From positions 310,001 through 374,000 of the forward strand of contig NZ_PKFN01000009.1 of NCBI RefSeq assembly GCF_002933395.1: a stretch of DNA of 64,000 nucleotides, written 5' to 3'. The notes beneath the pieces are model-generated. The model saw only the letters and a program-made list of their open reading frames with translations. It had not been told where the DNA came from and ran no database searches. This DNA is from Yoonia maritima (GTDB taxonomy: Bacteria > Pseudomonadota > Alphaproteobacteria > Rhodobacterales > Rhodobacteraceae). How positions within the stretch are numbered: the stretch's first letter is position 1; every line of letters starts with the position of its first letter. The translations under genes and the position numbers were made by a program. This document shows, in pieces, positions 1-64,000 of the stretch.

Positions 1-476
1 ACAGCTAAGCCCCAGTTCCGCCTGTAAGTCCTGAAGAAGGTTCAGGATTTGTGCCTACACAGATACATCAAGCGCCGAGGTGGGTTCATCGCAAACCAAT
101 GCCTCTGGCCGTGTAATGAGCGCCCGTGCAATCGCGACCCGTTGGCGTTGTCCACCCGAAATTTGCGAAGGGTAGGGATACATCATGCGGGCAGGCAGCC
201 GCACCATATCCATTGCTTCGCGGGTTTTCATTGCGCGTGATTGGGCATCATCGTCACCACGCAACACAAGCGGGCGTTCGATGATTTCGGCCAATGTCCG
301 GCGCGGGTTCAGCGACGAATACGGGTCTTGGAAAATCGGCTGCACGAGTGCAGCGCGTTCAAGCGGTGCTAAATCAGCCACAGGACGCCCCAGCATTTCA
401 ACCTTACCTGACGTGGGCTGGGCAAGCCCGAGCATGATCCGCGCGAGGGTTGATTTACCTGAACCGCTCTCGTCGA
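1..476 (-). pseudogene. oligopeptide/dipeptide ABC transporter ATPase, decayed 5'-truncated fragment
   Basis: This is the nucleotide-binding subunit of an oligopeptide/dipeptide (Opp/Dpp) importer, running leftward off the window edge. The reading frame shows Walker A (ESGSGKST near 460), the Q-loop region ([10 protein letters not shown]), the signature SGGQRQR and Walker B followed by SALDVSV. Two lesions are visible. The frame begins only at Walker A, so the start codon and first strands are missing. A TAG stop at 55-57 stands where the family has glutamine (normal [14 protein letters not shown]), and the same frame continues sensibly past it to the edge. The Walker A region abuts the truncated substrate-binding gene, so the permeases that normally lie between were deleted. 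Family assignment is sure; that it is non-functional is a strong inference. Confidence 0.85.
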
Positions 477-1325
477 CTAACCCGCTGCATCCAATACGAT
501 GAACGCAACGCGCAGATCGGGGCCGCTAAGATGCGTCGCCATCGGCGTCCCGCCCAAACTTTGGGCAAGGTCCAAAGGCACCTTAAACATCCAATCAATC
601 CCACCGGACATTATTTCGGCCTGTTGCGTACCAATGTCGGGGATGGTTCGGACGACCACGTTTTCGATGCTTGGTTGGTCACCAAAAAAGTCGTCGAAAC
701 GTTCGAGGATCAACTCTTGACCCGGTTCAATACTGACTACCCGATAGGGGCCAGTCCCGATCAAATCTTGCGCCATAGCGTCGCGATCAATCACCCCATC
801 CGCATCATAAGTGTCCGCCTTACGTAACATAATCCGCTGCGCCATATCGCGTAGCACTAGCGGGTAGACCGTTTTCAAATGGAACCGAACAGTGTTGGGG
901 CCCGTCACTTCGGCATTATCAAGCCAACGACCAACAGTACCACTCGCATTGGATTCACTGTCTTCGCGGACGATCCAGTTGTAGGTATAAGCCACATCAT
1001 CGGCGGTCAGGATGCTGCCGTCATGAAACTTCACATCATCGCGCAAAAAGACGTCCAACGTCGTTTCATCAATATAGTCGTAGCCAGTCGCGACTGCTGG
1101 GTTGAACTCCTGCGTGACCGGGTCAAGAGAGAACAGCGTCGTGTCGGTCAATTGCGCAAGGATAATATACTCGCGCTTAGTTGTGTAATTGTAATAAAGA
1201 TTCAGTATTTCTTCGGCCATTGCGACGCGTAGTGTGTCGTCCGATTTTTCCGCGTTTGCGATTGTGCTAGCAAACGCCGCACACAAAATAGCGGGGGCGA
1301 AAGCCCACTTTCGTTGATGTTTCAT
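477..1325 (-). pseudogene. family 5 peptide/nickel ABC substrate-binding protein, 3'-truncated
   Basis: The gene codes for a periplasmic solute-binding protein of the family 5 (DppA/OppA) type but stops after about 282 residues, where the family has about 500 or more. A signal peptide is present (WAFAPAILCAAFASTIANA). The conserved core follows: the TLDVFLRDDVKFHDGSILTADDV strand region and the GTGPYRV motif near residue 195. The frame ends right after [12 protein letters not shown], within a conserved strand that normally continues, and the next bases encode Walker A of the ATPase in another frame. The ATG at 1325 is chosen because GGAGGAG lies about six bases upstream; a GTG at 1331 is the alternative. 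The fragment could still be exported but lacks most of its second lobe. Confidence 0.85.
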
Positions 1326-1903
1326 ATCCACTCCTCCCTAGTGTTGTTGACAGGTTAGGTACATTCGACTGATGCGTAAATTGTTACAATTGCAGCAATG
1401 GTTGCACTTTGGGAAACTATATGGCGTGATGGTTCGGCTCTGACATGTGGCACAACAGGCGAATAGGACAGTAGTGATGCCGTTTTTCGGCTTTGAGATC
1501 GGTGCGCTTCTTTATCGTGAGTTTTGGGACATTAGGCCTGCGCTCTTTTCAGATTGGGGAAATTTTTCGTTTAGTTTTTGTGCGCGATGGCTGGGTGGGC
1601 CTAAATATTGATCAAGGTAAACGGCTGACTGTAACGAATGGTCCCAAATTTCATGACAGAGATCATTGGGGTGCCGTAGCGTTTAAGAGTGGCTTCTAAT
1701 CAAGAAGCTATCAAACGGTTTTCAAAATGCGCAAGCTTACTTGGCTGGGTCAGGTTTGTTTGCGATCGCCATCTACAAATATTGACCTTGGTCTAATGGA
1801 CCGGTGTCACATCTAACAGGAGTAGAAGCTGGCAGCGCCCCATGTGCGTAGGTCATTGCTCCCTTTGATAACTGCGCAACGTTTTGCGCGGCAAGGAGGG
1901 ATT
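1326..1903. other. 578-base intergenic region between the broken transporter and the oxygenase gene
   Basis: This gap lies between two divergent genes and should hold the promoters of both. No convincing coding region is visible: a 68-codon frame at 1493-1699 has no ribosome binding site and no recognisable motif. The rightward promoter region contains the dyad listed at 1788-1804. Nothing else can be supported. Confidence 0.5.
1788..1804 (+). promoter_or_regulatory. candidate operator: GGTC-N5-GACC dyad
   Basis: The sequence TTGGTCTAATGGACCGG carries an inverted repeat GGTC (1790-1793) and GACC (1799-1802), 100 bases before the oxygenase start. TGGTC/GACCA half-sites with a short centre are typical of FadR/GntR-family operators, so a GntR-type regulator may control this gene. 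No GntR gene is in the window, and the call rests on one short dyad. Confidence 0.35.
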
Positions 1904-2896
1904 ATGACGAATGAAATACGACTAAAAGAGCTGGAAAAAGAACGGCACATTGGCAGTGCAGGGGTAAGTATCGAGAGAGATGTTCCTCAAATTGATATGT
2001 CTGATTTTCATGCGCGCCGGGCTGAAATATCAGAAAGTTTGTGGGAGGCAGCAACGGACATTGGCTTTTTCCAGTTGGTCAATCACGGCATTCCGCAAAG
2101 CCTAATCGACGAAGCGTTTGATCGTTCGGCAGCATTTTTTGATCTGGACGCGCAGGACAAAACAAAATTTCCGCTTAAGCCTGGCACTAATGCGGGGTGG
2201 GAATACAAAGCGCAAGTACGGCCGTCCACAGGAACGGCTGATCAAAAAGAAAGCTATCAAATCACGTTGCCACGCATGGCCAACCTTTGGCCCCGCGAGT
2301 CTGATGTGCCTGATTTTAAACCCACAATGCTAGCGTTCGAACGTATGAATTGGGCTTTGGCGATGCGTGTTTTGTCATGCTTTACGTCGAAGTTAGGTGT
2401 CGCGGATGACCTGTTTGTCGAAGGCCATGATCCGCTATCGCCACAATACCAATCGACGCTGCGCCTGATCCATTACCTCGGGATGGAAGATGCTTCACCA
2501 GAAGATTTCAAATACTGGCGCGCAGGGGCACATACGGATTTTGATTGTCTGACCTTGCTGCATCAAAAACAGGGGCAGGGTGGATTACAGGTTTGTCCCG
2601 GCAAAGATGCGGATGGCAGGGTTCTGGGATGGACAGACGTGCCCCCGGTCGGTGGGGTTATCACCTGTAATATTGGCGATATGTTGATGCGTTGGAGTGA
2701 TGACAAATTGTTATCAAACCTTCACCGCGTGCGCATGCCAAAGCCGGATGAAAGTCTGGGGCCACGCTATTCAATCGCTTATTTTGCGCAGGCCAATATG
2801 GATACTGTGCTTCAAGGACCCGAAGGCATTTACGAGCCGATAACGGGCCATGACTATATCCAAATGCGCCTTGGCGCGAATTTCGGGAAAAAGTGA
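1904..2896 (+). CDS. 2-oxoglutarate/Fe(II)-dependent oxygenase, isopenicillin N synthase family
   Basis: A 330-residue non-haem iron oxygenase. It has the N-terminal DIOX_N region (FFQLVNHGIP, residues about 55-64) and the jelly-roll core with the iron triad H210-x-D212 (GAHTDF) and H274 (LHRVRMP). R288-x-S290 (RYSIAYF) would bind the 2-oxoglutarate carboxylate. Members hydroxylate or desaturate small molecules at the cost of O2 and 2-oxoglutarate. The ATG at 1904 is chosen because AAGGAGGG lies just upstream at 1893-1900; a GTG 60 bases earlier in the same frame lacks such a site. The gene faces the same way as the catabolic operon beginning at 3420, where a second, distant member of the family is encoded. 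The substrate is unknown; a pyrimidine or other N-heterocycle is a guess from the neighbours. Confidence 0.85.
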   Translation: MTNEIRLKELEKERHIGSAGVSIERDVPQIDMSDFHARRAEISESLWEAATDIGFFQLVNHGIPQSLIDEAFDRSAAFFDLDAQDKTKFPLKPGTNAGWEYKAQVRPSTGTADQKESYQITLPRMANLWPRESDVPDFKPTMLAFERMNWALAMRVLSCFTSKLGVADDLFVEGHDPLSPQYQSTLRLIHYLGMEDASPEDFKYWRAGAHTDFDCLTLLHQKQGQGGLQVCPGKDADGRVLGWTDVPPVGGVITCNIGDMLMRWSDDKLLSNLHRVRMPKPDESLGPRYSIAYFAQANMDTVLQGPEGIYEPITGHDYIQMRLGANFGKK

Positions 2897-2934
2897 TGGC
2901 GCGTATCAACTCTTTTGATGGTGCAAGCCTTGGG

Positions 2935-3324
2935 TCACTGCAGTCTGGCTGTAACCTCAATCTCGACCACGAATTCGGGGCGGGTAAAGCCACTGACGAT
3001 CATCAAGGTCGAAGCAGGCAAATGCGGAATATCCGCAAGCCAAACATCGCGCGCGGCCATGTAGCCCGCCATGTGACTGCGGTCGGTGACGTAGGCGTGC
3101 ACCTTCAACACGTGGGATTTATCTGTTCCCGCCTGCGCCAGGATTTCGTCGATGTTCGCAAAGATCAATTGCGCCTGTGCTTGGGCCCCATCGGGGATCG
3201 TGCCGTCAACGTCCAGCGCCAACTGTCCCGACGTCAAAACGAGGCCAGACTGCGTATCTGCGATGCCGTGTGCGTAGCGGGCAAAGGGTGGCGCCATGGT
3301 TTTAGGGGTTACGCTTTTGATCAT
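2935..3324 (-). CDS. RidA/YjgF/YER057c/UK114 family protein
   Basis: A 129-residue single-domain Rid protein of normal length. Family features are the SGQLALDVDGTI turn, the AQAQLIFANIDEILAQAG helix, the VLKVHAYVTD strand and the final VEIEVTA strand. Archetypal RidA hydrolyses reactive enamine/imine intermediates using an arginine just before the VEIE strand. Here that segment reads GFTRPEFVVEIE, so the catalytic arginine is shifted or absent, as in several other Rid subfamilies. Such proteins often sit in catabolic clusters for nitrogen compounds. It is transcribed divergently from the ABC transporter operon at 3420 and convergently with the oxygenase, ending 38 bases from it. Confidence 0.85.
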   Translation of the reverse strand: MIKSVTPKTMAPPFARYAHGIADTQSGLVLTSGQLALDVDGTIPDGAQAQAQLIFANIDEILAQAGTDKSHVLKVHAYVTDRSHMAGYMAARDVWLADIPHLPASTLMIVSGFTRPEFVVEIEVTARLQ

Positions 3325-3419
3325 CGGTCACATCCTTTTGCGGGGTTTCCAGTGAAACATCGCGCAACTTCAAACCAAAAAACAATACCTAAATCACTGT
3401 TCAATATGGAGAAAATGTT

Positions 3420-4409
3420 ATGAAAAATCTTATCGCAATGTCATCTTTCACTGCATTATGCGCAACTACCGCATTAGCAGATACGACCGATGTATCGTTT
3501 GGTACGAACTGGTTGGCGCAGGCAGAACATGGTGGATTTTATCAGGCAGTGGCCGATGGCACCTACGCGGAATGCGGTCTGAACGTCAGCATCGTTCAGG
3601 GCGGCCCACAGGTGAACAACCGTGCTTTGCTTTTGGCTGGGCGTATTGATTACCACATGGGTGGTGACTTGACGGGCGTCTTTAACGCCGCCGAAGAGAA
3701 TATCCCGGTTGTCGCTGTCGCCGCAATGTTTCAGAAAATTCCCCAAGTTCTGATCACGCATCCCGGTGCGGCAACCTCCTTTGAAGATCTCAAAGACTTG
3801 ACGCTTTTGATTGGGGACAATGGTTATCAGGGTTTTTACCAGTGGATGATCGCATCTTACGGCTTCACCGCCGAGCAACGCCAACCTTACACGTTTAATC
3901 CCGCGCCATTTCTAGCAGACGAAACTATGGCGATGCAGGGTTACCTATCATCTGAACCATATTTGATTGAAAAAGAAGCTGGCTTCACCCCAGAGGTATT
4001 TTTGATCGCTGATGCTGGCTATTCTACCTATGCCACGACCATCGAAACCATGGCTGATACAATCGCCAACAAACCCGACGAAGTGACCTGTTTTGTCGAA
4101 GGGTCTATCCTTGGCTGGTATAATTATCTGTACGGCGACAATGCTGCTGCGAACGCGATGATCATGGCTGACAATCCTGAAATGACACAGGATAAAATCG
4201 ACTACGGTATTTCGAAAATGATCGAAGCCGGTATCGTGATTTCTGGCGATGCCGAGACCATGGGTATCGGTGTCATGACCGATGAAAAGATCGCGGATTT
4301 CTATGACAAGATGGTCGATGCTGGCGTGATTTCCGCAGGCCTTGATTATAGTGCGACCTATTCGACCGCATTTGTCGGCAATGGTCTTGGTGTCGAATTA
4401 GCAGACTAA
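3420..4409 (+). CDS. ABC transporter substrate-binding protein, NMT1/THI5-like
   Basis: A 329-residue periplasmic binding protein with signal peptide (NLIAMSSFTALCATTALADTTD). The NMT1/THI5/SsuA fold is recognisable from FGTNWLAQAEHGGFYQAVADGTY, QGGPQVNNRALLLAGRIDYHMGG and the SSEPYLIEKEAGF hinge region. Relatives bind pyrimidines (thiamin precursors), taurine, sulfonates or nitrate. GGAG lies about seven bases before the ATG. It is the first gene of a rightward operon with its ATPase and permease, followed by a deaminase-like hydrolase and several oxidoreductases, which favours an N-heterocyclic ligand. A stable hairpin after the stop probably raises its level over the membrane components. 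Confidence 0.85.
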   Translation: MKNLIAMSSFTALCATTALADTTDVSFGTNWLAQAEHGGFYQAVADGTYAECGLNVSIVQGGPQVNNRALLLAGRIDYHMGGDLTGVFNAAEENIPVVAVAAMFQKIPQVLITHPGAATSFEDLKDLTLLIGDNGYQGFYQWMIASYGFTAEQRQPYTFNPAPFLADETMAMQGYLSSEPYLIEKEAGFTPEVFLIADAGYSTYATTIETMADTIANKPDEVTCFVEGSILGWYNYLYGDNAAANAMIMADNPEMTQDKIDYGISKMIEAGIVISGDAETMGIGVMTDEKIADFYDKMVDAGVISAGLDYSATYSTAFVGNGLGVELAD

Positions 4410-4421
4410 ACCGCACCAAAA

Positions 4422-4446
4422 TGAGGGTGCGGCTGTCGCACCCTCA
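4422..4446 (+). promoter_or_regulatory. intercistronic stem-loop after the substrate-binding protein gene
   Basis: TGAGGGTGCG (4422-4431) and CGCACCCTCA (4437-4446) form a perfect 10-bp stem with a five-base loop between the binding-protein stop and the ATPase start. No T-run follows, so it is better read as an mRNA-stabilising or attenuating hairpin than as a full terminator. Such hairpins are common after binding-protein genes made in excess. Confidence 0.6.
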
Positions 4447-4462
4447 CATCGGAGAATTTTGA

Positions 4463-5248
4463 ATGACTGTTAATCGTGCCCCTCTGCGCGAACGCCCAGA
4501 GCTTCTAAAGATGTCGCACATTGAAAAGACCTTTCGCGGTGACGTGGTCGCCCTGAAAGATATGAACCTTACGGTGAACCAAGGCGATTTTATTTCGCTG
4601 CTCGGTCCGTCAGGTTGCGGAAAATCCACTGCGTTGCGATTGGTCGCAGGTCTTATGCGACCAACCAACGGCGTAATCGAATGGAGCGGTGGCCAAGGCG
4701 AGGGCGATCTTGGTGTTGTGTTCCAAGAACCAACTCTGATGCCGTGGGCCAAGGTGAAAGATAACGTATGGCTGCCATATCGGCTGCGCGGGAAAAGCTA
4801 TTTTGAAGTCAAAGACGAGGTGCTGCAGGCACTTAAGCTTGTCGGATTAGAGCAGTTTCAAAACGCGTACCCACGTGAACTATCGGGCGGCATGAAAATG
4901 CGTGTCGCAATTGCGCGGGCCATGGTCACTAAGCCGCGATTGATCTTGATGGACGAACCTTTTGCCGCGCTTGATGAAATTAGCCGCCACAAGCTGAACA
5001 ATGACCTTTTGGCGTTACGCGATGCCGTCGGTTGTACAGTTATTTTTGTTACCCATTCCGTGTTTGAATCGGTGTTTTTATCTGATCGCATCGTTGTGAT
5101 GGCTGCACGTCCAGGCCGCGTTATTCGGGAACTGAACGTCGAAGCACCTTACCCGCGCACAGAAGAATTTCGTACATCCGCAGACTATGCCGCGTTTGCG
5201 CGCGAAGCATCCGATGCGCTTCATCAGGCTATGGAGGTCGCAGTATGA
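4463..5248 (+). CDS. ABC transporter ATP-binding protein, nitrate/sulfonate/taurine type
   Basis: A 261-residue cytoplasmic ATPase that drives the importer. Walker A (GPSGCGKST) is near residue 48, the Q-loop reads VVFQEPTLMPW, the signature is LSGGMKMRVAIARA near residue 139, Walker B with the catalytic glutamate is LILMDEPFAALDE near residue 160, and the switch histidine is in FVTHSVFE. This matches the SsuB/TauB/ThiZ group. A GGAG ribosome site precedes the start and its end overlaps the permease start by four bases. Confidence 0.9.
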   Translation: MTVNRAPLRERPELLKMSHIEKTFRGDVVALKDMNLTVNQGDFISLLGPSGCGKSTALRLVAGLMRPTNGVIEWSGGQGEGDLGVVFQEPTLMPWAKVKDNVWLPYRLRGKSYFEVKDEVLQALKLVGLEQFQNAYPRELSGGMKMRVAIARAMVTKPRLILMDEPFAALDEISRHKLNNDLLALRDAVGCTVIFVTHSVFESVFLSDRIVVMAARPGRVIRELNVEAPYPRTEEFRTSADYAAFAREASDALHQAMEVAV

Positions 5249-6102
5249 GCCGTGAAAATTCTCAGATGATTGAAGACAAAAGTGTCGATATCGAAGAAGA
5301 AAATATTGCCAGAAAAGAACGGCTTTTTGCCATTGCACGCTGGACGTTGCCATCATTGATGATGGTGCTGTTTATCGGTGGCTGGCAAGCCTATGTGACG
5401 ATTGCACAGGTTCCGCATTACATTTTGCCCTCACCCTTGTTGATCGCGAAAACACTGGTCGAAGACTGGTCACTTCTTTGGCCAGCGATGCTGATGACCG
5501 GGCGTTTGACGGTGCTTGCGTTGCTTTTTGCTGTCATTGGTGGCTTGGTCATCGCAGTTTCATTTACACAGTCAAAACTGGTCGAAATGGCTATGTTTCC
5601 CTATGCGGTGATCCTGCAGGTGACGCCAGTTGTTGCCATTGCGCCTTTGCTACAAGTTTATGTCGATAATGCCTTTGTTGCAGCGTTGCTTTGTGCATGG
5701 ATCGTGGCGTTTTTTCCGATTTTGTCCAACACAACAATTGGACTGAAATCGACAGATCACAATCTCGAAGACTTGTTCACAATCTATGGCGCAACTCGGT
5801 GGCAAAGGTTGCGGTATCTATCTGCCCCGTCGGCGCTGCCCTACTTTTTAGGCGGGCTCAAAATTGCGGGGGGCTTGGCGTTGATCGGCGCGGTTGTTGC
5901 GGAATTTGTCATCGGCCGCGCGGGTACCGGGCTTGGCTTGGCGTCAACGCTTCTCGAGGCGTCTTATCGCTTTAACTTTGGGCGGCTCTATGCGGCGCTC
6001 ATTCTGATCTCAGTCATGGGGGTGGCGATCTTTGGTTTGATGAGCCTGATCAGTCACCTTTGTCTTTATCGCTGGCACGAAAGTGCCCTGAAACGAGAAT
6101 GA
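5245..6102 (+). CDS. ABC transporter permease, SsuC/ThiX type
   Basis: A 285-residue inner-membrane permease with about six predicted membrane segments. A charged N-terminal tail (residues 1-30) precedes the first helix (WTLPSLMMVLFIGGWQAYV). The cytoplasmic EAA-like loop that contacts the ATPase is visible as DLFTIYGATRWQRLRYLSAP followed by LPYFLGGLKIAGG. It overlaps the ATPase gene by four bases, and its stop overlaps the next start in ATGA. It forms the channel of the NMT1-type importer; substrate unknown. Confidence 0.9.
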   Translation: MSRENSQMIEDKSVDIEEENIARKERLFAIARWTLPSLMMVLFIGGWQAYVTIAQVPHYILPSPLLIAKTLVEDWSLLWPAMLMTGRLTVLALLFAVIGGLVIAVSFTQSKLVEMAMFPYAVILQVTPVVAIAPLLQVYVDNAFVAALLCAWIVAFFPILSNTTIGLKSTDHNLEDLFTIYGATRWQRLRYLSAPSALPYFLGGLKIAGGLALIGAVVAEFVIGRAGTGLGLASTLLEASYRFNFGRLYAALILISVMGVAIFGLMSLISHLCLYRWHESALKRE

Positions 6103-7394
6103 ATATGGATTTTAAGACACTTCCCAAAGGGCAATTTACGTTGCGCAATGTGACAGTACCCGCATGTTTATTAGGACGAAACGGCTACCTAATCCACGTG
6201 GATATCGGTATTGATGACGGCAAAATAACGGCGGTTACTGATACTGTGGATCGCGCATTGCACCAAGAAACTGTCGACATGCAAGGGGCGATGATTTTGC
6301 CTGCCTTTGTCGATGCGCACACCCATTTGGACAAAGGTCACATCTGGCCACGTGCAAGCAACCCTGACGGGTCGTTCTGGAGCGCGAAAGACACGGTCAT
6401 GGCGGATCACGCCAATTGGACCGCCGATGATGTTTTCGCGCGTGCCGATTTTTCACTGCGCTGTGCCTATGCGCATGGGACCCGTGCGGTGCGTACCCAT
6501 CTGGATTGCCCTCCGGATCAAGACGAAATTTCGTGGCCAGTATTATCTGCTTTGCGGGAAAAATGGGCCGGAAAAATCGCGCTACAAGGTGCAAGCCTAT
6601 CTACCAGCATCGTTGCTGACATTGATGGTCGTTTTTTGCGCACGGCCGATCTGGTCCAAGAACACAAAGGCGTTTTGGGCATGGTTACCTTGCCGATGGA
6701 CGGGCTTGATCTGTTCTTGCGCAAGTTCTTTACCATTGCTGGTGAACGCGGGCTTGATGTGGATTTTCACGTTGATGAAACGATGGATCATTCGGTCGAG
6801 ACATTGCGCGATATTTGTGCCGCAAAGCAGGCGACAGGATATACTGGGCGCGTTCTGGTTGGGCATCTGTGTTCACTATCGACCCAAAACGAAGCCCGCG
6901 CATTAGACACGCTAGACAAGGTGGCTGACGCCGGTCTGGACGTTGTCAGTCTACCCATGTGCAACATGTATTTGCAGGACCGTCATGCCGGGCGTACGCC
7001 GCGCAATCGCGGCGTCACGCTTGTTCATGAAATGAAGGCGCGCGGTATTTCTGTCAGCTTTGCGTCGGATAACACTCGTGATCCGTTTTATGCCTATGGC
7101 GATTTGGACATGATTGAGGTTCTGCGCGAAGCCACACGTATTGCCCACCTTGACCATAGCGGACCCGATTGGATCAAATCCTTTAGCGCCACGCCCGCAC
7201 TGGCCTGTGGGTTTGACGTGGCTGGCCTGACTGTTGGTGCGCCTGCGGACCTTGTGGTGTGCCGCGCGCGCAGTTGGACCGAATTTATGGCGCGCCCTCA
7301 ATCCGACCGCATCGTGTTGCGTGACGGCGTGCAAATCGACCGGACGTTACCGGATTATTCTGAACTTGATCACTTGTTTAAGGCTACGACATGA
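6099..7394 (+). CDS. cytosine-deaminase-like amidohydrolase
   Basis: A 431-residue amidohydrolase-superfamily enzyme. The metal and catalytic residues lie where they do in bacterial cytosine deaminase: H74 and H76 (DAHTHLDKGH), H224 and E227 (DFHVDET), H256 (GHLCSL) and D324 (SDNTRDPF). The substrate-contact segment that holds a glutamine in CodA (near residue 156 there) reads differently here (LQGASLSTS), so the ring substrate may not be cytosine. It should remove an amino group from, or open, an N-heterocycle in the cytoplasm. The start at 6099 is set by the ATGA overlap with the permease stop; it is likewise coupled to the oxidase gene downstream. Confidence 0.8.
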   Translation: MNMDFKTLPKGQFTLRNVTVPACLLGRNGYLIHVDIGIDDGKITAVTDTVDRALHQETVDMQGAMILPAFVDAHTHLDKGHIWPRASNPDGSFWSAKDTVMADHANWTADDVFARADFSLRCAYAHGTRAVRTHLDCPPDQDEISWPVLSALREKWAGKIALQGASLSTSIVADIDGRFLRTADLVQEHKGVLGMVTLPMDGLDLFLRKFFTIAGERGLDVDFHVDETMDHSVETLRDICAAKQATGYTGRVLVGHLCSLSTQNEARALDTLDKVADAGLDVVSLPMCNMYLQDRHAGRTPRNRGVTLVHEMKARGISVSFASDNTRDPFYAYGDLDMIEVLREATRIAHLDHSGPDWIKSFSATPALACGFDVAGLTVGAPADLVVCRARSWTEFMARPQSDRIVLRDGVQIDRTLPDYSELDHLFKATT

Positions 7395-8794
7395 CCCCCA
7401 ATATGACGGCCGCAAAAGCGGCGCTTTCACACCTTGATGTCGAAGAAAACCCACACGCTATTCGCACCGCATCGCGTGATTTCTTTTGGTATTCTCCGGT
7501 GCTGAAGGCGCGGATGGATCATCTATTGGCAGATTTCGTGGTGCGCCCGCGCAACGAGGCCGAGGTAATCGAAATTCTTAAGGTGTGTTACGAACATGAC
7601 GTCCCAGTTACGACACGTGGTGCAGGTACTGGGAACTACGGTCAGGCGATGCCAATGCGCGGCGGCTGTGTCATGCATCTGGTACACATGAACCAAGTCA
7701 CATCCTGCGAACCGGGCCGTGTTGTTGTGCAGCCGGGGTGCTTGCTAAAAGACCTAGATGCCCATTGTATTGCACATTGCGGCCATGAGTTGCGGATGTT
7801 TTCATCAACCTGGGCCACGGCGACCGTGGGCGGGTTTGTTGCCGGTGGGTCTGGTGGGGTTGGTTCGGTCACTTGGGGGCAGCTGCGTGATTTGGGCAAT
7901 ATTATCCGCCTACGGGTTGTCACGATGGAGGCAGAACCACGGGTTCTTGAATTCCGCGGAGAAGAGCTCGCGCGGGTGTCACATGCGTATGGTACAAACG
8001 GTATTATTACCGAGCTCGAACTACCATTAGCGCCTGCGTATGATTGGGTGCATTGCTTTGTCGCGACCAAAGACTTTGCCGCAGCCATGGAGTGTGCCGA
8101 AGGATTAGCGAACGAAGATGGGGTGCTGCTTAAGATCGCTTCAGTCTACGAAGCACCTGTGGCCAAGTCGTATTTCCAACGTGTTTCTCCACATGTGGCC
8201 GAAGATGACGCGCTGGTAGGGTTGATGGTTGCCCCACAAAGCATGGATGCCTTGGTGACGTTTTTGACCCGCCGCCCAGAGCTGTCGTTGATCTATCGTT
8301 CTGACGATACGGATTGGCCGCGCAATCCCGGTTTGGTCTTTGAATATGGCTGGAACCACACCACGCTGCGTGCGCTGAAATTTGATCCTAGCATTACATA
8401 TTTGCAGGTGCGCTATGCCTATCCCGATCATCACGCCTTGATCGAAGAAATGCGCGCGGCTTTCCCAGGGGAAGTCTTGCAACATCTCGAAGCGATCCGC
8501 GTGAATGGAAAAGTGTCGTTTGCGGGTTTGTCGCTGGTCAAATTTACGACCGAAGAACGCCTAGATGAAATTATCCGTATTCACGAAAACGCAGGCGCGC
8601 AAATCTTCAACCCACACCGCTATACATTGGAAGAAGGGGGGCGCCAGCATTCTGACCAACGCCAGTTGTCTTTCAAAAAAGAGGCCGATCCAAAGGGGCT
8701 TTTGAACCCGGGAAAAATGATTTCATTCGACACACCAGATTGGGATTACGCTAAAATATACGACTACCCATCCATGACACCAAAGGAGGCATAG
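7391..8794 (+). CDS. FAD-binding oxidase/dehydrogenase, GlcD/VAO type
   Basis: A 467-residue flavoprotein of the vanillyl-alcohol-oxidase/GlcD fold. The PCMH-type FAD domain starts with VVRPRNEAEVIEILKVC and contains the pyrophosphate loop TTRGAGTGNYGQ near residues 74-85 and the VVVQPGC strand. The C-terminal end has NPHRYTLEEGG and the common DPKGLLNPGK signature. Relatives oxidise hydroxy acids, alcohols or amines. The reaction here is unknown; it may act on a product of the amidohydrolase or the oxygenase. It overlaps its upstream neighbour by four bases and its stop directly abuts the next start. Confidence 0.82.
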   Translation: MTPNMTAAKAALSHLDVEENPHAIRTASRDFFWYSPVLKARMDHLLADFVVRPRNEAEVIEILKVCYEHDVPVTTRGAGTGNYGQAMPMRGGCVMHLVHMNQVTSCEPGRVVVQPGCLLKDLDAHCIAHCGHELRMFSSTWATATVGGFVAGGSGGVGSVTWGQLRDLGNIIRLRVVTMEAEPRVLEFRGEELARVSHAYGTNGIITELELPLAPAYDWVHCFVATKDFAAAMECAEGLANEDGVLLKIASVYEAPVAKSYFQRVSPHVAEDDALVGLMVAPQSMDALVTFLTRRPELSLIYRSDDTDWPRNPGLVFEYGWNHTTLRALKFDPSITYLQVRYAYPDHHALIEEMRAAFPGEVLQHLEAIRVNGKVSFAGLSLVKFTTEERLDEIIRIHENAGAQIFNPHRYTLEEGGRQHSDQRQLSFKKEADPKGLLNPGKMISFDTPDWDYAKIYDYPSMTPKEA

Positions 8795-9373
8795 ATGCGT
8801 GTTTTAGTTTTATTTGCCCATCCTTGCCCAGAGAGTTTTAACGCGGCGGTGCACAATGTTGTAGTTGAAACGTTGGAAACCAAAGGTTGGGACGTTGATG
8901 ATTGTGATTTGAATGCAGAGGATTTTTATCCTGTCCTTTCGGAACTAGAGCGCCGTGAATATCACGATACGCCAAGCAACATTGATAAAGTGCGCCCCTA
9001 TGTCGAACGACTGCAGGCCGCTGATGCGATGGTCATGGTGTTTCCTGTATGGAACTTTGGATATCCTGCGATCCTCAAGGGATTCATTGATCGGGTCTTT
9101 CTGCCCGGTGTCAGCTTTCATTTGGCTGATGGTGGTATCCGACCGGGGCTGACAAACATTAAAAAATTTGCTGCCTGCACGACATATGGCGGTACGCGGT
9201 TTCGGGCGTTTTTGAACGGTGATCCACCGCGTAAATGCGTCACGCGCCATATTTGGTATGCCTGCGGTATGCCAAAGAAACGGTATATCCCGCTGTACGA
9301 TATGAACAACAATCAAACGCCAGCGCTTGAAGCGCACCTTGACCGCGTACGCCGCGAGATGGAGGCGTTTTGA
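8795..9373 (+). CDS. flavodoxin-fold NAD(P)H dehydrogenase (quinone), first copy
   Basis: A 192-residue flavodoxin-fold oxidoreductase of the NQO/KefF/MdaB type. The FMN phosphate-binding start is LVLFAHPCPESFNAAV (residues 4-19) and the flavin-stacking loop is FPVWNFGYPAILKGFIDRVFLPG (about residues 82-104). Such enzymes transfer two electrons from NAD(P)H to quinones or azo and nitro compounds. It is about the same length and layout as the next gene, so the pair may form a heterodimer or act in sequence. The start follows immediately after the oxidase stop, with AAAGGAGG inside the end of that gene. Confidence 0.85.
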   Translation: MRVLVLFAHPCPESFNAAVHNVVVETLETKGWDVDDCDLNAEDFYPVLSELERREYHDTPSNIDKVRPYVERLQAADAMVMVFPVWNFGYPAILKGFIDRVFLPGVSFHLADGGIRPGLTNIKKFAACTTYGGTRFRAFLNGDPPRKCVTRHIWYACGMPKKRYIPLYDMNNNQTPALEAHLDRVRREMEAF

Positions 9374-9969
9374 TGAAGGCGCTTGTTGTTTATTGCCACC
9401 CACGCGTGGAAAGTTTTAATCATGCCATCAAAGATACGGTCATTGCGCGGCTGACGCATGCGGGGGCCGAAATTCGGTTACTGGACCTTTATGCAGACGG
9501 CTTTGACCCACGCATGACGGCACAGGGACTAGAGTTTATCGAAGATAAAACGCTAAACCGCGTCGGGATCGAAGATCATTGTGCAGCGATTGAATGGTGC
9601 GACACGATCATCTTTGTCTACCCAACATGGTGGTACGGTTTGCCGGCTGTTTTGAAAGGTTGGTTGGACCGGGTATTGGTCTCGGGCGTTGCGTTTCAAA
9701 TGCCGCCCCCCGAAGGCGGGGATATCATTCCGAACCTGACGCATATTAAACGGTTCGGGGTTTATACGACCTGCGGTGCCAGTTGGTGGCTCACACGGTT
9801 TATCGGTGCTCCTGGGCGCCGCACATTGATGCGCGGTGTCCGTCTGCTTTTTGCAAAACGGTGCCGCACCAGTTTTGCCGCACATTACCTGATGGACAGT
9901 TCAACCGACGCCAGCCGCAAGGCGCATCTGGCGCGTGTTGCGCGCAAAGTTGATCGGCTTGTTGCATGA
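9373..9969 (+). CDS. flavodoxin-fold NAD(P)H dehydrogenase (quinone), second copy
   Basis: A 198-residue paralogue of the preceding gene: VVYCHPRVESFNHAI at the N-terminus and FVYPTWWYGLPAVLKGWLDR around residue 80-100. The acceptor loop and the C-terminus differ from the first copy, so substrate or partner may differ. The ATG at 9373 overlaps the upstream stop by one base (TGATG); a TTG just before it is less likely. It may recycle a flavin or quinone for the oxidase, which is inference. Confidence 0.85.
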   Translation: MKALVVYCHPRVESFNHAIKDTVIARLTHAGAEIRLLDLYADGFDPRMTAQGLEFIEDKTLNRVGIEDHCAAIEWCDTIIFVYPTWWYGLPAVLKGWLDRVLVSGVAFQMPPPEGGDIIPNLTHIKRFGVYTTCGASWWLTRFIGAPGRRTLMRGVRLLFAKRCRTSFAAHYLMDSSTDASRKAHLARVARKVDRLVA

Positions 9970-9992
9970 TCGCATATTGGAAAGGCTAGAAA

Positions 9993-10916
9993 ATGGTTCC
10001 GATTTTAGACTGGAATGAATTCACCAGCGCGCCCGATGCTTTTACCGCAAAATTGGGCCCGATTTGTCGTGACCATGGTTTTTTCGTGATCAAGAACCAC
10101 CCGTTATCGTCATCGTTAATCAATGATATGTTCGCACAGGGCGACATATTTTTCGCACTGCCTGACGCGGAAAAGAAACCGCTGTCTATTGGCCTTAATC
10201 CACACAATCGTGGATGGGCGGCGCAAGGTACGGAAAGCCTTGATGAAACGTCAGGGCAGATGGATCAAAAGCAGGCTTTTAACATTGGTTATGACCTTGC
10301 TGCGGATGATCCACGCATAATTGCCGCTGAGCCATTTCGCGGCGTGAATGTCTGGCCCGATTTGCCTGGCTTTCGTGATACGGCCTTGGCGTATTTCGAC
10401 GCGGCTTTAGCAATGGGGATTCAATTACATCAGGCTTTTGCAGCAGATTTAAACTTGCCGCCCGACTATTTTGATCGCCATTTTGATGCTCCCATGGCGA
10501 CGTTGCGTTTGTTGTCGTATCCCAAAGGGAATGCCGAACAGGATGCCACCATCGCGGCAGGTGCACATACCGATTACGGGTCGATTACCTTGCTGATGAC
10601 GGATGGTGCACCGGGGTTACAGGTGCGGCCACGCGGGCAAGATTGGATGGATGTTCCCCAAGTGGACGGGGCCATGATCGTTAATATCGGTGACTGTTTG
10701 ATGCGTTGGAGCAACCGCGTCTACGTCTCGACCCCGCACCGGGTACTTGCGCCGCCGCGCCCGCGACGGTCAATCGCGTTCTTTTTAGACCCAAATCCTG
10801 ACAGCGTGATCAAGGCCCTGCCCGGAACAGGTGACCCACACTATCCCCCAATCACGGCCGCCGATTATCTGCGCGCGCGTTTGGATGCGACATATATTGC
10901 GAAGGAACCATCATGA
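9993..10916 (+). CDS. 2-oxoglutarate/Fe(II)-dependent oxygenase, isopenicillin N synthase family, second copy
   Basis: A 307-residue oxygenase with the same architecture as the gene at 1904 but clearly diverged. FFVIKNHPLS marks the N-terminal domain. The iron ligands are H192 and D194 (GAHTDYGS) and H249 (TPHRVLAP), and RRSIAFF supplies the 2-oxoglutarate arginine. GGAAAGG precedes the start. Fungal thymine-7-hydroxylase belongs to this family, so hydroxylation of a methyl-pyrimidine is one testable idea in this context. The next gene overlaps by ATGA. Confidence 0.85.
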   Translation: MVPILDWNEFTSAPDAFTAKLGPICRDHGFFVIKNHPLSSSLINDMFAQGDIFFALPDAEKKPLSIGLNPHNRGWAAQGTESLDETSGQMDQKQAFNIGYDLAADDPRIIAAEPFRGVNVWPDLPGFRDTALAYFDAALAMGIQLHQAFAADLNLPPDYFDRHFDAPMATLRLLSYPKGNAEQDATIAAGAHTDYGSITLLMTDGAPGLQVRPRGQDWMDVPQVDGAMIVNIGDCLMRWSNRVYVSTPHRVLAPPRPRRSIAFFLDPNPDSVIKALPGTGDPHYPPITAADYLRARLDATYIAKEPS

Positions 10917-11695
10917 GAAACCTCGATTGGGCTGATCGGTGCGCCCCTGATTTCAAAGCCATTGATCCGCAAACGGCCATCGCTATTTTGCCAACGGCTG
11001 CGATTGAACAGCATGGGCCACATCTGCCCGTTGGCACGGATACGATGATCATGCAGGGCATGCTTGATGAATTTCGTGCGCAATGCCCTGATGATCTTGA
11101 TCCGTGGATTTTGCCAATTCAGGCGGTTGGAAAGTCAAACGAACATCTGTGGGCGCGTGGCACATTGACTTTGACAGCCGCGACGGCCTTGGCTGCTTGG
11201 ACGGAAATTGGCCTATCTGTCGCGCGTGCAGGGTTCAAAAAAATTGTTATCGTCAATAGTCACGGGGGAAATCTGGATCTTATTTCTATTTTGTCACGCG
11301 AATTGCGTGTTCAGGCGGGAATGCTTGCGGTGAAATGCCAATGGGGCAGTTTTGGTCATCCAGAAGGCATGTATAGCGCGCATGAACTGGCTTATGGCAT
11401 CCATGGCGGGGATGTTGAGACATCTTTGATGCTGGCTATGCGTCCCGAATGTGTTGATATGTCGGGTGCTAAGAATTTTGTTTCAAATGCTGAAACCGAT
11501 GTGATCCCGCCGACAGGGTCGATTAGCCGAGGCTGGATCGCGTCTGATCTCAACCCAGATGGTACGGTTGGAGACGCATCTATCGCAACCGATCAGAAAG
11601 GTATTGAGACGCGGAAGCATCAAGTGGAAGGATTTATCAATCTTTTGCGCAGCGTGCAATCTGCCGCACTGCCACGGGAGAGTGCTTTGCCTTGA
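10913..11695 (+). CDS. creatininase-family amidohydrolase
   Basis: A 260-residue metal-dependent amidase of the creatininase/ArfB/MftE family. The metal motif is E32-x-H34 with D43 (IEQHGPHLPVGTD), H117 lies in VNSHGGN, and E169 in HGGDVETS, a small variation on the usual HAGExETS. Members hydrolyse cyclic amides or formamides such as creatinine and pyrimidine formamides. As last gene of the operon it may open a lactam or imide ring. The converging phosphomannomutase gene ends 72 bases beyond; no clear terminator is visible between them. Confidence 0.85.
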   Translation: MRNLDWADRCAPDFKAIDPQTAIAILPTAAIEQHGPHLPVGTDTMIMQGMLDEFRAQCPDDLDPWILPIQAVGKSNEHLWARGTLTLTAATALAAWTEIGLSVARAGFKKIVIVNSHGGNLDLISILSRELRVQAGMLAVKCQWGSFGHPEGMYSAHELAYGIHGGDVETSLMLAMRPECVDMSGAKNFVSNAETDVIPPTGSISRGWIASDLNPDGTVGDASIATDQKGIETRKHQVEGFINLLRSVQSAALPRESALP

Positions 11696-11767
11696 TTGTA
11701 TTTAGCCTGCTGGCCAAGGGCAATTTTTAGATCGGCACAGGCTGTTGAAGGATATGAAACACCGTTC

Positions 11768-13165
11768 TTAGGGGGAGTTTGTAATATGGGGTGTTACGGC
11801 GTTTTTGACTTGGGCCATAACCTCCTGAGCGCGTGTTTCAGAGTCCGATTGAGTATAAATACGAAACTCTGGTGCATTCCCCGATGGTCGCAAATGAATG
11901 ACATCCCCGGTTGCAAGATTTGCGCGAAAGCCGTCGGTTAAATCTATTGATTCAATCTGACCGAATGGCCTGAAAAAGGCGGTGCGCTCTGGATTTTTTT
12001 CAACCAGCCGAGACAGGAATGTAACGGCCTTCGTACGGTTAATGTTTTGAATCCGGTCGGCAGCAGTAAAGCAAGGCGGTAAATCTGCGACGAGCTGCGA
12101 TAGGCTTTGTTTTGAACTCTTTGCGGCATATAATGGCGCGATTATCGGGAGCATACTATCACGTGTGATCAGAGGGGGGAGGGGGCCTTTGATTAAGGCC
12201 TCAAATCCAAGAAGGAAGCCGCCGTTGGGTTCAAATCCGACAACATTGGGGTGATCATGATGTATGGCATCCATTCCTGCGATCACAAAGGGAGACCCAA
12301 TGCGCGACAAATGCACCGCGTCGAAGTCTGATAAACGGCGCACCATGTCGTTTGACGATACTGGGGTGACCACGGCTTTCGCCTTGAGAACACGTGCAGT
12401 TAGTACTCCGAGGACGTCACCCAGAACCACTTTTCCAGTTGCATCCGTCAACATCGGCCGGTCAGCGTCACCATCTGTCGAAACCACCGCGTCTAGCGCA
12501 TGATCGCGACACCATTTGGTGAGTTGGGTACGCGTTTGGATATCAACGGCTTCGGTATCGACAGGTATAAAGATGTCGGAATGCGCGAGGGGGATGATCT
12601 TTGCGCCAAGCGCCTTGAGTATTGTCTCCATCGTGTCGCGCGCAACGGATGAATGGCGATAGACGCCCAAGCGAAGCCCCGACAGAGCTGAATTACCAAA
12701 AGCGCGAATATACCGTCTGGTGTAAAATAATTCCGCGTCTGTGTTTACTGTATAGCTTCCAGCGGCCCCTTCATATCGCGTGCGCGCGGCATATGCTTTG
12801 CTAATTTCGGCTTCGTCAGTTTTAGAAATTTCGCCCTCTGGACGATAAAATTTAAGTCCGTTGCGATCTGCGGGAATATGGCTCCCTGTGACCATAATTG
12901 CCGCGGCACCGGCTGTCATCGCAGATAGCGCAAGGGCCGGGGTGCCAATGGCACCACAATCGACCACATCAACGCCAGCGCTGTCGGCAACTAAGCAAAT
13001 TGTTCTCGCGATGTGGGGCGATGACGGGCGCAAATCTCGGGCTACGTAAATCGTGTTACAATCGCACAGGGTGCTGAGAAACGCATGAACGTAGTCAGAA
13101 ACAAGTTCATCCGTTAGTTCAGTGACAAGTCCGCGTAGGCCGCTGGTGCCAAAAGAGGGGGGCAT
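11768..13165 (-). CDS. phosphomannomutase/phosphoglucomutase
   Basis: A 465-residue alpha-D-phosphohexomutase that makes mannose-1-phosphate (or glucose-1-phosphate) for nucleotide-sugar synthesis. Domain landmarks are FGTSGLRG at the N-terminus, the phosphoserine loop VTGSHIPADRNGLKF (most relatives have TASHNP), the magnesium loop DGDADRP, the sugar loop GFEPNGGFLLG and the phosphate site RPSGNAPEFR. It is the last gene of the leftward polysaccharide arm and pairs functionally with manC at 22799. The ATG at 13165 begins MPPSFGTSG; an in-frame upstream ATG or TTG would add up to eight residues. Confidence 0.88.
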   Translation of the reverse strand: MPPSFGTSGLRGLVTELTDELVSDYVHAFLSTLCDCNTIYVARDLRPSSPHIARTICLVADSAGVDVVDCGAIGTPALALSAMTAGAAAIMVTGSHIPADRNGLKFYRPEGEISKTDEAEISKAYAARTRYEGAAGSYTVNTDAELFYTRRYIRAFGNSALSGLRLGVYRHSSVARDTMETILKALGAKIIPLAHSDIFIPVDTEAVDIQTRTQLTKWCRDHALDAVVSTDGDADRPMLTDATGKVVLGDVLGVLTARVLKAKAVVTPVSSNDMVRRLSDFDAVHLSRIGSPFVIAGMDAIHHDHPNVVGFEPNGGFLLGFEALIKGPLPPLITRDSMLPIIAPLYAAKSSKQSLSQLVADLPPCFTAADRIQNINRTKAVTFLSRLVEKNPERTAFFRPFGQIESIDLTDGFRANLATGDVIHLRPSGNAPEFRIYTQSDSETRAQEVMAQVKNAVTPHITNSP

Positions 13166-13312
13166 AGAAGAGCCTTTCATCAGGTGCAAATATTGCTAAG
13201 GCAGAAAGGGTTTGCCATCGCTGTCACAACTTTATGGTATTGATGCGTTGAGAGATTGGATAGGCTAAACCTGATCGGCGCAGATGTTTCTACATGCGTC
13301 AGGAGGATCAAA

Positions 13313-14050
13313 TTAGCGTTCCAATTTCCAAAATAGTCGAAAAATAAGCGGTCCTTCGATGAGGTAACGCCGTGCAAGCCGACGCGGGTTGCTTATCAAG
13401 CGATAAAGCCATTCCGATTTGAACTTTCGAAAGATTGCGGGTGCGCGTTTTTGCCGTCCGGTTAGGAAATCAATACTGGCTCCGGCACAAATTGATACAC
13501 CATGTGCGCAGCCTGCTTTCCCCAAATCATAGGATAGATATTCTTGTTTTGGGAATGAAATACAGCACAATAATACATCAAACGGGCGCGCCTTTAGGTC
13601 CGATAGAACGCTTTTCCAGTCATCGTCGCCGCGGATGAGGCGGGGGGCAGATGGGACAAATTCTAGTTTGAGATGAGGAAAGCGTTCTTTGAGTAGGGCG
13701 AAGTCTTGGGGGGATGGTCCTACGACTGCAATACGCAATTCTGGGGCTCGGGGATGGTGGAGTAATGCGGCGACAATATCGGAACCCGGCGTAGCTGGCA
13801 GTGTTTTTCGTGCCAGCTTGGCTAATGTCTCTAAAATACGACTGTCATTGATCATGAACGCGGCCGATTTATAGACGTCTTGATCTATACCACCAGTATG
13901 AAATTTATTTATGTGATCAACATTAGGTGTCACGATGAAGCCATACTTGGGTAGCTTGCTGCACTTAATAATTTGATCGATAATTTCGTTTAGGGACATA
14001 GAGAGGAATGGTAATCCCATAAATTGAATAGTGTTCCTGTCAGGGGGCAT
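13313..14050 (-). CDS. WecG/TagA/CpsF family glycosyltransferase
   Basis: A 245-residue GT26-type enzyme. Conserved pieces are the TPNVDHI substrate segment, the MINDSRIL region with the catalytic aspartate, TPGSD, RIAVVGPSPQ, the FPKQEYL loop and the C-terminal basic helix EWLYRLISNPRRLARRYL that binds the membrane. Family members add N-acetylmannosamine, N-acetylmannosaminuronate or glucuronate to a lipid-linked sugar. It probably adds an early sugar of the repeat unit. It starts seven bases after the SGNH hydrolase stop. Confidence 0.88.
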   Translation of the reverse strand: MPPDRNTIQFMGLPFLSMSLNEIIDQIIKCSKLPKYGFIVTPNVDHINKFHTGGIDQDVYKSAAFMINDSRILETLAKLARKTLPATPGSDIVAALLHHPRAPELRIAVVGPSPQDFALLKERFPHLKLEFVPSAPRLIRGDDDWKSVLSDLKARPFDVLLCCISFPKQEYLSYDLGKAGCAHGVSICAGASIDFLTGRQKRAPAIFRKFKSEWLYRLISNPRRLARRYLIEGPLIFRLFWKLER

Positions 14051-14057
14051 TGGGATC

Positions 14058-14831
14058 TCACTCTGTCAAAAGGGGCGCAAGTGCGGTGTTTAAAACGTCG
14101 TAACCTGGGGCTTCTATATGAAGTAAATCGTCCCTGTAATTTTCGCACGGGCTGGGCGCGCGTCCTTCACTACGGCGCGTTTCGAACCATGCATCTGGAA
14201 ATACATCGATGCCGCAGGTGATTGCGTCATCAACATTTAAGAGAGTTAGAGGCGCATCGGTGATAGCGCGCAATCGCTCAAATGTAGGTAAACGTGTCTC
14301 TGCGTAGGAGGAAAAATTGACACCGCGCGGCAGAGTTTCAATGACGATTATATCCGCATTGGGCCAATAGGTATCAATCCGTTCTACGATTACTTTGATA
14401 CCTTCAGCGATGCCGCAAGCTGGCTCGCGATCGCCAAGATTGTTGGTGCCAATCATAAGTACAACTTTTTGAGGTGCGTATTGTGACATATCCATCATGT
14501 TGAGGCGCCAAATTACTTGTTGTGTGCGATCTCCTCCAACGCCCAGATTCAAGATGCGCTGAGGGGCGACCATCTGTTCCAGTGGTTCCATGACCCAGCC
14601 GTCAACAATCGAATCCCCAAACAGAATGATCTCTGCATCTTTAGGTTCACGCATGACCTTGCTGCGGCCGCGCGTTATAAGAACTGACTTATATGGCCGC
14701 ATGGGTAGGGTTGCTTGTAGAACTGCATCAACAGGACATACCTCTGTTGTGGTGTCTTGTGCCTGCACCGGTTCTGAAAAATATGCGACTGCTGTTAACA
14801 AGCAGATGATAGCAGCTAAGATTCGTTGCAT
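14058..14831 (-). CDS. secreted SGNH/GDSL-family hydrolase
   Basis: A 257-residue exported esterase-like protein. After a signal peptide (MQRILAAIICLLTAVAYFSEPVQAQ) come the four SGNH blocks: GDSIVDGW with the nucleophilic serine, NLGVGGDRT, MIGTNNLGD, and D-x-x-H in DLLHIEAPGY. In a polysaccharide locus such enzymes usually add or remove acetyl or other acyl groups in the periplasm, and the acyltransferase gene lies directly upstream. The ATG at 14831 has AAGGA overlapping the end of that gene; an ATG 24 bases earlier overlaps the acyltransferase and lacks the site. Confidence 0.85.
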   Translation of the reverse strand: MQRILAAIICLLTAVAYFSEPVQAQDTTTEVCPVDAVLQATLPMRPYKSVLITRGRSKVMREPKDAEIILFGDSIVDGWVMEPLEQMVAPQRILNLGVGGDRTQQVIWRLNMMDMSQYAPQKVVLMIGTNNLGDREPACGIAEGIKVIVERIDTYWPNADIIVIETLPRGVNFSSYAETRLPTFERLRAITDAPLTLLNVDDAITCGIDVFPDAWFETRRSEGRAPSPCENYRDDLLHIEAPGYDVLNTALAPLLTE

Positions 14832-14835
14832 GGTG

Positions 14836-15930
14836 TTATTCCTTGTTTTCGTCATGGGAGGTATTCGTGTGGCCGCTCATGTCCTTGCGAAGGCGGGCGC
14901 ACGGGGCTTCGACAAAGTAGTAGACGCTTTGAGCGAAAATGAGACTCAGGGCTAATGCCAGTAGGGCGATCTGTAATGGCCCTAGAAGATGGCTAAACCA
15001 ATACTCGAGCCCATTTATGATGACGTTGTGCGCGAGATACAAAACGTAAGACAAACGCCCGATCCAACGTAGAACCGCAGTGTTAAGCCAACCGAACAGT
15101 TTTAAATCTGCGCGTTCGACAGAGAAAAAGAAGAGTGGCAGCAGAGCTATCCCTTGAAGCGAGTAGCGGAGCGTGTCGCGAAAGAAGGTGCTTTGGATGC
15201 AAAATGACATAACAAGCAGGCCTAGGGCGCTACCTGTAATTAAGAGGATAAAGGGGGTTGGTAGCGCTCTAAGCGAGTAAAATGTGCGGCCTGGCGATGC
15301 AAAAAAAGCTAGGATGCAACCAAATAACATACTGTCAAATCGTGTATCTGTAGAAAGATAAATCGCTTCACTGCTTGAATTGAACACAAGAACGCGGACG
15401 ACACGCCAGATTAAGATAGCAGCTATCGCGCACAATACCCAAGATATCGAAAACTTGCGTGTTTGCAGGGCAATGAAGACAAAGGGCCATACGAAATAAA
15501 AATGTTCTTCGATGGCCAGTGACCACAAAATCCCCAGCCCTTCCACCGAACTTCCTGTTGGGAAGTAAATTGCGTAGTAATTTGAAAAAAAGAAGGCCTG
15601 AGCGAAGATCGCTCCAACATTCAAATTTCCTTCGAGAATGCCTACGTATGCCAACAATAATGCGACTAAGAACGTCACTAGGAATGGTGGAAAAATACGC
15701 ATTGCGCGTCGTTCGTAGAATGCTCGAATTGAAATGCACCCGAATTTGGCATGTTCGCGAAGTAAAAGCCGGGTGATGAGGTAGCCCGATAGAAAGAAAA
15801 ATGTTGTAACCCCAAAGCCGCCTGGCACCACATGCCCAAGACCCGCATGAGCGACAAACACGACTGAGATAGCGAGTGCTCTAATTCCATCTAAACCCGA
15901 AATGTATCCTCTATCAATCTGAGCAACCAT
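14836..15930 (-). CDS. acyltransferase 3 family membrane protein (OafA-like)
   Basis: A 364-residue multi-pass inner-membrane acyltransferase with about ten predicted membrane segments. The start GLDGIRALAISVVFVAHAG holds the catalytic-type histidine, followed by FGVTTFFFLSGYLITRLL and the RRAMRIFPPF arginines typical of the family. It transfers acetyl or succinyl groups to sugars of a surface polysaccharide. It lies between the GMC oxidoreductase and the SGNH hydrolase genes and is probably co-transcribed with both. Confidence 0.88.
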   Translation of the reverse strand: MVAQIDRGYISGLDGIRALAISVVFVAHAGLGHVVPGGFGVTTFFFLSGYLITRLLLREHAKFGCISIRAFYERRAMRIFPPFLVTFLVALLLAYVGILEGNLNVGAIFAQAFFFSNYYAIYFPTGSSVEGLGILWSLAIEEHFYFVWPFVFIALQTRKFSISWVLCAIAAILIWRVVRVLVFNSSSEAIYLSTDTRFDSMLFGCILAFFASPGRTFYSLRALPTPFILLITGSALGLLVMSFCIQSTFFRDTLRYSLQGIALLPLFFFSVERADLKLFGWLNTAVLRWIGRLSYVLYLAHNVIINGLEYWFSHLLGPLQIALLALALSLIFAQSVYYFVEAPCARLRKDMSGHTNTSHDENKE

Positions 15931-15941
15931 CGGGCGTTATC

Positions 15942-17591
15942 CTACTGCGTATTTTGGTCAGCCAAGTGGTCTGCAAGGCGGCAGGCAAGGCTTACAAGTG
16001 TGAAGGTTGGATTGCATTGGCCTGAACTTGGAAAGGTCGCGGAACTGCAGAGATAAAGGTTTGTAGTGCCAAACACCTTTAGGTTTTCGTCGACGCAACC
16101 AGTGTCTGGTGAGCTTGCCATGCGGGCAGTTCCGATCTGGTGGGTGCCATGGGCAGCCAATTTAAGGATCGCGTCGGGGGTTTCGTCTTTGGGGTGATGA
16201 AAGCGAAGATACCCAAGTTCGTTTGCGCGCAGCCATGTATCTAGATCAAGATGCGCACGCATTACGGCTTCGGCATCCTTGCGAGAAAACTGCAAGTCAA
16301 TGTTAAGCTTGGGACGGCCTAGAGCGTCTTGTTTTTTTGCGAGAGTGAAGCCATTACTTTGGCTTGGGCTTTGTTCACTGTGATATGATAATCCATAAAC
16401 GCGGCCTTTATTGCGAAGAAAAAAACCAGGTAGCCGAATTTTGTCAAAATAGCGTCGTTTGAAAAAGAACGGTAAAAATAGCACGGCTCGGGGGATACCC
16501 AAAATGACATTGCGAATATGAGGGAAAATCGCAGTACCTTCAGGGATGTGTCGTTTTCGAATTGCTTCGGCGACTAAAAGCCGCCCAATTGGCCCGATAC
16601 GAAAGGCTAAAAAGACCATTGATAATATCGCGTCACGGTGACTGGAATCTGCGATTGGTGGCACTACAGGCCAAAACGAAATATTGGGTAGCGCATTGGC
16701 GATCTGCTGTGCGTCATTTGGGACTAATCTGTGCCTAACGTAGCTGCCATATGTGTCGATATGAAAATCAAATGCTTCGTCTAATTCAGGTGAGGCGAGA
16801 TGCAAATCGGCTACCTCACCGATGATGTGGCCCATGTAGTAGCGTCCGAGCGCACCCGCGATCCCGCCAGCAATCATCGGCGATTTCTTTTGGAAAATAA
16901 GAAGAGTACGGGTGCTTTCAACACCCCCGCAGGCAAGGGTGACCCGTTCGACTGGCAGCACATGTTCAGCCCCAGCAAGGGATTTAAGTTCGAGATGCGT
17001 CAGCCGATCGCCATCAAATTGGGCCCCCGTGACGGTGCAATCAAATACAATGCTTAGAAAGGGGGTTGTGGCAATCTCATCTGCGTGTGCCTTTTGCAGT
17101 TTGGGAACGTTGGAAAACCTCTCTAACCTATCTGTTTTAAAGCGTGTGTCAGACAAATTGAGCCCATCGATAGGCTTTGAAAATTCAGGTGCCCCGCATT
17201 GAAGGAGTGCAGCCGCGCGGGACGCATATTGGCAGAGTTCCGTCCGGGGGATCGGCCAGTTTATATCCGCAAAGCTTCTTTCGGGGGTAAAGTCTATTGG
17301 GTCCATTGGTTGGCAGCGCGCTCCCCAGTAATTTGAGGTACCTCCAAATTCGCGACATGTGGCGATGCGCATGTCATCGTGGCGATCTAGATCAATCGTT
17401 TCTGCCGCCGCGAGATCTTGGTGTCGGGCAGATTTTCGTTCCATCCCAGATTCGAGCACTAAAACTGATCGGCCTTTACGGCAGAGTTCTAGTGCAAGAG
17501 ACAGGCCTGCATGACCTGAGCCGACGATGATATCCCTAGGTATCTCTTGAACCGGCAATCGCGCGAGTTGCTTGAAGCTAATGTTCTGCAT
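15942..17591 (-). CDS. GMC-family FAD-dependent oxidoreductase
   Basis: A 549-residue flavoprotein. The Rossmann FAD site is IIVGSGHAGLSLALELCRKG (about residues 20-41) with the acidic end VLVLESG. The GGTSNYWGARCQPMDPIDF segment follows. The C-terminal GMC signature carries the catalytic histidine region HGTHQIGTARM and the asparagine in SGQCNPTFT, with VDENLKVFGTTNLYLCSSATFP between. Members oxidise alcohols, including sugar hydroxyls. Its ATG overlaps the stop of the aldo/keto reductase by one base, so the two are coupled. An oxidase plus a reductase could act in turn on a sugar, but the substrate is unknown. Placement in a polysaccharide locus is unusual. Confidence 0.85.
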   Translation of the reverse strand: MQNISFKQLARLPVQEIPRDIIVGSGHAGLSLALELCRKGRSVLVLESGMERKSARHQDLAAAETIDLDRHDDMRIATCREFGGTSNYWGARCQPMDPIDFTPERSFADINWPIPRTELCQYASRAAALLQCGAPEFSKPIDGLNLSDTRFKTDRLERFSNVPKLQKAHADEIATTPFLSIVFDCTVTGAQFDGDRLTHLELKSLAGAEHVLPVERVTLACGGVESTRTLLIFQKKSPMIAGGIAGALGRYYMGHIIGEVADLHLASPELDEAFDFHIDTYGSYVRHRLVPNDAQQIANALPNISFWPVVPPIADSSHRDAILSMVFLAFRIGPIGRLLVAEAIRKRHIPEGTAIFPHIRNVILGIPRAVLFLPFFFKRRYFDKIRLPGFFLRNKGRVYGLSYHSEQSPSQSNGFTLAKKQDALGRPKLNIDLQFSRKDAEAVMRAHLDLDTWLRANELGYLRFHHPKDETPDAILKLAAHGTHQIGTARMASSPDTGCVDENLKVFGTTNLYLCSSATFPSSGQCNPTFTLVSLACRLADHLADQNTQ

Positions 17592-18544
17592 TAGCGCCCT
17601 GAACCTATATTACAGGTGCTCTCGATGAGCTGTAAAATATCCCGTGAAAGAGGAGGGGCTTGTACGGCTTCAAGGTTCGATGCGAGATGTTTTTGCGAGA
17701 ACATCGACATCAAAACGATGCTGTGGGGGTTTAGCGAAAAGGCGCGCCGAAGGAGAGTTTTGGCAGCCATGTCGGATGCTGATCCTTCAATGCCGATGGC
17801 GTTGATAGCGTGACGTAGTTGTGGATTTGCGTTAATTCCATTCGTGAGTAATTCACATGCGCCCCCCACACCCAGCACAGAGTGCACCACGGTATCAAAC
17901 GGCCGATTTACTTCATGCGCCAGTTTGTGAACCACACCACCCGATCCCGGTGGGTCGGCGAGCTGAGCAAAGGAAAACGGGGGCATCGGGGCAGTTAGGC
18001 CATGCCTGCACGCGTTGTAAGATCCTGCGATTGATAATGCCCTTACTTTACCTTGTTCTTTTAGGCGCATTAATACGTCGCAAATGTCGTCACGACGTGT
18101 GTCTTCTGGGGCTGGATCGTGCAACGCGAAGACATCTACATAGTCGGTCCCCAATGCGGCCAAAGACTGGTCTAATGACGTGACAAGAAGTTCAGGGGAT
18201 AGTGCAACGTGTACGTTTCGGGTCGCCCTCGATTTCCTGAACTGTTTACGCAGTCCTTTGGCCATAGCCGCGGCAGGACGCGCAAGCGAATAAGCCAATT
18301 TGACCACGCCATTGCGTGCAGGTGGCGCAAGCCCGACCTTAGTGCAAATAAAGGCTTGGTGGCGTTTTCCCTTGAGAAAATGGCCTAGAATTTTTTCGGC
18401 CTCGCCAGCGCCATAAGCCGGGGCGACATCAAACCAGCGGACGCCGTTATCATACGCGAGCGCGAGCGCCGTTTGTCCACGGTTTGGAGAAATTCGAGAA
18501 CCCAAAGAGGCACATCCCATTCCGAGGGGAAGCGTATCCTTCAT
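17591..18544 (-). CDS. aldo/keto reductase
   Basis: A 317-residue NADPH-dependent aldo/keto reductase. The tetrad is visible: aspartate and tyrosine in FDVAPAYGAGEAEKILG, lysine in ICTKVG and histidine in FALHDPAPED. It should reduce a carbonyl, perhaps one made by the coupled GMC enzyme, which together could epimerise or deoxygenate a sugar; this is inference. It is the promoter-proximal gene of the leftward arm. ATG at 18544 gives the usual short N-terminus. A TTG at 18571 with AGGAG eight bases upstream would add nine residues and cannot be excluded. Confidence 0.83.
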   Translation of the reverse strand: MKDTLPLGMGCASLGSRISPNRGQTALALAYDNGVRWFDVAPAYGAGEAEKILGHFLKGKRHQAFICTKVGLAPPARNGVVKLAYSLARPAAAMAKGLRKQFRKSRATRNVHVALSPELLVTSLDQSLAALGTDYVDVFALHDPAPEDTRRDDICDVLMRLKEQGKVRALSIAGSYNACRHGLTAPMPPFSFAQLADPPGSGGVVHKLAHEVNRPFDTVVHSVLGVGGACELLTNGINANPQLRHAINAIGIEGSASDMAAKTLLRRAFSLNPHSIVLMSMFSQKHLASNLEAVQAPPLSRDILQLIESTCNIGSGR

Positions 18545-18903
18545 GATCTCTTCTAATAAGGCTTTATGCAAAATATGCGCTCCTGAAAGCGTTTTTATGG
18601 GGGTATTTAATAGCAGATTGCCTAATTTTATAAAGGTCTTGTTTGCTGTTCCTGTATTATAAAACTATTTTAGGGTGTGTATTTACTGTCGGGGTTGAAA
18701 ATTGATGGAATAGCTTGCAATGTGTCATATATTGGCCGTTGGGCCGGTGATTTGCAATGTGAAATAAGTAATTGAATAATATTATGTGAATTGACTTAAC
18801 AGGGTGGGTTTGCATCTTTTGTAAAGGGCGATTTTGCGGTGACGTATATCTGCTCTCTTTCGTGTCTCGATAGTGTTGCGTAATTTAACATGAGGATGAA
18901 TTA
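18545..18903. other. divergent AT-rich promoter region of the polysaccharide locus
   Basis: The 359-base gap separates the two arms and is markedly AT-rich compared with the flanks. No coding region is seen. A 10-base direct repeat TTGCAATGTG occurs at 715-724 and 752-761 (within 18715-18724 and 18752-18761), 37 bases apart. On the minus strand a TATAAT hexamer occurs near 18660. Both promoters probably lie here but cannot be fixed. Confidence 0.5.
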
Positions 18904-19977
18904 GTGGCAGACGTGACGGTGCCTCGGGGTGGGCTGCATTCAATTCAACATCTTCGCGCTGTCGCTGCCGTTGCCGTGGTTTTTTTGCATGTTGGTCTGA
19001 TCCAAAAGTTTCCGATTGCGGCGTCATGGCCAGACCAGTTCGCTTCTGGCGTTGATGTGTTTTTCGTCATCAGTGGTTTTATAATGTGGATGACCACAGT
19101 TAATGGCGCGGTGACGCCGTTACACTTCTTATTGAACCGGATACGTCGGATTCTTCCTCTTTACTGGGGTGTAACTTTTTTTGCGGTGGCTGTTTCATTC
19201 GTTTCACCACGTTTAATGCAAAGTACGATCATAGAAGAGCGACATTTGATTGCGTCGCTACTCTTCATTCCAAGCACTCACCCGATCTACCCAGAGTCCA
19301 TACGGCCAGTGATAGGTGCAGGATGGACCTTGAACTATGAAATGATGTTCTACGTCATTTTTTCATTGTGTTTGATGTTTGCGAATACATATCGGAGATT
19401 TTTGGCAACGATTGTGGCACTTTTTGTTCTTGTTTTGAGCAGGATTTTTGCAGCCGAAACCGACATAGTTTGGTGGTTTTTTTCGTCTCCGATTGTCTTG
19501 GAGTTCGCATCAGGGGTCATGGTTGGAGTGTTTTTTCAAAAGTCACGATTGTTAGGAGCTAGGACCGCATTGATTGGCCTCTTGGCAGGGGCAGTGATTA
19601 TTGTGATATCTTCCGGAATGGAGAAGTCGGACTATGGCCGTTTTCTGTTTTGGGGGCTGCCGTCTACACTCATCGTGTGGTGCGCGGTATCGTTGGAGAT
19701 GGCCGGCGTGTGGCCGAAAATCCATCTTGCTCGGCGACTTGGTGATGCCTCTTATTCTATTTACCTTGTGCACGGCATTGTTCTTTCTGCTTGTGCGACA
19801 TTATGGATTAAATTGAATTTTCCGTCTTCAGCGCTGGCTTTGCTTTTATTTGCCAGCATTGCAATTTTGGCTTCGATTGCAGGAGGTTTGCTTGTCTATC
19901 GGATGTACGAAAAACCTATGGATCGGTTGTTGAGGTATTTAACACGCCGCAGCAAACCAGTGGTAACCAGAGCGTGA
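18904..19977 (+). CDS. acyltransferase 3 family membrane protein, tandem copy 1
   Basis: A 357-residue membrane acyltransferase. It begins SIQHLRAVAAVAVVFLHVGL, with the family histidine, then FASGVDVFFVISGFIMWMT, the arginine-rich loop LLNRIRRILPLYW and the late motif DASYSIYLVHG. About ten membrane segments are predicted. The gene starts with GTG and is followed at once by a paralogue with nearly the same motifs, so the pair is a tandem duplication that has since diverged. It probably acylates a polysaccharide sugar. Confidence 0.87.
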   Translation: MADVTVPRGGLHSIQHLRAVAAVAVVFLHVGLIQKFPIAASWPDQFASGVDVFFVISGFIMWMTTVNGAVTPLHFLLNRIRRILPLYWGVTFFAVAVSFVSPRLMQSTIIEERHLIASLLFIPSTHPIYPESIRPVIGAGWTLNYEMMFYVIFSLCLMFANTYRRFLATIVALFVLVLSRIFAAETDIVWWFFSSPIVLEFASGVMVGVFFQKSRLLGARTALIGLLAGAVIIVISSGMEKSDYGRFLFWGLPSTLIVWCAVSLEMAGVWPKIHLARRLGDASYSIYLVHGIVLSACATLWIKLNFPSSALALLLFASIAILASIAGGLLVYRMYEKPMDRLLRYLTRRSKPVVTRA

Positions 19978-21068
19978 TTGGTATGCGACATGAGGAAAAA
20001 CAAACATTTGTCTATATTCAGTATTTAAGGGGGATCGCCGCTCTTGCAGTCGTGGTCTTCCATCTGGAAACTTCGATGCGGCGGCTAGGATACGAAGGCG
20101 ACTGGCCCACTAGTTTGGCTGCTGGAGTGGACGTATTTTTTGTAATTTCAGGATTCATAATGTGGCTGACAGCGGGCGACCGTGATGTTCGCCCGTTACG
20201 TTTTATTATAAATCGCATCCGTCGTATCGTGCCACTGTATTGGGCTGTCACATTGTTTATGGCACTGGTCTTGCTTGTCGCTCCTTCTCTATTGAATAGC
20301 GCGGCGCTAGATCCCAAACATTTGTTAGCATCCTTGTTTTTTTGGCCCTCAGCTCACCCGGTTCTTGAGGGGCAGTATCTGCCACTTTTGGTGCCAGGCT
20401 GGACGTTGAATTTTGAAATGTTCTTTTATGCGATTTTTGGGCTGGTGCTGTTCTTGCCCGCGCAGCTGCGATTGCAAGCCGTCGCTTTTTCATTGGGTAT
20501 CGTAATCCTATTACCAGTTTTATTTCCGAAGTTACCGCCTGAACTCCAATTTTTTGGAGCTCCGTTGATTATGGAGTTCGTGGTGGGGATGGTGCTGGGG
20601 AAGTATTACCATCACTTGAAAGCGGCAGGCGTCAGGATTGGCATTCTGGTTTTAGCTGTTGGCTTACTTTTCATTATTGTTTTAGGCGGCTCAGACGGGG
20701 CTGATCAGGGCTGGGCGCGCCTTGTGTTCCGAGGTGGGGGCGCTGGCCTCGTGGTCGTCGGCGCCGTGGTTTTAGATACGCAAAACTTATCAGCTAAAAG
20801 TCGGTTTTTACATCTGATTGGGGATGCTTCTTATTCCATTTATCTGGTGCACGGCATTATTCTCTCCGCTTGCACAACATTTTGGATAAAGGCTCATCTG
20901 CCGACGTTCGGCGTCGTTGTTCAAACGGTTTTTGCTTTGAGTGCAATGTTAATGTGTTTGTTTACGGGCGTGTTTGTGTACAGATTTTTCGAGAAACCGA
21001 CAGATAAATTACTGCGGCGCTGGTTGCAGGGTGGGGCGGCGCAGAATGCTGGTTTGTTTGTTAAGTAA
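19974..21068 (+). CDS. acyltransferase 3 family membrane protein, tandem copy 2
   Basis: A 364-residue paralogue of the preceding gene, sharing the motifs AAGVDVFFVISGFIMWLT, INRIRRIVPLYWAVT and DASYSIYLVHGIILSACTT. The start used is a GTG that overlaps the previous stop in GTGA; an ATG at 19983 is possible but neither has a clear ribosome site, which favours coupling. Two similar enzymes suggest acylation at two positions or with two acyl groups. Confidence 0.87.
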   Translation: MIGMRHEEKQTFVYIQYLRGIAALAVVVFHLETSMRRLGYEGDWPTSLAAGVDVFFVISGFIMWLTAGDRDVRPLRFIINRIRRIVPLYWAVTLFMALVLLVAPSLLNSAALDPKHLLASLFFWPSAHPVLEGQYLPLLVPGWTLNFEMFFYAIFGLVLFLPAQLRLQAVAFSLGIVILLPVLFPKLPPELQFFGAPLIMEFVVGMVLGKYYHHLKAAGVRIGILVLAVGLLFIIVLGGSDGADQGWARLVFRGGGAGLVVVGAVVLDTQNLSAKSRFLHLIGDASYSIYLVHGIILSACTTFWIKAHLPTFGVVVQTVFALSAMLMCLFTGVFVYRFFEKPTDKLLRRWLQGGAAQNAGLFVK

Positions 21069-21092
21069 TTATAACGAAATGGATATTTTGAA

Positions 21093-22286
21093 ATGAATAA
21101 ATGTAAGGTGGCACTTTTTAATAGCGCGGATCCACGTGGATTGAAGGTCGGAGGCATCGAGACGTATACACGCGATTACATACAGTTTCACCCCGATGAC
21201 ATGGAGGTTCTATTTATTGGTCCTGATGAAGTCGGGGACCTGGAAATCGATACAATTAACGAGATTGAATTTAGGGGGCGTCGCCTCAAATTTCTACCGG
21301 TGAGCCAATTGGATGACAGTACCAACAAGGTGCCACAGTCTATTTCTGAATCGGAGACATTTCAATTTTTTAGAATATTTTGGAAGAAGCGAAAGCTGTT
21401 GAAGAAAATATTGAAAGGCGGCGGGTACTCGGCCGAAATTCGTCGTGTCGAATATGCGCCGATTTTGTGGTGGATTGGTGTGCCGGTGTTTTCGATGGTT
21501 CATATTTGGGGGGATAAATCCAAACCAATGAGCGGTATTATTGGAAAACACCACCGCATCCGCGCGTTGACGGAATATATCGGTGCCGCATTGAGTGAGA
21601 AATTCTATAGCGTAAACCCGGATTTTACCGAGATGTATGCTGAGAAATACTGGCCGTTTGGACGAAAATTCGACACGCTGACGACTTGGGCGAATACAGA
21701 AATGTTCTCTCCTAAGCCCTTTCGCAATGAAGGGCCGATCCGGTTGCTTTTTGCAGGAAGGACAGATGATTTTAAACGTCATGATATCATGATGCGTGTG
21801 ATGGCAAAGGTGCGCGCGTCAGGGCAAGATATCGAATATCATTATATTGGTGACGGCGATTTGACTGAATATGAAGAGTTTGCTTCAATACAGGATGTGA
21901 CCACTTTACATGGACGAAAGCCTGCGGCGGAAGTGTGTGAAATCATGTCTGATTGCGATATTGGTTTGTTAACCTCTGAGTTTGAGGGCATGCCACGTTT
22001 CGTGATCGAATGTGTGGCGTCGGGACGGCCAGTTGTAGCGCTTCTCCTCCCTCAACTTGAAAATATGTTTTCCACGGGTGTTGCCGGGAAGTTGATTGAG
22101 CGCGGCGACGATCAAGAGGATCGTATGGCGGTCGCCATTGTGCAGTTGGCAAAAGATATCCGTGCTGGAAATATCAACCCTGACCTGGTTGGGCTTGCCG
22201 CCGATAGTTACAAGCCACGAAAGCTACTTAATAAAATATGGAATGATCATCGTCGGTTGGCTAATATTCCCGAACAGGTTGTATAG
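21093..22286 (+). CDS. GT4-type glycosyltransferase (glycosyl transferases group 1)
   Basis: A 397-residue retaining glycosyltransferase of GT-B fold. The N-terminal domain starts with VALFNSADPRGLKVGGIETYTRDY, which has the group 1 glycine-rich acceptor loop. The C-terminal nucleotide-sugar domain starts with RLLFAGRTDDFKRHD and carries the E-x7-E motif in EFEGMPRFVIECVASGRPVV. It is the only ordinary glycosyltransferase of the rightward arm; donor and acceptor are unknown, with GDP-mannose a reasonable guess because manC follows. Confidence 0.87.
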   Translation: MNKCKVALFNSADPRGLKVGGIETYTRDYIQFHPDDMEVLFIGPDEVGDLEIDTINEIEFRGRRLKFLPVSQLDDSTNKVPQSISESETFQFFRIFWKKRKLLKKILKGGGYSAEIRRVEYAPILWWIGVPVFSMVHIWGDKSKPMSGIIGKHHRIRALTEYIGAALSEKFYSVNPDFTEMYAEKYWPFGRKFDTLTTWANTEMFSPKPFRNEGPIRLLFAGRTDDFKRHDIMMRVMAKVRASGQDIEYHYIGDGDLTEYEEFASIQDVTTLHGRKPAAEVCEIMSDCDIGLLTSEFEGMPRFVIECVASGRPVVALLLPQLENMFSTGVAGKLIERGDDQEDRMAVAIVQLAKDIRAGNINPDLVGLAADSYKPRKLLNKIWNDHRRLANIPEQVV

Positions 22287-22798
22287 CTTGGGGGCGTAGG
22301 TGTGGCGCTAGTGGATTGCGCAACGCCTGTCTCTATGTGTCAGCAATGGATAGAAAATAAGGGCCATCAAGCGCCATGCGTGATTGTTCGCAGTTGTGCT
22401 TTGATCCGGAACCGACTGACACTGGCAAAAGTCGGATCGCACCAACAAGCCGCGCGACTTGAAACATCGTTGTTCGTTTTAGATGCGCCTAGCTTCCTAG
22501 GCGCCCGTCTAGCTCATTTTACTTTGTTGCTTTCATGGTCGGCTCGCGACAGCATTCAATTCTTTGTCGCCATGTTGACTGGCACCGTGTTAGCGCAAAT
22601 ATTCACATCCCATATTGTAGTAATGCCATATTGATTAAATAATTTATTACCTTAGGATGATCTTTGTGTTGAAGGGGTATTGCTCAGCAGATATGAAGTG
22701 TTGTGTATTGGGGCGTTACGCGTCAGACGTTCGTTATTTATTTTATTTAATCGCAATAAAAATTAAATTTTAATACGCAAGGAAAAGGTGTATTTTGT
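22287..22798. other. 512-base gap with no supported gene
   Basis: A 110-codon frame (22302-22634) has a GTG start, no ribosome site and no known motif, and is not called. The first 350 bases are of normal composition and look like worn-out sequence, possibly debris of a mobile element, but no terminal repeats or transposase can be shown. The last 170 bases are very AT-rich and should hold the manC promoter. Confidence 0.4.
22669..22697 (+). promoter_or_regulatory. possible promoter for manC and the nucleotide-sugar genes
   Basis: TTGAAG (22669-22674) and TATGAA (22692-22697) are separated by 17 bases and resemble a sigma-70-type -35/-10 pair. They lie about 100 bases before the manC start, in AT-rich DNA after a 380-base gap. 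The -10 match is moderate, so the call is tentative. Confidence 0.3.
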
Positions 22799-24229
22799 AT
22801 GATTTCTCCAGTCATTCTTTGCGGTGGGTCTGGAACGCGGCTTTGGCCCCTTTCTCGTCGCTCCTATCCGAAACAGTTCGTTCCGCTTATTGGTGAGGAA
22901 ACTCTTTTTCAGGCTTCGGCGAAACGAATGAGTGGCACAACGGATCAGGTGTCATTCTCAGCCCCAACCATCTTAACGGGCTCAGACTTTCGGTTTATCG
23001 TTGTTGAACAATTGGATGGGGTCAATATAGATCCTGGCGCAATCATCATTGAACCAGAAGGCCGGAATACAGCCCCTGCGATACTCGCAGCTGCACTTCA
23101 TTTGGTTGCGTCAGATCCTGAAACAATCATGCTGGTCGCTCCTTCTGATCATGTAGTACCCGATACTAAAGCATTTCATAAAGCTATCGAAAAAGGACTT
23201 GAGGCGGTCGCGGAAGGTAAGCTTGTTACCTTTGGAATCAAGCCGGCACACGCCGAGACCGCGTACGGGTATCTTGAGTTGACGAAGCAACCCAACGTCT
23301 CTGGGGCGGCAGTGGACTTAAAGCAATTTGTTGAAAAGCCTGATGCGGTGCGCGCGACTGAGATGGTCAGCGCTGGGACATTTATGTGGAACGCCGGTAT
23401 TTTCCTTTTCAAAGCAAAAGATATCATTGCGGCATTTCAAAACTATGCGCCGAATTTAGCAGCCCCAGTTTCTGCGGCAATCGAAGGGGCTAAAACCGAT
23501 CTCGGATTTTTGCGTTTAGATCCTGAACCTTGGCTTCAGGCGGAAGACATATCGATTGATTACGCTATTATGGAGCGGGCAACAAATTTGGCTGTGGTAC
23601 CGTTCGAAGGTGGATGGTCCGATCTTGGGGCGTGGGATGCCGTCTGGCGCGAGGCAGGACCTAATTCAAGTGGTGTTGTAACTTCGGGCGATGCGACAGC
23701 AATTGAGTGTAAAAATAGCCTTTTGCGGTCGGATAGCGAACATCTTGAAGTCGTGGGGATCGGTTTGGATAACATTATGGCCATTGCGATGAATGATGCG
23801 GTGTTGATTGCGGATATGTCGCGTGGCCAGGATATTAACAAAGCAGTTGCTGCGCTGAAGGCCAAAGGCGCAACCCAAGCGACAACATTCCCTAAAGATC
23901 ACCGTCCGTGGGGGTGGTTCGAAAGCCTTGTTATTGGTGGCCGTTTCCAAGTGAAGCGCATCCATGTTCATCCAGGCGCTGCACTCAGCCTGCAAAGCCA
24001 CTTTCATCGTTCTGAGCATTGGATTGTCGTGGAGGGCACAGCCCGCGTGACTGTCGACGATGAAGTTAAACTCCTCACTGAAAACCAATCGGTTTACGTG
24101 CCGCTTGGCTCGGTCCACCGTATGGAAAATCCTGGCAAAGTGCCCATGGTGCTAATCGAAGTGCAAACAGGCTCTTATGTTGGAGAAGACGACATCATCC
24201 GTTATGAGGACGTCTATTCTCGTGGCTAA
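22799..24229 (+). CDS. manC: mannose-1-phosphate guanylyltransferase/mannose-6-phosphate isomerase
   Basis: A 476-residue bifunctional ManC/AlgA-type enzyme. The N-terminal nucleotidyltransferase domain has GGSGTRLWPLSRRSYPKQFV (residues about 8-27), APSDH and FVEKPD. The C-terminal type II isomerase cupin starts near residue 360 with HPGAALSLQSHFHRSEHW and ends with VYVPLGSVHRMENPG. It makes GDP-mannose from fructose-6-phosphate together with the mutase at 11768. AAGGAAAAGG precedes the ATG. It opens the second block of the rightward arm. Confidence 0.93.
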   Translation: MISPVILCGGSGTRLWPLSRRSYPKQFVPLIGEETLFQASAKRMSGTTDQVSFSAPTILTGSDFRFIVVEQLDGVNIDPGAIIIEPEGRNTAPAILAAALHLVASDPETIMLVAPSDHVVPDTKAFHKAIEKGLEAVAEGKLVTFGIKPAHAETAYGYLELTKQPNVSGAAVDLKQFVEKPDAVRATEMVSAGTFMWNAGIFLFKAKDIIAAFQNYAPNLAAPVSAAIEGAKTDLGFLRLDPEPWLQAEDISIDYAIMERATNLAVVPFEGGWSDLGAWDAVWREAGPNSSGVVTSGDATAIECKNSLLRSDSEHLEVVGIGLDNIMAIAMNDAVLIADMSRGQDINKAVAALKAKGATQATTFPKDHRPWGWFESLVIGGRFQVKRIHVHPGAALSLQSHFHRSEHWIVVEGTARVTVDDEVKLLTENQSVYVPLGSVHRMENPGKVPMVLIEVQTGSYVGEDDIIRYEDVYSRG

Positions 24230-24247
24230 GGTATAAAAGGATCATTC

Positions 24248-25414
24248 ATGAAAATTGCAGTTGCTGGTATTGGTTATGTTGGCTTGTCTAATGCCGTTTT
24301 GCTAGCGCAGAGCCACGACGTAGTCGCCGTCGATATTTCAGAGCGGCGGGTCGAGCAACTGAACGCACGTCAAAGCCCAATCGTGGATGCCGAACTTGAA
24401 GAGTTTTTGGCGAATAAACCACTTCGCTTGTCGGCAACGACAGACGGGGCTTCGGCTTATGCAGGGGCGGATTTTGTCATTGTCGCGACCCCGACGAATT
24501 ATGACGCAGATACGAATTATTTCGATACGTCGAGTGTGGAAAACGTGATCAAGTCGATTATAGCTGTCAACAAAACGGCTACCATCGTGGTGAAGTCCAC
24601 TATCCCGGTGGGATTCACACGACGGATCAGAGGCGAACTCGACACTGATCAGCTGATTTTCAGTCCCGAATTTTTACGCGAAGGCCGTGCGCTATACGAC
24701 AATTTATATCCCTCTCGGATCATCGTCGGCGAACAATCAGAGCGCGCGCGCGCTTTTGCTGATCTATTACTGGAAGGGGCAATTAAAAAAGACGTCGAAA
24801 TCCTGTTTACTGATGCGGATGAGGCGGAGGCGATTAAGCTATTTGCCAACACTTATCTTGCTATGCGGGTGGCGTTTTTTAATGAACTAGACAGCTACGC
24901 AATAGCGGGGGGGATGAATTCACGCCAAATCATTCAAGGGATTGGTTTGGACCCGCGTATTGGATCGCATTACAATAACCCAAGCTTTGGATATGGCGGC
25001 TATTGCTTGCCAAAAGATACCAAACAGCTACTGGCCAACTACTCTGAGGTACCACAGAACCTTATTCGTGCCATTGTAGACGCTAACCGCACACGCAAAG
25101 ATTTCCTTGCCGACCAAATTATAGCCAAGTCGCCGAAAGTTGTCGGTATCTATCGTTTGGTCATGAAGGCGGGTTCTGACAATTTTCGCCAATCCTCGAT
25201 TCAAGGCATCATGAAGCGTATCAAAGCGAAAGGTATAGCCGTCGTTGTCTATGAACCTGTCATGACTGACCCAGACTTTTTTGGCTCGCCCGTGATCCGC
25301 GACTTGGAAGCCTTCAAGGCGCAGTCTGACGTGATTGTGGCAAACCGCGTCACTGATGATATCTCTGATGTGATAGAAAAAACATACACGCGCGATTTAT
25401 TCGGCGCTGACTAA
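24248..25414 (+). CDS. ugd: UDP-glucose 6-dehydrogenase, short 388-residue type
   Basis: The enzyme oxidises UDP-glucose to UDP-glucuronate with two NAD+. The N-terminal NAD site is [17 protein letters not shown]; the middle has [14 protein letters not shown] and [20 protein letters not shown]; the catalytic cysteine is C253 in [12 protein letters not shown]. The length of 388 residues is that of the enterobacterial Ugd rather than the longer 430-450 residue type. It lies 18 bases after manC and 12 bases before the epimerase that would use its product. Confidence 0.93.
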
Positions 25415-25426
25415 GGAACCCCATCT

Positions 25427-26437
25427 ATGCCAACAGCTCTTGTTACCGGTGCTGCCGGGTTTATCGGCTCTTTCGTTTGCCGCAGGCTTTTAGAAGACGG
25501 TTACCGCGTAGTCGGCTTAGATTGCATGTCAGACTACTACGATGTTGCTCTTAAAGAACGGCGTGAAGATACGCTTCTGACCTATGAGAATTACCGCTCT
25601 GTTCATGATAAGGTCGAAACACCAGGGCTTTTGATGTCACTGTTCGAGGCGGAAAAACCCAATGTTGTGGTTCATCTCGCGGCACAAGCAGGTGTGCGAT
25701 ATTCGATTGAAAACCCGCGCTCTTATCTTGAAAGTAACATCGTGGGGACGTTTGAATTATTGGAGTCTGCACGGGCATTCCCTCCTCAACATATGCTTTT
25801 GGCGTCGACATCATCGGCCTATGGCGCGAACGAAGACATGCCGTATTGCGAGACGGATAAAGCCGATCATCAAATGTCGTTTTACGCAGCCACAAAAAAA
25901 TCAATGGAAAGCATAGCGCACTCTTATGCCCATTTGTTTGACTTGCCCATCACGATGTTCCGCTTTTTTACCGTTTATGGCCCGTGGGGGCGCCCTGACA
26001 TGGCCCTGTTTAAATTTACCAAAGCTATCCTCGAAAATGCGCCGATAGATGTCTACAATCACGGCGACATGAAACGAGATTTTACCTATGTGGAAGATCT
26101 CGTGCATGCTATTCGGTTGCTAATAGATGCTGCGCCAGTACGACCGGCGGATGGCAAGGTGGAGGAAGGCGATAGCCTGTCCCCAGTTGCACCTTTTCGC
26201 GTCGTAAATATCGGTAATAATGACGCCGTCCAACTGGTCGATTTCATCGCGGAAATTGAAAAGGCGACGGGAAAATCCGCCGAACGCAACCTTATGGCAA
26301 TGCAAGCTGGCGATGTTCCAGCCACATGGGCGAATGCCGACCTTTTGAAAAAGCTTACTGGGTATACTCCGAAAACAGCCGTTCCAGAAGGTGTTGCTAA
26401 TTTCGTTAGATGGTTTCGACAGTATTATGACACATAA
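25427..26437 (+). CDS. NAD-dependent epimerase, probable UDP-glucuronate 4-epimerase
   Basis: A 336-residue extended short-chain dehydrogenase/epimerase. The NAD motif is TGAAGFIGSFVCRRLLEDG, then GLDCMSDYYDVALKERR and HLAAQAGVRYSIENPRSY, which are typical of the LspL/WbmH glucuronate epimerase branch. The catalytic serine lies in STSSAYG and the Y-x3-K pair in FYAATKKS. With Ugd just upstream the likely product is UDP-galacturonate. UDP-glucose 4-epimerase activity is the alternative. Confidence 0.87.
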   Translation: MPTALVTGAAGFIGSFVCRRLLEDGYRVVGLDCMSDYYDVALKERREDTLLTYENYRSVHDKVETPGLLMSLFEAEKPNVVVHLAAQAGVRYSIENPRSYLESNIVGTFELLESARAFPPQHMLLASTSSAYGANEDMPYCETDKADHQMSFYAATKKSMESIAHSYAHLFDLPITMFRFFTVYGPWGRPDMALFKFTKAILENAPIDVYNHGDMKRDFTYVEDLVHAIRLLIDAAPVRPADGKVEEGDSLSPVAPFRVVNIGNNDAVQLVDFIAEIEKATGKSAERNLMAMQAGDVPATWANADLLKKLTGYTPKTAVPEGVANFVRWFRQYYDT

Positions 26438-27884
26438 GACCGTTCGGGGGGGGCAATCCGTAGCGCGTACAAATGTGATCGTCGTATTGGCGATGCTTCT
26501 ATCAAGCATGGCAGGTTTTGCGATTGCGTTAAGCATGCCGTGGATACTGTCGACAACCGAATACACGCGGTTCGTTACAATATGGGCGACGGGCCAGTTC
26601 GTCGCAAGTCTTGCCTTCGAGTGGATGCGGTTTGGGGTTATACGCTTTGCCAATACCGCACAAGTCGAGGAAATGCATGAACGACGCGCCTTGTTGCTTC
26701 GTCTTTACCTCATTGTTAGCGCATTCCTGCTGATGGGGGGGGCTCTCAGTTGGGGGCTCTTGAGTGGGCGTTTCGATTTGGTGGATGAATTGTTTCTGGT
26801 GGCACTGTTTGCCGTCTCAAATGGTGTGTTTGACGGGTTTCAAGGTCTTCAACGTGCGGAGCTGCGGAATGCGGCTTTTTCTTCTGCTCGGGTCATTCGC
26901 ACCTTTAGTGGGTTTTTCTTAGCGATTTTGTTCGGGGCGCTCTGGGGCTCGGCTGGGGCTGTTTTGATAGGGCTCGCTTTGTCATTCCCTGTCACGATTG
27001 CTGTCGTGCATTTTGGGGCTCGGAATCCCATGCCGTCTTGGCCCAACGTCAAAATACAAGGGGCTACGTTTCGCTTTCTCGCGTTGTTCGGCCTAGCGGC
27101 TGCTGCTGGTACGAACCTTACGATGCTTGCACCGGCTATGCAGCGCCTTATTGCTGTTCGTGCCTTTGGCTTGGAAAATAGTGCAGGAATCGCACTTGGG
27201 TTTGATCTGTCCCAAAAGGCGATTGCGCTTACGGGCTTGGCCATCAACGTGGTGGTGATGCAAAAATCAATACACAGTGCAGAATTCGGTGACACAAAGC
27301 AGCAAAAACAGCAACTAAGCTTACAAATATCGGGAACCTTTGCTGTCGTCGTTCCCGCCGCGGTTGGATTTTATATTGTGTCACCGGATATAGCAAAGTT
27401 GTTGGTTCCGGGTCCGTTGGTGGCCTCATTTCAGGCTATTATATTGGCTGCAACGCTTACGGCTGGTCTGTTGGCGATCAGAATGTTTTCTATCGATCCG
27501 ATTTTTTTAGTAAAAAAACGACCTCAATTTGGGCTTATTGGTCCATTCTTTACTGTATTGTCTTTGGTTTTGATTTGGCTTTATCCCCCCGACGAGCTGG
27601 TCACATTTGGTTGGGTCATGGTTGGGGCGGCAAGCATTGGTGTAGTCGCAGCCTGTATTGCGGTGTCTATGATCGAAAGCGTTCAGTGGCCGATCAACGA
27701 TTTGGTGAAAATCACACTAGGAAGTGCTATTATGTATCTGCTCACGACACTCCTTATATCTGAACAAGGCGTTCTTCCCCTGATCGGCAAATTTGCCATT
27801 GCTGTTTTCAGCTATGTCGCGGTCGCGATCGTTCTCAATACGATAGGGGTGCGTGATACGCTTGCAACGTGGCGAACAACATGA
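26427..27884 (+). CDS. polysaccharide repeat-unit flippase, Wzx/MATE-like
   Basis: A 485-residue hydrophobic protein with about 12-14 predicted membrane segments, as in Wzx-type flippases of the MOP superfamily (opening VIVVLAMLLSSMAGFAIALSMPW, charged middle loops, central AAAGTNLTMLAPAMQRL). It should move the lipid-linked repeat unit to the periplasmic face. Sequence motifs are weak, and the call rests on topology, length and its place just before the polymerase. The ATG at 26427 overlaps the epimerase by 11 bases. Confidence 0.75.
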   Translation: MTHKTVRGGQSVARTNVIVVLAMLLSSMAGFAIALSMPWILSTTEYTRFVTIWATGQFVASLAFEWMRFGVIRFANTAQVEEMHERRALLLRLYLIVSAFLLMGGALSWGLLSGRFDLVDELFLVALFAVSNGVFDGFQGLQRAELRNAAFSSARVIRTFSGFFLAILFGALWGSAGAVLIGLALSFPVTIAVVHFGARNPMPSWPNVKIQGATFRFLALFGLAAAAGTNLTMLAPAMQRLIAVRAFGLENSAGIALGFDLSQKAIALTGLAINVVVMQKSIHSAEFGDTKQQKQQLSLQISGTFAVVVPAAVGFYIVSPDIAKLLVPGPLVASFQAIILAATLTAGLLAIRMFSIDPIFLVKKRPQFGLIGPFFTVLSLVLIWLYPPDELVTFGWVMVGAASIGVVAACIAVSMIESVQWPINDLVKITLGSAIMYLLTTLLISEQGVLPLIGKFAIAVFSYVAVAIVLNTIGVRDTLATWRTT

Positions 27885-29191
27885 CCGACACATCCCCAGC
27901 GTCTTATCCTATGGTTTTACCGCTGGCGCGTGTCGAGAAATCGGGGATCATTGGTAAAGCCATTTTATCCCTTATTTTACTTACGATGTTCGGAGTTTTT
28001 CAACGTCCCTTGGGGGGCGGGCAAATTGAAGGCTCGATGACGGGGGTGGTCATTCAAAACAGCAATGTGCTGTTTCAATTATTTAGTCTTTCATTGATCG
28101 GTTTAATTGGATTGTTAGCATTGGCGCGGTTGCGATTTTTCACACTGCCATCCGGCGCGATCCCTTCGGTACTCATAACTGGCTTGGCCATTTTGTCAGC
28201 AGGTTGGAGCCCTTTACACGGCTCAACCATGTCAGCCGCAATCGCCTTGGCGGGAACGACGCTCATGGCTTTGTATGTCTATGCGTACTACTCTTGGATG
28301 GACTTCATTCAGGTCCTTAAAGGCGTCGCTGCCTTGCTGGTCTGGGGAACCGCGTTGCTGGCCATTTTCGCGCCAAGCTATGCATACCATTCCACAAATG
28401 AGTTTTTCAGTATGCATGCCGGGCTTTTAAGAGGCTTTTATTCCCATAAGAACTCTCTCGGGGCAATGCTTAGCCTAAGCATTATTGCGCTTTATACACT
28501 GACACCAAAGGTGCAGCGCGGGTGGCGGTTCTGGGCTACTATTTTCGTCGGTGTCTGGCTAATTTCAATAACGGGCTCCGCGAAATCGCTTGTGGCGGTC
28601 CCGATGGCGCTTTTTATACCGATTGTCGTGCTCTCTGCGGCGTCGGGTTCGGCACGGCTTTCTATTATACTATTTTCTCTTTGCCTGATTATGGCACTGT
28701 TCATCAGCGGTCTTGTTGGTGACATGACCGCGGCGACACTCGCTGCCTTGGATCGTGATCCAACGATGTCAGGACGAACCCTCATTTGGCAAACGGCTAT
28801 TGATTACACGTTTAAGGCAGGACATTGGGTATTTGGTGGGGGCTATTCCACAGCTTGGTCTGCCGGGTTAGGTGAATACAGCCAACAGCAAATTGGCTTT
28901 AATGCGGGGCATCCGCATAACGGATTTATAAAGCTGTTTATTGAACTCGGGGCTGTTGGGCTTGGGCTTGGTATACTTCAACTCGGTGTAGCACTTTTTG
29001 GCGCTCTCGCGGTTGATGGCCGATTAAATAAATGTGCAGGATCACCGCAGTATTTTGCGCTTGGATTCATAGTGTTACTTGTCACTAACAATTTTGCGGC
29101 TTCTAGCTTTGTGAAATATTTAGACATATATTGGTTTTTATTTGTACTTTTGCCAGCGGTCACGACCTGGTCCAATCGGGACAAAAAATGA
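27881..29191 (+). CDS. O-antigen ligase/polymerase family protein, Wzy-like
   Basis: A 436-residue membrane protein with about 10-12 predicted membrane segments and the large periplasmic loop typical of Wzy_C proteins. That loop has GLLRGFYSHKNSLGAMLSL, SGRTLIWQTAIDYTF and FNAGHPHNGFIKLFIELG, close to the H-N-x-F/L pattern of O-antigen ligases and polymerases. It should polymerise repeat units delivered by the flippase. The ATG at 27881 overlaps the flippase stop in ATGA. Confidence 0.85.
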   Translation: MTDTSPASYPMVLPLARVEKSGIIGKAILSLILLTMFGVFQRPLGGGQIEGSMTGVVIQNSNVLFQLFSLSLIGLIGLLALARLRFFTLPSGAIPSVLITGLAILSAGWSPLHGSTMSAAIALAGTTLMALYVYAYYSWMDFIQVLKGVAALLVWGTALLAIFAPSYAYHSTNEFFSMHAGLLRGFYSHKNSLGAMLSLSIIALYTLTPKVQRGWRFWATIFVGVWLISITGSAKSLVAVPMALFIPIVVLSAASGSARLSIILFSLCLIMALFISGLVGDMTAATLAALDRDPTMSGRTLIWQTAIDYTFKAGHWVFGGGYSTAWSAGLGEYSQQQIGFNAGHPHNGFIKLFIELGAVGLGLGILQLGVALFGALAVDGRLNKCAGSPQYFALGFIVLLVTNNFAASSFVKYLDIYWFLFVLLPAVTTWSNRDKK

Positions 29192-30237
29192 CACAATCTG
29201 GGCAAAGGCTGTTAGTTTTAGATGGCTTTCGCGCCATCGCAATTATTTCAGTTCTATTTTACCACTATTTTCAGCGATTTCCCAATTACTATCCTTACGG
29301 AGCAAGCTTGTTCCAATGGAGCCATGAAGGATATGTGGGCGTTCATTTTTTCTTTATAATTTCAGGGTTTGTCATTGCCTTGACGCTAGAGAAAACAACA
29401 AGTTGGATGTCGTTTTTTCTTAGGAGAGTTTTTCGCCTTTTGCCGCCACTCACCATAGCTGCACTGGTTTCTTACTTTGTTATTTGGGGTCTGGGCCGTA
29501 ACCTAACGCCAGAAATTTCGCGTCAGCCATTGGATTTTATTCCATCGTTAACCATGACCAGTCCCTCGTTATGGCGTTGGCTGGATCCGTCTATAACTTA
29601 CATCGATGGGGCGTATTGGTCGCTCTATGCAGAGGTCCGTTTCTATCTCATTGCCGCAGCAATATATTATTGTGCGCCTCGTCGGATTACTCTTGATTAT
29701 ATATTGGTCGCGCTTTCATTATTTGCGGCGATTGGACAGCTTTCCCAGTTTTCAGCGGGTATAAGGACGATTACTGAACATCTTCTCATCGCGCCATACC
29801 TTCACTATTTTGCCGCAGGGACGCTGTTCTTTCGCGTCTGGCGAGGAACGGGTCAGATTACGGTCTGGATTTGTATCTTAGTGATGCTCCTCACTGCAAT
29901 TTTTAGTTCGTCCTCACCCGAAGCGCGTATGATTGACGTTATCATGTTCACTGGATTTGCTTTGCTGGTGAAGCAGCCAAAGGTATTGATGCCTTTGACC
30001 TTTGCTCCGCTCGTCTGGATCGGTCAGATTAGCTATTCGATCTATTTGCTTCACCAAATGATCGGGGTGATTTTGATTGCGCATATTCCTATTAATTGGC
30101 CAATCTGGGGGCAACTTTTGTCTGTAGGTGTGGTCACCGCACTGATCGTCACGCTCAGTGCGGCTTTACACAGCAACGTCGAAAAACAAAGCACAGCTAT
30201 GGCCCGAAAAGTTGAGGGCTGGATAGCCTCTAAATAG
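29188..30237 (+). CDS. acyltransferase 3 family membrane protein
   Basis: A 349-residue multi-pass acyltransferase, fourth of the locus. It has LDGFRAIAIISVLFYHYF, GYVGVHFFFIISGFVIAL, the FLRRVFRLLPPL loop and QISYSIYLLHQ near the end. The ATG at 29188 overlaps the polymerase stop (ATGA), so the two are translated together. It is only distantly similar to the tandem pair at 18904-21068 and probably adds a different acyl group or uses a different sugar. Confidence 0.87.
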   Translation: MTQSGQRLLVLDGFRAIAIISVLFYHYFQRFPNYYPYGASLFQWSHEGYVGVHFFFIISGFVIALTLEKTTSWMSFFLRRVFRLLPPLTIAALVSYFVIWGLGRNLTPEISRQPLDFIPSLTMTSPSLWRWLDPSITYIDGAYWSLYAEVRFYLIAAAIYYCAPRRITLDYILVALSLFAAIGQLSQFSAGIRTITEHLLIAPYLHYFAAGTLFFRVWRGTGQITVWICILVMLLTAIFSSSSPEARMIDVIMFTGFALLVKQPKVLMPLTFAPLVWIGQISYSIYLLHQMIGVILIAHIPINWPIWGQLLSVGVVTALIVTLSAALHSNVEKQSTAMARKVEGWIASK

Positions 30238-30340
30238 CTTTAAAAGCTGCGTTTTCGGGGCATGCTGGTCATCGTTATGCCATGGCCGATCAGACCCAGC
30301 GGACGCTTATTAAGGATGTAGGGGCGTTCGATGCCTATGA

Positions 30341-30373
30341 AAAAGGGGGGCGGTGTAAAAGCTGCCCCCCTTT
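30341..30373 (-). terminator. rho-independent terminator of ettA, possibly bidirectional
   Basis: AAAGGGGGGC (30342-30351) pairs with GCCCCCCTTT (30364-30373) around a 12-base loop. On the minus strand the stem is followed by more T residues, as expected 32 bases after the ettA stop. It also lies downstream of the acyltransferase on the plus strand and may serve both. Confidence 0.75.
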
Positions 30374-30404
30374 GTACCGTAGCTATTACGACGTAAATTA
30401 GCGC

Positions 30405-32060
30405 TTAACGCACGAATTTTTTATGCTTCATCCGCTTGGGTTCCAGCGCATCTGCGCCAAGGCGGGCTTTTTTGTCTTCTTCGTAATCAGAAAACGCACC
30501 TTGGAACCATTCGACGTGGGCGTCGCCTTCGAACGCTAGGATGTGTGTACAAATCCGGTCGAGGAAGAAACGGTCGTGCGAGATGACCACGGCGCAGCCT
30601 GCGAAATCGACCAGTGCGTCTTCCAATGCGCGCAGTGTTTCGACGTCGAGGTCGTTGGTCGGTTCATCGAGAAGCAGGACGTTGCCGCCGGATTTCAGCA
30701 GTTTCGCCATGTGAACGCGGTTACGTTCACCACCTGATAGTAGGCTGACTTTTTTCTGCTGATCGCCGCCTTTGAAATTGAACGCCGAGCAATACGCGCG
30801 GGAGTTCATAGATGCATCACCCAGTTCGATGATTTCAGCGCCGCCGCTGATTTCTTCCCAGACAGTCGTTTCGTCAGACAGCGCATCGCGTGACTGGTCC
30901 ACGTAGGACAGTTTTACGGTTTCACCGAATGTGACTGATCCTTCGTCAGGTTCGATCTGGCCAGTGAGCATCCCAAAGAGCGTGGATTTACCTGCGCCGT
31001 TCGGGCCGATCACGCCGACAATGCCGCCGGGTGGTAGGTCAAATGACAGGTCTTCGACCAGTAGCTTGTCGCCCATCGCTTTCTTGAGGTTCTCGACCTC
31101 GATTACCTTATTACCCAAACGGGGACCGTTGGGGATAATGATCTGGGCACGGCCGACTTTTTCTTTTTCAGACTGGTTGGCCATCTCATTATAGGATGCG
31201 ATCCGCGCCTTGGATTTTGCTTGGCGTGCCTTGGCGCCCTGACGCATCCACTCCAATTCGCGCGCAAGGGTACGCTGTTTGGATTTATCGTCTTTGGCCT
31301 CACGCTCCATCCGTTTCGCTTTGGCTTCCAGCCAGCTAGAATAGTTACCTTCGTGTGGGATGCCCGAGCCGCGGTCCAGTTCCAAAATCCAACCGGTGAT
31401 CGCGTCTAGGAAGTAGCGGTCGTGGGTGACGATCAGGATTGTGCCTTTGTAGTCGATCAGGTGCTGTTGCAGCCAAGCGATGGTTTCGGCGTCAAGGTGG
31501 TTGGTCGGCTCGTCCAGAAGCAGCATGTCAGGTGCATCAAGCAAAAGCTGACACAGTGCAACACGGCGCTTTTCACCACCGGAAAGGGTTGTAACATCGG
31601 CGTCATCAGGGGGGCAGCGCAGGGCCTCCATGCTGATGTCGATTTGAGCGTCGAGGTCCCAGAGGTTTTGCGCGTCGATCTGATCCTGAAGTTGGGCCAT
31701 TTCATCAGCGGTTTCTTCGGAATAGTTCATCGCGACTTCGTTATAGCGATCAAGGATCGCCTTTTTGTCGGCCACACCCAGCATGACGTTTTCACGCACG
31801 GTTAGGTTTGGGTCTAGTTCAGGTTCCTGTGGCAGGTAGCCCACTCGAGCACCTTCGGCGGCCCATGCTTCGCCGGCGAAATCCTTGTCCTGACCGGCCA
31901 TGATCCGCATCAGGGTCGATTTACCTGTGCCGTTCACACCGACCACACCGATTTTCACACCGGGAAGAAAGTTCAGGCGGATGTTTTCAAAGACCTTTTT
32001 CCCACCGGGATAGGTTTTGGACACGCCGTCCATGAAATAGACAAATTGATTGCTGGCCAT
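30405..32060 (-). CDS. ettA: energy-dependent translational throttle protein EttA (ABC-F)
   Basis: A 551-residue soluble ABC-F protein with two ATPase domains and no membrane part. Domain 1 has GVNGTGKST and LSGGEKRRVAL, domain 2 GPNGAGKST and LSGGERNRVHMAK. The charged interdomain linker (EAKAKRMEREAKDDKSKQ) and the start NQFVYFMDGVSKTYPGGKKV identify EttA rather than Uup or YheS. EttA binds the ribosomal E site and gates the first peptide bond according to the ATP/ADP ratio. The start at 32060 (MASNQF) fits the family. Confidence 0.95.
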   Translation of the reverse strand: MASNQFVYFMDGVSKTYPGGKKVFENIRLNFLPGVKIGVVGVNGTGKSTLMRIMAGQDKDFAGEAWAAEGARVGYLPQEPELDPNLTVRENVMLGVADKKAILDRYNEVAMNYSEETADEMAQLQDQIDAQNLWDLDAQIDISMEALRCPPDDADVTTLSGGEKRRVALCQLLLDAPDMLLLDEPTNHLDAETIAWLQQHLIDYKGTILIVTHDRYFLDAITGWILELDRGSGIPHEGNYSSWLEAKAKRMEREAKDDKSKQRTLARELEWMRQGAKARQAKSKARIASYNEMANQSEKEKVGRAQIIIPNGPRLGNKVIEVENLKKAMGDKLLVEDLSFDLPPGGIVGVIGPNGAGKSTLFGMLTGQIEPDEGSVTFGETVKLSYVDQSRDALSDETTVWEEISGGAEIIELGDASMNSRAYCSAFNFKGGDQQKKVSLLSGGERNRVHMAKLLKSGGNVLLLDEPTNDLDVETLRALEDALVDFAGCAVVISHDRFFLDRICTHILAFEGDAHVEWFQGAFSDYEEDKKARLGADALEPKRMKHKKFVR

Positions 32061-32131
32061 GTTGGGCGGTTCCTTATCATAAAGCTTGCTCCCCACTTAA
32101 AAGGAGAGCGCGGTGTAGGCAAGGGGAGGGG

Positions 32132-32495
32132 TTAGGTTGGGAGTTCGAAAGAGTCGAGGGATTGGGTAATGGTGTCTGGGATCGCTTGTCTGCTATATTT
32201 GGCAGTGAAGTGGTCACTAAGGCTCCGCGATACGTTCTTAGAAATGCCATTTATAGGGCTCGCAATCTCGGACACACCAGATGCTAGTGCCGCCGCGCCC
32301 AGTCGCGCTGCCATTGGTAGTAGCTTATATGCTGCCCCATCCGCGATCAAGCGCGATGACAAGCGGGTCGTCGATGCTTTCGACCAAATTAGAGAGTTGG
32401 GCCGCCATCAGTTTGCGGTCAAGTTTATCGTGCTTTGCCAGCCCATCTTTATACAGCGTGATGTCAGGTTCGGGGGGGGTAAGTTTTAACGCAAT
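32132..32495 (-). pseudogene. KAP-family P-loop NTPase remnant
   Basis: Two minus-strand pieces in different frames together look like a decayed KAP-type NTPase. The first (32495-32325) reads LKLTPPEPDITLYKDGLAKH, then SNLVESIDDPLVIALDRGWGS and a stop; this is the N-terminus of KAP proteins up to the Walker A loop, normally ALDGxWGSGKS, with G changed to R and the GKS lost. The second (about 32336-32132) reads AAYKLLPMAARLGAAALASG and VSEIASP, resembling the hydrophobic stretch found well downstream of Walker A in KAP proteins. The expected start codon position holds ATT. An internal deletion at about 32325-32336 explains the join. KAP proteins are linked to membrane-associated and phage-defence functions. 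Confidence 0.65.
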
Positions 32496-32840
32496 TTCCT
32501 ATACCAGTCCGGGCGTGCGCAGGGGGAGCGCTTACAAGTGTCGATTGAATAGGGCTCATTTTGGGAGGTAATGTCGGATTTTGTGGCGGATTGATGGCTG
32601 AGTCTCCTCTATCGAGATTAGTCTAATGTGCTTAATTGGTGTATTTTTGAGGTCAATTATCCTTGGTAGTTTTTGTATTTTCAAAATATGTACTGGAATT
32701 TGATCATTTTGCAATTTTTTCACGCTGCTGAGTGTTGTTGGCGTATTATTGATGGCATCAGCCGACAGAAGCTGAACCTTCCCGCTGGTTGATTTACCGG
32801 TTGGGGCATTTTAACAGCCAACTGAAAACAGGGATTTGCA
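32496..32840. other. 345-base AT-rich intergenic region before the universal stress gene
   Basis: No coding region is visible. Composition becomes strongly AT-rich from about 32580 to 32760, which suits the promoter of the universal stress gene and the former promoter of the decayed NTPase. No clear FNR-type (TTGAT-N4-ATCAA) or sigma-70 site could be fixed by eye. Confidence 0.45.
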
Positions 32841-33281
32841 ATGACTGAAACAGTATTCGTCGTCGGGATTGACGGCTCGGATGCGGGAGAGCGAGCGCTT
32901 GCGTTTGCCAAAGACCGCGCCAAAGCGGTGGGCGATTGCACGATTGTGCTTTGCTACGTAATCGAATGGTCGCCGTTTAGCTTTCAAACACCAGAAGAGA
33001 ACGAAATGCGGCACAAACGCCGCGAAGAAGAGATCAGCATGGCGCATTCGCGCGTTCTAGATCCCGCTGTCGCAGCGACCATGAACGACGGAGTGAATGT
33101 GATCGGCGTCGTTAAGCATGGTGATGTTGCCGAAATATTGGATGGCTTAGCCAAAAAGCACGAGGCAGCCCAGATAATCGTTGGGCGCGTGGGTGTGCGC
33201 GGTTTGAGAGAACGCGTGTTTGGCGGTGTAACAGGGCGACTTGTGGCTTCGGCTGCGGTGCCCGTGACGATCATTCCATAA
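32841..33281 (+). CDS. universal stress protein, UspA family
   Basis: A 146-residue single Usp domain beginning VFVVGIDGSDAGERALAFAKDRA. The C-terminal nucleotide-binding signature is G-x2-G-x9-G (VGRVGVRGLRERVFGG), though the serine that usually follows is glycine here. Family members bind ATP and dimerise, and help survive starvation or oxygen stress. The symporter gene starts 12 bases later, so the pair is likely one transcript. Confidence 0.87.
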   Translation: MTETVFVVGIDGSDAGERALAFAKDRAKAVGDCTIVLCYVIEWSPFSFQTPEENEMRHKRREEEISMAHSRVLDPAVAATMNDGVNVIGVVKHGDVAEILDGLAKKHEAAQIIVGRVGVRGLRERVFGGVTGRLVASAAVPVTIIP

Positions 33282-33292
33282 GGGGCAAAAAC

Positions 33293-34846
33293 ATGAAAAA
33301 ACTATTAACTGCGGCCTCGCTTGCCGCGATGTCTCCTGTGGCGGTTGCCGCGCAAGAGGCGTCTTTGGACGATAAAATCAATGATGCCTTTGCCGCGTCC
33401 ACTGGTTGGTTCGTGACCTTTATTTTCGCGCCTTTGCCGTTTGATGTGGCTGGCGCCAGCTTTCCTTGGATCGTGATGTGGCTGGTGATTGGCGCGATGG
33501 TTTTCACCATTTATTTTGGTGCAATTCAATTTCGTGCCTTTGGTCACGCGATCTCATTGGTAAAGGGTGATTATTCGGACCCCGATGATGCTGGTGAGGT
33601 AAGCCACTTTCAGGCGCTTACCACTGCGCTGTCGGGAACTGTTGGTTTGGGTAACATTGCGGGTGTCGCTGTTGCCGTAGGTATCGGCGGGCCGGGTGCG
33701 ACGTTTTGGATGATCTTTGCAGGTCTTTTAGGCATGGCGTCGAAATTTACCGAATGTACGCTGGGTGTGAAGTTTCGCAATGAATACGACGACGGATCGG
33801 TTTCGGGTGGTCCAATGTATTACATGACCAAAGGGTTTGCCGAACGCGGGCTTCCCGGTGGTAAAATTCTCGCAGTCTTCTTTTCAATCTTTTGTATTCT
33901 TGGCGCCTTAGGCGGTGGGAATATGTTCCAAGCTAACCAAGCGCATGCGCAAATTTCGGGTATTACGGGGGATTATCCCGGTTGGATAACTGGCGTCATC
34001 TTTGCGGTTGTCGTCTTTGCCGTGATCGTTGGTGGGATCAAATCCATCGCTAACGTCACTGAAAAAGTCGTGCCCTTCATGGGCATTATGTACGTCGTTT
34101 GTGCGCTGATCATTTTGCTAGTGAACTATGATCAAATCGGTTGGGCCTTTGGCCAAATCTGGGCGGGTGCGTTTACCGGGCTTGGTGTTGCTGGTGGTTT
34201 TGTTGGGGCGTTGATCCAAGGTTTCAAGCGAGCTGCGTTCTCGAATGAGGCGGGTGTTGGTTCTGCGGCGATTGCGCACTCGGCTGTGCGGACTAAGGAA
34301 CCAGTGACCGAAGGCGTCGTATCATTGCTAGAACCATTCATTGATACTGTTGTGATCTGTACGATGACCGCGTTGGTAATCACGATTTCTGGTGTGCTGG
34401 TGATGGACCCTGCATCAGGTAACTTTGTCCTGAACGAGGCAGGTACCGCGATCCAGACAGTGGACGGGTCATCAGGTGTTCAGCTGACTTCGGCGGCGTT
34501 TGCGACTGGGTTTAGCTGGTTCCCTTATGTGCTGGCTGTTGCAGTTGTACTATTTGCATTCTCAACCATGATTAGCTGGTCATACTACGGCCTTAAGGCA
34601 TGGACCTATTTGGTTGGTGAAGGGCAGGCGCAGGAACTGGCGTTCAAGATCATTTTCTGCATCTTCATCGTGATCGGTGCGGCGGCCAAACTGGGCGCTG
34701 TGATCAACTTCTCGGATGCGATGATCTTTGCGATGGCAGTGGTGAACATCACCGCGCTGTATTTCTTGATGCCCATCGTGAAGGCCGAGATGAACAGCTA
34801 TTTTGGTCGACTGAAGTCCGGCGAGATTGTAAAGCATAAGCACTAG
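33293..34846 (+). CDS. alanine/sodium symporter family protein (AGCS)
   Basis: A 517-residue AGCS-family transporter that couples uptake of alanine or glycine to sodium. Diagnostic pieces are the AGCS-type segments FQALTTALSGTVGLGNIAGV and GGPGATFWMIFAGLLGMASK, then FTECTLGVKFR and GFKRAAFSNEAGVGSAAIAH. About ten to eleven membrane segments are predicted. The first 21 residues look like a cleavable signal (LTAASLAAMSPVAVAAQEAS), common in the alphaproteobacterial branch. A clean terminator follows. Confidence 0.9.
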   Translation: MKKLLTAASLAAMSPVAVAAQEASLDDKINDAFAASTGWFVTFIFAPLPFDVAGASFPWIVMWLVIGAMVFTIYFGAIQFRAFGHAISLVKGDYSDPDDAGEVSHFQALTTALSGTVGLGNIAGVAVAVGIGGPGATFWMIFAGLLGMASKFTECTLGVKFRNEYDDGSVSGGPMYYMTKGFAERGLPGGKILAVFFSIFCILGALGGGNMFQANQAHAQISGITGDYPGWITGVIFAVVVFAVIVGGIKSIANVTEKVVPFMGIMYVVCALIILLVNYDQIGWAFGQIWAGAFTGLGVAGGFVGALIQGFKRAAFSNEAGVGSAAIAHSAVRTKEPVTEGVVSLLEPFIDTVVICTMTALVITISGVLVMDPASGNFVLNEAGTAIQTVDGSSGVQLTSAAFATGFSWFPYVLAVAVVLFAFSTMISWSYYGLKAWTYLVGEGQAQELAFKIIFCIFIVIGAAAKLGAVINFSDAMIFAMAVVNITALYFLMPIVKAEMNSYFGRLKSGEIVKHKH

Positions 34847-34865
34847 GCCGAGCGCAAAGAAAAGA

Positions 34866-34897
34866 TGGCGCGCCGTGCAATCGGCGCGCCTTTTGTT
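34866..34897 (+). terminator. rho-independent terminator of the usp-symporter unit
   Basis: GGCGCGCC (34868-34875) and GGCGCGCC (34884-34891), a self-complementary octamer repeated, form a GC-rich stem with an eight-base loop followed by TTTTGTT. It lies about 20 bases after the symporter stop. Confidence 0.85.
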
Positions 34898-34910
34898 ACA
34901 TACCCAAAAC

Positions 34911-34940
34911 AAAAGGCGCGGGCATTGCTGCGCCGCGCCT
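34911..34940 (-). terminator. rho-independent terminator of the PilJ-like gene
   Basis: On the minus strand GGCGCGG (34939-34933) pairs with CCGCGCC (34922-34916) and is followed by TTTTGTTTTGG. It lies about 25 bases downstream of the PilJ-like gene stop and back-to-back with the terminator of the converging symporter gene. Confidence 0.8.
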
Positions 34941-34964
34941 ATCCGTAGACCTGATTGAAAGATT

Positions 34965-36404
34965 TTACATCAGGTGCTGCACATTGATCCCAAAGGTCAT
35001 TGCACCGATTACTTCGCCGGTTGCTGGATCAACCACGGGCAAGGATGCCTGTGCCTGATAAAAGCCAGTACTGTCATCAAACTCTATATCGCTAATGTGA
35101 AGCGCATCTGCCCCGACATGATAGGTTTCTTGGTGCTTGGCTTCGTCGCCCTGCCAGTAGTCTGACGTTGCCACGCTTTGCGCGACGTTCAGGCCAAGGT
35201 GATCCATGATGAAGACTTCGGTTACAAAGCCGGCTGTTTCGTCTTGGTGCGCACGTAGCCATTCAGACACCGGATTATCCAGCGCGGCAGTCATCAGCGG
35301 GCCACCGTCGCCAGATGCTTCTGCGCGCCATTGTTGGTCAAGCGCGATGACAGCATCTTCGGACATGTTGGCATGCGCGATATTCTGTGCGTTGACCGCG
35401 TCGATCACGCGTTGGTCCGATGCCCATGTCCGCAGTTCTGCATCTGCGTAGGCTTCAAGCGGAACGCGGTAGATGCCGTCTTTGCCGGGGGTCGCGATAA
35501 GATACAGCGTGATCGCGTTGTTCATTCCAACGCTAAGTTCCTGTGTCAGCGCATTTGAAGCGATAACATCGTCAGCCGTTGGAACCGCGCCGCCCTTGAT
35601 CGCATCATAGATGCCACGTCCAGCTTGCCAGATTGCATAGGTGCTTTCTAAGCTACCTTTGACCGTGTCATTGGGCGGAGGATTGACACCTGCGGCCGGG
35701 TAACCGTCACGAAGTGCAACTAGAGATAATTCGAACATATCGACTGTTGCAATCAGTTCGCCAAGTGCGGCTTCGGGGTTTGTGTCTGTCGCAAGTTCAC
35801 AAACCGCGCGGGTCATACGCTCTGCGAGTGCACGTTGCCGTCCCGCAAAGTTCAAGACTGTCGCGTCGCTTTGCAGTAATTCCTGAGGGTTCGTGTATTC
35901 GCCAGATACATCGGCAGCTAAGTTGGTCGTCTGATCAAATAGCGCGTGATAGCCATCGGTGATGATTGCGGCGTCATCAGGGGACGCTGTTCCGCCAAGC
36001 ATCGCAAGCGCAGCATGTTCCATTGGGTCCCAAATTTCATGGGTCTTTTTGATAGCGTTCAGGATGCGTGGTGTTGTTTCTGCCCCGGGCATACCCAATG
36101 CGCGGTCACCAAATTCAAGTCCAGCCAGAATAGCATCAAAGTTGTCGTGAACATGTTGTAGGTCGTATTCCGCAGTCGCGAGATCAATGCCCGCATCGTA
36201 TCGGCAACTTGCTGATGCGACGGACTCTGACAGGCCGCGAAGTGCGAGCGACCTGTTTACGCGAGCTTTCCCACCGTCATAAAGTGCGGGATCTAGTGAT
36301 TGAGCTTGTGCCGTTGTTGCGCCAAACCCCAGCAGGGCAATACAAGCGGTCGTTGTCAGCGCCAACCGGCGTGATCGGGGTTTTGTCGACATGCAATTCT
36401 GCAT
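34965..36404 (-). CDS. secreted PilJ-like sensor protein without a membrane anchor or output domain
   Basis: A 479-residue exported protein. A signal peptide (LALTTTACIALLGFGATTAQA) precedes two PilJ-type four-helix segments, around residues 40-110 and 165-285. The second has the FAGRQRALAERMTRAVCEL motif, similar to the ligand-binding P-box of NarX-type and PilJ chemoreceptors. The C-terminal part, from about residue 340, ends in ISDIEFDDSTGFYQAQASLP and VIGAMTFGINVQ, which resembles a periplasmic Cache/PDC fold. No internal membrane helix, HAMP, kinase or methyl-accepting domain is present. It may sense a small ligand and act on a separate membrane partner. AGGAG lies six bases before ATG 36404. 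The gene lies downstream of a PstS-OmpA fusion. Confidence 0.7.
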   Translation of the reverse strand: MQNCMSTKPRSRRLALTTTACIALLGFGATTAQAQSLDPALYDGGKARVNRSLALRGLSESVASASCRYDAGIDLATAEYDLQHVHDNFDAILAGLEFGDRALGMPGAETTPRILNAIKKTHEIWDPMEHAALAMLGGTASPDDAAIITDGYHALFDQTTNLAADVSGEYTNPQELLQSDATVLNFAGRQRALAERMTRAVCELATDTNPEAALGELIATVDMFELSLVALRDGYPAAGVNPPPNDTVKGSLESTYAIWQAGRGIYDAIKGGAVPTADDVIASNALTQELSVGMNNAITLYLIATPGKDGIYRVPLEAYADAELRTWASDQRVIDAVNAQNIAHANMSEDAVIALDQQWRAEASGDGGPLMTAALDNPVSEWLRAHQDETAGFVTEVFIMDHLGLNVAQSVATSDYWQGDEAKHQETYHVGADALHISDIEFDDSTGFYQAQASLPVVDPATGEVIGAMTFGINVQHLM

Positions 36405-36575
36405 TGTGAACTCCTATGCGTCCGACCGGGGCAGCACGTAAATCGCGTCTGTCGGTCGTGTTTATGGATTTCTTGACGCTGCAAAGGCGGTAACTTTGGT
36501 CAAAGTCGGAGCTCCGACAGGGTCAAGCAAAGAAAACGTTGCTGCGTGTTATCGCGAAGAAAGCGCAGCTTGGTG

Positions 36576-36603
36576 TGCGGGCGCTGGGTTACTCGCGCCC
36601 GCA
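36576..36603 (-). terminator. GC-rich hairpin between the PstS-OmpA and PilJ-like genes
   Basis: TGCGGGCGC (36576-36584) and GCGCCCGCA (36595-36603) form a nine-base-pair stem ten bases after the PstS-OmpA stop. No T-run follows on the minus strand, so it may weaken or process the transcript rather than end it. Confidence 0.5.
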
Positions 36604-36612
36604 TGCGTACGC

Positions 36613-38205
36613 TTAGCCGTTAGCGGCTTCGATCCATACCTCAACGCGGCGGTTGATCTGGCGTTCGTTTTCCGACGTGTTACAGGCAGACGGTGCGATT
36701 TCACCGTAACCTGCTGTCGCCATTTCGATGTTTGTCAGGCGGTCACCGGCGACGTTTTGCAGTTCTGCGCGAACCTGTTCTGCGCGTGACTGAGACAGCG
36801 AACGGTTGCTGTCAAATGCACCCACATCATCGGTAAAGCCAACAAATAGGATCTTTGTGCCTTCTGGCTGCGCTTCAAGGAAGTCTGCCAGACGTTCAAG
36901 GTTGAGCACGCCGCGTTGGTCGAGCTTTTGAGACCCAGTGCGGAAGCGGAATGTTGTGGACAGGCGGTCATAGTCCACCATCTGTGACAGCATTTCACGC
37001 ATGAAGCCGCCTTCGTATGCGTCGACATTTGGGTTAAGCAGGGCACGTGCACGATCCCCGTCGAGCGCCTGTTCGCGACGATCAATACCTAGGTCTATGA
37101 ATCCAGCTTTGGCGATGACTTCGTCTGCGGCGGATGATTCAGCGTAGTGGATAAAATCCATTGTTGCTTCGTCGGCAGTGTCGTCACGTGTGTAAAGGTA
37201 CATCAGGCGCTGAAGTGCGTATTCTTCTGTACGTGCCGAAAATGCGTCTGGGATCATTGTTAGGCCACAGTCGTTGACCAATGACAGCGCGCTTGCACCA
37301 CGTTGGAATGCGTAGCCCACGAAGCCGATCGCGGTTTCATCTGCGTTAACTTGTGCGGCCATTTGGTTGTTGTCTGATACGACGATCGTATCTGCCTGCG
37401 GTGCAGGAGCTTGGTCGCCGTAAACACCGTTCATAAAGACTTCGCGTGTGCCAGAGTCGACAGCACGGTCAACGAGAGTGATTGCAGCATTTTCTCCGCC
37501 AACTTCGGACCAGTTGGTGATACTGCCGTTATAAATGCCCCGCAGCTGCTCCAAAGAAATGGATTTCACTGGGTTGTTGGGGTGTGTAATCACAACAAGA
37601 CTATCGACTGCGATGATATGTTCGCTATTCGTGCTGACCATGTTGCCAGCGCCATCGGCGCGCAGGGCGCGTGCTTCGTCAGGTGTGATGCGTCGTGCCG
37701 ACATGCCAATCTGCGAAGTCCGGTCAAGCAAGGTGCGGAATGCATCGCCAGAGCTTGTTGACGAAACAAGGTATGATCCCATCGGATCACCAAAACCTTC
37801 GTCGCCAACCATCTCGGTGATGAACTGACCGTCAACGCCGGTTGCCGTTTGCGTTGCTTCAGCGCCAAGGCTTGCGCCGTACCCGGACATAAGTAGCGGC
37901 ATGACACCTGTACCAATCGCGTCAGAACCCGCGATATTGATGTCTGCTTCGGCTGTACCAAAGCTAGGGCAGTCTGCGCCAGCACAGCTAACACGCGAAG
38001 CTGAGATGCGCAGGTCGCCAAGGCCGGTACGGATCACATAGTTATTGTCTGTGAATTCAATAAACTCGCCCACAAGGTTCACTGTGCCATCTGCGGATTT
38101 CAGTGTAACTTCGCCAGCCATGGTAGCCGCAGGGGCAATAAGTGCCGCGGATAATGCAAAGGATGATACTAAATTTTTATATGTCTTGCAGACTGTCAGG
38201 TCCAT
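36613..38205 (-). CDS. PstS-like phosphate-binding domain fused to OmpA-like peptidoglycan-binding domain
   Basis: A 530-residue exported protein. After the signal peptide (SSFALSAALIAPAATMA) a short domain (about residues 28-75, LKSADGTVNLVGEFIEFTDN) comes first. Then follows a PstS-type solute-binding domain with NIAGSDAIG, VITHPNNPVKSISLEQLRGI and NWSEVGG...DSGTREVFMNGVYG. The last 120 residues are an OmpA domain (ILFVGFTDDVGAFDSNRSLS, then RAEQVRAEL and NERQINRRVEVWI), which holds peptidoglycan. It would keep a phosphate- or anion-binding lobe at the cell wall. No PstCAB genes are adjacent. The ATG at 38205 has GGAG seven bases upstream; a longer frame upstream lacks a site. Confidence 0.85.
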   Translation of the reverse strand: MDLTVCKTYKNLVSSFALSAALIAPAATMAGEVTLKSADGTVNLVGEFIEFTDNNYVIRTGLGDLRISASRVSCAGADCPSFGTAEADINIAGSDAIGTGVMPLLMSGYGASLGAEATQTATGVDGQFITEMVGDEGFGDPMGSYLVSSTSSGDAFRTLLDRTSQIGMSARRITPDEARALRADGAGNMVSTNSEHIIAVDSLVVITHPNNPVKSISLEQLRGIYNGSITNWSEVGGENAAITLVDRAVDSGTREVFMNGVYGDQAPAPQADTIVVSDNNQMAAQVNADETAIGFVGYAFQRGASALSLVNDCGLTMIPDAFSARTEEYALQRLMYLYTRDDTADEATMDFIHYAESSAADEVIAKAGFIDLGIDRREQALDGDRARALLNPNVDAYEGGFMREMLSQMVDYDRLSTTFRFRTGSQKLDQRGVLNLERLADFLEAQPEGTKILFVGFTDDVGAFDSNRSLSQSRAEQVRAELQNVAGDRLTNIEMATAGYGEIAPSACNTSENERQINRRVEVWIEAANG

Positions 38206-38724
38206 AAATTTTCTCCATAACTCATTGAGACTTTTACACTTTACTGTAAGCGGTTTCCCGCCTTGGTGACCTAAAAACAACCTGTACTTTTGTATAAGTC
38301 GATTGCCTTATTTTTAATTCACCCATGGGTTGTTGTATTGAGGTGGTTGGTTCAATGCGAAAGCTGGGTGCATTAAGCGCTTGGCCGGTTCTTGTGGCTC
38401 AACCCTTGCGCTAGGTGTAAGGTCTGTGGGTAAAAAGCGTTTGTTTCTTAATTTTTTGCAGTAAAACTGCGTTCAACTTGGCCAGGTTGATATCTGTTTT
38501 TATTTCGCGAATACCCAAATTGGATAGTTTGTTTAAATGGCTTGCTGTTTGCCTGCACGATTCGCACCTTGAGGTTGTTATTGTGTCGTGAATATGAACG
38601 TTTGATGCGTATCTGTGGCATTATTTTGCATGATTCATCAACTGTATCTGGTAAGTGCGAGGTATTGTTTCGTTCAAATTTTCGAGATCGTGGCGAAATC
38701 AGAGCGTAAATTAACCTTGAATGC
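38206..38724. other. 519-base intergenic region upstream of the PstS-OmpA gene
   Basis: This gap must hold the leftward promoter of the PstS-OmpA gene. A palindromic CTTACTGTAAG lies about 45 bases before the start region and no convincing Pho box was recognised. A 102-codon minus-strand frame at 38448-38753 runs through the terminator of the neighbouring operon and has no motif, so it is not called. The rest shows nothing. Confidence 0.45.
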
Positions 38725-38755
38725 AAAAATGGCCCCGTCAAAGACGGAGCCATTC
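38725..38755 (-). terminator. rho-independent terminator of the xanthine dehydrogenase/BMP operon
   Basis: On the minus strand AATGGCTCCGTC pairs with GACGGGGCCATT around a short TTT loop (38754-38729) with one mismatch, followed by TTTTGCATT. It lies 21 bases after the substrate-binding gene stop, at the end of the eight-gene operon. Confidence 0.85.
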
Positions 38756-38775
38756 TAGATGGTGTCTCTATGAGG

Positions 38776-39849
38776 TTACTGCGGGATTTCGCCGGTTAGG
38801 CCTTCAACGAAGAAGTTCATGCCTGCCAGTGTACCATCATCAGCAGTTTCACCGTCAGCCAGCCAAGCAGATCCGTCTTGTTTGTTCAGTGGACCAGTGA
38901 ATGCGTGGTATTCGCCAGAGGCAAGGCTATCGCGCAAGGCTTCTGCCGATGCTTTTACCTCGGCTGGTACTGCGTCAGTGATTTCACCAATGCCAACCAT
39001 GCCAGAGCCGATGCCGTCCCATGTGCTTGTGCTTTCCCATGTACCGTCGATGACGGCTTGGGTGCGCGCGATGTAGTATGGGCTCCAGTTGTCGATGATT
39101 GATGACACGCGTGGGAACGGACCGAATTCAGCCATGTCTGATGCTTGGCCAAATGTCACAACATTGCCAGCGGCCTGCGCTGCGGCCTGTGGCGCGGTTG
39201 AGTCTGTGTGCTGCAGGATCACGTCAGCGCCTTGTTCGATCAGAACGGTCGCTGCTTCGGCTTCTTTTGCAGGGTCGAACCATGTGTATGCCCAGACGAT
39301 TTTGAATTCGACGTCAGGGTTTACGGCCTTAGCTTGGACATAAGCTGCGTTGATGCCACGGATAACCTCGGGGATTGGGAAAGACCCGATATAACCGATG
39401 ACGTTGCTTTCGGTCATGTGACCAGCGATGTGGCCCTGAACAGCACGGCCTTCGTAGAAACGTGCAGAATAGACAGACACGTTGTCGGCCTGCTTATAGC
39501 CAGTCGCGTGCTCGAACTTCACGTCAGGGAATTTTTCCGCAACGTTGATCGTTGGATCCATATAGCCGAACGACGTGGTAAAGATCAGGTCAGCACCGCC
39601 AAGTGCCATTTGCTGTAGAACGCGTTCTGCGTCCGCACCTTCTGGTACGTTTTCAACGAAGACAGTTTCGACGGCATCGCCGAATGCTTCTTCTACAGCC
39701 AGACGGCCTTGGTTGTGCTCGTATGTCCAACCGCCGTCGCCCACTGGGCCGACGTAGATAAAGCCAACCTTGGTTGGGTCTTCAGCAAAGGCTGCTGTTG
39801 AAAGGCTCGCGGCAAATGTTGCCCCGGCCATAATTGATTTGATAGTCAT
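38776..39849 (-). CDS. BMP-family ABC transporter substrate-binding protein
   Basis: A 357-residue PnrA/Med/BMP-type binding protein that carries nucleosides or purines to the permease. A signal peptide (MAGATFAASLSTAAFA) precedes VGFIYVGPVGDGGWTYEHNQG, the hallmark start of the family, then DLIFTTSFGYMDP and the ADVILQHTDSTAPQAAAQ segment. No lipobox is seen, as usual for the Gram-negative branch. AAGGGG lies six bases before ATG 39849, which is preferred to an ATG at 39855. It closes an operon with xanthine dehydrogenase, so xanthine, hypoxanthine or urate are likely ligands. Confidence 0.87.
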   Translation of the reverse strand: MTIKSIMAGATFAASLSTAAFAEDPTKVGFIYVGPVGDGGWTYEHNQGRLAVEEAFGDAVETVFVENVPEGADAERVLQQMALGGADLIFTTSFGYMDPTINVAEKFPDVKFEHATGYKQADNVSVYSARFYEGRAVQGHIAGHMTESNVIGYIGSFPIPEVIRGINAAYVQAKAVNPDVEFKIVWAYTWFDPAKEAEAATVLIEQGADVILQHTDSTAPQAAAQAAGNVVTFGQASDMAEFGPFPRVSSIIDNWSPYYIARTQAVIDGTWESTSTWDGIGSGMVGIGEITDAVPAEVKASAEALRDSLASGEYHAFTGPLNKQDGSAWLADGETADDGTLAGMNFFVEGLTGEIPQ

Positions 39850-39873
39850 ACTCATCCCCTTGGTGGTGACGCC

Positions 39874-40788
39874 TCAACGCGAGGCATGGAAAGATTGGCC
39901 CAGTGATCCCGGCGCCCGTCCAGCACGCATAATAACCAGAACGGCTATTGTTGCCAGATACGGCGACATGGAAAGATATTCGACCGGGATCGCCATCCCG
40001 GCTGCTTGTAAGTTTAGCTGCAACACGGTCACGCCGCCAAACAAATAGGCGCCAAGCAAAAGCCGCAGTGGTTTCCAGCTTGCAAAGACCACAATCGCAA
40101 GCGCGATCCAGCCGGCACCTGCGGTCATGCCTTCGGTCCATTGCGGTACGCGAACAAGGCTAAGGTAAGCACCGCCAAGTCCAGCACAGGCCCCGCCAAA
40201 CATAATGGCCAGCATCCGAACGCGGATAACGTGATAGCCTAACGCATGTGCCGCTTCGTGGTTTTCACCGACTGCACGCAAGATCAATCCCGCGCGGCTG
40301 TATTTCAGAAACGACCAGACAGCGATGACAATCGCCAGCCCAACGTAGACCATTGGATCATGCTGAAACACAATTGGGCCAATAACTGGAATATCGCCAA
40401 GCAACGGAATGTGCCAATCAGGGAAATCCGGGGCTTTGATCCCGATATAGCTTTGCCCCATCAACGCCGACAGGCCTAGCCCAAATAGCGTGAGCGCAAG
40501 GCCCGTGGCGACTTGGTTCGATAATAGAAATTGGGTGAGGAAACCAAACAGCAGTGACAGTATCGCACCACCGATCGCGGCACCAATAAAGCCAAGCACG
40601 GGAGACCCGGTATTGACCGCGACGATAAACCCGCAAACGGCACCGGTGATCATCATACCTTCGACACCAAGGTTCAGAACGCCAGCGCGTTCAACGATCA
40701 ATTCGCCGACTGACGCTAGGATGATCGGGGTTGCTGCCACCATTAGTGACGCAAGCAAAAGGATGGGGTTGATTGCAGTCCAGTCCAT
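39874..40788 (-). CDS. BMP-type ABC transporter permease, second subunit
   Basis: A 304-residue inner-membrane permease of the YufQ/NupC-like branch (branched family 2). The diagnostic stretch is ATPIILASVGELIVERAGVL followed by NLGVEGMMITGA, then LLFGFLTQFLLSNQVATGLA, VGENHEAAHALGY and FGGACAGLGGAYLSL. About eight to ten membrane segments are predicted. The start at 40788 is set by the TGATG overlap with the small membrane protein gene upstream. Confidence 0.88.
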   Translation of the reverse strand: MDWTAINPILLLASLMVAATPIILASVGELIVERAGVLNLGVEGMMITGAVCGFIVAVNTGSPVLGFIGAAIGGAILSLLFGFLTQFLLSNQVATGLALTLFGLGLSALMGQSYIGIKAPDFPDWHIPLLGDIPVIGPIVFQHDPMVYVGLAIVIAVWSFLKYSRAGLILRAVGENHEAAHALGYHVIRVRMLAIMFGGACAGLGGAYLSLVRVPQWTEGMTAGAGWIALAIVVFASWKPLRLLLGAYLFGGVTVLQLNLQAAGMAIPVEYLSMSPYLATIAVLVIMRAGRAPGSLGQSFHASR

Positions 40789-41096
40789 CACATCGCTTCC
40801 TGATTTAATGACAATCCAAGTGCCGCGCCACACAGGAGACCGGACCACGTACCTAAGATGTACATTAGTTCTTGCCGAAATTTGCCCTGCTGTAATTTCG
40901 TTAAGGCGTAAGCAAACCCAAAGAAAGGTGCGCCCAAGAGGATTGCAGTTATCCAAATTAACCTAAGCGCATCCCCACCACCTATATGAAATGGTGTCAT
41001 TAGTATAAGGGCGAATAGTGTACCGAGTTGTGTGAACGTCGCTGTAACCATCAAGCTGAAACTGATCATCGCCGGCAAGCAGAAGTGCTTTATCAT
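40788..41096 (-). CDS. small membrane protein of unknown function inside the transporter operon
   Basis: A 102-residue hydrophobic protein with three likely membrane segments: about residues 8-31 (LPAMISFSLMVTATFTQLGT onward), 44-66 (LIWITAILLGAPFFGFAYAL) and 80-98 (ILGTWSGLLCGAALGLSL). A basic loop KLQQGKFRQELM lies between the second and third. I do not recognise the family. It overlaps the upstream permease by four bases and the downstream permease by one, so all three are translated together. A role as accessory subunit of the importer is inferred from place alone. Confidence 0.7.
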   Translation of the reverse strand: MIKHFCLPAMISFSLMVTATFTQLGTLFALILMTPFHIGGGDALRLIWITAILLGAPFFGFAYALTKLQQGKFRQELMYILGTWSGLLCGAALGLSLNQEAM

Positions 41097-42172
41097 ATGA
41101 CCCGCGCCCTTCTAAACGTTACGCGGTAGTTGCTTAGAACATCTACCATCAACAAGAAGAACAGCAGCATCCCTTGCATCAGTTGGATCGCTGCGCCGGG
41201 TAGGCCAAGGTTGGATTGCGCAATCTCGCCCCCGATATAAGTCAGGGCCATCAGGCCTGCTGCCAGCAAGATGCCGATGGGGTGAAGGCGACCAAGGAAG
41301 GCGACAATAATCGCGGTGAAGCCGTAGCCGACATTGAAATCAATGCTAATCTGCCCAGCCGGGCCTGCGACCTCGAATAGACCAGCGGCACCTGCAAGGC
41401 CGCCAGAAATACCCATGCAGATTAGGATCAAGGTGCTTGGGTTTACGCCAGCAAAGCGGGCGGCGCGGGGGCTTTGGCCCGCAAGGCGCACGTTAAAGCC
41501 AAACAGATGGCGCGACAGAGTTACATAGGCAAAGATGACGGCGATCAGGGCAACGACAACACCCCAATGCATGCCCGCATTTTCTGATATCCAGCTGGTG
41601 GCGCTGTCGTATTTGGCTAAATTCCGCGATCCTGGAAAGCCCATGCCGTCAGGGTTACGCAGTGCGCCCAGCGCCATAGATGCCAGCAATTGTTCCGCTA
41701 CATAGACCAGCATAAGCGACACTAAGATTTCGTTCGTGTCGAATTTGACTTTCAAAATCCCTGGGATCAGCGCCCAAAGCGTACCTCCAAGCACCCCTGC
41801 AGCGATCATCATCGGAAAGATGAATATCGATTCAGTTGGATAAAATGCCAGCCCAACAGCCGCACCGCAAATTGCGCCGACGATATATTGCCCTTCGGCG
41901 CCGATGTTCCAAATACCTGCGCGAAAGCCAAAGGATAGCCCAATCGCGATCAGCACAAGCGGTGCGCCTTTTATCAAAAGCTGCGGGCGGTAGAACCACG
42001 CGAATTCGGAAAACAGCGGATCAAAGAAAATCGTGCGGATGGTTTCGAACGGGTCCTTGCCCAGCGCCGCAAACAATAGCCCACCACATATCATCGTCAG
42101 CAATACTGCAAAGATTGGGGCGGCCAGTGTCCAGACGCGCGAAGGCTGCGCACGTTTCTCGAGCATAATCAT
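41093..42172 (-). CDS. BMP-type ABC transporter permease, first subunit
   Basis: A 359-residue permease of the YufP branch. It has the long first periplasmic loop after the N-terminal helix, then LLIKGAPLVLIAIGLSFGFRAG, IWNIGAEGQYIVGAICGA, LWALIPGILKVKFDTNEIL and GLAGAAGLFEVAGPAGQI. About ten membrane segments are predicted. GAGGA lies upstream of the ATG at 42172. It pairs with the permease at 39874 to form the channel. Confidence 0.88.
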   Translation of the reverse strand: MIMLEKRAQPSRVWTLAAPIFAVLLTMICGGLLFAALGKDPFETIRTIFFDPLFSEFAWFYRPQLLIKGAPLVLIAIGLSFGFRAGIWNIGAEGQYIVGAICGAAVGLAFYPTESIFIFPMMIAAGVLGGTLWALIPGILKVKFDTNEILVSLMLVYVAEQLLASMALGALRNPDGMGFPGSRNLAKYDSATSWISENAGMHWGVVVALIAVIFAYVTLSRHLFGFNVRLAGQSPRAARFAGVNPSTLILICMGISGGLAGAAGLFEVAGPAGQISIDFNVGYGFTAIIVAFLGRLHPIGILLAAGLMALTYIGGEIAQSNLGLPGAAIQLMQGMLLFFLLMVDVLSNYRVTFRRARVI

Positions 42173-42189
42173 GCGGCCATCCTCGCTTT

Positions 42190-42213
42190 GGTCAAAATAC
42201 TCCCGCCGGAGGC
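42190..42213. other. short intercistronic element with a compact GC dyad
   Basis: Between the ATPase and permease genes lies GTCAAAATACTCCCGCCGG followed by AGGC. The CTCC-N-GCCGGAGG core could fold into a small hairpin. From memory, similar strings recur between genes in Rhodobacterales genomes, but only one copy is in this window, so repeat status cannot be shown here. Confidence 0.3.
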
Positions 42214-42217
42214 AGCG

Positions 42218-43741
42218 CTACACATCAACATGGGCGACCTCCATATCATGGGCACCGCCAAGCATCAGGCCGATTTCTTCGACCGTGAGGCCCTGCGCTG
42301 GGCGTGGGTCTGATAACCTACCTTCGTTCAGTGCAGCAAAGCGGTCAGAGATTTCCATCAATTCGTCCAAGTCTTGCGAAATACAGATCACGGCGGTGCC
42401 TTTGGCGGCCAGATCAAGAAGTGCCTGACGAATAGAGGCTGCGGCGGATGCGTCAACACCCCATGTCGGCTGGTTTACCACCAGAACATCAGGGGTTTGC
42501 ATGATCTCGCGGCCGATCACGAATTTCTGCAGGTTCCCGCCAGACAGTGACCGGGCTGTGTTCTGTGGGCCAGGGGTCCGCACGTCAAAGGTGCTGATGA
42601 CGTCCTCGGCAAAGCTGCGTGCCTTGCGCCAGTTTACGAAACCTTTGTTGACCAGTTTCTGGCGCGTTGTCGCGGTTAGAACGGCGTTTTCGGTTAGGCT
42701 CATGTCGGGGGCGGCAGCGTGTCCCATCCGTTCTTCTGGCGCGGTCAAAAGGCCAATTTTGCGTCGGGCGTTGGGGCCAAGTTGGCTAATGCTTTGCCCC
42801 TGATAATTTACCATGCCTTTGGCGGTACGCATTTCGCCTGAAAGCGCTGCGACCAATTCGTCTTGGCCGTTGCCAGCAACACCACCGATGCCCAGCACTT
42901 CGCCCTTTTGCACCTCAATAGAAATATCGCGTAGGGCGGTGCCAAAGCGGTGTGGTGCCTTTGCCGACAGCCCCTGAAGTGACAGGACCGTTTCGCCCGT
43001 TGGCCGCGCGGCACGTTCCGGCACAAGAAGCGCGGACCCCACCATCAGCTCTGCCATATCGCGTGCGCTTGTCTCGCGTGGATCACAGGTGCCAACTACT
43101 TGGCCCAACCGCAGCACAGTCGCGTTTTCGCACAGGGCCCTAATTTCTTCTAGCTTATGTGAGATGTACAAGATCGCGGTGCCTTCGGCGCTGAGCTTGC
43201 GCAGGGTTTTGAATAGGATGTCGACCTCTTGCGGGGTCAGAACCGAGGTGGGTTCATCCATGATCAGCAGTTTGGGGTCTTGCAGTAGACAACGAATGAT
43301 TTCGACCCGCTGGCGTTCACCGGCTGACAGTTCGCCAACAATCCGCGAAGGATCAAGCGGTAGCCCATATTGGTCGGAAACGGCACGCACGCGTTCTGCG
43401 ATTTCGCGTTGGGGCGGTGGGTTTTCCATGCCAAGTGCAATGTTTTCAGCGACGTTCATCGCGTCGAATAGCGAAAAATGCTGGAATACCATTGCTACGC
43501 CTGATGCGCGGGCGGCGCGTGGTTCGGCAGGCGCATAGGGTGCGCCATTCAGTGTCATAGTGCCGCTATCTGGTTTCACCAGCCCATAGATCGTTTTAAC
43601 CAATGTCGACTTGCCCGCACCGTTTTCGCCAAGCAGCGCGTGGACTTCGCCGGGTGCGATTTCGAACGACACATCCTTATTGGCGACCACACCGGGGTAG
43701 GCTTTGGTCAGCCCGGTCAGGGCAAGCAAAGGTTGGTTCAT
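42218..43741 (-). CDS. ABC transporter ATP-binding protein, tandem-domain nucleoside/sugar type
   Basis: A 507-residue ATPase with two fused nucleotide-binding domains, as in RbsA/MglA and YufO. Domain 1 has Walker A GENGAGKST, signature LSAGERQRVEI and Walker B LLIMDEPTSVLTP. Domain 2 has a degenerate Walker A (GVAGNGQDELVAALSG) and the signature LSGGNLQKFVIGRE, which is normal for this class. It energises the BMP-type importer. It overlaps xdhC by four bases, tying transport to xanthine oxidation. Confidence 0.92.
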   Translation of the reverse strand: MNQPLLALTGLTKAYPGVVANKDVSFEIAPGEVHALLGENGAGKSTLVKTIYGLVKPDSGTMTLNGAPYAPAEPRAARASGVAMVFQHFSLFDAMNVAENIALGMENPPPQREIAERVRAVSDQYGLPLDPSRIVGELSAGERQRVEIIRCLLQDPKLLIMDEPTSVLTPQEVDILFKTLRKLSAEGTAILYISHKLEEIRALCENATVLRLGQVVGTCDPRETSARDMAELMVGSALLVPERAARPTGETVLSLQGLSAKAPHRFGTALRDISIEVQKGEVLGIGGVAGNGQDELVAALSGEMRTAKGMVNYQGQSISQLGPNARRKIGLLTAPEERMGHAAAPDMSLTENAVLTATTRQKLVNKGFVNWRKARSFAEDVISTFDVRTPGPQNTARSLSGGNLQKFVIGREIMQTPDVLVVNQPTWGVDASAAASIRQALLDLAAKGTAVICISQDLDELMEISDRFAALNEGRLSDPRPAQGLTVEEIGLMLGGAHDMEVAHVDV

Positions 43742-44478
43742 GCGGTACGGTCCTTGGTCCGGTGCGTTTGCGGCGCGATCATCGCGGTTGCGACGCCAAG
43801 CGCAAGAGCCGCCGGGTGTTTCCCGAGGGATGGATCACCGATTGGACACGCGATGCGCGAGATGTGTTCAGGTAGGTGCCCCAATGCGGCGAGCCGCGTC
43901 CGAAAACGCGCCCATTTTGTCGCTGATCCGATCAGTCCAGCATGGTGAAAGTTGCGCGATAGAATCGCATGGCACAGCGCGAGGTCCATATCGTGGCTAT
44001 ACGTTAGGATCAGGTGAACAGCATCATCTGGCGCGTGTTTGACGACTTGGGATGGATCGCTCGCGACCAATGTCGTGGTCTTTGTTTCAGGAAACCGATC
44101 TGCGCTGGTGTCTACCCAAGTGATCGTAAAATCGGGCAGGGGGGCCATGACATTGACGATGGCCCGCCCGACATGGCCCGCGCCGTAGATCCAAAGCGGT
44201 CGTGTTTGGCTTGTGGCCATGCCGTCAGCATGTTCCCACGACAGCGTCACCGACCCGCCGCAACATTGGCCAAGTCCGGGCCCCAGTGGGATCGTACGGG
44301 TTTGCGTTGTTTGTTCGCTCATCAACATGCTGCGGGATTCGGCAATTGCATCCCATTCGAGCCGCCCGCCGCCGATGGTGCCTTCGGTCCTATCCGGCCA
44401 GACCATCATTTGCGTGCCAGCATCGCGGGGCGTTGACCCGGCGGTTTTGGTAATGGTGATCCGAATGCCGTTGGTCAT
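43738..44478 (-). CDS. xdhC: xanthine dehydrogenase accessory protein XdhC
   Basis: A 246-residue XdhC/CoxF-type protein. The N-terminal segment TKTAGSTPRDAGTQMMVW and GTIGGGRLEWDAI is diagnostic, GPGLGQCCGG follows, and the C-terminal half is a Rossmann-like domain (LWIYGAGHVGRAIVN) ending in GLIGSATKWARFRTRLA. XdhC binds sulfurated molybdenum cofactor and inserts it into XdhB. It overlaps both flanking genes by four bases. Confidence 0.92.
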   Translation of the reverse strand: MTNGIRITITKTAGSTPRDAGTQMMVWPDRTEGTIGGGRLEWDAIAESRSMLMSEQTTQTRTIPLGPGLGQCCGGSVTLSWEHADGMATSQTRPLWIYGAGHVGRAIVNVMAPLPDFTITWVDTSADRFPETKTTTLVASDPSQVVKHAPDDAVHLILTYSHDMDLALCHAILSRNFHHAGLIGSATKWARFRTRLAALGHLPEHISRIACPIGDPSLGKHPAALALGVATAMIAPQTHRTKDRTA

Positions 44479-46775
44479 CCGCGTGCCCTGTGGATCGCAT
44501 TCAGGATTTCTTCGGCAGTCGCAGGGGCCTGAAGGTCGGCGTAGTTCGGACCGCAGGCACCGACCGCATCAGACAGTGCTAAGAATGCGGATATGCCCAG
44601 CATGAACGGTGGCTCGCCCACGGCTTTGGAGCGATAAATTGTTTGCGCGGGGTTTGGTTCATCCCACAGCGCGACATTGAACACATCAGGCCGATCTGAA
44701 CAGGCCGGGATTTTATAGGTTGATGGCGCGTGGGTCCGCAGCCGCCCCTTATCATCCCAGACGAGCTCTTCTGTCGTTAGCCAACCTGCGCCTTGGACAT
44801 AGCCGCCTTCGACCTGACCGATATCCAAGGCGGGGTTTAGTGATGCGCCCGCGTCATGCAGGATATCTGTGCGTAGAATGCGGTTTTCGCCAGTCAGCGT
44901 GTCGATGACGACTTCGGTGACGGCGGCGCCTTGGGCGAAGTAAAAGAATGGTGTGCCAGTGCCTTTGGTCCTATCCCAAGCAAGACCCGGTGTTTTGTAA
45001 AAACCTGTGGCCGATAGGCTGACTCGGTTTTGATAGGCGGTCATTGCGGCCTGCGCGAAGGACATGGTTTCGTCTGCAACGGTGACTTGACCGTCTTCAA
45101 ACAGCACGTCCTCTGTCCGGCTTTGATGGAGTTCGGCGAGGCATGCGGCGATCCGGTCGCGGATTGTGTCGCAGGCGTTGGCGACCGCCATACCGTTTAG
45201 GTCTGATCCTGATGATGCAGCGGTGGCTGACGTGTTCGGTACTTTGCCCGTGTCGGTCGCGGTGATTTTCACGGCACTGACGTCAATGCCAAAACGGCTG
45301 GCGGCGACCTGTGCAATCTTTTGAAACAGCCCTTGGCCCATTTCGGTGCCGCCGTGGTTCATATGAACAGAGCCGTCTTGGTAGACATGCACGAGTGCCC
45401 CGGCTTGGTTCAGGTGGGACAGTGTAAAGGAAATGCCGAATTTGACCGGGCTGATCGCGATGCCTTTTTTCAGGATCGGTTGGTCGGCGTTCCATTCTGC
45501 AATGGTTTCGCGGCGGTTTTTGTAATCGGACGTCTCAATCAGCCGTTCCGTCATCTCGTTCAGGATAAAATCGGTGACTGGCATGTGATAGGGCGTAGTC
45601 TGGGGGGTAGGTGGATCAAGATCCACCCTACGGTCCGCCTCCGCGTAGTAGTTGCGTTGCCGCACAAGCGCAGGGTCGATTCCAAGGTCACTTGCGATAT
45701 GGTCCATCACCCGTTCAATGCCGAGCACCCCTTGGGGGCCACCGAACCCGCGATAGGCGGTCGCAGATTGCGTATTGGTTTTTAGGCGGTGGGACGTGAT
45801 GCGCACGGCTGGCAAGTTGTAGGCATTGTCGGCGTGCAGCATGGCGCGGTCCGCAACAGGCAGCGATAGGTCTTGCGCCCAGCCACAACGCGTGGCTTGT
45901 GTGAAATCAACGCCGCTAAGTTTGCCTGTGTCATCATAGCCAGCGACATAGTCGATCCGAAAATCATGCCGCTTGCCCGTGATCATCATGTCATCGTCGC
46001 GGTCGTAACGCATTTTGCAGGGCCGCCCGAGTGTCTGCGCAGCGACGGCGCAAGCGACCGCTAACGCGTTACCTTGGCTTTCTTTGCCGCCAAAGCCACC
46101 ACCCATGCGCCGGACTTCGACGCGTACGGCGTGCATTGGCACGCCAAGCGCCTCTGCCACTTTGTGTTGGATTTCGGTGGGGTGCTGGGTGGAACTGTGG
46201 ACGATCATATCGCCGCCCTCTTGCGGAAAGGCGAGCGCGGCCTGACCTTCGAGGTAGAAATGTTCTTGGCCGCCCATCGTGATGCTGCCATGCAACTGGT
46301 GCGGGGCATTTGACAGCGCGCTATCGACGTCGCCTTTTTTCCAGATGACTGGGCCATCCTCGAACCGGCTATTGGCGGCTAGCGCCTGATCAATCGTCAG
46401 GATCGGCGTTTCTTCGGTATAGTTGACGGTGCCAAGCCGTGCGGCCTTGCGCGCGTTCAGGTGGCTGTCAGCGACAACCAAGAATAGCGGCTGACCCAGA
46501 TAATGTACCGCACCCGTCGCGAGGAGTGGCTCATCGTGGACGGAAGGCGACACATCATTGGCAAAAGGCAGGTCATCGGCGGTAAGCACTGCGACCACGC
46601 CGGGGGCTGCGCGAACGGCGTCTAGGTTCATGGTGTAACTGCCACGCGCGATTTCGGACATGCCGAACGCCAAGTGTAGCGCATTTGCAGGTGTCGGAAT
46701 GTCGTCGATATAGCGGGCGTTGCCCGTCACATGCAGTTTGGCCGCATCATGCGGAAGGGGCTTTGCGACGCTCAT
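44475..46775 (-). CDS. xdhB: xanthine dehydrogenase molybdopterin-binding subunit
   Basis: A 766-residue large subunit of xanthine dehydrogenase. The N-terminal hammerhead domain begins HVTGNARYIDDIPTPANALH. The molybdopterin domain has GGQEHFYLEGQAA, VRRMGGGFGGKESQG, AYRGFGGPQG with the active-site arginine, and the late glutamate region KAVGEPPFMLG. It hydroxylates hypoxanthine and xanthine to urate with water as oxygen source. ATGA overlaps link it to xdhA and xdhC. Confidence 0.93.
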   Translation of the reverse strand: MSVAKPLPHDAAKLHVTGNARYIDDIPTPANALHLAFGMSEIARGSYTMNLDAVRAAPGVVAVLTADDLPFANDVSPSVHDEPLLATGAVHYLGQPLFLVVADSHLNARKAARLGTVNYTEETPILTIDQALAANSRFEDGPVIWKKGDVDSALSNAPHQLHGSITMGGQEHFYLEGQAALAFPQEGGDMIVHSSTQHPTEIQHKVAEALGVPMHAVRVEVRRMGGGFGGKESQGNALAVACAVAAQTLGRPCKMRYDRDDDMMITGKRHDFRIDYVAGYDDTGKLSGVDFTQATRCGWAQDLSLPVADRAMLHADNAYNLPAVRITSHRLKTNTQSATAYRGFGGPQGVLGIERVMDHIASDLGIDPALVRQRNYYAEADRRVDLDPPTPQTTPYHMPVTDFILNEMTERLIETSDYKNRRETIAEWNADQPILKKGIAISPVKFGISFTLSHLNQAGALVHVYQDGSVHMNHGGTEMGQGLFQKIAQVAASRFGIDVSAVKITATDTGKVPNTSATAASSGSDLNGMAVANACDTIRDRIAACLAELHQSRTEDVLFEDGQVTVADETMSFAQAAMTAYQNRVSLSATGFYKTPGLAWDRTKGTGTPFFYFAQGAAVTEVVIDTLTGENRILRTDILHDAGASLNPALDIGQVEGGYVQGAGWLTTEELVWDDKGRLRTHAPSTYKIPACSDRPDVFNVALWDEPNPAQTIYRSKAVGEPPFMLGISAFLALSDAVGACGPNYADLQAPATAEEILNAIHRARG

Positions 46776-48127
46776 GCGGTGACCTTTAGCACGTTAGTGG
46801 CCTGTCCGGTGCGGTCGGCAAAGTAGCGGTGCAGTAGGTTTTGCGCGATCTGGAGCCGATACGCGGCCGAAGCGCGCATGTCTGACATTGGTGTGTAGTC
46901 GTCACCGAATTTTGCGGCGGCTTGGGCGACTGTCGTGCTGTTCCATGGTTGGCCGATCAGGGCGGTCTCTACGGCGGTGGCGCGGTGTGGGATGCCAGCC
47001 ATCCCGCCAAATGCGATGCGGGCATCGACGACGGCGCCATCAGATACGGTGACGTTAAAGCACCCGCAGACGGCAGAGATATCTTGGTCAAACCGTTTCG
47101 ATATTTTGTAGCATCGCAGGTCGGGTGTTGATTTCGGGATCGTCACACCGGTGACCAGTTCGCCGGGCGTGCGGTGTTGTTTGCCGTAGGCAATAAAGAA
47201 GTCTTCGATTGGCATTTGCCGTTCTGTGTTGCCATGGCGCAGATGCAATGTTGCGCCAATTACAATCAGCGCAGGCGGGTTGTCCCCGATTGGCGAGCCG
47301 TTGGCGATGTTGCCACCGATGGTGGCTGCGTTGCGTACCTGTTCCGATCCATAGCGCCGGATCATCTCTGCCCAATGCGGGTGATGGACGCGGGCCAGTG
47401 CAAGTGTTTCCGTCATCGTGACCGCAGCACCAATATGAATATCATCGCTGCCGATGGTCGTTTCGCGTAGTTCTGCGCAGCGGTTTAGGAACGCGACTTT
47501 TGGCAGTTCGCGCAGTTGTTTCGTGACCCAAAGCCCAACGTCAGTGGCCCCGGCGATAAGCGTTGCGTCGGGATTGGCAGCGTACCATGTGGCAAGCTCT
47601 TCAAGGTTTTGCGGTGCATAGACTGTAGGTGATACAGCAGGCAAATCATCGTTTAGCCACGCGGGTACTTTGGCCGTTTCCGCAGCTTTGGCAGCACGGA
47701 TGATTGGGGCGTAGCCTGTGCAGCGGCACAGGTTTCCGGCAAGGACATCATCGTGGTCGGTGCGTCCATGGCTGTGCCCTGCGGCCATCGAGGCAATAAA
47801 GCCCGGCGTGCAGAAACCACATTGCGATCCGTGGTGGGTGATCATCGCTTCTTGGACAGGGTGCAGTTCCCCGTTCGGCCCGCTGATCCCTTCGACGGTA
47901 CGAACAGATTTTCCGTGAAGTTGTGGCATGAAAAGAATGCAGGCGTTCAGGGCTTTGTCGCCGGTGTCATCGCGTACCAGAACTGAACACGCGCCACAGT
48001 CCCCTTCATTGCACCCTTCCTTGGTGCCGCAAAGCCCGCGTTCCACGCGTAGCCAGTCCAGCAAGGTCTGCGTCGGTTCCGCATCCACCTGCACGGTTTC
48101 CCCATTCAGAAGAAACGTGACATCCAT
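46772..48127 (-). CDS. xdhA: xanthine dehydrogenase FeS/FAD small subunit
   Basis: A 451-residue subunit with two [2Fe-2S] clusters and FAD. The plant-type ferredoxin cysteines are in CGTKEGCNEGDCGAC (about residues 39-53). The second cluster is in CGFCTPGFIASM and NLCRCTGY. The FAD domain has LIAGATDVGLWVTKQ and the TIGGNIANGSPIGD loop, and a CO dehydrogenase flavoprotein C-terminal domain completes the chain. It passes electrons from the molybdenum site to NAD+. It is the first gene of the operon; ATG 48127 (MDVTFLLNG) fits the family. Confidence 0.93.
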   Translation of the reverse strand: MDVTFLLNGETVQVDAEPTQTLLDWLRVERGLCGTKEGCNEGDCGACSVLVRDDTGDKALNACILFMPQLHGKSVRTVEGISGPNGELHPVQEAMITHHGSQCGFCTPGFIASMAAGHSHGRTDHDDVLAGNLCRCTGYAPIIRAAKAAETAKVPAWLNDDLPAVSPTVYAPQNLEELATWYAANPDATLIAGATDVGLWVTKQLRELPKVAFLNRCAELRETTIGSDDIHIGAAVTMTETLALARVHHPHWAEMIRRYGSEQVRNAATIGGNIANGSPIGDNPPALIVIGATLHLRHGNTERQMPIEDFFIAYGKQHRTPGELVTGVTIPKSTPDLRCYKISKRFDQDISAVCGCFNVTVSDGAVVDARIAFGGMAGIPHRATAVETALIGQPWNSTTVAQAAAKFGDDYTPMSDMRASAAYRLQIAQNLLHRYFADRTGQATNVLKVTA

Positions 48128-48288
48128 ATTGTAAACCTGCCGCCTTACCAAAACAAATATCCCAGCCGTAAACGTCGATGCGGCGTAGACGCTTTGGCTA
48201 AACTGGCGTCCATGAAAGCGCTGTAGGGGCGATTTAGCAAGAGGAAATACACCATGTTGCGCTGAATTTTTGACTTAATGGTCAAAAA

Positions 48289-48615
48289 TTAGGCAATTTG
48301 ACCGGGCTGCTCTTGGCGTTTGTCAGAATCATCTGGACGATGTTCCCATAAATGCCTTTGCCATGCGAGCCATCCTTGGGCTTCGATCAGGGGCGCATAT
48401 TCGATATGGCAGGTCCGCACTCGACCTTTTTTAACCGATTGCACAATGCCTGTTTTTTCGAGAACACCAAGATGCCGCATAAACGTTGGCAGCGCCATAT
48501 CATGAGGCGCATGTAATTCACTTACGCTAGCCGGACCGCAGACTAGCCGCTCGATCACGGCCCGACGCGTCGGATCGGACATGGCTGCGAAGAATGCGTT
48601 CAGTTGCTCTGTCAT
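48289..48615 (-). CDS. ArsR-family transcriptional regulator
   Basis: A 108-residue winged-helix repressor. It shows the ArsR start LNAFFAAMSDPTRRAVIERL, the helix-turn-helix ASVSELHAPHDMALPTFMRH and the wing KTGIVQSVKKGRVRTCHIEY. No metal-binding cysteine pair is present, so it is likely of the SdpR-type group linked to START/AHSA1 proteins rather than a metal sensor. It is 160 bases upstream of xdhA on the same strand; an AT-rich inverted repeat at 48265-48290 overlaps its stop and could end the transcript. Confidence 0.87.
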   Translation of the reverse strand: MTEQLNAFFAAMSDPTRRAVIERLVCGPASVSELHAPHDMALPTFMRHLGVLEKTGIVQSVKKGRVRTCHIEYAPLIEAQGWLAWQRHLWEHRPDDSDKRQEQPGQIA

Positions 48616-48974
48616 AGGAACGTCATATTTCCGATTCCATGTACCCCCGTCAATGCATGTGGTGATACGTAGGCGATCTTTCGTCGCGCAATCACTGGAG
48701 TTTTCTAGAGTTGGTGTAATTCTCGCGCATCTGAAATTCGGATGTTTTAGCAGGTGTACTGCGCCAAAGTTGTGGCGGCCATTTGCGCGTAATGCGTTTG
48801 GATAACTGCGCATGGTCCAAGAGCGTTGATAGAGGTGATAATTGCCCGAGTGTTGGGGCAGTCAATTGTGAAATGGCGCAGAATAACGCGACATCCTGAA
48901 ATCATGCTGACACAACGCTGTCAGTAGGGGTATGGTTAAATATCTTCATCAACCCCAAACATAGGAGATGAGAG
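48616..48974. other. 359-base divergent regulatory region
   Basis: The gap lies between the leftward ArsR gene and the rightward VOC gene and should hold both promoters. A minus-strand frame extends the ArsR gene by 66 codons into this gap but has no ArsR similarity and is not used. The promoter with dyad at 48907-48936 is the only site that could be supported. Confidence 0.45.
48907..48936 (+). promoter_or_regulatory. promoter with overlapping CTGACA-N6-TGTCAG dyad, possible YafY/WYL operator
   Basis: CTGACA (48907-48912) and TGTCAG (48919-48924) are perfect inverted repeats six bases apart. CTGACA also resembles a -35 hexamer, with TATGGT (48931-48936) 18 bases further as a -10. The site is 39 bases before the VOC gene, which is coupled to a YafY-type regulator, so autoregulation at this dyad is likely though unproven. 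Confidence 0.5.
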
Positions 48975-49337
48975 ATGACCAAACACGCAGTAGCATGGAC
49001 AGAAATTCCCGTGACGGACATGGAAAAGTCGGTCACGTTTTATAATGACGTCTTTGACTTTGGCATGACGATCGACAATTCCGGCCCTAATCCGATGGCG
49101 ATGTTCGGCGCGACCGGAAACGTAATCGGTGGACATCTGTACCCCGGAAAACCGGCGGCTGACGGCGGAAATACCATTCACCTTTACGTACCTGACGGAT
49201 TGGAGGCCACGATGAAACGCTGCGAAGCTGCAGGTGGCGAAATCGTAAGCCCTATCATTACGATTCCACCGGGGCGCTTTGCTTACGCCATAGATTTGGA
49301 CGGCAATTCACTAGGCATATTCGAGGCCGCGTCCTAA
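48975..49337 (+). CDS. VOC family protein (glyoxalase/bleomycin-resistance fold)
   Basis: A 120-residue vicinal-oxygen-chelate protein with two beta-alpha-beta-beta-beta modules: WTEIPVTDMEKSVTFYNDVF at the start and IHLYVPDGLEATMKRCEAAG with FAYAIDLDGNSLGIFE at the end. Single-domain forms of this kind occur as dioxygenases, isomerases or drug-binding proteins. GGAGATGAGAG precedes the ATG. Its stop overlaps the next start by one base (TAATG), so function and regulation are tied to the YafY-like protein. Confidence 0.85.
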   Translation: MTKHAVAWTEIPVTDMEKSVTFYNDVFDFGMTIDNSGPNPMAMFGATGNVIGGHLYPGKPAADGGNTIHLYVPDGLEATMKRCEAAGGEIVSPIITIPPGRFAYAIDLDGNSLGIFEAAS

Positions 49338-50020
49338 TGCGCCGGGCCGACCGTCTTTTCCAGATACTTCAGTATCTCAGGGGCGGTCGGCTTATCACTG
49401 CTGCGCAGTTGGCCGAAAAGCTAGAGGTCACACCGCGCACGATTTACCGCGATATTGCGCATTTGATCGGGTCGGGCGTGCCAATCGATGGTGAGGCAGG
49501 CGTTGGTTACCTAATGCGTGATGGTTATGATCTGCCGCCGCTGATGTTCACCCAAGAAGAGATCGTCGCGCTCGTCGCTGGCGCTCGGATTTTGCAGAGC
49601 TGGGGCGGGACTAAAATGGCCGCCGCCGCCCAAGAAGCGCTGGTGAAAATCGACACCGTTCTACCCGATGACGCCCGGCAAAAGGTCGGACAAGTCAATG
49701 TGCATGCCGTGACAATGCCGTGGCACGGCGGCACGTGGCGGGATTATATCGACCAGTTCGAAGCTGCAGCCGAAGACCTGATCCGGTTTGATATCACCTA
49801 TGAAGATGAGAAAGGTAACGAAAGCCAGCGGATCGTGCGCCCGCTTGGCGTTTGGTTCTGGGGGAGGGTTTGGACAGCCGTTTGCTGGTGCGAACTACGG
49901 AATGATTTTCGGATGTTCCGGCTGGACCGGATTATTCGCTTGGAAGAGGCCGGAGCCTTCCGCCCTCAAAAAGAGCAAACCCTAAAGCACTTCATGGATA
50001 CAAAGGCCTACATGCACTAG
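49337..50020 (+). CDS. YafY-family transcriptional regulator with HTH and WYL domains
   Basis: A 227-residue regulator. The N-terminal helix-turn-helix (RADRLFQILQYLRGGRLITA, then AQLAEKLEVTPRTIYRDIAHL) and VGYLMRDGYDLPPLMFTQEE are typical of YafY/YobV. The C-terminal WYL domain has the ligand segment RPLGVWFWGRVWTAVCWCEL and FRMFRLDRI. It is coupled with the VOC gene, a frequent pairing in which the WYL protein controls its neighbour. A convergent terminator follows. Confidence 0.9.
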   Translation: MRRADRLFQILQYLRGGRLITAAQLAEKLEVTPRTIYRDIAHLIGSGVPIDGEAGVGYLMRDGYDLPPLMFTQEEIVALVAGARILQSWGGTKMAAAAQEALVKIDTVLPDDARQKVGQVNVHAVTMPWHGGTWRDYIDQFEAAAEDLIRFDITYEDEKGNESQRIVRPLGVWFWGRVWTAVCWCELRNDFRMFRLDRIIRLEEAGAFRPQKEQTLKHFMDTKAYMH

Positions 50021-50024
50021 ATGC

Positions 50025-50057
50025 ATATCAGGGTAGGTAAGCACACCACCCTGATAT
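50025..50057. terminator. bidirectional terminator between the YafY and VWA genes
   Basis: ATATCAGGGT (50025-50034) pairs with ACCCTGATAT (50048-50057) in a perfect ten-base stem with a 13-base loop. It sits in the 43-base space between two converging genes. Confidence 0.7.
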
Positions 50058-50063
50058 TATGTC

Positions 50064-52208
50064 CTACTTTGAAAGGCTTTGCGCCAATCGCATCAACTGC
50101 ACCGCTTCGGTCCGATAGCCGAAATCGTCGGTCCCGCGGTTTTCATTGGCCAGTGCAATTGCATCGTCATAGCCCCAGTCACCTAGGTAGCTGTCATCGC
50201 GCAGTAGCTGTCCGAAACCTGCAATCGCCGCCGCGAAATTGGCTTCGGTTTCGGGGGTGCTTTGCCCAATAATCGGCGTTTCGATTAGTTCGCTGATATC
50301 CTCACCCGGTGCTTTATAGCGCAGTTTGACAAAGCCGATCTCGTCCGATGTGGCAGCCACCGTGTTCGGCGCATAGCGGAGCGGGTCGCTTAGCTGCGCA
50401 GGGCTGCCCACTGGGGTGATTTCATAGATCGCCGTCACCGCATGCCCGGCCCCCAGTTCACCCGCATCGACCTTGTCATTGTTGAAGTCTTCGCGGTTCA
50501 ATGCGCGGGTTTCATAGCCGATCAATCGGTATTCCGCGACTTGGGCTGGGTTGAATTCGACCTGTACTTTGACGTCGCCCGCGATAGGAAATAGTGCGCC
50601 AGAAAGCTGATCGACAAGCACCTTTTGGGCCTCGGACAAAGTGTCGATATAGGCAGCGGTTCCGTTGCCGTTTTGCGCAAGCGCCTGCATCGTCGCGTCG
50701 TCCAGATTGCCACGACCAAAGCCCAAAACAGACAAGTAGGTGCCAGTATCACGCTTGTCGGCGATAAAGTCTTTCAGCGCATTGGGGTTGTTAATCCCGA
50801 CGTTGAAATCCCCATCAGTGGCAAGGATCACACGGCTGACTTCACCATCAGAAGCCATCGCGTCAGCAACAGCGTAAGCCTGCTCTAGCCCGCCTTGGCC
50901 GTTAGTCGGTCCACCTGCGCCTAAGGATTGGATCGCATGCAAGATCGTTGCGCGATCAGAGGCCACAGTCGGGGCCAACACCTGACCCGCGCTGCCCGCA
51001 TATTCTACAATCGCGACCTCATCTTCCGGGCGCAGTTGATCCAGCATTAACCGGAACGACTGTTTTAACAGCGGTAGCTTGTCAGGGCTGCCCATTGATC
51101 CCGATGTGTCGATCAAAAACACAAGGTTCAGGGGGGGGCGGTTTTCAAAGGCAGGCATTTGCCCTTGCAAGGCGATGTGTACCAATTGGGTATCCGCGTT
51201 CCACGGTGTTTCAAAACTGGACACGGTGCTGCGAAAAGGGGCATCGCCCGCGTCAGGGGCTGGGTAGTCATATGGGAAATAGTTAATTAATTCCTCAATA
51301 CGGACAGCGTTTGCAGGCGGCAACTGGCCGCGCGACAAGGACGACCGAACAACTGAATAGGCCGCTGTATCGACGTCGATTGAGAACGTTGAAACGGGTT
51401 CTTCTGAGGTGACTTTCAGTGGGTTCGCTGCTGCGTTGGCATAGGTCTCGGTGTTTGATTGGGTTGCAACGGTGCTTTGGTCAGGGGCAACGCGGTCGCC
51501 GACTGAGAGCGTTGACAGCGCTTGGGGTCGCGGCTGTGCGATCTCGGCCTCCTCGACGGTTTCCATTGGCGCCGTCGTGTATAGCTGAGCACTATCACGG
51601 CTAGTATCGGCCGGGCTAGGCACCGTTTGTGATGCTTCGGGACGATCTAATGAACGTAGCGCTGTTGCTGGCGCAGTGGGCATTGGCAGTGCAGTTTCTG
51701 CCGCCATCGTCGCAGTCTCTTCTGTGGCGGTTCCATCGAAAGCAAATGCCTTGGGCGCCGGTGAATGGTCGCTTTCGACGGTTGGTGCAGGGGGGCTAAT
51801 AGCGTCGAGAATGTTGATATCTTCAGCGATCCGCAGTTCTGGGTTTTCAGATGCGCGTGTATCATCCGCTACCGGTGCCTCTGTCAATTTCGTTAGCACC
51901 GGGTCCGTCGCAGTTGGCGGCGCTAGCAGGCTTTGGCCTTGCGGGGTCAGAAACAAAAATCCGCAAGCGACAAGCGCGGTGGTTGTTCCAAGCGCGGCCT
52001 TGGATGTTAGTGCATTCAGCATGGTCATTACTCCTGTCCAAAGGGCGTTACGCCCGGTTGCAGGAGTGGGACGCGGCTGTTCGCGTGATCCTTGGAGGTC
52101 GTCGAAGTTTTTGCGGGCAAGCGCGATGTTATCCGCGCGGCGTGTTTCATCTGCGCGCGGCGTGGCCTGATCCATCAGGGACTTGAGGTCGTCGAGATCG
52201 TCGTTCAT
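50064..52208 (-). CDS. membrane-anchored von Willebrand factor A protein (YfbK-like, DUF3520)
   Basis: A 714-residue protein. A cytoplasmic N-terminus of about 70 residues is followed by one membrane helix (about 71-88, AALGTTTALVACGFLFL), then a long low-complexity periplasmic stretch rich in alanine, proline and threonine. The YfbK-type N-domain (NPLKVTSEEPVSTFSIDVDT) precedes a VWA domain with MIDAS motif DTSGSMGS near residue 366, and the DUF3520 end closes the chain. The start overlaps the sigma factor stop by four bases. In this position many operons carry an anti-sigma factor, so its cytoplasmic tail may hold the sigma factor. That is inference. Confidence 0.85.
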   Translation of the reverse strand: MNDDLDDLKSLMDQATPRADETRRADNIALARKNFDDLQGSREQPRPTPATGRNALWTGVMTMLNALTSKAALGTTTALVACGFLFLTPQGQSLLAPPTATDPVLTKLTEAPVADDTRASENPELRIAEDINILDAISPPAPTVESDHSPAPKAFAFDGTATEETATMAAETALPMPTAPATALRSLDRPEASQTVPSPADTSRDSAQLYTTAPMETVEEAEIAQPRPQALSTLSVGDRVAPDQSTVATQSNTETYANAAANPLKVTSEEPVSTFSIDVDTAAYSVVRSSLSRGQLPPANAVRIEELINYFPYDYPAPDAGDAPFRSTVSSFETPWNADTQLVHIALQGQMPAFENRPPLNLVFLIDTSGSMGSPDKLPLLKQSFRLMLDQLRPEDEVAIVEYAGSAGQVLAPTVASDRATILHAIQSLGAGGPTNGQGGLEQAYAVADAMASDGEVSRVILATDGDFNVGINNPNALKDFIADKRDTGTYLSVLGFGRGNLDDATMQALAQNGNGTAAYIDTLSEAQKVLVDQLSGALFPIAGDVKVQVEFNPAQVAEYRLIGYETRALNREDFNNDKVDAGELGAGHAVTAIYEITPVGSPAQLSDPLRYAPNTVAATSDEIGFVKLRYKAPGEDISELIETPIIGQSTPETEANFAAAIAGFGQLLRDDSYLGDWGYDDAIALANENRGTDDFGYRTEAVQLMRLAQSLSK

Positions 52209-52747
52209 TCTGCGGCCTCCTTTTCTTTGATCGCGCGCAGGGCTTTTTTGGCTTCGGATATCCGCCAGCTGATGGTGCCTTCGGATACCCCAAGGATGTC
52301 AGCGGCTTGTGCATGGGTCATATCATCAAGAACAAGCGCGAGCGTATCGCGTAGGTCGTCGGTCAGCTGGTTCATCGCGGCCGTCAGCCAGTCCAGTGCT
52401 TCGGTCGTTTCTGTTTGTTCGGCCTTGCGCGCGATTTCCCAATCGCCCCAGCCAGATGTTGCCTTGGTGTACGTCGCGCGTTTTCGGCGACGATCATGCG
52501 CTGCGTTTACGGCAACTCGGTATAGCCATGTCGTCACTTTGGCGCGGCGTTGGTAGCTGCCCAATTTGGCGGGCAGGGCGGCGCAAATATCTTGTGTTAG
52601 GTCTTCGGCCTCGGCCCGTTGACCGGTTAATCGAAAGCAGAACGCGAACAGCCTATCGTAATGACGATCAAGCAAGTTGGCAAAGGCCGCCCCGTCGCCA
52701 TTTGCGGCTGCTGCCGCGAGGTCTTCGTCACTGGTTTTCATACGCAT
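52205..52747 (-). CDS. ECF RNA polymerase sigma factor
   Basis: A 180-residue extracytoplasmic-function sigma factor. Region 2 is FANLLDRHYDRLFAFCFRLT and AEDLTQDICAALPAKLGSYQ, with the DNA-contact part TWLYRVAVNAAHDRRRKRA. Region 4 is DDLRDTLALVLDDMTHAQAA and DILGVSEGTISWRISEAKKA. The start MRMKTSDEDLA at 52747 is chosen from family length; the frame extends further upstream without similarity. It is co-translated with the membrane VWA protein. Confidence 0.9.
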   Translation of the reverse strand: MRMKTSDEDLAAAAANGDGAAFANLLDRHYDRLFAFCFRLTGQRAEAEDLTQDICAALPAKLGSYQRRAKVTTWLYRVAVNAAHDRRRKRATYTKATSGWGDWEIARKAEQTETTEALDWLTAAMNQLTDDLRDTLALVLDDMTHAQAADILGVSEGTISWRISEAKKALRAIKEKEAAE

Positions 52748-52962
52748 CACGGTGGTTGGACGTTGCAGAATGGTCAATCCTTGGCAGCACTTGGAAATAA
52801 TTTGTTTGTGAGGTGTGATAAAGGTGTGGCGAATAGTAATCTTACCGCGAATTCTGGGTATCATCATTGAACCCATTGATCATCATGTCGCAGAATTGGG
52901 CTTCTATCATCCAGTAACGCGAAGGCCCATGATCAGCAATGTCCTCGGACTTTGGGGGTGTT

Positions 52963-53007
52963 GCAGAAATACTTGCAATAGCCGAGCTTATTTCGTATAT
53001 TTCTGCT
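52963..53007 (+). promoter_or_regulatory. promoter and long-spaced dyad of the GbsR-like gene; leaderless arrangement
   Basis: TTGCAA (52973-52978) and TATATT (52996-53001) are separated by exactly 17 bases, a good sigma-70-type promoter. Transcription would start at or next to the ATG at 53008, so the mRNA may have no leader, and no ribosome site is present. GCAGAAATA (52963-52971) and TATTTCTGC (52998-53006) form an inverted repeat flanking the promoter, a likely autoregulatory operator. Confidence 0.6.
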
Positions 53008-53568
53008 ATGACAGAAATTACACAAATAAAGCGACCGGAGGCAGTTGATCAATTCATCCTTTATTGGGGTGATATGGGCAGCCAGTGGGGCGTTAATCGG
53101 TCAGTCGCGCAGATACATGCATTATTGTATCTTGCGACCAAGCCAATGAATGCAGAGCAGATTTCTGAGGCGTTGGGAATTGCGCGATCTAACGTCTCGA
53201 ACTCGCTTAAGGAACTGGTCGCGTGGCGTTTGATCCGACGCGTTCCGATAGCAGGTGACCGTCGCGAACATTTTGAAGCCGAGGTGGATGTATGGGAGAT
53301 GGCGATGCGGATCGCGCAGGGCCGTCGTGAGCGCGAGATTGATCCTGCGGTTTCCGCGATTGATCAATGTGTCGCACGAGCAGATGTCGACGGTGATGTT
53401 GATCCGGTCGCACTGCAGCGCTTGCTGGACATGCAGAATTTCCTGTCCACGACGACGCGTTGGTATGACCAGATGCTGGGTGTTCCCAAAGCACAGCTAG
53501 TCAGGCTGATGGGGCTTGGGGACAAGGTAATTAAGCTGCTCAAATTTGCGGGCGGCAAAGGAAAATAA
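53008..53568 (+). CDS. GbsR/MarR-type transcriptional regulator
   Basis: A 186-residue winged-helix protein of the GbsR branch. The start WGDMGSQWGVNRSVAQIHAL and the helix-turn-helix MNAEQISEALGIARSNVSNS with LKELVAWRLIRRVPIAGDRR are diagnostic. The C-terminal half is a dimerisation region. Members often control osmoprotectant or membrane-lipid genes. The DUF4166 gene follows 40 bases later and may be a target. The start at 53008 is set by the homology and the promoter, which appears to leave no 5' leader. Confidence 0.88.
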   Translation: MTEITQIKRPEAVDQFILYWGDMGSQWGVNRSVAQIHALLYLATKPMNAEQISEALGIARSNVSNSLKELVAWRLIRRVPIAGDRREHFEAEVDVWEMAMRIAQGRREREIDPAVSAIDQCVARADVDGDVDPVALQRLLDMQNFLSTTTRWYDQMLGVPKAQLVRLMGLGDKVIKLLKFAGGKGK

Positions 53569-53608
53569 CCCACCAAAGATAGGTGGGATGATGCGTTAGG
53601 AACGCGCG

Positions 53609-54277
53609 ATGCAGCTAGTTCAATATGTCGAAAATGCTCCTCCACCGCCGCTGCCGGTTGATCCCCCACTCGCCGATGACAGATTTCGAAACTTGCTGGG
53701 ACCGCAGGCTTGGGCGTTATTACCCGCTGCCATTCGTAAACGATTTGGAAAGCGGCTCAAGGGCGGGGATAGTGTTGCATACCAAGGTGTTGTGACTGCT
53801 ATGCGGATGAACTGGGTTGGCTGGATTTTGGCGCATGCCGCCCGGCTGGTTGGCGCGCCGTTTCCGTTTGACCGCAGTTCTTTGCACCAGCCTGCTGTTG
53901 TCATCGTGACCGAGGACCGCGTGACTGACGGGCAATTCTGGATAAGGCAGTATGGCCGTGGACGTGGCTTTCCGCAGGTTGTTCATAGTTCTAAACGGTT
54001 TGCGGGCCCAACTGGCTTAGAAGAATACATCGGCTATGGTGTCGGTATGGCCTTGCAAGTTGAGGCAACTAACCAAGCGCTGCTATTCAAGAGTGACCAT
54101 TTCTTTGTCCAGATCGCGGGCCGCAGGTTGCGTTTGCCGCAGGTTCTAAGCCCGGGAAGGGTCGTCGTTGGCCACCACGATATGGGGGCGGCAAGTTTTC
54201 GGTTTTCCTTAGAGGTGACACACCGGTTGTTCGGGTGCATGTTGCAGCAAGACGCGATTTTTCGCGACGCTGATTAG
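53609..54277 (+). CDS. DUF4166 domain-containing protein
   Basis: A 222-residue protein. The conserved DUF4166 features are FRNLLGPQAWALLPAAIRKR with FGKRLKGGDSVAYQGVV, the GRGRGFPQVVHSSKRFAGPT stretch and the LRLPQVLSPGRVVVGHHDMG strand region. The molecular role of the family is not known to me; it also occurs fused to NAD-binding domains. AGGA lies seven bases before the ATG. It probably shares a transcript with the GbsR-like gene. Confidence 0.78.
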   Translation: MQLVQYVENAPPPPLPVDPPLADDRFRNLLGPQAWALLPAAIRKRFGKRLKGGDSVAYQGVVTAMRMNWVGWILAHAARLVGAPFPFDRSSLHQPAVVIVTEDRVTDGQFWIRQYGRGRGFPQVVHSSKRFAGPTGLEEYIGYGVGMALQVEATNQALLFKSDHFFVQIAGRRLRLPQVLSPGRVVVGHHDMGAASFRFSLEVTHRLFGCMLQQDAIFRDAD

Positions 54278-54298
54278 CCCTGAAACCGGAGCCCGAAA

Positions 54299-55213
54299 TT
54301 GCGCCTGAACCTTAAGCAGCTGGAAGCCTTTGTTTGGGTTGCTGATATGCAAAGCTTTCGCCGCGCGGCAGAGCGGCTGAATACAACGCAGCCGAATATT
54401 TCTGCGCGCATTGCGGGCCTTGAGGGTGCGTTAAATACGCAATTGATGACCCGCGATGCCGGGTCGGTACGTTTGACCCGTAAAGGGCAGGAATTGCTTT
54501 CGCACGCTCGCAGGGTTCTGGATGCGACGGAGGCGTTGGTTGTTGCGGCTGATCAAAAGGGGCTGTTGTCGGGGACCTTGCGCCTTGGGGTGACTGAAAT
54601 GATCGTTCACACGTGGTTGCGTGACTATTTGCGTGCACTCAAAGACGACTATCCAAACTTAGTGGTTGAGCTAACTGTCGATCTGTCGGTGAACCTTGAA
54701 AAGGGCTTGGCGGAACGGACGCTTGATCTTGCCCTGCAAAATGGGCCGTTCAGCCGAATGTCGAGCGGTGAGATCACGCTAGGGTCATACGACATGGTCT
54801 GGGTGGCCGCACCTGAGATTGCACCGGGTGGGATCGCCACCGCCGAAGATTTGGCACAGCATCCAATCCTGACGCACGCGCGAAATACTCGGTTATTCGA
54901 TGAGGTTTCTGCCCATTTTGCTATGCGACGTGATTTGGATGTGCGGTTGGTGCCGTCCAGTAACCTTGCCGCCTGTTTGCACATGACGCTGGATGGTATG
55001 GGGATTGCGACGCTGCCTAGGGCAATGGTTTCGGGTGAACTAGCGCGGGGTGCCTTATGCGAAATCCAGTACGATTGGTCGCCGGCACCGCTTGATTTTT
55101 ATGCACGATACGATGCGGAACGGGCGGCACATTCTGTTGTGACTTGTGCTGAAGCTGCGGTTCGTGTCGCGCAGCAATATGATCATAAAAATTTATTATA
55201 TGTATCCAATTAA
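54299..55213 (+). CDS. LysR-family transcriptional regulator
   Basis: A 304-residue LysR-type regulator. The N-terminal helix-turn-helix is LKQLEAFVWVADMQSFRRAA with TQPNISARIAGLE; the effector domain follows with GTLRLGVTEMIVHTWL. The start is TTG with GGAG eight bases upstream. It lies 64 bases before the hydantoinase operon in the same direction, so it is the likely controller of that operon, with an intermediate as inducer. Confidence 0.88.
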   Translation: MRLNLKQLEAFVWVADMQSFRRAAERLNTTQPNISARIAGLEGALNTQLMTRDAGSVRLTRKGQELLSHARRVLDATEALVVAADQKGLLSGTLRLGVTEMIVHTWLRDYLRALKDDYPNLVVELTVDLSVNLEKGLAERTLDLALQNGPFSRMSSGEITLGSYDMVWVAAPEIAPGGIATAEDLAQHPILTHARNTRLFDEVSAHFAMRRDLDVRLVPSSNLAACLHMTLDGMGIATLPRAMVSGELARGALCEIQYDWSPAPLDFYARYDAERAAHSVVTCAEAAVRVAQQYDHKNLLYVSN

Positions 55214-55277
55214 ACAATTTGTGATGATGGGTTGCGCGGCCTAACCTTTCCTTGTGAACAGCTTGGGGACCGCGTTT

Positions 55278-57353
55278 ATGCAAAATCACATCCGACTTGG
55301 CGTTGATATTGGCGGGACCTTTACGGATGTCGTTCTGGAAGTCGGCAAAGATCAATTCTCGACCAAGGTTTTGACGACATATGCCGCCCCTGAAAATGCG
55401 ATCATCGAAGGGATGCATCAGGTCTGTTCCAAGGCAGGGGTAGCGCTCGATGCAGTTTCACAAATCATTCATGGCACGACGTTGGCCACGAATGCGCTGA
55501 TCGAACGGCGTGGCGCGAAAACTGCGCTGATCACGACCCAAGGCTTTCGCGATGTGATAGAAATGCGTACCGAAAGCCGTTTTGAGCAATATGATTTAAA
55601 CCTGACATTGCCCGAACCGCTATTGCCCCGGCAGCATCGCTTTACGCTGTCCGAACGCATGGATGCGCAGGGCAACGTTTTGATCCCGCTGGACCGCGCA
55701 GAGGTAGAGGCGCTGGCTGATCAGCTTGCCCCGATGGGGTTCGAAAGCATCGCGGTTGGGCTGATCCATGCCTACCTGAACGACGCACATGAACAGATGA
55801 TCCGGGATGTGTTGGTAGAAAAACTGCCCGGCGTGATGGTGTCGATTTCGTCCGAGGTGTCGCCGCAGATGCGTGAATATGAACGGTTTAATACGACCGT
55901 AGCGAATGCCTATATCAAACCATTGATGAAGTCCTACCTTGGTCGGCTAAAGGGGCGCCTTGCCGAAGAAGGCGCAGTATGTCCAATCTTTTTGATGCAT
56001 TCGGGTGGTGGGATTATCAGCCTCGAAAGCGCCGCGGAATTTCCCGTGCGCTTGGTCGAATCTGGCCCTGCTGGTGGTGCTGTCTTCGCGGCCAATATTG
56101 CTGCGCGGTATGGTCTGAATAAGGTGCTGTCTTTCGATATGGGGGGGACGACTGCCAAGATTTGCCTGATCAAAGATCAAACCCCGAAAACGGCCCGTGT
56201 GTTCGAGGTCGCGCGTACCTATCGTTTCAAAAAGGGATCAGGCATGCCGATCTCTATCCCTGTGATTGATATGGTCGAGATCGGGGCAGGCGGTGGCAGC
56301 TTGGCCCATGTGGATGCGATGCGCCAAATTCGCGTTGGTCCAGAAAGCGCCGGATCAGAACCGGGGCCAGCGTGTTATGGCCGCGGCGGTTCGCGCCCGG
56401 CGGTGACTGATGCTGATCTTACCCTCGGCAAGCTGGACCCTGATAACTTTGCGGGTGGATCAATCAAATTGCATTCGGACGCGTCGAATGCTGCATTGAA
56501 TGAACTTGGTGCGCCACTCGATATGGATGCGCTGACTGCGGCCTATGGGTTGGCCGAGGTCGTTGATGAAAACATGGCGAACGCTGCCCGCGTGCACGCC
56601 GTCGAAAATGGCGAAGACCTTGTCGATTATACGATGATTGCCTTTGGCGGTGCGGCCCCGCTGCATGCTGGGCGCTTGTGTGAAAAGCTGGGTGTGAAAC
56701 GGCTGCTGGTTCCAACTGGGGCAGGTGTGGGATCGGCGATCGGATTTTTGCGCGCCCCGTTCAGCTTTGAAGCGACGCGCAGCGTTTATATGAAACTGTC
56801 AGATTTCGCGCCTGTGACAGTCAAAACCCTGCTTTCTGACATGGAAACTGAGGCGACAGGCTTTGTGCGCACATGCGACGCCACTGCACCGATCCATTCT
56901 GAATTTAAGGTCTATATGCGTTACACGGGTCAAGGATGGGAAATCCCGATTAGCTTGACGGCTGACCAAGCAATGAACCCTGATCCCGCGACATTCCAAG
57001 CCCTGTTTGAGGCCGAATACGAAGCGCTGTTTGGACGGACCGTTGCAGGGATGGATATCGAAATTACGGTTTGGGCAGTGAACGCCACGACTGACGCAGC
57101 CGTTGCCGATGCGTTGACCGCGACGCCGGACGAAAGCAACGCTGCGGTGTCGGGAGAACGCGACCTATTTGACCCTGCATTGGGTAAGGTTGCCAAAGCT
57201 GCCGTCGTTTTACGCGATAGCCTCGTGCCCGGTGCCGTCGTTCAGGGACCTGCTTTGATTACCGAAGACGAAACGACCATCGTGGTCCCCACCAGCCGGA
57301 GCGCAATCGCGCGTCCTGATGGAACCATCGACATCACAGAGGTGCAGTCATGA
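55278..57353 (+). CDS. hydantoinase/oxoprolinase A subunit
   Basis: A 691-residue HyuA-type ATPase-fold protein. The phosphate loop RLGVDIGGTFTDVVLE is at the N-terminus; HGTTLATNALIERRGAKTAL, SGPAGGAVFAANIA, LSFDMGGTTAKICLI and EIGAGGGSLAH follow. With HyuB it hydrolyses a lactam, hydantoin or oxoproline-like ring using ATP, or acts as an acetone-carboxylase-type pair. GGGGA lies seven bases before ATG 55278. It is the first of five genes joined by four-base overlaps. Confidence 0.92.
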   Translation: MQNHIRLGVDIGGTFTDVVLEVGKDQFSTKVLTTYAAPENAIIEGMHQVCSKAGVALDAVSQIIHGTTLATNALIERRGAKTALITTQGFRDVIEMRTESRFEQYDLNLTLPEPLLPRQHRFTLSERMDAQGNVLIPLDRAEVEALADQLAPMGFESIAVGLIHAYLNDAHEQMIRDVLVEKLPGVMVSISSEVSPQMREYERFNTTVANAYIKPLMKSYLGRLKGRLAEEGAVCPIFLMHSGGGIISLESAAEFPVRLVESGPAGGAVFAANIAARYGLNKVLSFDMGGTTAKICLIKDQTPKTARVFEVARTYRFKKGSGMPISIPVIDMVEIGAGGGSLAHVDAMRQIRVGPESAGSEPGPACYGRGGSRPAVTDADLTLGKLDPDNFAGGSIKLHSDASNAALNELGAPLDMDALTAAYGLAEVVDENMANAARVHAVENGEDLVDYTMIAFGGAAPLHAGRLCEKLGVKRLLVPTGAGVGSAIGFLRAPFSFEATRSVYMKLSDFAPVTVKTLLSDMETEATGFVRTCDATAPIHSEFKVYMRYTGQGWEIPISLTADQAMNPDPATFQALFEAEYEALFGRTVAGMDIEITVWAVNATTDAAVADALTATPDESNAAVSGERDLFDPALGKVAKAAVVLRDSLVPGAVVQGPALITEDETTIVVPTSRSAIARPDGTIDITEVQS

Positions 57354-59035
57354 GCAATGTCGCCTACCAAGTTATGTGGAACCGCCTGATCTCAATCGTT
57401 GAAGAACAGGCGCAGGCGCTGGTGCGCACCGCGTTTTCAACGTCCGTACGAGAAGCCGGTGATCTTTCGGCGGGCGTGTATAACGCCGAAGGCCAGATGC
57501 TGGCCCAAGCAGTGACGGGAACGCCGGGCCACGTGAACGCAATGGCCGACGCCGTGGCGCACTTCATTCGGCGTATTGGTCGCGAAAACATCTTTGAAGG
57601 TGACGTCTATATCACCAATGATCCGTGGGAAGGGACCGGGCATTTGCACGACGTCACGGTCGTGACGCCATCGTTTCATAACGGCAACCACGTCGGGTTC
57701 TTTGCGTGCACAGCGCATGTGGTGGACATTGGCGGACGCGGCTTTGGTGCCGACGCGGCTAGCGTTTATGAAGAAGGGATCTACATCCCGATCATGAAGT
57801 TCGTGGAACGTGGTACGGTCGATGAAACCTTGATCCGCATCGTGCGCGGCAATGTGCGAGAACCCGATCAGCTGGTTGGCGATATGTATGCGCTTGCGAC
57901 CTGCAACGAGATCGGCCAGCGCCGCCTTGCTGAGATGATGGATGAATTTGACCTGTCTGACTTGGGCGGTATCGGTGACTTTATTCTCGACAACTCTCGG
58001 CGGGCTACGCTTGAACGGATCGCAGGGCTACCTCAGGCGTCGGCTGACGGTGGGATGACCATTGATGGATTTGATGCGCCGATTGATCTGCGCGTCAAAC
58101 TGACAATCGAAAAAGATCGTATGATTTGCGATTTTGCGGGTACGTCTGGGCTGGATAAAAAGGGTATCAACGTTCCGCTTGTCTATACCAAGGCTTACGC
58201 CTGCTATGCCTTGAAATGTGCGATTGCGCCTGAAATCCCAAACAACGCGGCATCTCTTGCTCCGTTTGAGGTTACAGCCCCAGTGAACAGTATCGTGAAC
58301 GCGGTGCATCCCGCGCCGGTCGCGTTGCGCCATATCATCGGTCATATGATCCCTGACACAGTCTATGATGCACTTGATAAAATCTTGCCCGCCACTGTTC
58401 CCGCCGAAGGGGCAGGGTGCCTGTGTAATTTCCAAGTCAGCTTGCGCCCCGCGCCGGGTCACAACGGAACGCGGTCCGAGGTGCTGACCTTTAACTCTGG
58501 TGGGGCAGGCGCGCGGCCAACCGTTGATGGGCTAAACGCCACGGCGTTTCCTTCTGGGGTGATGACCATGCCGATTGAAGCGACTGAACACACAGGCCCG
58601 GTGATTATCTGGCGCAAAGAACTCCGCCCCGATAGCGGTGGCGCTGGGCAATATCGCGGTGGGCTTGGCCAATATATGGAGGTCGGCGCAACCGACGGTC
58701 ACGAGTTTGATTTCTCGGCAATGTTCGACAGGGTGGATCACCCCGCACGTGGTCGGCAAGGCGGCGCTAGCGGTGCGCCGACGACAATTGCGCGCGATGA
58801 TGGCACCCCGATGCAGGGCAAGGGAAAACAGTTCGTTGCAGATGGCACGCGTGTTGTTCTGGGGCTGCCGGGCGGTGCGGGCTATGGCCCCGCAACTGCG
58901 CGTGATCCGGAACTGGTTAAGCGCGATTTGATCCGTGGCTATATTTCAGCCGCGTCCGCAATCAAAGATTATGGGTTTGATCCGCAAACCGTCACAGACA
59001 TCTTGGAAACCGTTGCACGTGGGGAAACTGCATGA
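57350..59035 (+). CDS. hydantoinase/oxoprolinase B subunit
   Basis: A 561-residue HyuB protein. Typical stretches are VREAGDLSAGVYNAEGQMLA, the TGTPGHVNAM segment, VYITNDPWEGTGHLHDVTVV, CDFAGTSGLDKKGINVP and the glycine-rich FNSGGAGARPTVDGLNATAF and GGAGYGPATARDPE near the end. It forms the complex with the preceding subunit. Four-base overlaps join it to both neighbours. Confidence 0.92.
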   Translation: MSNVAYQVMWNRLISIVEEQAQALVRTAFSTSVREAGDLSAGVYNAEGQMLAQAVTGTPGHVNAMADAVAHFIRRIGRENIFEGDVYITNDPWEGTGHLHDVTVVTPSFHNGNHVGFFACTAHVVDIGGRGFGADAASVYEEGIYIPIMKFVERGTVDETLIRIVRGNVREPDQLVGDMYALATCNEIGQRRLAEMMDEFDLSDLGGIGDFILDNSRRATLERIAGLPQASADGGMTIDGFDAPIDLRVKLTIEKDRMICDFAGTSGLDKKGINVPLVYTKAYACYALKCAIAPEIPNNAASLAPFEVTAPVNSIVNAVHPAPVALRHIIGHMIPDTVYDALDKILPATVPAEGAGCLCNFQVSLRPAPGHNGTRSEVLTFNSGGAGARPTVDGLNATAFPSGVMTMPIEATEHTGPVIIWRKELRPDSGGAGQYRGGLGQYMEVGATDGHEFDFSAMFDRVDHPARGRQGGASGAPTTIARDDGTPMQGKGKQFVADGTRVVLGLPGGAGYGPATARDPELVKRDLIRGYISAASAIKDYGFDPQTVTDILETVARGETA

Positions 59036-60237
59036 CGCAAACACCTGTGAAGGAAACATATGATGTCGTGATTGTCGGCGGCGCGATGCTGGGTTCGTCG
59101 GTGGCTTGGTTCCTATCGGATAATCCCGATTTCAACGGTTCGGTCCTCGTGGTGGAACGTGATCCGACTTATGAATTCACTTCGACGTCCCACACCAATT
59201 CATGTATGCGCCAGCAATTCAGCCGTGAGATCAACGTGCGCATTTCGCAGTTCGCTGCAGATTTCGTGAAAAACTTCCGCAGCTACATGGGCGGCGATGA
59301 ACGCGTGCCGAACATCCCGATCCAAAGCTATGGCTATATGTATCTTGCCGATAACGCCGAATTCGCGGCGACTCTGCGCGAAAGCCAGCAATTGCAGGCC
59401 GCATGTGGGGCTGGCACAAAACACATGACCCGGGACGAGATCGCGGCGGCCTATCCGTTCTACAATCTTGACGACATCATCGCGGGTAACCACAATCTGA
59501 TCGACGAAGGGTATTTCGATGGAAATACGCTGTTTGATTGGTGGAAACGATCCGCGCGCGAACGAGGTGTCGAATATGTGACGAACGAAGTTGTGGCGAT
59601 GACCAAGAACGCCACAGGTACCCGCGTTGAATCAGTGACGCTAAAATCAGGCGAGGTTATCGCCTGCGGGACCATTGTGAATGCCAGCGGCCCACGTGCC
59701 GTGCTGACATCGCGTATGGCTGGTATCGAAATTCCGGTCGAGCCGCGCAAGCGATACACTTATATATTCGAGGCGGAAAAGCCGTTCGACCGTGACCTGC
59801 CGCTGACGATTGATCCGTCCGGTGTGCATATGCGGACAGACGGCACCTATTACCTTGCCGGTAGCCCCCCTGACGACGACCCCGCCGTCGATTACAACGA
59901 TTTCACCCAAGACCACAGTCTATGGGAAAACAAGGTCTGGCCAATCCTCGCTAATCGTATTCCACAGTTCGAGGCGATCAAGCTGCGCAATTCGTGGGCT
60001 GGGCATTACGCTTATAATACCTTTGATCAGAACGCGATTGTCGGGCCCCATGCTGAAGTTTCAAACTTCCTTTTCGTGAACGGGTTTTCTGGCCACGGCT
60101 TTCAGCAATCTCCGGCAATGGGGCGCGGCACAGCAGAGTGGATCGCGCATGGTGAATACCGTACGCTTGACCTGACGCCGTTCCATTTCGATCGCATCGT
60201 GAACGGCACCAAGTTTGTCGAAAAGGCTGTGATATGA
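59032..60237 (+). CDS. FAD-dependent oxidoreductase, DAO family
   Basis: A 401-residue flavoprotein of the glycine oxidase/sarcosine oxidase type. The FAD motif is VVIVGGAMLGSSVAWFLSDN with VVERD ending the second strand; TLKSGEVIACGTIVNASGPR and the C-terminal GFSGHGFQQSPAMGR are typical. It should oxidise a secondary amine or amino acid, likely the product of ring opening by HyuAB. The exact substrate is unknown. Confidence 0.88.
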   Translation: MTQTPVKETYDVVIVGGAMLGSSVAWFLSDNPDFNGSVLVVERDPTYEFTSTSHTNSCMRQQFSREINVRISQFAADFVKNFRSYMGGDERVPNIPIQSYGYMYLADNAEFAATLRESQQLQAACGAGTKHMTRDEIAAAYPFYNLDDIIAGNHNLIDEGYFDGNTLFDWWKRSARERGVEYVTNEVVAMTKNATGTRVESVTLKSGEVIACGTIVNASGPRAVLTSRMAGIEIPVEPRKRYTYIFEAEKPFDRDLPLTIDPSGVHMRTDGTYYLAGSPPDDDPAVDYNDFTQDHSLWENKVWPILANRIPQFEAIKLRNSWAGHYAYNTFDQNAIVGPHAEVSNFLFVNGFSGHGFQQSPAMGRGTAEWIAHGEYRTLDLTPFHFDRIVNGTKFVEKAVI

Positions 60238-61019
60238 AGATGCAAACCAACCGCTTTCTTGCGGGTCTTAAAGCGGGCGAAAAGCAGGTTGGATTTTGGG
60301 TGAGCCTTGCCAGCCCTTATTCTGCCGAAGTCGTCGCTGCCGCTGAATTTGATTGGCTGGTGGTTGATCTGGAACACACGCCCGGCGACATGCAGACGGT
60401 GCTAGGTCAGTTGCAGGCGATCGCGCCATACCATTCAACCGCGATCGTACGGACCCCAGTGAATGATCCGGTCATTGTCAAACGGCTGCTTGATTTGGGA
60501 CCAGAAGGCATACTCTTCCCCATGATCCAAAGCGCGGACGAGGCGCGTGCCGCGATTGAAGCGACCCGCTATCCGCCGCACGGCATTCGTGGTGTTGCAG
60601 GGGCCGCGCGTGGAAACCGCTTTGGTCGCGTTAAGGATTACTATGAACAAGTTGAATCCCAGACGTGTGTGTTGATTCAGATCGAAACATGTGCCGCGCT
60701 TGATCAAGCAGAAGAAATCGGCGGCGTTGAGGGTGTGGATGGCGTGTTCTTTGGTCCGGCGGATATATCCGCAGACATGGGAATGATTGGCCAACCACTC
60801 CACCCTGATGTCTGGGCGCGGATTATGCCTGCTGCACGCAAGCTGATGGATATGGGCGTGCCCGTGGGGACATTGGTAACTGATCCTGCGATGGCCGCAG
60901 ATCTATTAAATGACGGTTTCTCGTTCGTTGCCTGTGGCACCGATGTGGGGACTTTGGCAAAAGCGACCGACAGCTTGCTGGCGCAGATGCGTCAATCGAT
61001 TGATAAGGAAAAGACATGA
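60234..61019 (+). CDS. HpcH/HpaI-family aldolase
   Basis: A 261-residue class II pyruvate aldolase. It has FDWLVVDLEHTPGDMQTVLG, GPEGILFPMIQSADEARAA, the metal ligands E151 (LIQIETCAALD) and D177 (FFGPADISADMG), and RYPPHGIRGV with the active-site arginine. It cleaves a 4-hydroxy-2-oxo acid to pyruvate and an aldehyde. In this operon it would split the carbon skeleton left after deamination. Confidence 0.9.
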   Translation: MKMQTNRFLAGLKAGEKQVGFWVSLASPYSAEVVAAAEFDWLVVDLEHTPGDMQTVLGQLQAIAPYHSTAIVRTPVNDPVIVKRLLDLGPEGILFPMIQSADEARAAIEATRYPPHGIRGVAGAARGNRFGRVKDYYEQVESQTCVLIQIETCAALDQAEEIGGVEGVDGVFFGPADISADMGMIGQPLHPDVWARIMPAARKLMDMGVPVGTLVTDPAMAADLLNDGFSFVACGTDVGTLAKATDSLLAQMRQSIDKEKT

Positions 61020-61852
61020 AAAAACTCGTACTAACCGGGGCCGCAGGCAGATTGGGATCATACCTGCGCGAGCCGCTGACAAAGATGTGCGATGAGCTGG
61101 TATCTACAGACCGGGCCGAAGCGATTGGCAAAACCTACCCCGGTGAAACATACGTTCAGGCCGACCTAACCGATTTGGCCGCGATGGAAACGATCCTCGA
61201 AGGCGCTGATATGGTCGTGCATTTTGGTGCAATCGGGGATGAGGCACCTTGGGATGACATCCTGCAATCCAACATCATTGGCGCGTACAATGTTTGGGAA
61301 GCAGCATTTCGCAAAGGCGTGCGCCGCGTTGTTTACGCCAGTTCTGTCCATGCCGTCGGAATGCACGTGAAAACAGACGTGATTGATCTGGATGCACCGC
61401 ATAAGCCGGACACCTACTATGGTCTGGCAAAATGCTTTTGCGAAGATTTGGCAAGCCTGTATTGGGATAAGCGCGGTGTTGAAGCTGTTTGCATGCGGAT
61501 ATTCTCTGCGGCGCAGGTCAATAATGCGCGGGCGCTGGGGACTTGGCTTTCTTATGATGACTTGATCCACCTTGTTGAGCGTTCGATTGATACACCTGTC
61601 GTCGGTTTTACAAAGGTTTGGGGCCTGTCAAACAACGACCGCATCGTCGCCGACAACAGCAAAGCCGCGCATCTGGGCTATCGCCCCAAAGACAACGCAG
61701 AGGTTTTTGCAAAGGAAATTTTGGCAGATACCCCGCCATTGGATAACAAAGATCCGGCGAACATGTGTTTGGGCGGGCCGTTCGCGACAGTTGAATTGGG
61801 TAACTCTGGCGTTGCCGCACTTGGTGTCGTCGACGATCGCAAAGAGATCTAA
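61016..61852 (+). CDS. NAD-dependent epimerase/dehydratase family oxidoreductase, uronate-dehydrogenase-like
   Basis: A 278-residue extended short-chain dehydrogenase. The NAD motif is LTGAAGRLGSYL, the catalytic serine lies in VVYASSVHAVG, and Y135/K139 lie in YYGLAKCFCEDLASLYW. WLSYDDLIHLVERSIDTPVV and GYRPKDNAEVFAKEI recall bacterial uronate dehydrogenase (Udh), which oxidises glucuronate or galacturonate to aldarolactones. Whether it acts on a uronate here is open. It is the last gene of the operon. Confidence 0.83.
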   Translation: MKKLVLTGAAGRLGSYLREPLTKMCDELVSTDRAEAIGKTYPGETYVQADLTDLAAMETILEGADMVVHFGAIGDEAPWDDILQSNIIGAYNVWEAAFRKGVRRVVYASSVHAVGMHVKTDVIDLDAPHKPDTYYGLAKCFCEDLASLYWDKRGVEAVCMRIFSAAQVNNARALGTWLSYDDLIHLVERSIDTPVVGFTKVWGLSNNDRIVADNSKAAHLGYRPKDNAEVFAKEILADTPPLDNKDPANMCLGGPFATVELGNSGVAALGVVDDRKEI

Positions 61853-61856
61853 GTTA

Positions 61857-61885
61857 TGACACCCCGGGGCATTCCCGGGGTGTCA
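61857..61885. terminator. strong hairpin ending the hydantoinase operon
   Basis: TGACACCCCGGG (61857-61868) and CCCGGGGTGTCA (61874-61885) make a perfect 12-base-pair stem with loop GCATT. It lies five bases after the last stop, between converging genes. There is little T-run on either side, but stem stability and place support a bidirectional terminator. Confidence 0.75.
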
Positions 61886-61898
61886 CAGGCAAATAGGC

Positions 61899-62162
61899 TT
61901 AGCCGTTCATGTCAGCCAAAATAGCGTCCAGAGAAGTACAAACAGCTTCGATGTCTTCCGCAGCAGCGGCTTCTGTCATCGCGGCCTGCAGATCGTTAGA
62001 GACTTCCATCATCTTTTCAGGGTTCGTCGCTGCAAGAGCCTGCATCCCAGTGGAAATTTCCATTGTTTTTTCTTGAACCGAAGCTTCTGTGCATTCAGCC
62101 GCTGCTGTTGTTGCGAATGATGCGAATGCGATAATTGCAGACAGCTTTAGTGTGTTGTTCAT
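61899..62162 (-). CDS. small secreted helical protein of unknown function
   Basis: An 87-residue protein with a clear signal peptide (LKLSAIIAFASFATTAAA). The mature part of about 66 residues is predicted helical and holds two cysteines, one near its start (ECTEAS) and one near its end (EAVCTSLD), which could form a disulfide. I do not recognise the family. It is transcribed alone, toward the hydantoinase operon. The ATG at 62162 is chosen for the signal peptide. Confidence 0.75.
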   Translation of the reverse strand: MNNTLKLSAIIAFASFATTAAAECTEASVQEKTMEISTGMQALAATNPEKMMEVSNDLQAAMTEAAAAEDIEAVCTSLDAILADMNG

Positions 62163-62316
62163 TTTGAATTTTCCAGTTTTGTTTTCAAACACGGACTAAG
62201 TGTCATTTCGAAAAAATAACGTCCATCTAATGTGACTACCTATGGCGGCAATATGCGCAGCACTGCGCCAAATATTGCCAACACCGAATGACCTGTATTG
62301 GGTTGAGTTGTGTTTT

Positions 62317-62775
62317 TCAGTTGTCGCTATGGGTGTGTTTTGTTATCGGCTTTGGCCGTTTTGATCGTGATGCCCACATCCCCAAAAGAATCAGCGCAAC
62401 GCCAAACGTCCGGGCCCATGGGCTGCCCGGGGCACCCATCGCGATATCCAGCACTACACCTGATATCATCTGCCCTGCGATAATCAGCATGGCGGTCTGT
62501 GCTGCCCCAATGCGTGGGATCAGCCAACTTCCAGCCGCAATAAAGATCACGCCGATTGGTCCGCCGAGATAAGCCCACCATGGCGATGCTTGTGGCTCTC
62601 CTGCGAATAAGCCACCGATAATTAGCGCGACGCAGGTGATAAACGCGAATCCGACAAAGTGGTTCCAGAAAGACGATTCCATAGCAGAGGTCGAAAGCGC
62701 CAGCCTTCCGTTAATCTGGCGGCTTAGCCCTACAAGTAACCCTGCAATGACTGCGAGCGCGGCGTAGATAATCAT
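62317..62775 (-). CDS. DMT-family transporter, YdcZ/DUF606 type, second gene of pair
   Basis: A 152-residue membrane protein with four to five helices, of the half-size DUF606 group. It has AVIAGLLVGLSRQINGRLAL at the start and MLIIAGQMISGVVLDIAMGA near the end. The start overlaps the stop of the upstream paralogue by four bases, so the two probably form a heterodimeric exporter. Substrate unknown. Confidence 0.85.
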   Translation of the reverse strand: MIIYAALAVIAGLLVGLSRQINGRLALSTSAMESSFWNHFVGFAFITCVALIIGGLFAGEPQASPWWAYLGGPIGVIFIAAGSWLIPRIGAAQTAMLIIAGQMISGVVLDIAMGAPGSPWARTFGVALILLGMWASRSKRPKPITKHTHSDN

Positions 62776-63239
62776 GCCTCGCCTCCGAAAAAGATCAAAA
62801 CAAGGCTACCGGCGATGATGAACGCCAGCGATACATAGTCACGTTGTGTTGGCATCCGCTGCGGTAGGCCGAACAATCCGCGCATATCAGCAAACAGGCT
62901 GAACAAGACTTGGCCAGCAAGCCCAAGTGCGATTGTCCCTGATAAGGCGAGCGCCGTGTTCATGGTCGCTGAGGTCAGCATGACCGTTACACCGCCAGAG
63001 ACACCGCCCAGATAGGCCCAAATCGGTGGCCGTGCTTTAGCAGCCCTACGCGGTCGTAGAATCAGTAATAGGATCAGTGCAACAACGCTGCCAGCCAGAT
63101 GCGGCACCCAAGATGCAAAAAATAGCGATCCATAGGCGGCAAGAGTGCCATTGCACAATATCATCAGGGTCAGCAAACTGCCCGCGCCAAAAGCTGCTGC
63201 AAAATGAAAAGGCTTTGGTGAAAGAGATGTATTTTCCAT
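62772..63239 (-). CDS. DMT-family transporter, YdcZ/DUF606 type, first gene of pair
   Basis: A 155-residue half-size transporter with about five membrane helices. Family stretches are AFGAGSLLTLMILCNGTLAA and LSGTIALGLAGQVLFSLFAD. The ATG at 63239 (MENTSL) gives the normal length. It is the first gene of a two-gene unit with its paralogue. Confidence 0.85.
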   Translation of the reverse strand: MENTSLSPKPFHFAAAFGAGSLLTLMILCNGTLAAYGSLFFASWVPHLAGSVVALILLLILRPRRAAKARPPIWAYLGGVSGGVTVMLTSATMNTALALSGTIALGLAGQVLFSLFADMRGLFGLPQRMPTQRDYVSLAFIIAGSLVLIFFGGEA

Positions 63240-63631
63240 GAGACATGCATCACCAATTTTGTGTTGTGGTGCAATGGGGAAGAGCGAGCATGTGGGACAA
63301 CATTGTCGCCACATGCTTGCCATACTCTTTAACTGGATTTAACTCTTGAGGTGAACAAACTACTCGTGACACACGGCATGCGATCCTCATCACTGCCTTA
63401 GGAACACATTACCATTCTGATATGTTTAGAATGGGACGCAAAATGTGCTTTCATAGGGCCGTTGTGTGCCACATTTAGACGTTGATACTTTGGCGTTGAC
63501 AGTACCGGAACAGCCTCTATAAGCCGCCCATTCATTGGTGTTGGTGGACCTCGCAAGAGGAACCCTGTCGTTCCGGCAAAATCCGGAAAAAAGGACAACG
63601 CCCTTCGTAATCTAAAGAAGGAGATCAGCGT
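63240..63631. other. 392-base divergent region upstream of rpsD
   Basis: This gap separates the leftward transporter genes from rpsD. It holds the rpsD promoter at 63496-63523 and a leader of about 100 bases. Short minus-strand frames in it have no motif and are not called. Confidence 0.5.
63496..63523 (+). promoter_or_regulatory. rpsD: sigma-70-type promoter of rpsD
   Basis: A perfect -35 hexamer TTGACA (63496-63501) and a -10 TATAAG (63518-63523) are separated by 16 bases. Transcription would start near 63530, giving a leader of about 100 bases that could carry ribosomal protein feedback control. Confidence 0.7.
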
Positions 63632-64000
63632 ATGACTAAACGTACCGCTGCCAAGTACAAAATTGACCGCCGGATGGGCGAAAACATCTGGGGTCGTCCA
63701 AAGTCACCAGTAAACCGTCGTGAATACGGCCCCGGCCAGCACGGTCAGCGTCGTAAGGGCAAACTGTCCGACTTCGGTACACAGCTGCGCGCAAAGCAAA
63801 AGCTGAAGGGTTACTACGGCGACCTGACTGAGAAACAGTTTCGTCGCATCTACGGCGAAGCCGAGCGTGTAAAAGGCGACACAGGTGAAAACCTAATTGG
63901 TCTGCTTGAGCGCCGCTTGGACGCAGTTGTTTACCGTGCGAAATTCGTACCAACTGTCTTTGCTGCACGTCAGTTCGTGAACCACGGCCACGTGACTGTG
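63632..64000 (+). CDS. rpsD: 30S ribosomal protein S4, partial at the right edge
   Basis: The first 123 residues of S4, a primary 16S rRNA-binding protein needed to start 30S assembly. It begins [20 protein letters not shown], then [18 protein letters not shown], typical of alphaproteobacterial S4. The S4 RNA-binding domain starts near residue 95 ([18 protein letters not shown]) and runs into FVNHGHV at the edge. GAAGGAG lies about nine bases before the ATG. The gene stands apart from the main ribosomal operons. Confidence 0.97.

Follow-up and report, generated by a model that had tools for sequence, protein, structure and literature searches.

A probable purine/pteridine-type breakdown operon adjoining a xanthine-riboswitch-associated oxygenase gene

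Which ring is imported and dismantled by an island of catabolic genes that brings together a THI5-type importer, a CodA-like enzyme, a flavoenzyme and two IPNS-like oxygenases? Within the 64,000-nucleotide stretch of DNA analysed here (the ‘window’), a preliminary description had placed ten co-directional genes, the positions and families of which we see likewise; it missed, however, a minus-strand Rid gene and a riboswitch. Working from the upstream end, the aptamer of a xanthine riboswitch (NMT1 RNA, RF03054; 1815–1866, plus strand) lies in the leader of ox1 (1904–2896, plus strand), which encodes an IPNS-like Fe(II)/2-oxoglutarate oxygenase of the riboswitch-associated pcbC type. The Rid/YjgF-family gene (2935–3324, minus strand; PF01042, 77 bits) then sits between ox1 and a nine-gene operon that, by its coordinates, runs from binding protein to creatininase (3420–11695, all plus strand); because this minus-strand gene intervenes, we place ox1 outside the operon. 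A plus-strand open reading frame overlying the Rid gene (2893–3423) has no match in a family profile search. The operon genes abut or overlap by 4 bases, with the exception of two gaps of 53 and 23 bases. Taken together, the island is probably a purine/pteridine-type breakdown set, for import and dismantling of a guanine- or pterin-like ring.

Conservation of the genes as a block, a check proposed in the preliminary description, was examined in 63 codA relatives whose flanks extend 5.2 kb or more to either side of codA. They were drawn from the best 80 of 563 and hence represent the nearer relatives; short flanks led to the exclusion of 17 of the 80. The binding protein, ATPase, permease, FAD protein and both flavodoxin-type proteins are each kept in 61/63 loci, the creatininase and Rid genes in 52/63 each, ox2 in 46/63 and ox1 in 9/63; a pgm-like downstream neighbour in the window is kept in 0/63. 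The complete nine-gene operon is present in 36 of the loci, and in 51 when ox2 is disregarded—a co-conservation far beyond chance. Versions of the operon are also found in Rhizobiaceae, Comamonadaceae and Enterobacterales, and orthologues of the FAD gene, at E values no greater than 1e-120, are present in 62 of the 248 genomes sampled from the family (one genome per genus), so that the pathway would be a common capacity. Near distant versions the extra genes vary (Rieske oxygenase, TauD, S15 peptidase, amidase), and two such versions carry RutR-type TetR regulators (TetR_C_3). A Bmp-type ABC cluster adjoins the core operon in one locus (L033). Flank genes were set aside as a clue to function, no unassigned flank family being present in more than 8 of 96 loci.

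The solute-binding protein of NMT1/THI5 type (3420–4409; PF09084, 61 bits) is followed by genes for an ABC transporter ATPase (4463–5248; PF00005) and permease (5245–6102; PF00528). An AlphaFold model of the binding protein (pLDDT 92.7) has as its nearest solved folds the formylaminopyrimidine-, thiamin- and Thi5-type proteins, with 3ix1 first (TM-score 0.70 by query, 0.76 by target); the model thus suggests a binder of the aromatic-heterocycle type. Proteins for taurine, nitrate or sulfonates, named earlier as the outcome that would speak against a heterocycle importer, rank 24th or lower in the same fold search, and import of such compounds was therefore rejected. Neither of the two contrary outcomes named in the preliminary description was thus seen, and block conservation and binding-protein type together bear out its view that the genes belong together in the catabolism of a substituted N-heterocycle.

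The CodA-like amidohydrolase/deaminase (6099–7394) scores 582 bits against NCBIfam PRK07583 (cut-off 403) when scored with a longer start; an alternative in-frame TTG start at 6060 is possible. With the numbering and residue roles of E. coli CodA as reference, its metal-binding and catalytic positions are conserved: H74, H76, Q163, H224, E227, H256 and D324 are invariant in 21 sequences, with Asn at the Asp314 position. Its PDB matches comprise CodA, AtzC-type and three cyclic-amidase structures, none of them labelled pterin deaminase. For the FAD_binding_4 flavoprotein (7391–8794), the nearest solved relative is PDB 6v42, at 54% identity, a TM-score of 0.91 (Foldseek) and 544 bits over residues 4–454. 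This entry is titled ‘flavin oxygenase ... involved in folate catabolism’, a label that comes from the PDB title alone, no paper behind it having been found in the literature searched. The eight closest relatives of 6v42 found are 73–76% identical to it; in the three of these eight that were examined (L161–L163) the genes run binding protein–ATPase–permease–codA–FAD–reductase(s), with creatininase and Rid genes adjacent. Beside the 6v42-like genes of L161 lie genes for a GcvT-type dehydrogenase, an aminotransferase and a homocysteine S-methyltransferase; a neighbourhood that suggests one-carbon metabolism.

Downstream of the flavoprotein are two Flavodoxin_2 NAD(P)H oxidoreductases (8795–9373 and 9370–9969; PF02525, 115 and 116 bits), the first with quinone reductases as its nearest PDB entries, and the second IPNS-like 2-oxoglutarate oxygenase, ox2 (9993–10916; PF14226, PF03171), for which 9ovh (185 bits) and 6jyv (155 bits) precede thymine dioxygenase (150 bits). 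The final gene (10913–11695) encodes a creatininase-family metal amidohydrolase (PF02633, 214.5 bits, gathering 31.3), which scores beneath both the creatininase equivalog TIGR04448 (65.6 bits, cut-off 235) and the MftE equivalog cut-off of NCBIfam. In the Rid protein, Ser occupies the position of Arg105, which we take to be the catalytic arginine of E. coli RidA, in 61/61 aligned sequences including that of the window, the Glu120 equivalent being retained; because the RidA arginine is missing, an imine-deaminase step by this protein is not secure. Finally, the family profile search gave no match to pABA-glutamate hydrolase or carboxypeptidase G families among the cluster proteins.

Our preferred reading, plausible if still short of probable, is that the operon (3420–11695) takes up a fused 2-amino-4-oxopyrimidine and opens its ring. 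Amongst candidate rings, the pterin part of folate appears most likely, a guanine-type purine next, and a simple methyl- or hydroxymethyl-pyrimidine less so. The THI5-type ABC system would import the ring, which the CodA-like enzyme would convert from the pterin to the lumazine type by stripping its 2-amino group. Oxygenation by the FAD protein would follow, with reduced flavin supplied by one or both flavodoxin-type reductases; the creatininase-type hydrolase would open a cyclic amide and the Rid protein clear a reactive product, with ox2 as an optional oxidation. This reading is favoured by the proximity of the binding-protein model to aromatic-heterocycle binders, by the conserved CodA catalytic residues, by the homology of the FAD protein to 6v42 and by the shared operon order of the 6v42 relatives in L161–L163. 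Pterin deamination is, moreover, described as an early step of folate breakdown (PMC9513972). Against the reading count the origin of the folate label in a PDB title, the cluster's want of a carboxypeptidase G-type match, the absence of a pterin-deaminase label among the PDB matches and the arginine-less Rid protein, as well as the TetR_C_3 regulators, which would also suit a pyrimidine ligand.

The riboswitch adds a second line of evidence. Its match to the RF03054 covariance model (40 bits, gathering cut-off 36) retains the conserved core GAGUAGAAGC...CAUUGCUC, is the sole copy found in the genome (search at E up to 1) and is the only Rfam match in the window over its gathering score; hence no TPP riboswitch is present at that threshold. 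Aptamers of this type bind xanthine and urate and reject common pyrimidines, thiamin-pathway and histidine-degradation compounds (PMC7373994). Thiamin fragments were accordingly rejected as substrates, on the want of a TPP riboswitch in the window at gathering score and on these ligand tests. The aptamer ends 37 bases before the ATG start of ox1, with a Shine-Dalgarno sequence (aaggagg) at 1893–1899. The stability of the leader fold is not unusual (z -0.70), and in the predicted ligand-free fold the Shine-Dalgarno pairs with the region of the P1 3' strand, forcing P1 raising its predicted opening from 0.19 to 0.46. When P1 was forced in 26 of 38 extracted leaders (related sequences, chosen for having ox1 next and a usable start codon), opening rose by more than 0.1 in 11, fell in 1 and stayed within 0.1 in 14; given the kinship of the sequences, the Wilcoxon value for this set does not amount to an independent test. 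The predicted geometry of the window leader could be compatible with an ON switch, presumably one responding to xanthine or urate; the published reporter behaved as an OFF switch (PMC7373994).

The protein encoded by ox1 matches DIOX_N (PF14226, 3e-21) and 2OG-FeII_Oxy (PF03171, 1.8e-19) and retains the HxD...H ligand set, H210, D212 and H274 being invariant among 10 sequences. Of the nine relatives that carry ox1, seven have the riboswitch upstream of it at gathering score. In the family sample, all 11 genomes with a riboswitch over the Rfam cut-off also have an ox1 orthologue with it; in the phylum sample, such an orthologue lies inside the 3 kb stretches at the riboswitch in 13/17 genomes. 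Riboswitch and ox1 form a module that is separate from the core operon and would act as an adjacent purine-oxidation unit whose translation responds to xanthine or urate. In Klebsiella and Rahnella this module adjoins a related core operon, and consists there of riboswitch, binding protein, PRK12393-type amidohydrolase and ox1, with one annotated LysR gene between it and the core operon; the Klebsiella amidohydrolase passes the PRK12393 cut-off, its next-best score being 8-oxoguanine deaminase. In Yoonia maritima, compared as a relative, riboswitch-ox1 is preceded at a distance of 0.9 kb by xdhABC, with one small open reading frame between. With the window's own genome excluded, riboswitch and FAD gene co-occur in the family (7/13 versus 61/247, p 0.02) and the phylum (5/16 versus 31/397, p 0.005); counting that preselected genome gives 8/14 versus 62/248 (p 0.008) and 6/17 versus 32/398 (p 0.001). 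The pairing, the Klebsiella/Rahnella and Yoonia maritima neighbourhoods and this co-occurrence likewise favour the preferred reading, with the operon linked to oxidised-purine sensing. Counting against that reading, riboswitch and FAD gene are mostly not close together in genomes with both, lying within ~7 kb in 3/8 only of the riboswitch genomes with a FAD gene in the family sample (own included).

In the strongest alternative, the core operon degrades a purine (guanine, isoguanine, 8-oxoguanine or their oxidised products) and forms one purine pathway with ox1. A xanthine/urate-type riboswitch beside the operon, the Klebsiella/Rahnella set, xdhABC near riboswitch-ox1 in Yoonia maritima and the Bmp-type cluster at the L033 core operon all speak for it. 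We nevertheless consider it somewhat unlikely, since the window genome already has xdhABC (window 43738–48151), with urate oxidase and OHCU decarboxylase each matched as well, ox1 is missing from 54/63 core loci and the 6v42 title names folate. Substrates such as thymine or HMP—the methylated or hydroxymethylated pyrimidines of the preliminary description—now seem decidedly improbable. In their favour, ox1 comes nearest among solved structures to thymine dioxygenase (5c3p), though at only 95 bits and with an ethylene-forming-enzyme relative close behind (88 bits), and the same thymine dioxygenase is third best for ox2; the closest binding-protein folds do bind HMP-type compounds, and TetR_C_3 regulators accompany two distant clusters. 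As an optional neighbour, however, ox1 says little about the core operon (ox2 being likewise absent from part of the loci), its aptamer type rejects common pyrimidines in favour of xanthine and urate (PMC7373994), and the relative of the FAD protein is assigned to folate; riboswitch and 6v42 results thus lower simple thymine/HMP catabolism and point to fused purine/pteridine rings instead. A nitrogen-scavenging set for several unrelated N-heterocycles, without one dedicated substrate, would suit the optional oxygenases and the varied extra genes near distant versions, yet is very unlikely given the tight and repeatedly co-conserved order of importer, deaminase, FAD protein and creatininase.

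A bolder proposal, which we hold to be unlikely, sees in the core operon an aerobic route, so far undescribed, that opens the pyrimidine ring of both pterins and guanine-type purines and is wired to the xanthine-riboswitch dioxygenases across alpha- and gammaproteobacteria: the ring would be deaminated, flavin-oxygenated and hydrolysed by the creatininase-type enzyme, the arginine-less Rid protein finishing the sequence. Were this so, the riboswitch class would serve oxidised-purine/pteridine catabolism, possibly as a ligand-induced ON switch in Yoonia and perhaps sensing lumazine too. Yu and Breaker left open the role of the riboswitch-linked dioxygenases and remarked that the genes associated with the riboswitch included none for the degradation of oxidised purines (PMC7373994); the cluster offers a concrete candidate pathway for these dioxygenases, with importer, deaminase and flavoenzyme each assayable. 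The folate-degradation paper closes with a question on pteroic and deaminopteroic acid: do bacteria break them down, and if so by what route (PMC9513972)?

How, then, does the island compare with known systems? The full gene set is undescribed in the literature searched, the nearest being the NMT1-motif gene list (PMC7373994); the earlier remark that no described pathway with this set was known is weakened, in that the nearest solved relative of the FAD protein is deposited as a folate-catabolism flavin oxygenase and ox1 belongs to the dioxygenase type found after the xanthine riboswitch. With folate degradation in Variovorax sp. F1 (carboxypeptidase G/pterin deaminase) the island shares the proposed early deamination of the pterin ring; it differs in deaminase, the two being set apart by type labels (Arad3529 versus PRK07583), and in carboxypeptidase G, to which family the window cluster has no match (PMC9513972). 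The 6v42-type operons contain a full-length homologue of the window's FAD protein and, in L161–L163, share its operon order; unlike in the window, neither ox1 nor ox2 is seen in these three loci, nor a riboswitch at gathering score in L161 and L162. The dioxygenases of the Klebsiella hpx genes, tied to hypoxanthine/xanthine oxidation, can be likened to those here by their description, as cited in PMC7373994. In its regulatory arrangement, the window resembles the published gene associations of the xanthine riboswitch, with RF03054 upstream of an IPNS-like pcbC-type dioxygenase (Yu and Breaker 2020, PMC7373994), whereas in the window this unit directly adjoins an operon of conserved FAD, CodA and creatininase genes and, set against the OFF behaviour of the published reporter, its predicted leader is possibly ON.

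The window lies at G000:C10:310001-374000 in a genome of 3.67 Mb. All ten genes of the preliminary description are found there as listed, by gene coordinates and by profile matches, and two features absent from that list are to be added: a xanthine riboswitch (RF03054, the NMT1 motif) at 1815-1866 on the plus strand, 37 bases before the ATG of the first IPNS-like oxygenase (ox1, 1904-2896) and the sole copy detected in a scan of the genome; and, on the minus strand at 2935-3324, a Rid/YjgF gene that separates ox1 from the binding protein. With these in place we see three units: riboswitch-ox1 (plus), Rid (minus), and a nine-gene operon (3420-11695, plus) running from the binding protein to the creatininase-like protein. 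At the edge of the window, a minus-strand gene for a family 5 solute-binding protein (1-1331), which adjoins a short minus-strand ORF (55-435) and covers only positions 1-206 of a 368-position profile, looks truncated or rearranged; further down, a Hydantoinase_A/oxoprolinase-type gene followed by more ORFs and a DAO-type FAD oxidase (55254-61852) is possibly another N-heterocycle cluster.

Conservation as a block, which the preliminary description had left to be checked, is borne out. A single genome scan with the CodA-like protein as query found 563 relatives, and we retained the best 80; 63 of these have at least 5.2 kb either side of codA (the other 17 being set aside). The nearest named relative found, from Yoonia maritima, has 96% identity to the window codA, which places the window in a Yoonia-like member of the Rhodobacteraceae. 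Among these 63 loci from the best 80, all nine operon genes are found in 36, the eight without the second oxygenase (ox2, 9993-10916) in 51, and these eight together with Rid in 42; a flanking control, the pgm-like gene, is found in none (0/63). Taken singly, the binding protein, ATPase, permease, FAD protein and both flavodoxin-type reductases are each present in 61/63, creatininase and Rid each in 52/63, ox2 in 46/63 and ox1 in 9/63. A class sample gave a CodA match (E ≤ 1e-100) in 18/385 genomes, own included; 16 of the 17 others were fetched, 11 with an FAD relative on the same stretch as codA, and the one omitted (G292, a short contig) also carries an FAD relative. FAD orthologues (E ≤ 1e-120) occur in 62/248 genomes sampled from the family. 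Annotated PLSDB records hold the same gene set in Rhizobium johnstonii pRL12 (there adjoined by PaoABC/XdhC), Pseudooceanicola algae, Sulfitobacter pontiacus and Agrobacterium. More divergent forms come from a Comamonadaceae strain, Pseudosulfitobacter, Klebsiella (in a record of 5.4 Mb that is probably a chromosome), Rahnella, Pantoea and Agrobacterium F2. Two distant versions contain TetR_C_3 (YcdC/RutR-type) regulators (L119 14507-15136; L118 5524-6168).

The FAD protein has one outstanding match in the PDB, 6v42/6v43 (544 bits, the next being 62 bits; 54% identity and TM-score 0.91 in Foldseek, from a model of pLDDT 81.9), titled ‘Crystal structure of the flavin oxygenase with cofactor bound involved in folate catabolism’; no publication describing the underlying biochemistry turned up in a literature search. 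Used as query against 398 phylum genomes, the 6v42 sequence matches eight of them at 73-76% identity, and these belong to a single family; the three fetched (L161-L163) carry creatininase and Rid on one strand and binding protein-ATPase-permease-codA-FAD-reductase(s) on the other. In L161 (12745-17602), genes for a GcvT-type FAD dehydrogenase, an aminotransferase and a homocysteine S-methyltransferase come after the operon and may connect it with one-carbon metabolism.

As for the other proteins, the CodA-like protein keeps the catalytic set of E. coli CodA, with Asn at the position of Asp314 (E. coli numbering). The creatininase-like protein falls far under the creatininase and MftE cut-offs, its HGGN and EQHG motifs being kept in 64 sequences; the HxD...H iron ligands are kept in 53 sequences of ox2 and 10 of ox1. 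In Rid the Arg105 position is occupied by Ser in 61/61 sequences, window included, and the label of imine deaminase is thus unwarranted on sequence; this arginine-less form adjoins the operon in 52/63 relatives (from the best 80 of 563). For the binding protein (model pLDDT 92.7), the nearest structures are of formylaminopyrimidine-, thiamin- and Thi5-type.

The pathway we propose would import a fused 2-amino-4-oxopyrimidine, deaminate the ring at position 2, oxygenate it in a flavin-dependent step supported by the reductases, and hydrolyse a cyclic amide, Rid perhaps serving in clean-up. As substrate, pterin ranks first on account of the FAD protein's relative 6v42; the riboswitch module puts a guanine-type purine in second place, and the simple pyrimidine first proposed comes third. 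That the substrate is one or other of pterin and purine we consider probable; the whole statement, import and ring breakdown with pterin foremost, is tentative, at slightly under an even chance.

The riboswitch module bears on the purine reading. The aptamer keeps its conserved core, and the published NMT1-motif aptamer binds xanthine with a KD of ~3.7 uM and urate at ~25 uM, as reported by Yu and Breaker (PMC7373994), who also describe riboswitch-linked dioxygenases without established function; a word check of the main text found no mention of lumazine or pterin. RF03054 reaches its gathering score (36 bits) upstream of ox1 in 7/9 ox1-bearing relatives (L035, L036, L037, L038, L039, L047, L070); no copy reaches that score in L040, whose gene content matches G864, a genome with a copy at 31.5 bits, and was not found in L101. 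None was found in the 13 scanned loci without an ox1 neighbour (L033, L044, L055, L096, L115, L116, L118, L119, L120, L161, L162, L243, L244). The family sample holds 14/248 genomes at E ≤ 0.01; in all 11 above the cut-off an ox1 orthologue (63-100% identity) accompanies the riboswitch, in G832 farther down the same gene run, adjoining a second, weaker copy. Below the cut-off, ox1 is present in G864, with none shown in the two weakest (G892, G906). Across the phylum sample 17/398 genomes exceed the cut-off, 13 of them, own included, with an ox1 relative inside the 3 kb stretch of the copy and four (G399, G607, G675, G725) with none inside it. Since ox1 orthologues recur beside riboswitch copies, we place ox1 with the pcbC-type dioxygenases of the published class. 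Riboswitch-ox1 modules also occur free-standing (L226, L228, L229, L230, L232), together with a PRK12393-like amidohydrolase and ABC genes, a second, ox2-like oxygenase (37-38%) adjoining ox1 in L229 and L230.

The FAD gene is enriched among riboswitch genomes, with relatedness uncorrected and the own genome excluded: for the family 7/13 vs 61/247 overall (hypergeometric p 0.02), for the phylum 5/16 vs 31/397 (p 0.005). The two lie within ~7 kb in 3/8 family genomes with both (G000, G864, G948; own included) and in 0/5 other such phylum genomes. In Klebsiella and Rahnella the genes led by a riboswitch (63.4 and 61.8 bits) encode a binding protein, a PRK12393-type amidohydrolase and an ox1 relative (54-56%); this module is divergent from a core operon, the two being separated by a single gene annotated as LysR. 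In Pantoea (L243) the core operon is present, and ox1 and the riboswitch were not found in the fetched stretch. In the Yoonia maritima relative, xdhA-xdhB-xdhC occupy the opposite strand 0.9 kb upstream of riboswitch-ox1, a single small ORF intervening; these genes are 94-97% identical to their counterparts in the window. The window set (all three above NCBIfam cut-offs) lies with a Bmp/PnrA-type ABC transporter at 38776-48151, about 27-36 kb from the island. Outside the window, Urate_ox_N and OHCU decarboxylase matches (G000:C9:724168-727509) suggest that ordinary urate degradation is present in the genome.

Finally, when the leader is folded freely, the ox1 Shine-Dalgarno is paired (probability 0.81) to the strand at P1 3' and just beyond it; with P1 forced, the opening of the Shine-Dalgarno increases from 0.19 to 0.46 in ligand-free thermodynamic folding. 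In such folding the leader geometry would tentatively fit ligand-induced expression, the opposite of the NMT1-motif reporter, reported to be an OFF switch (PMC7373994).
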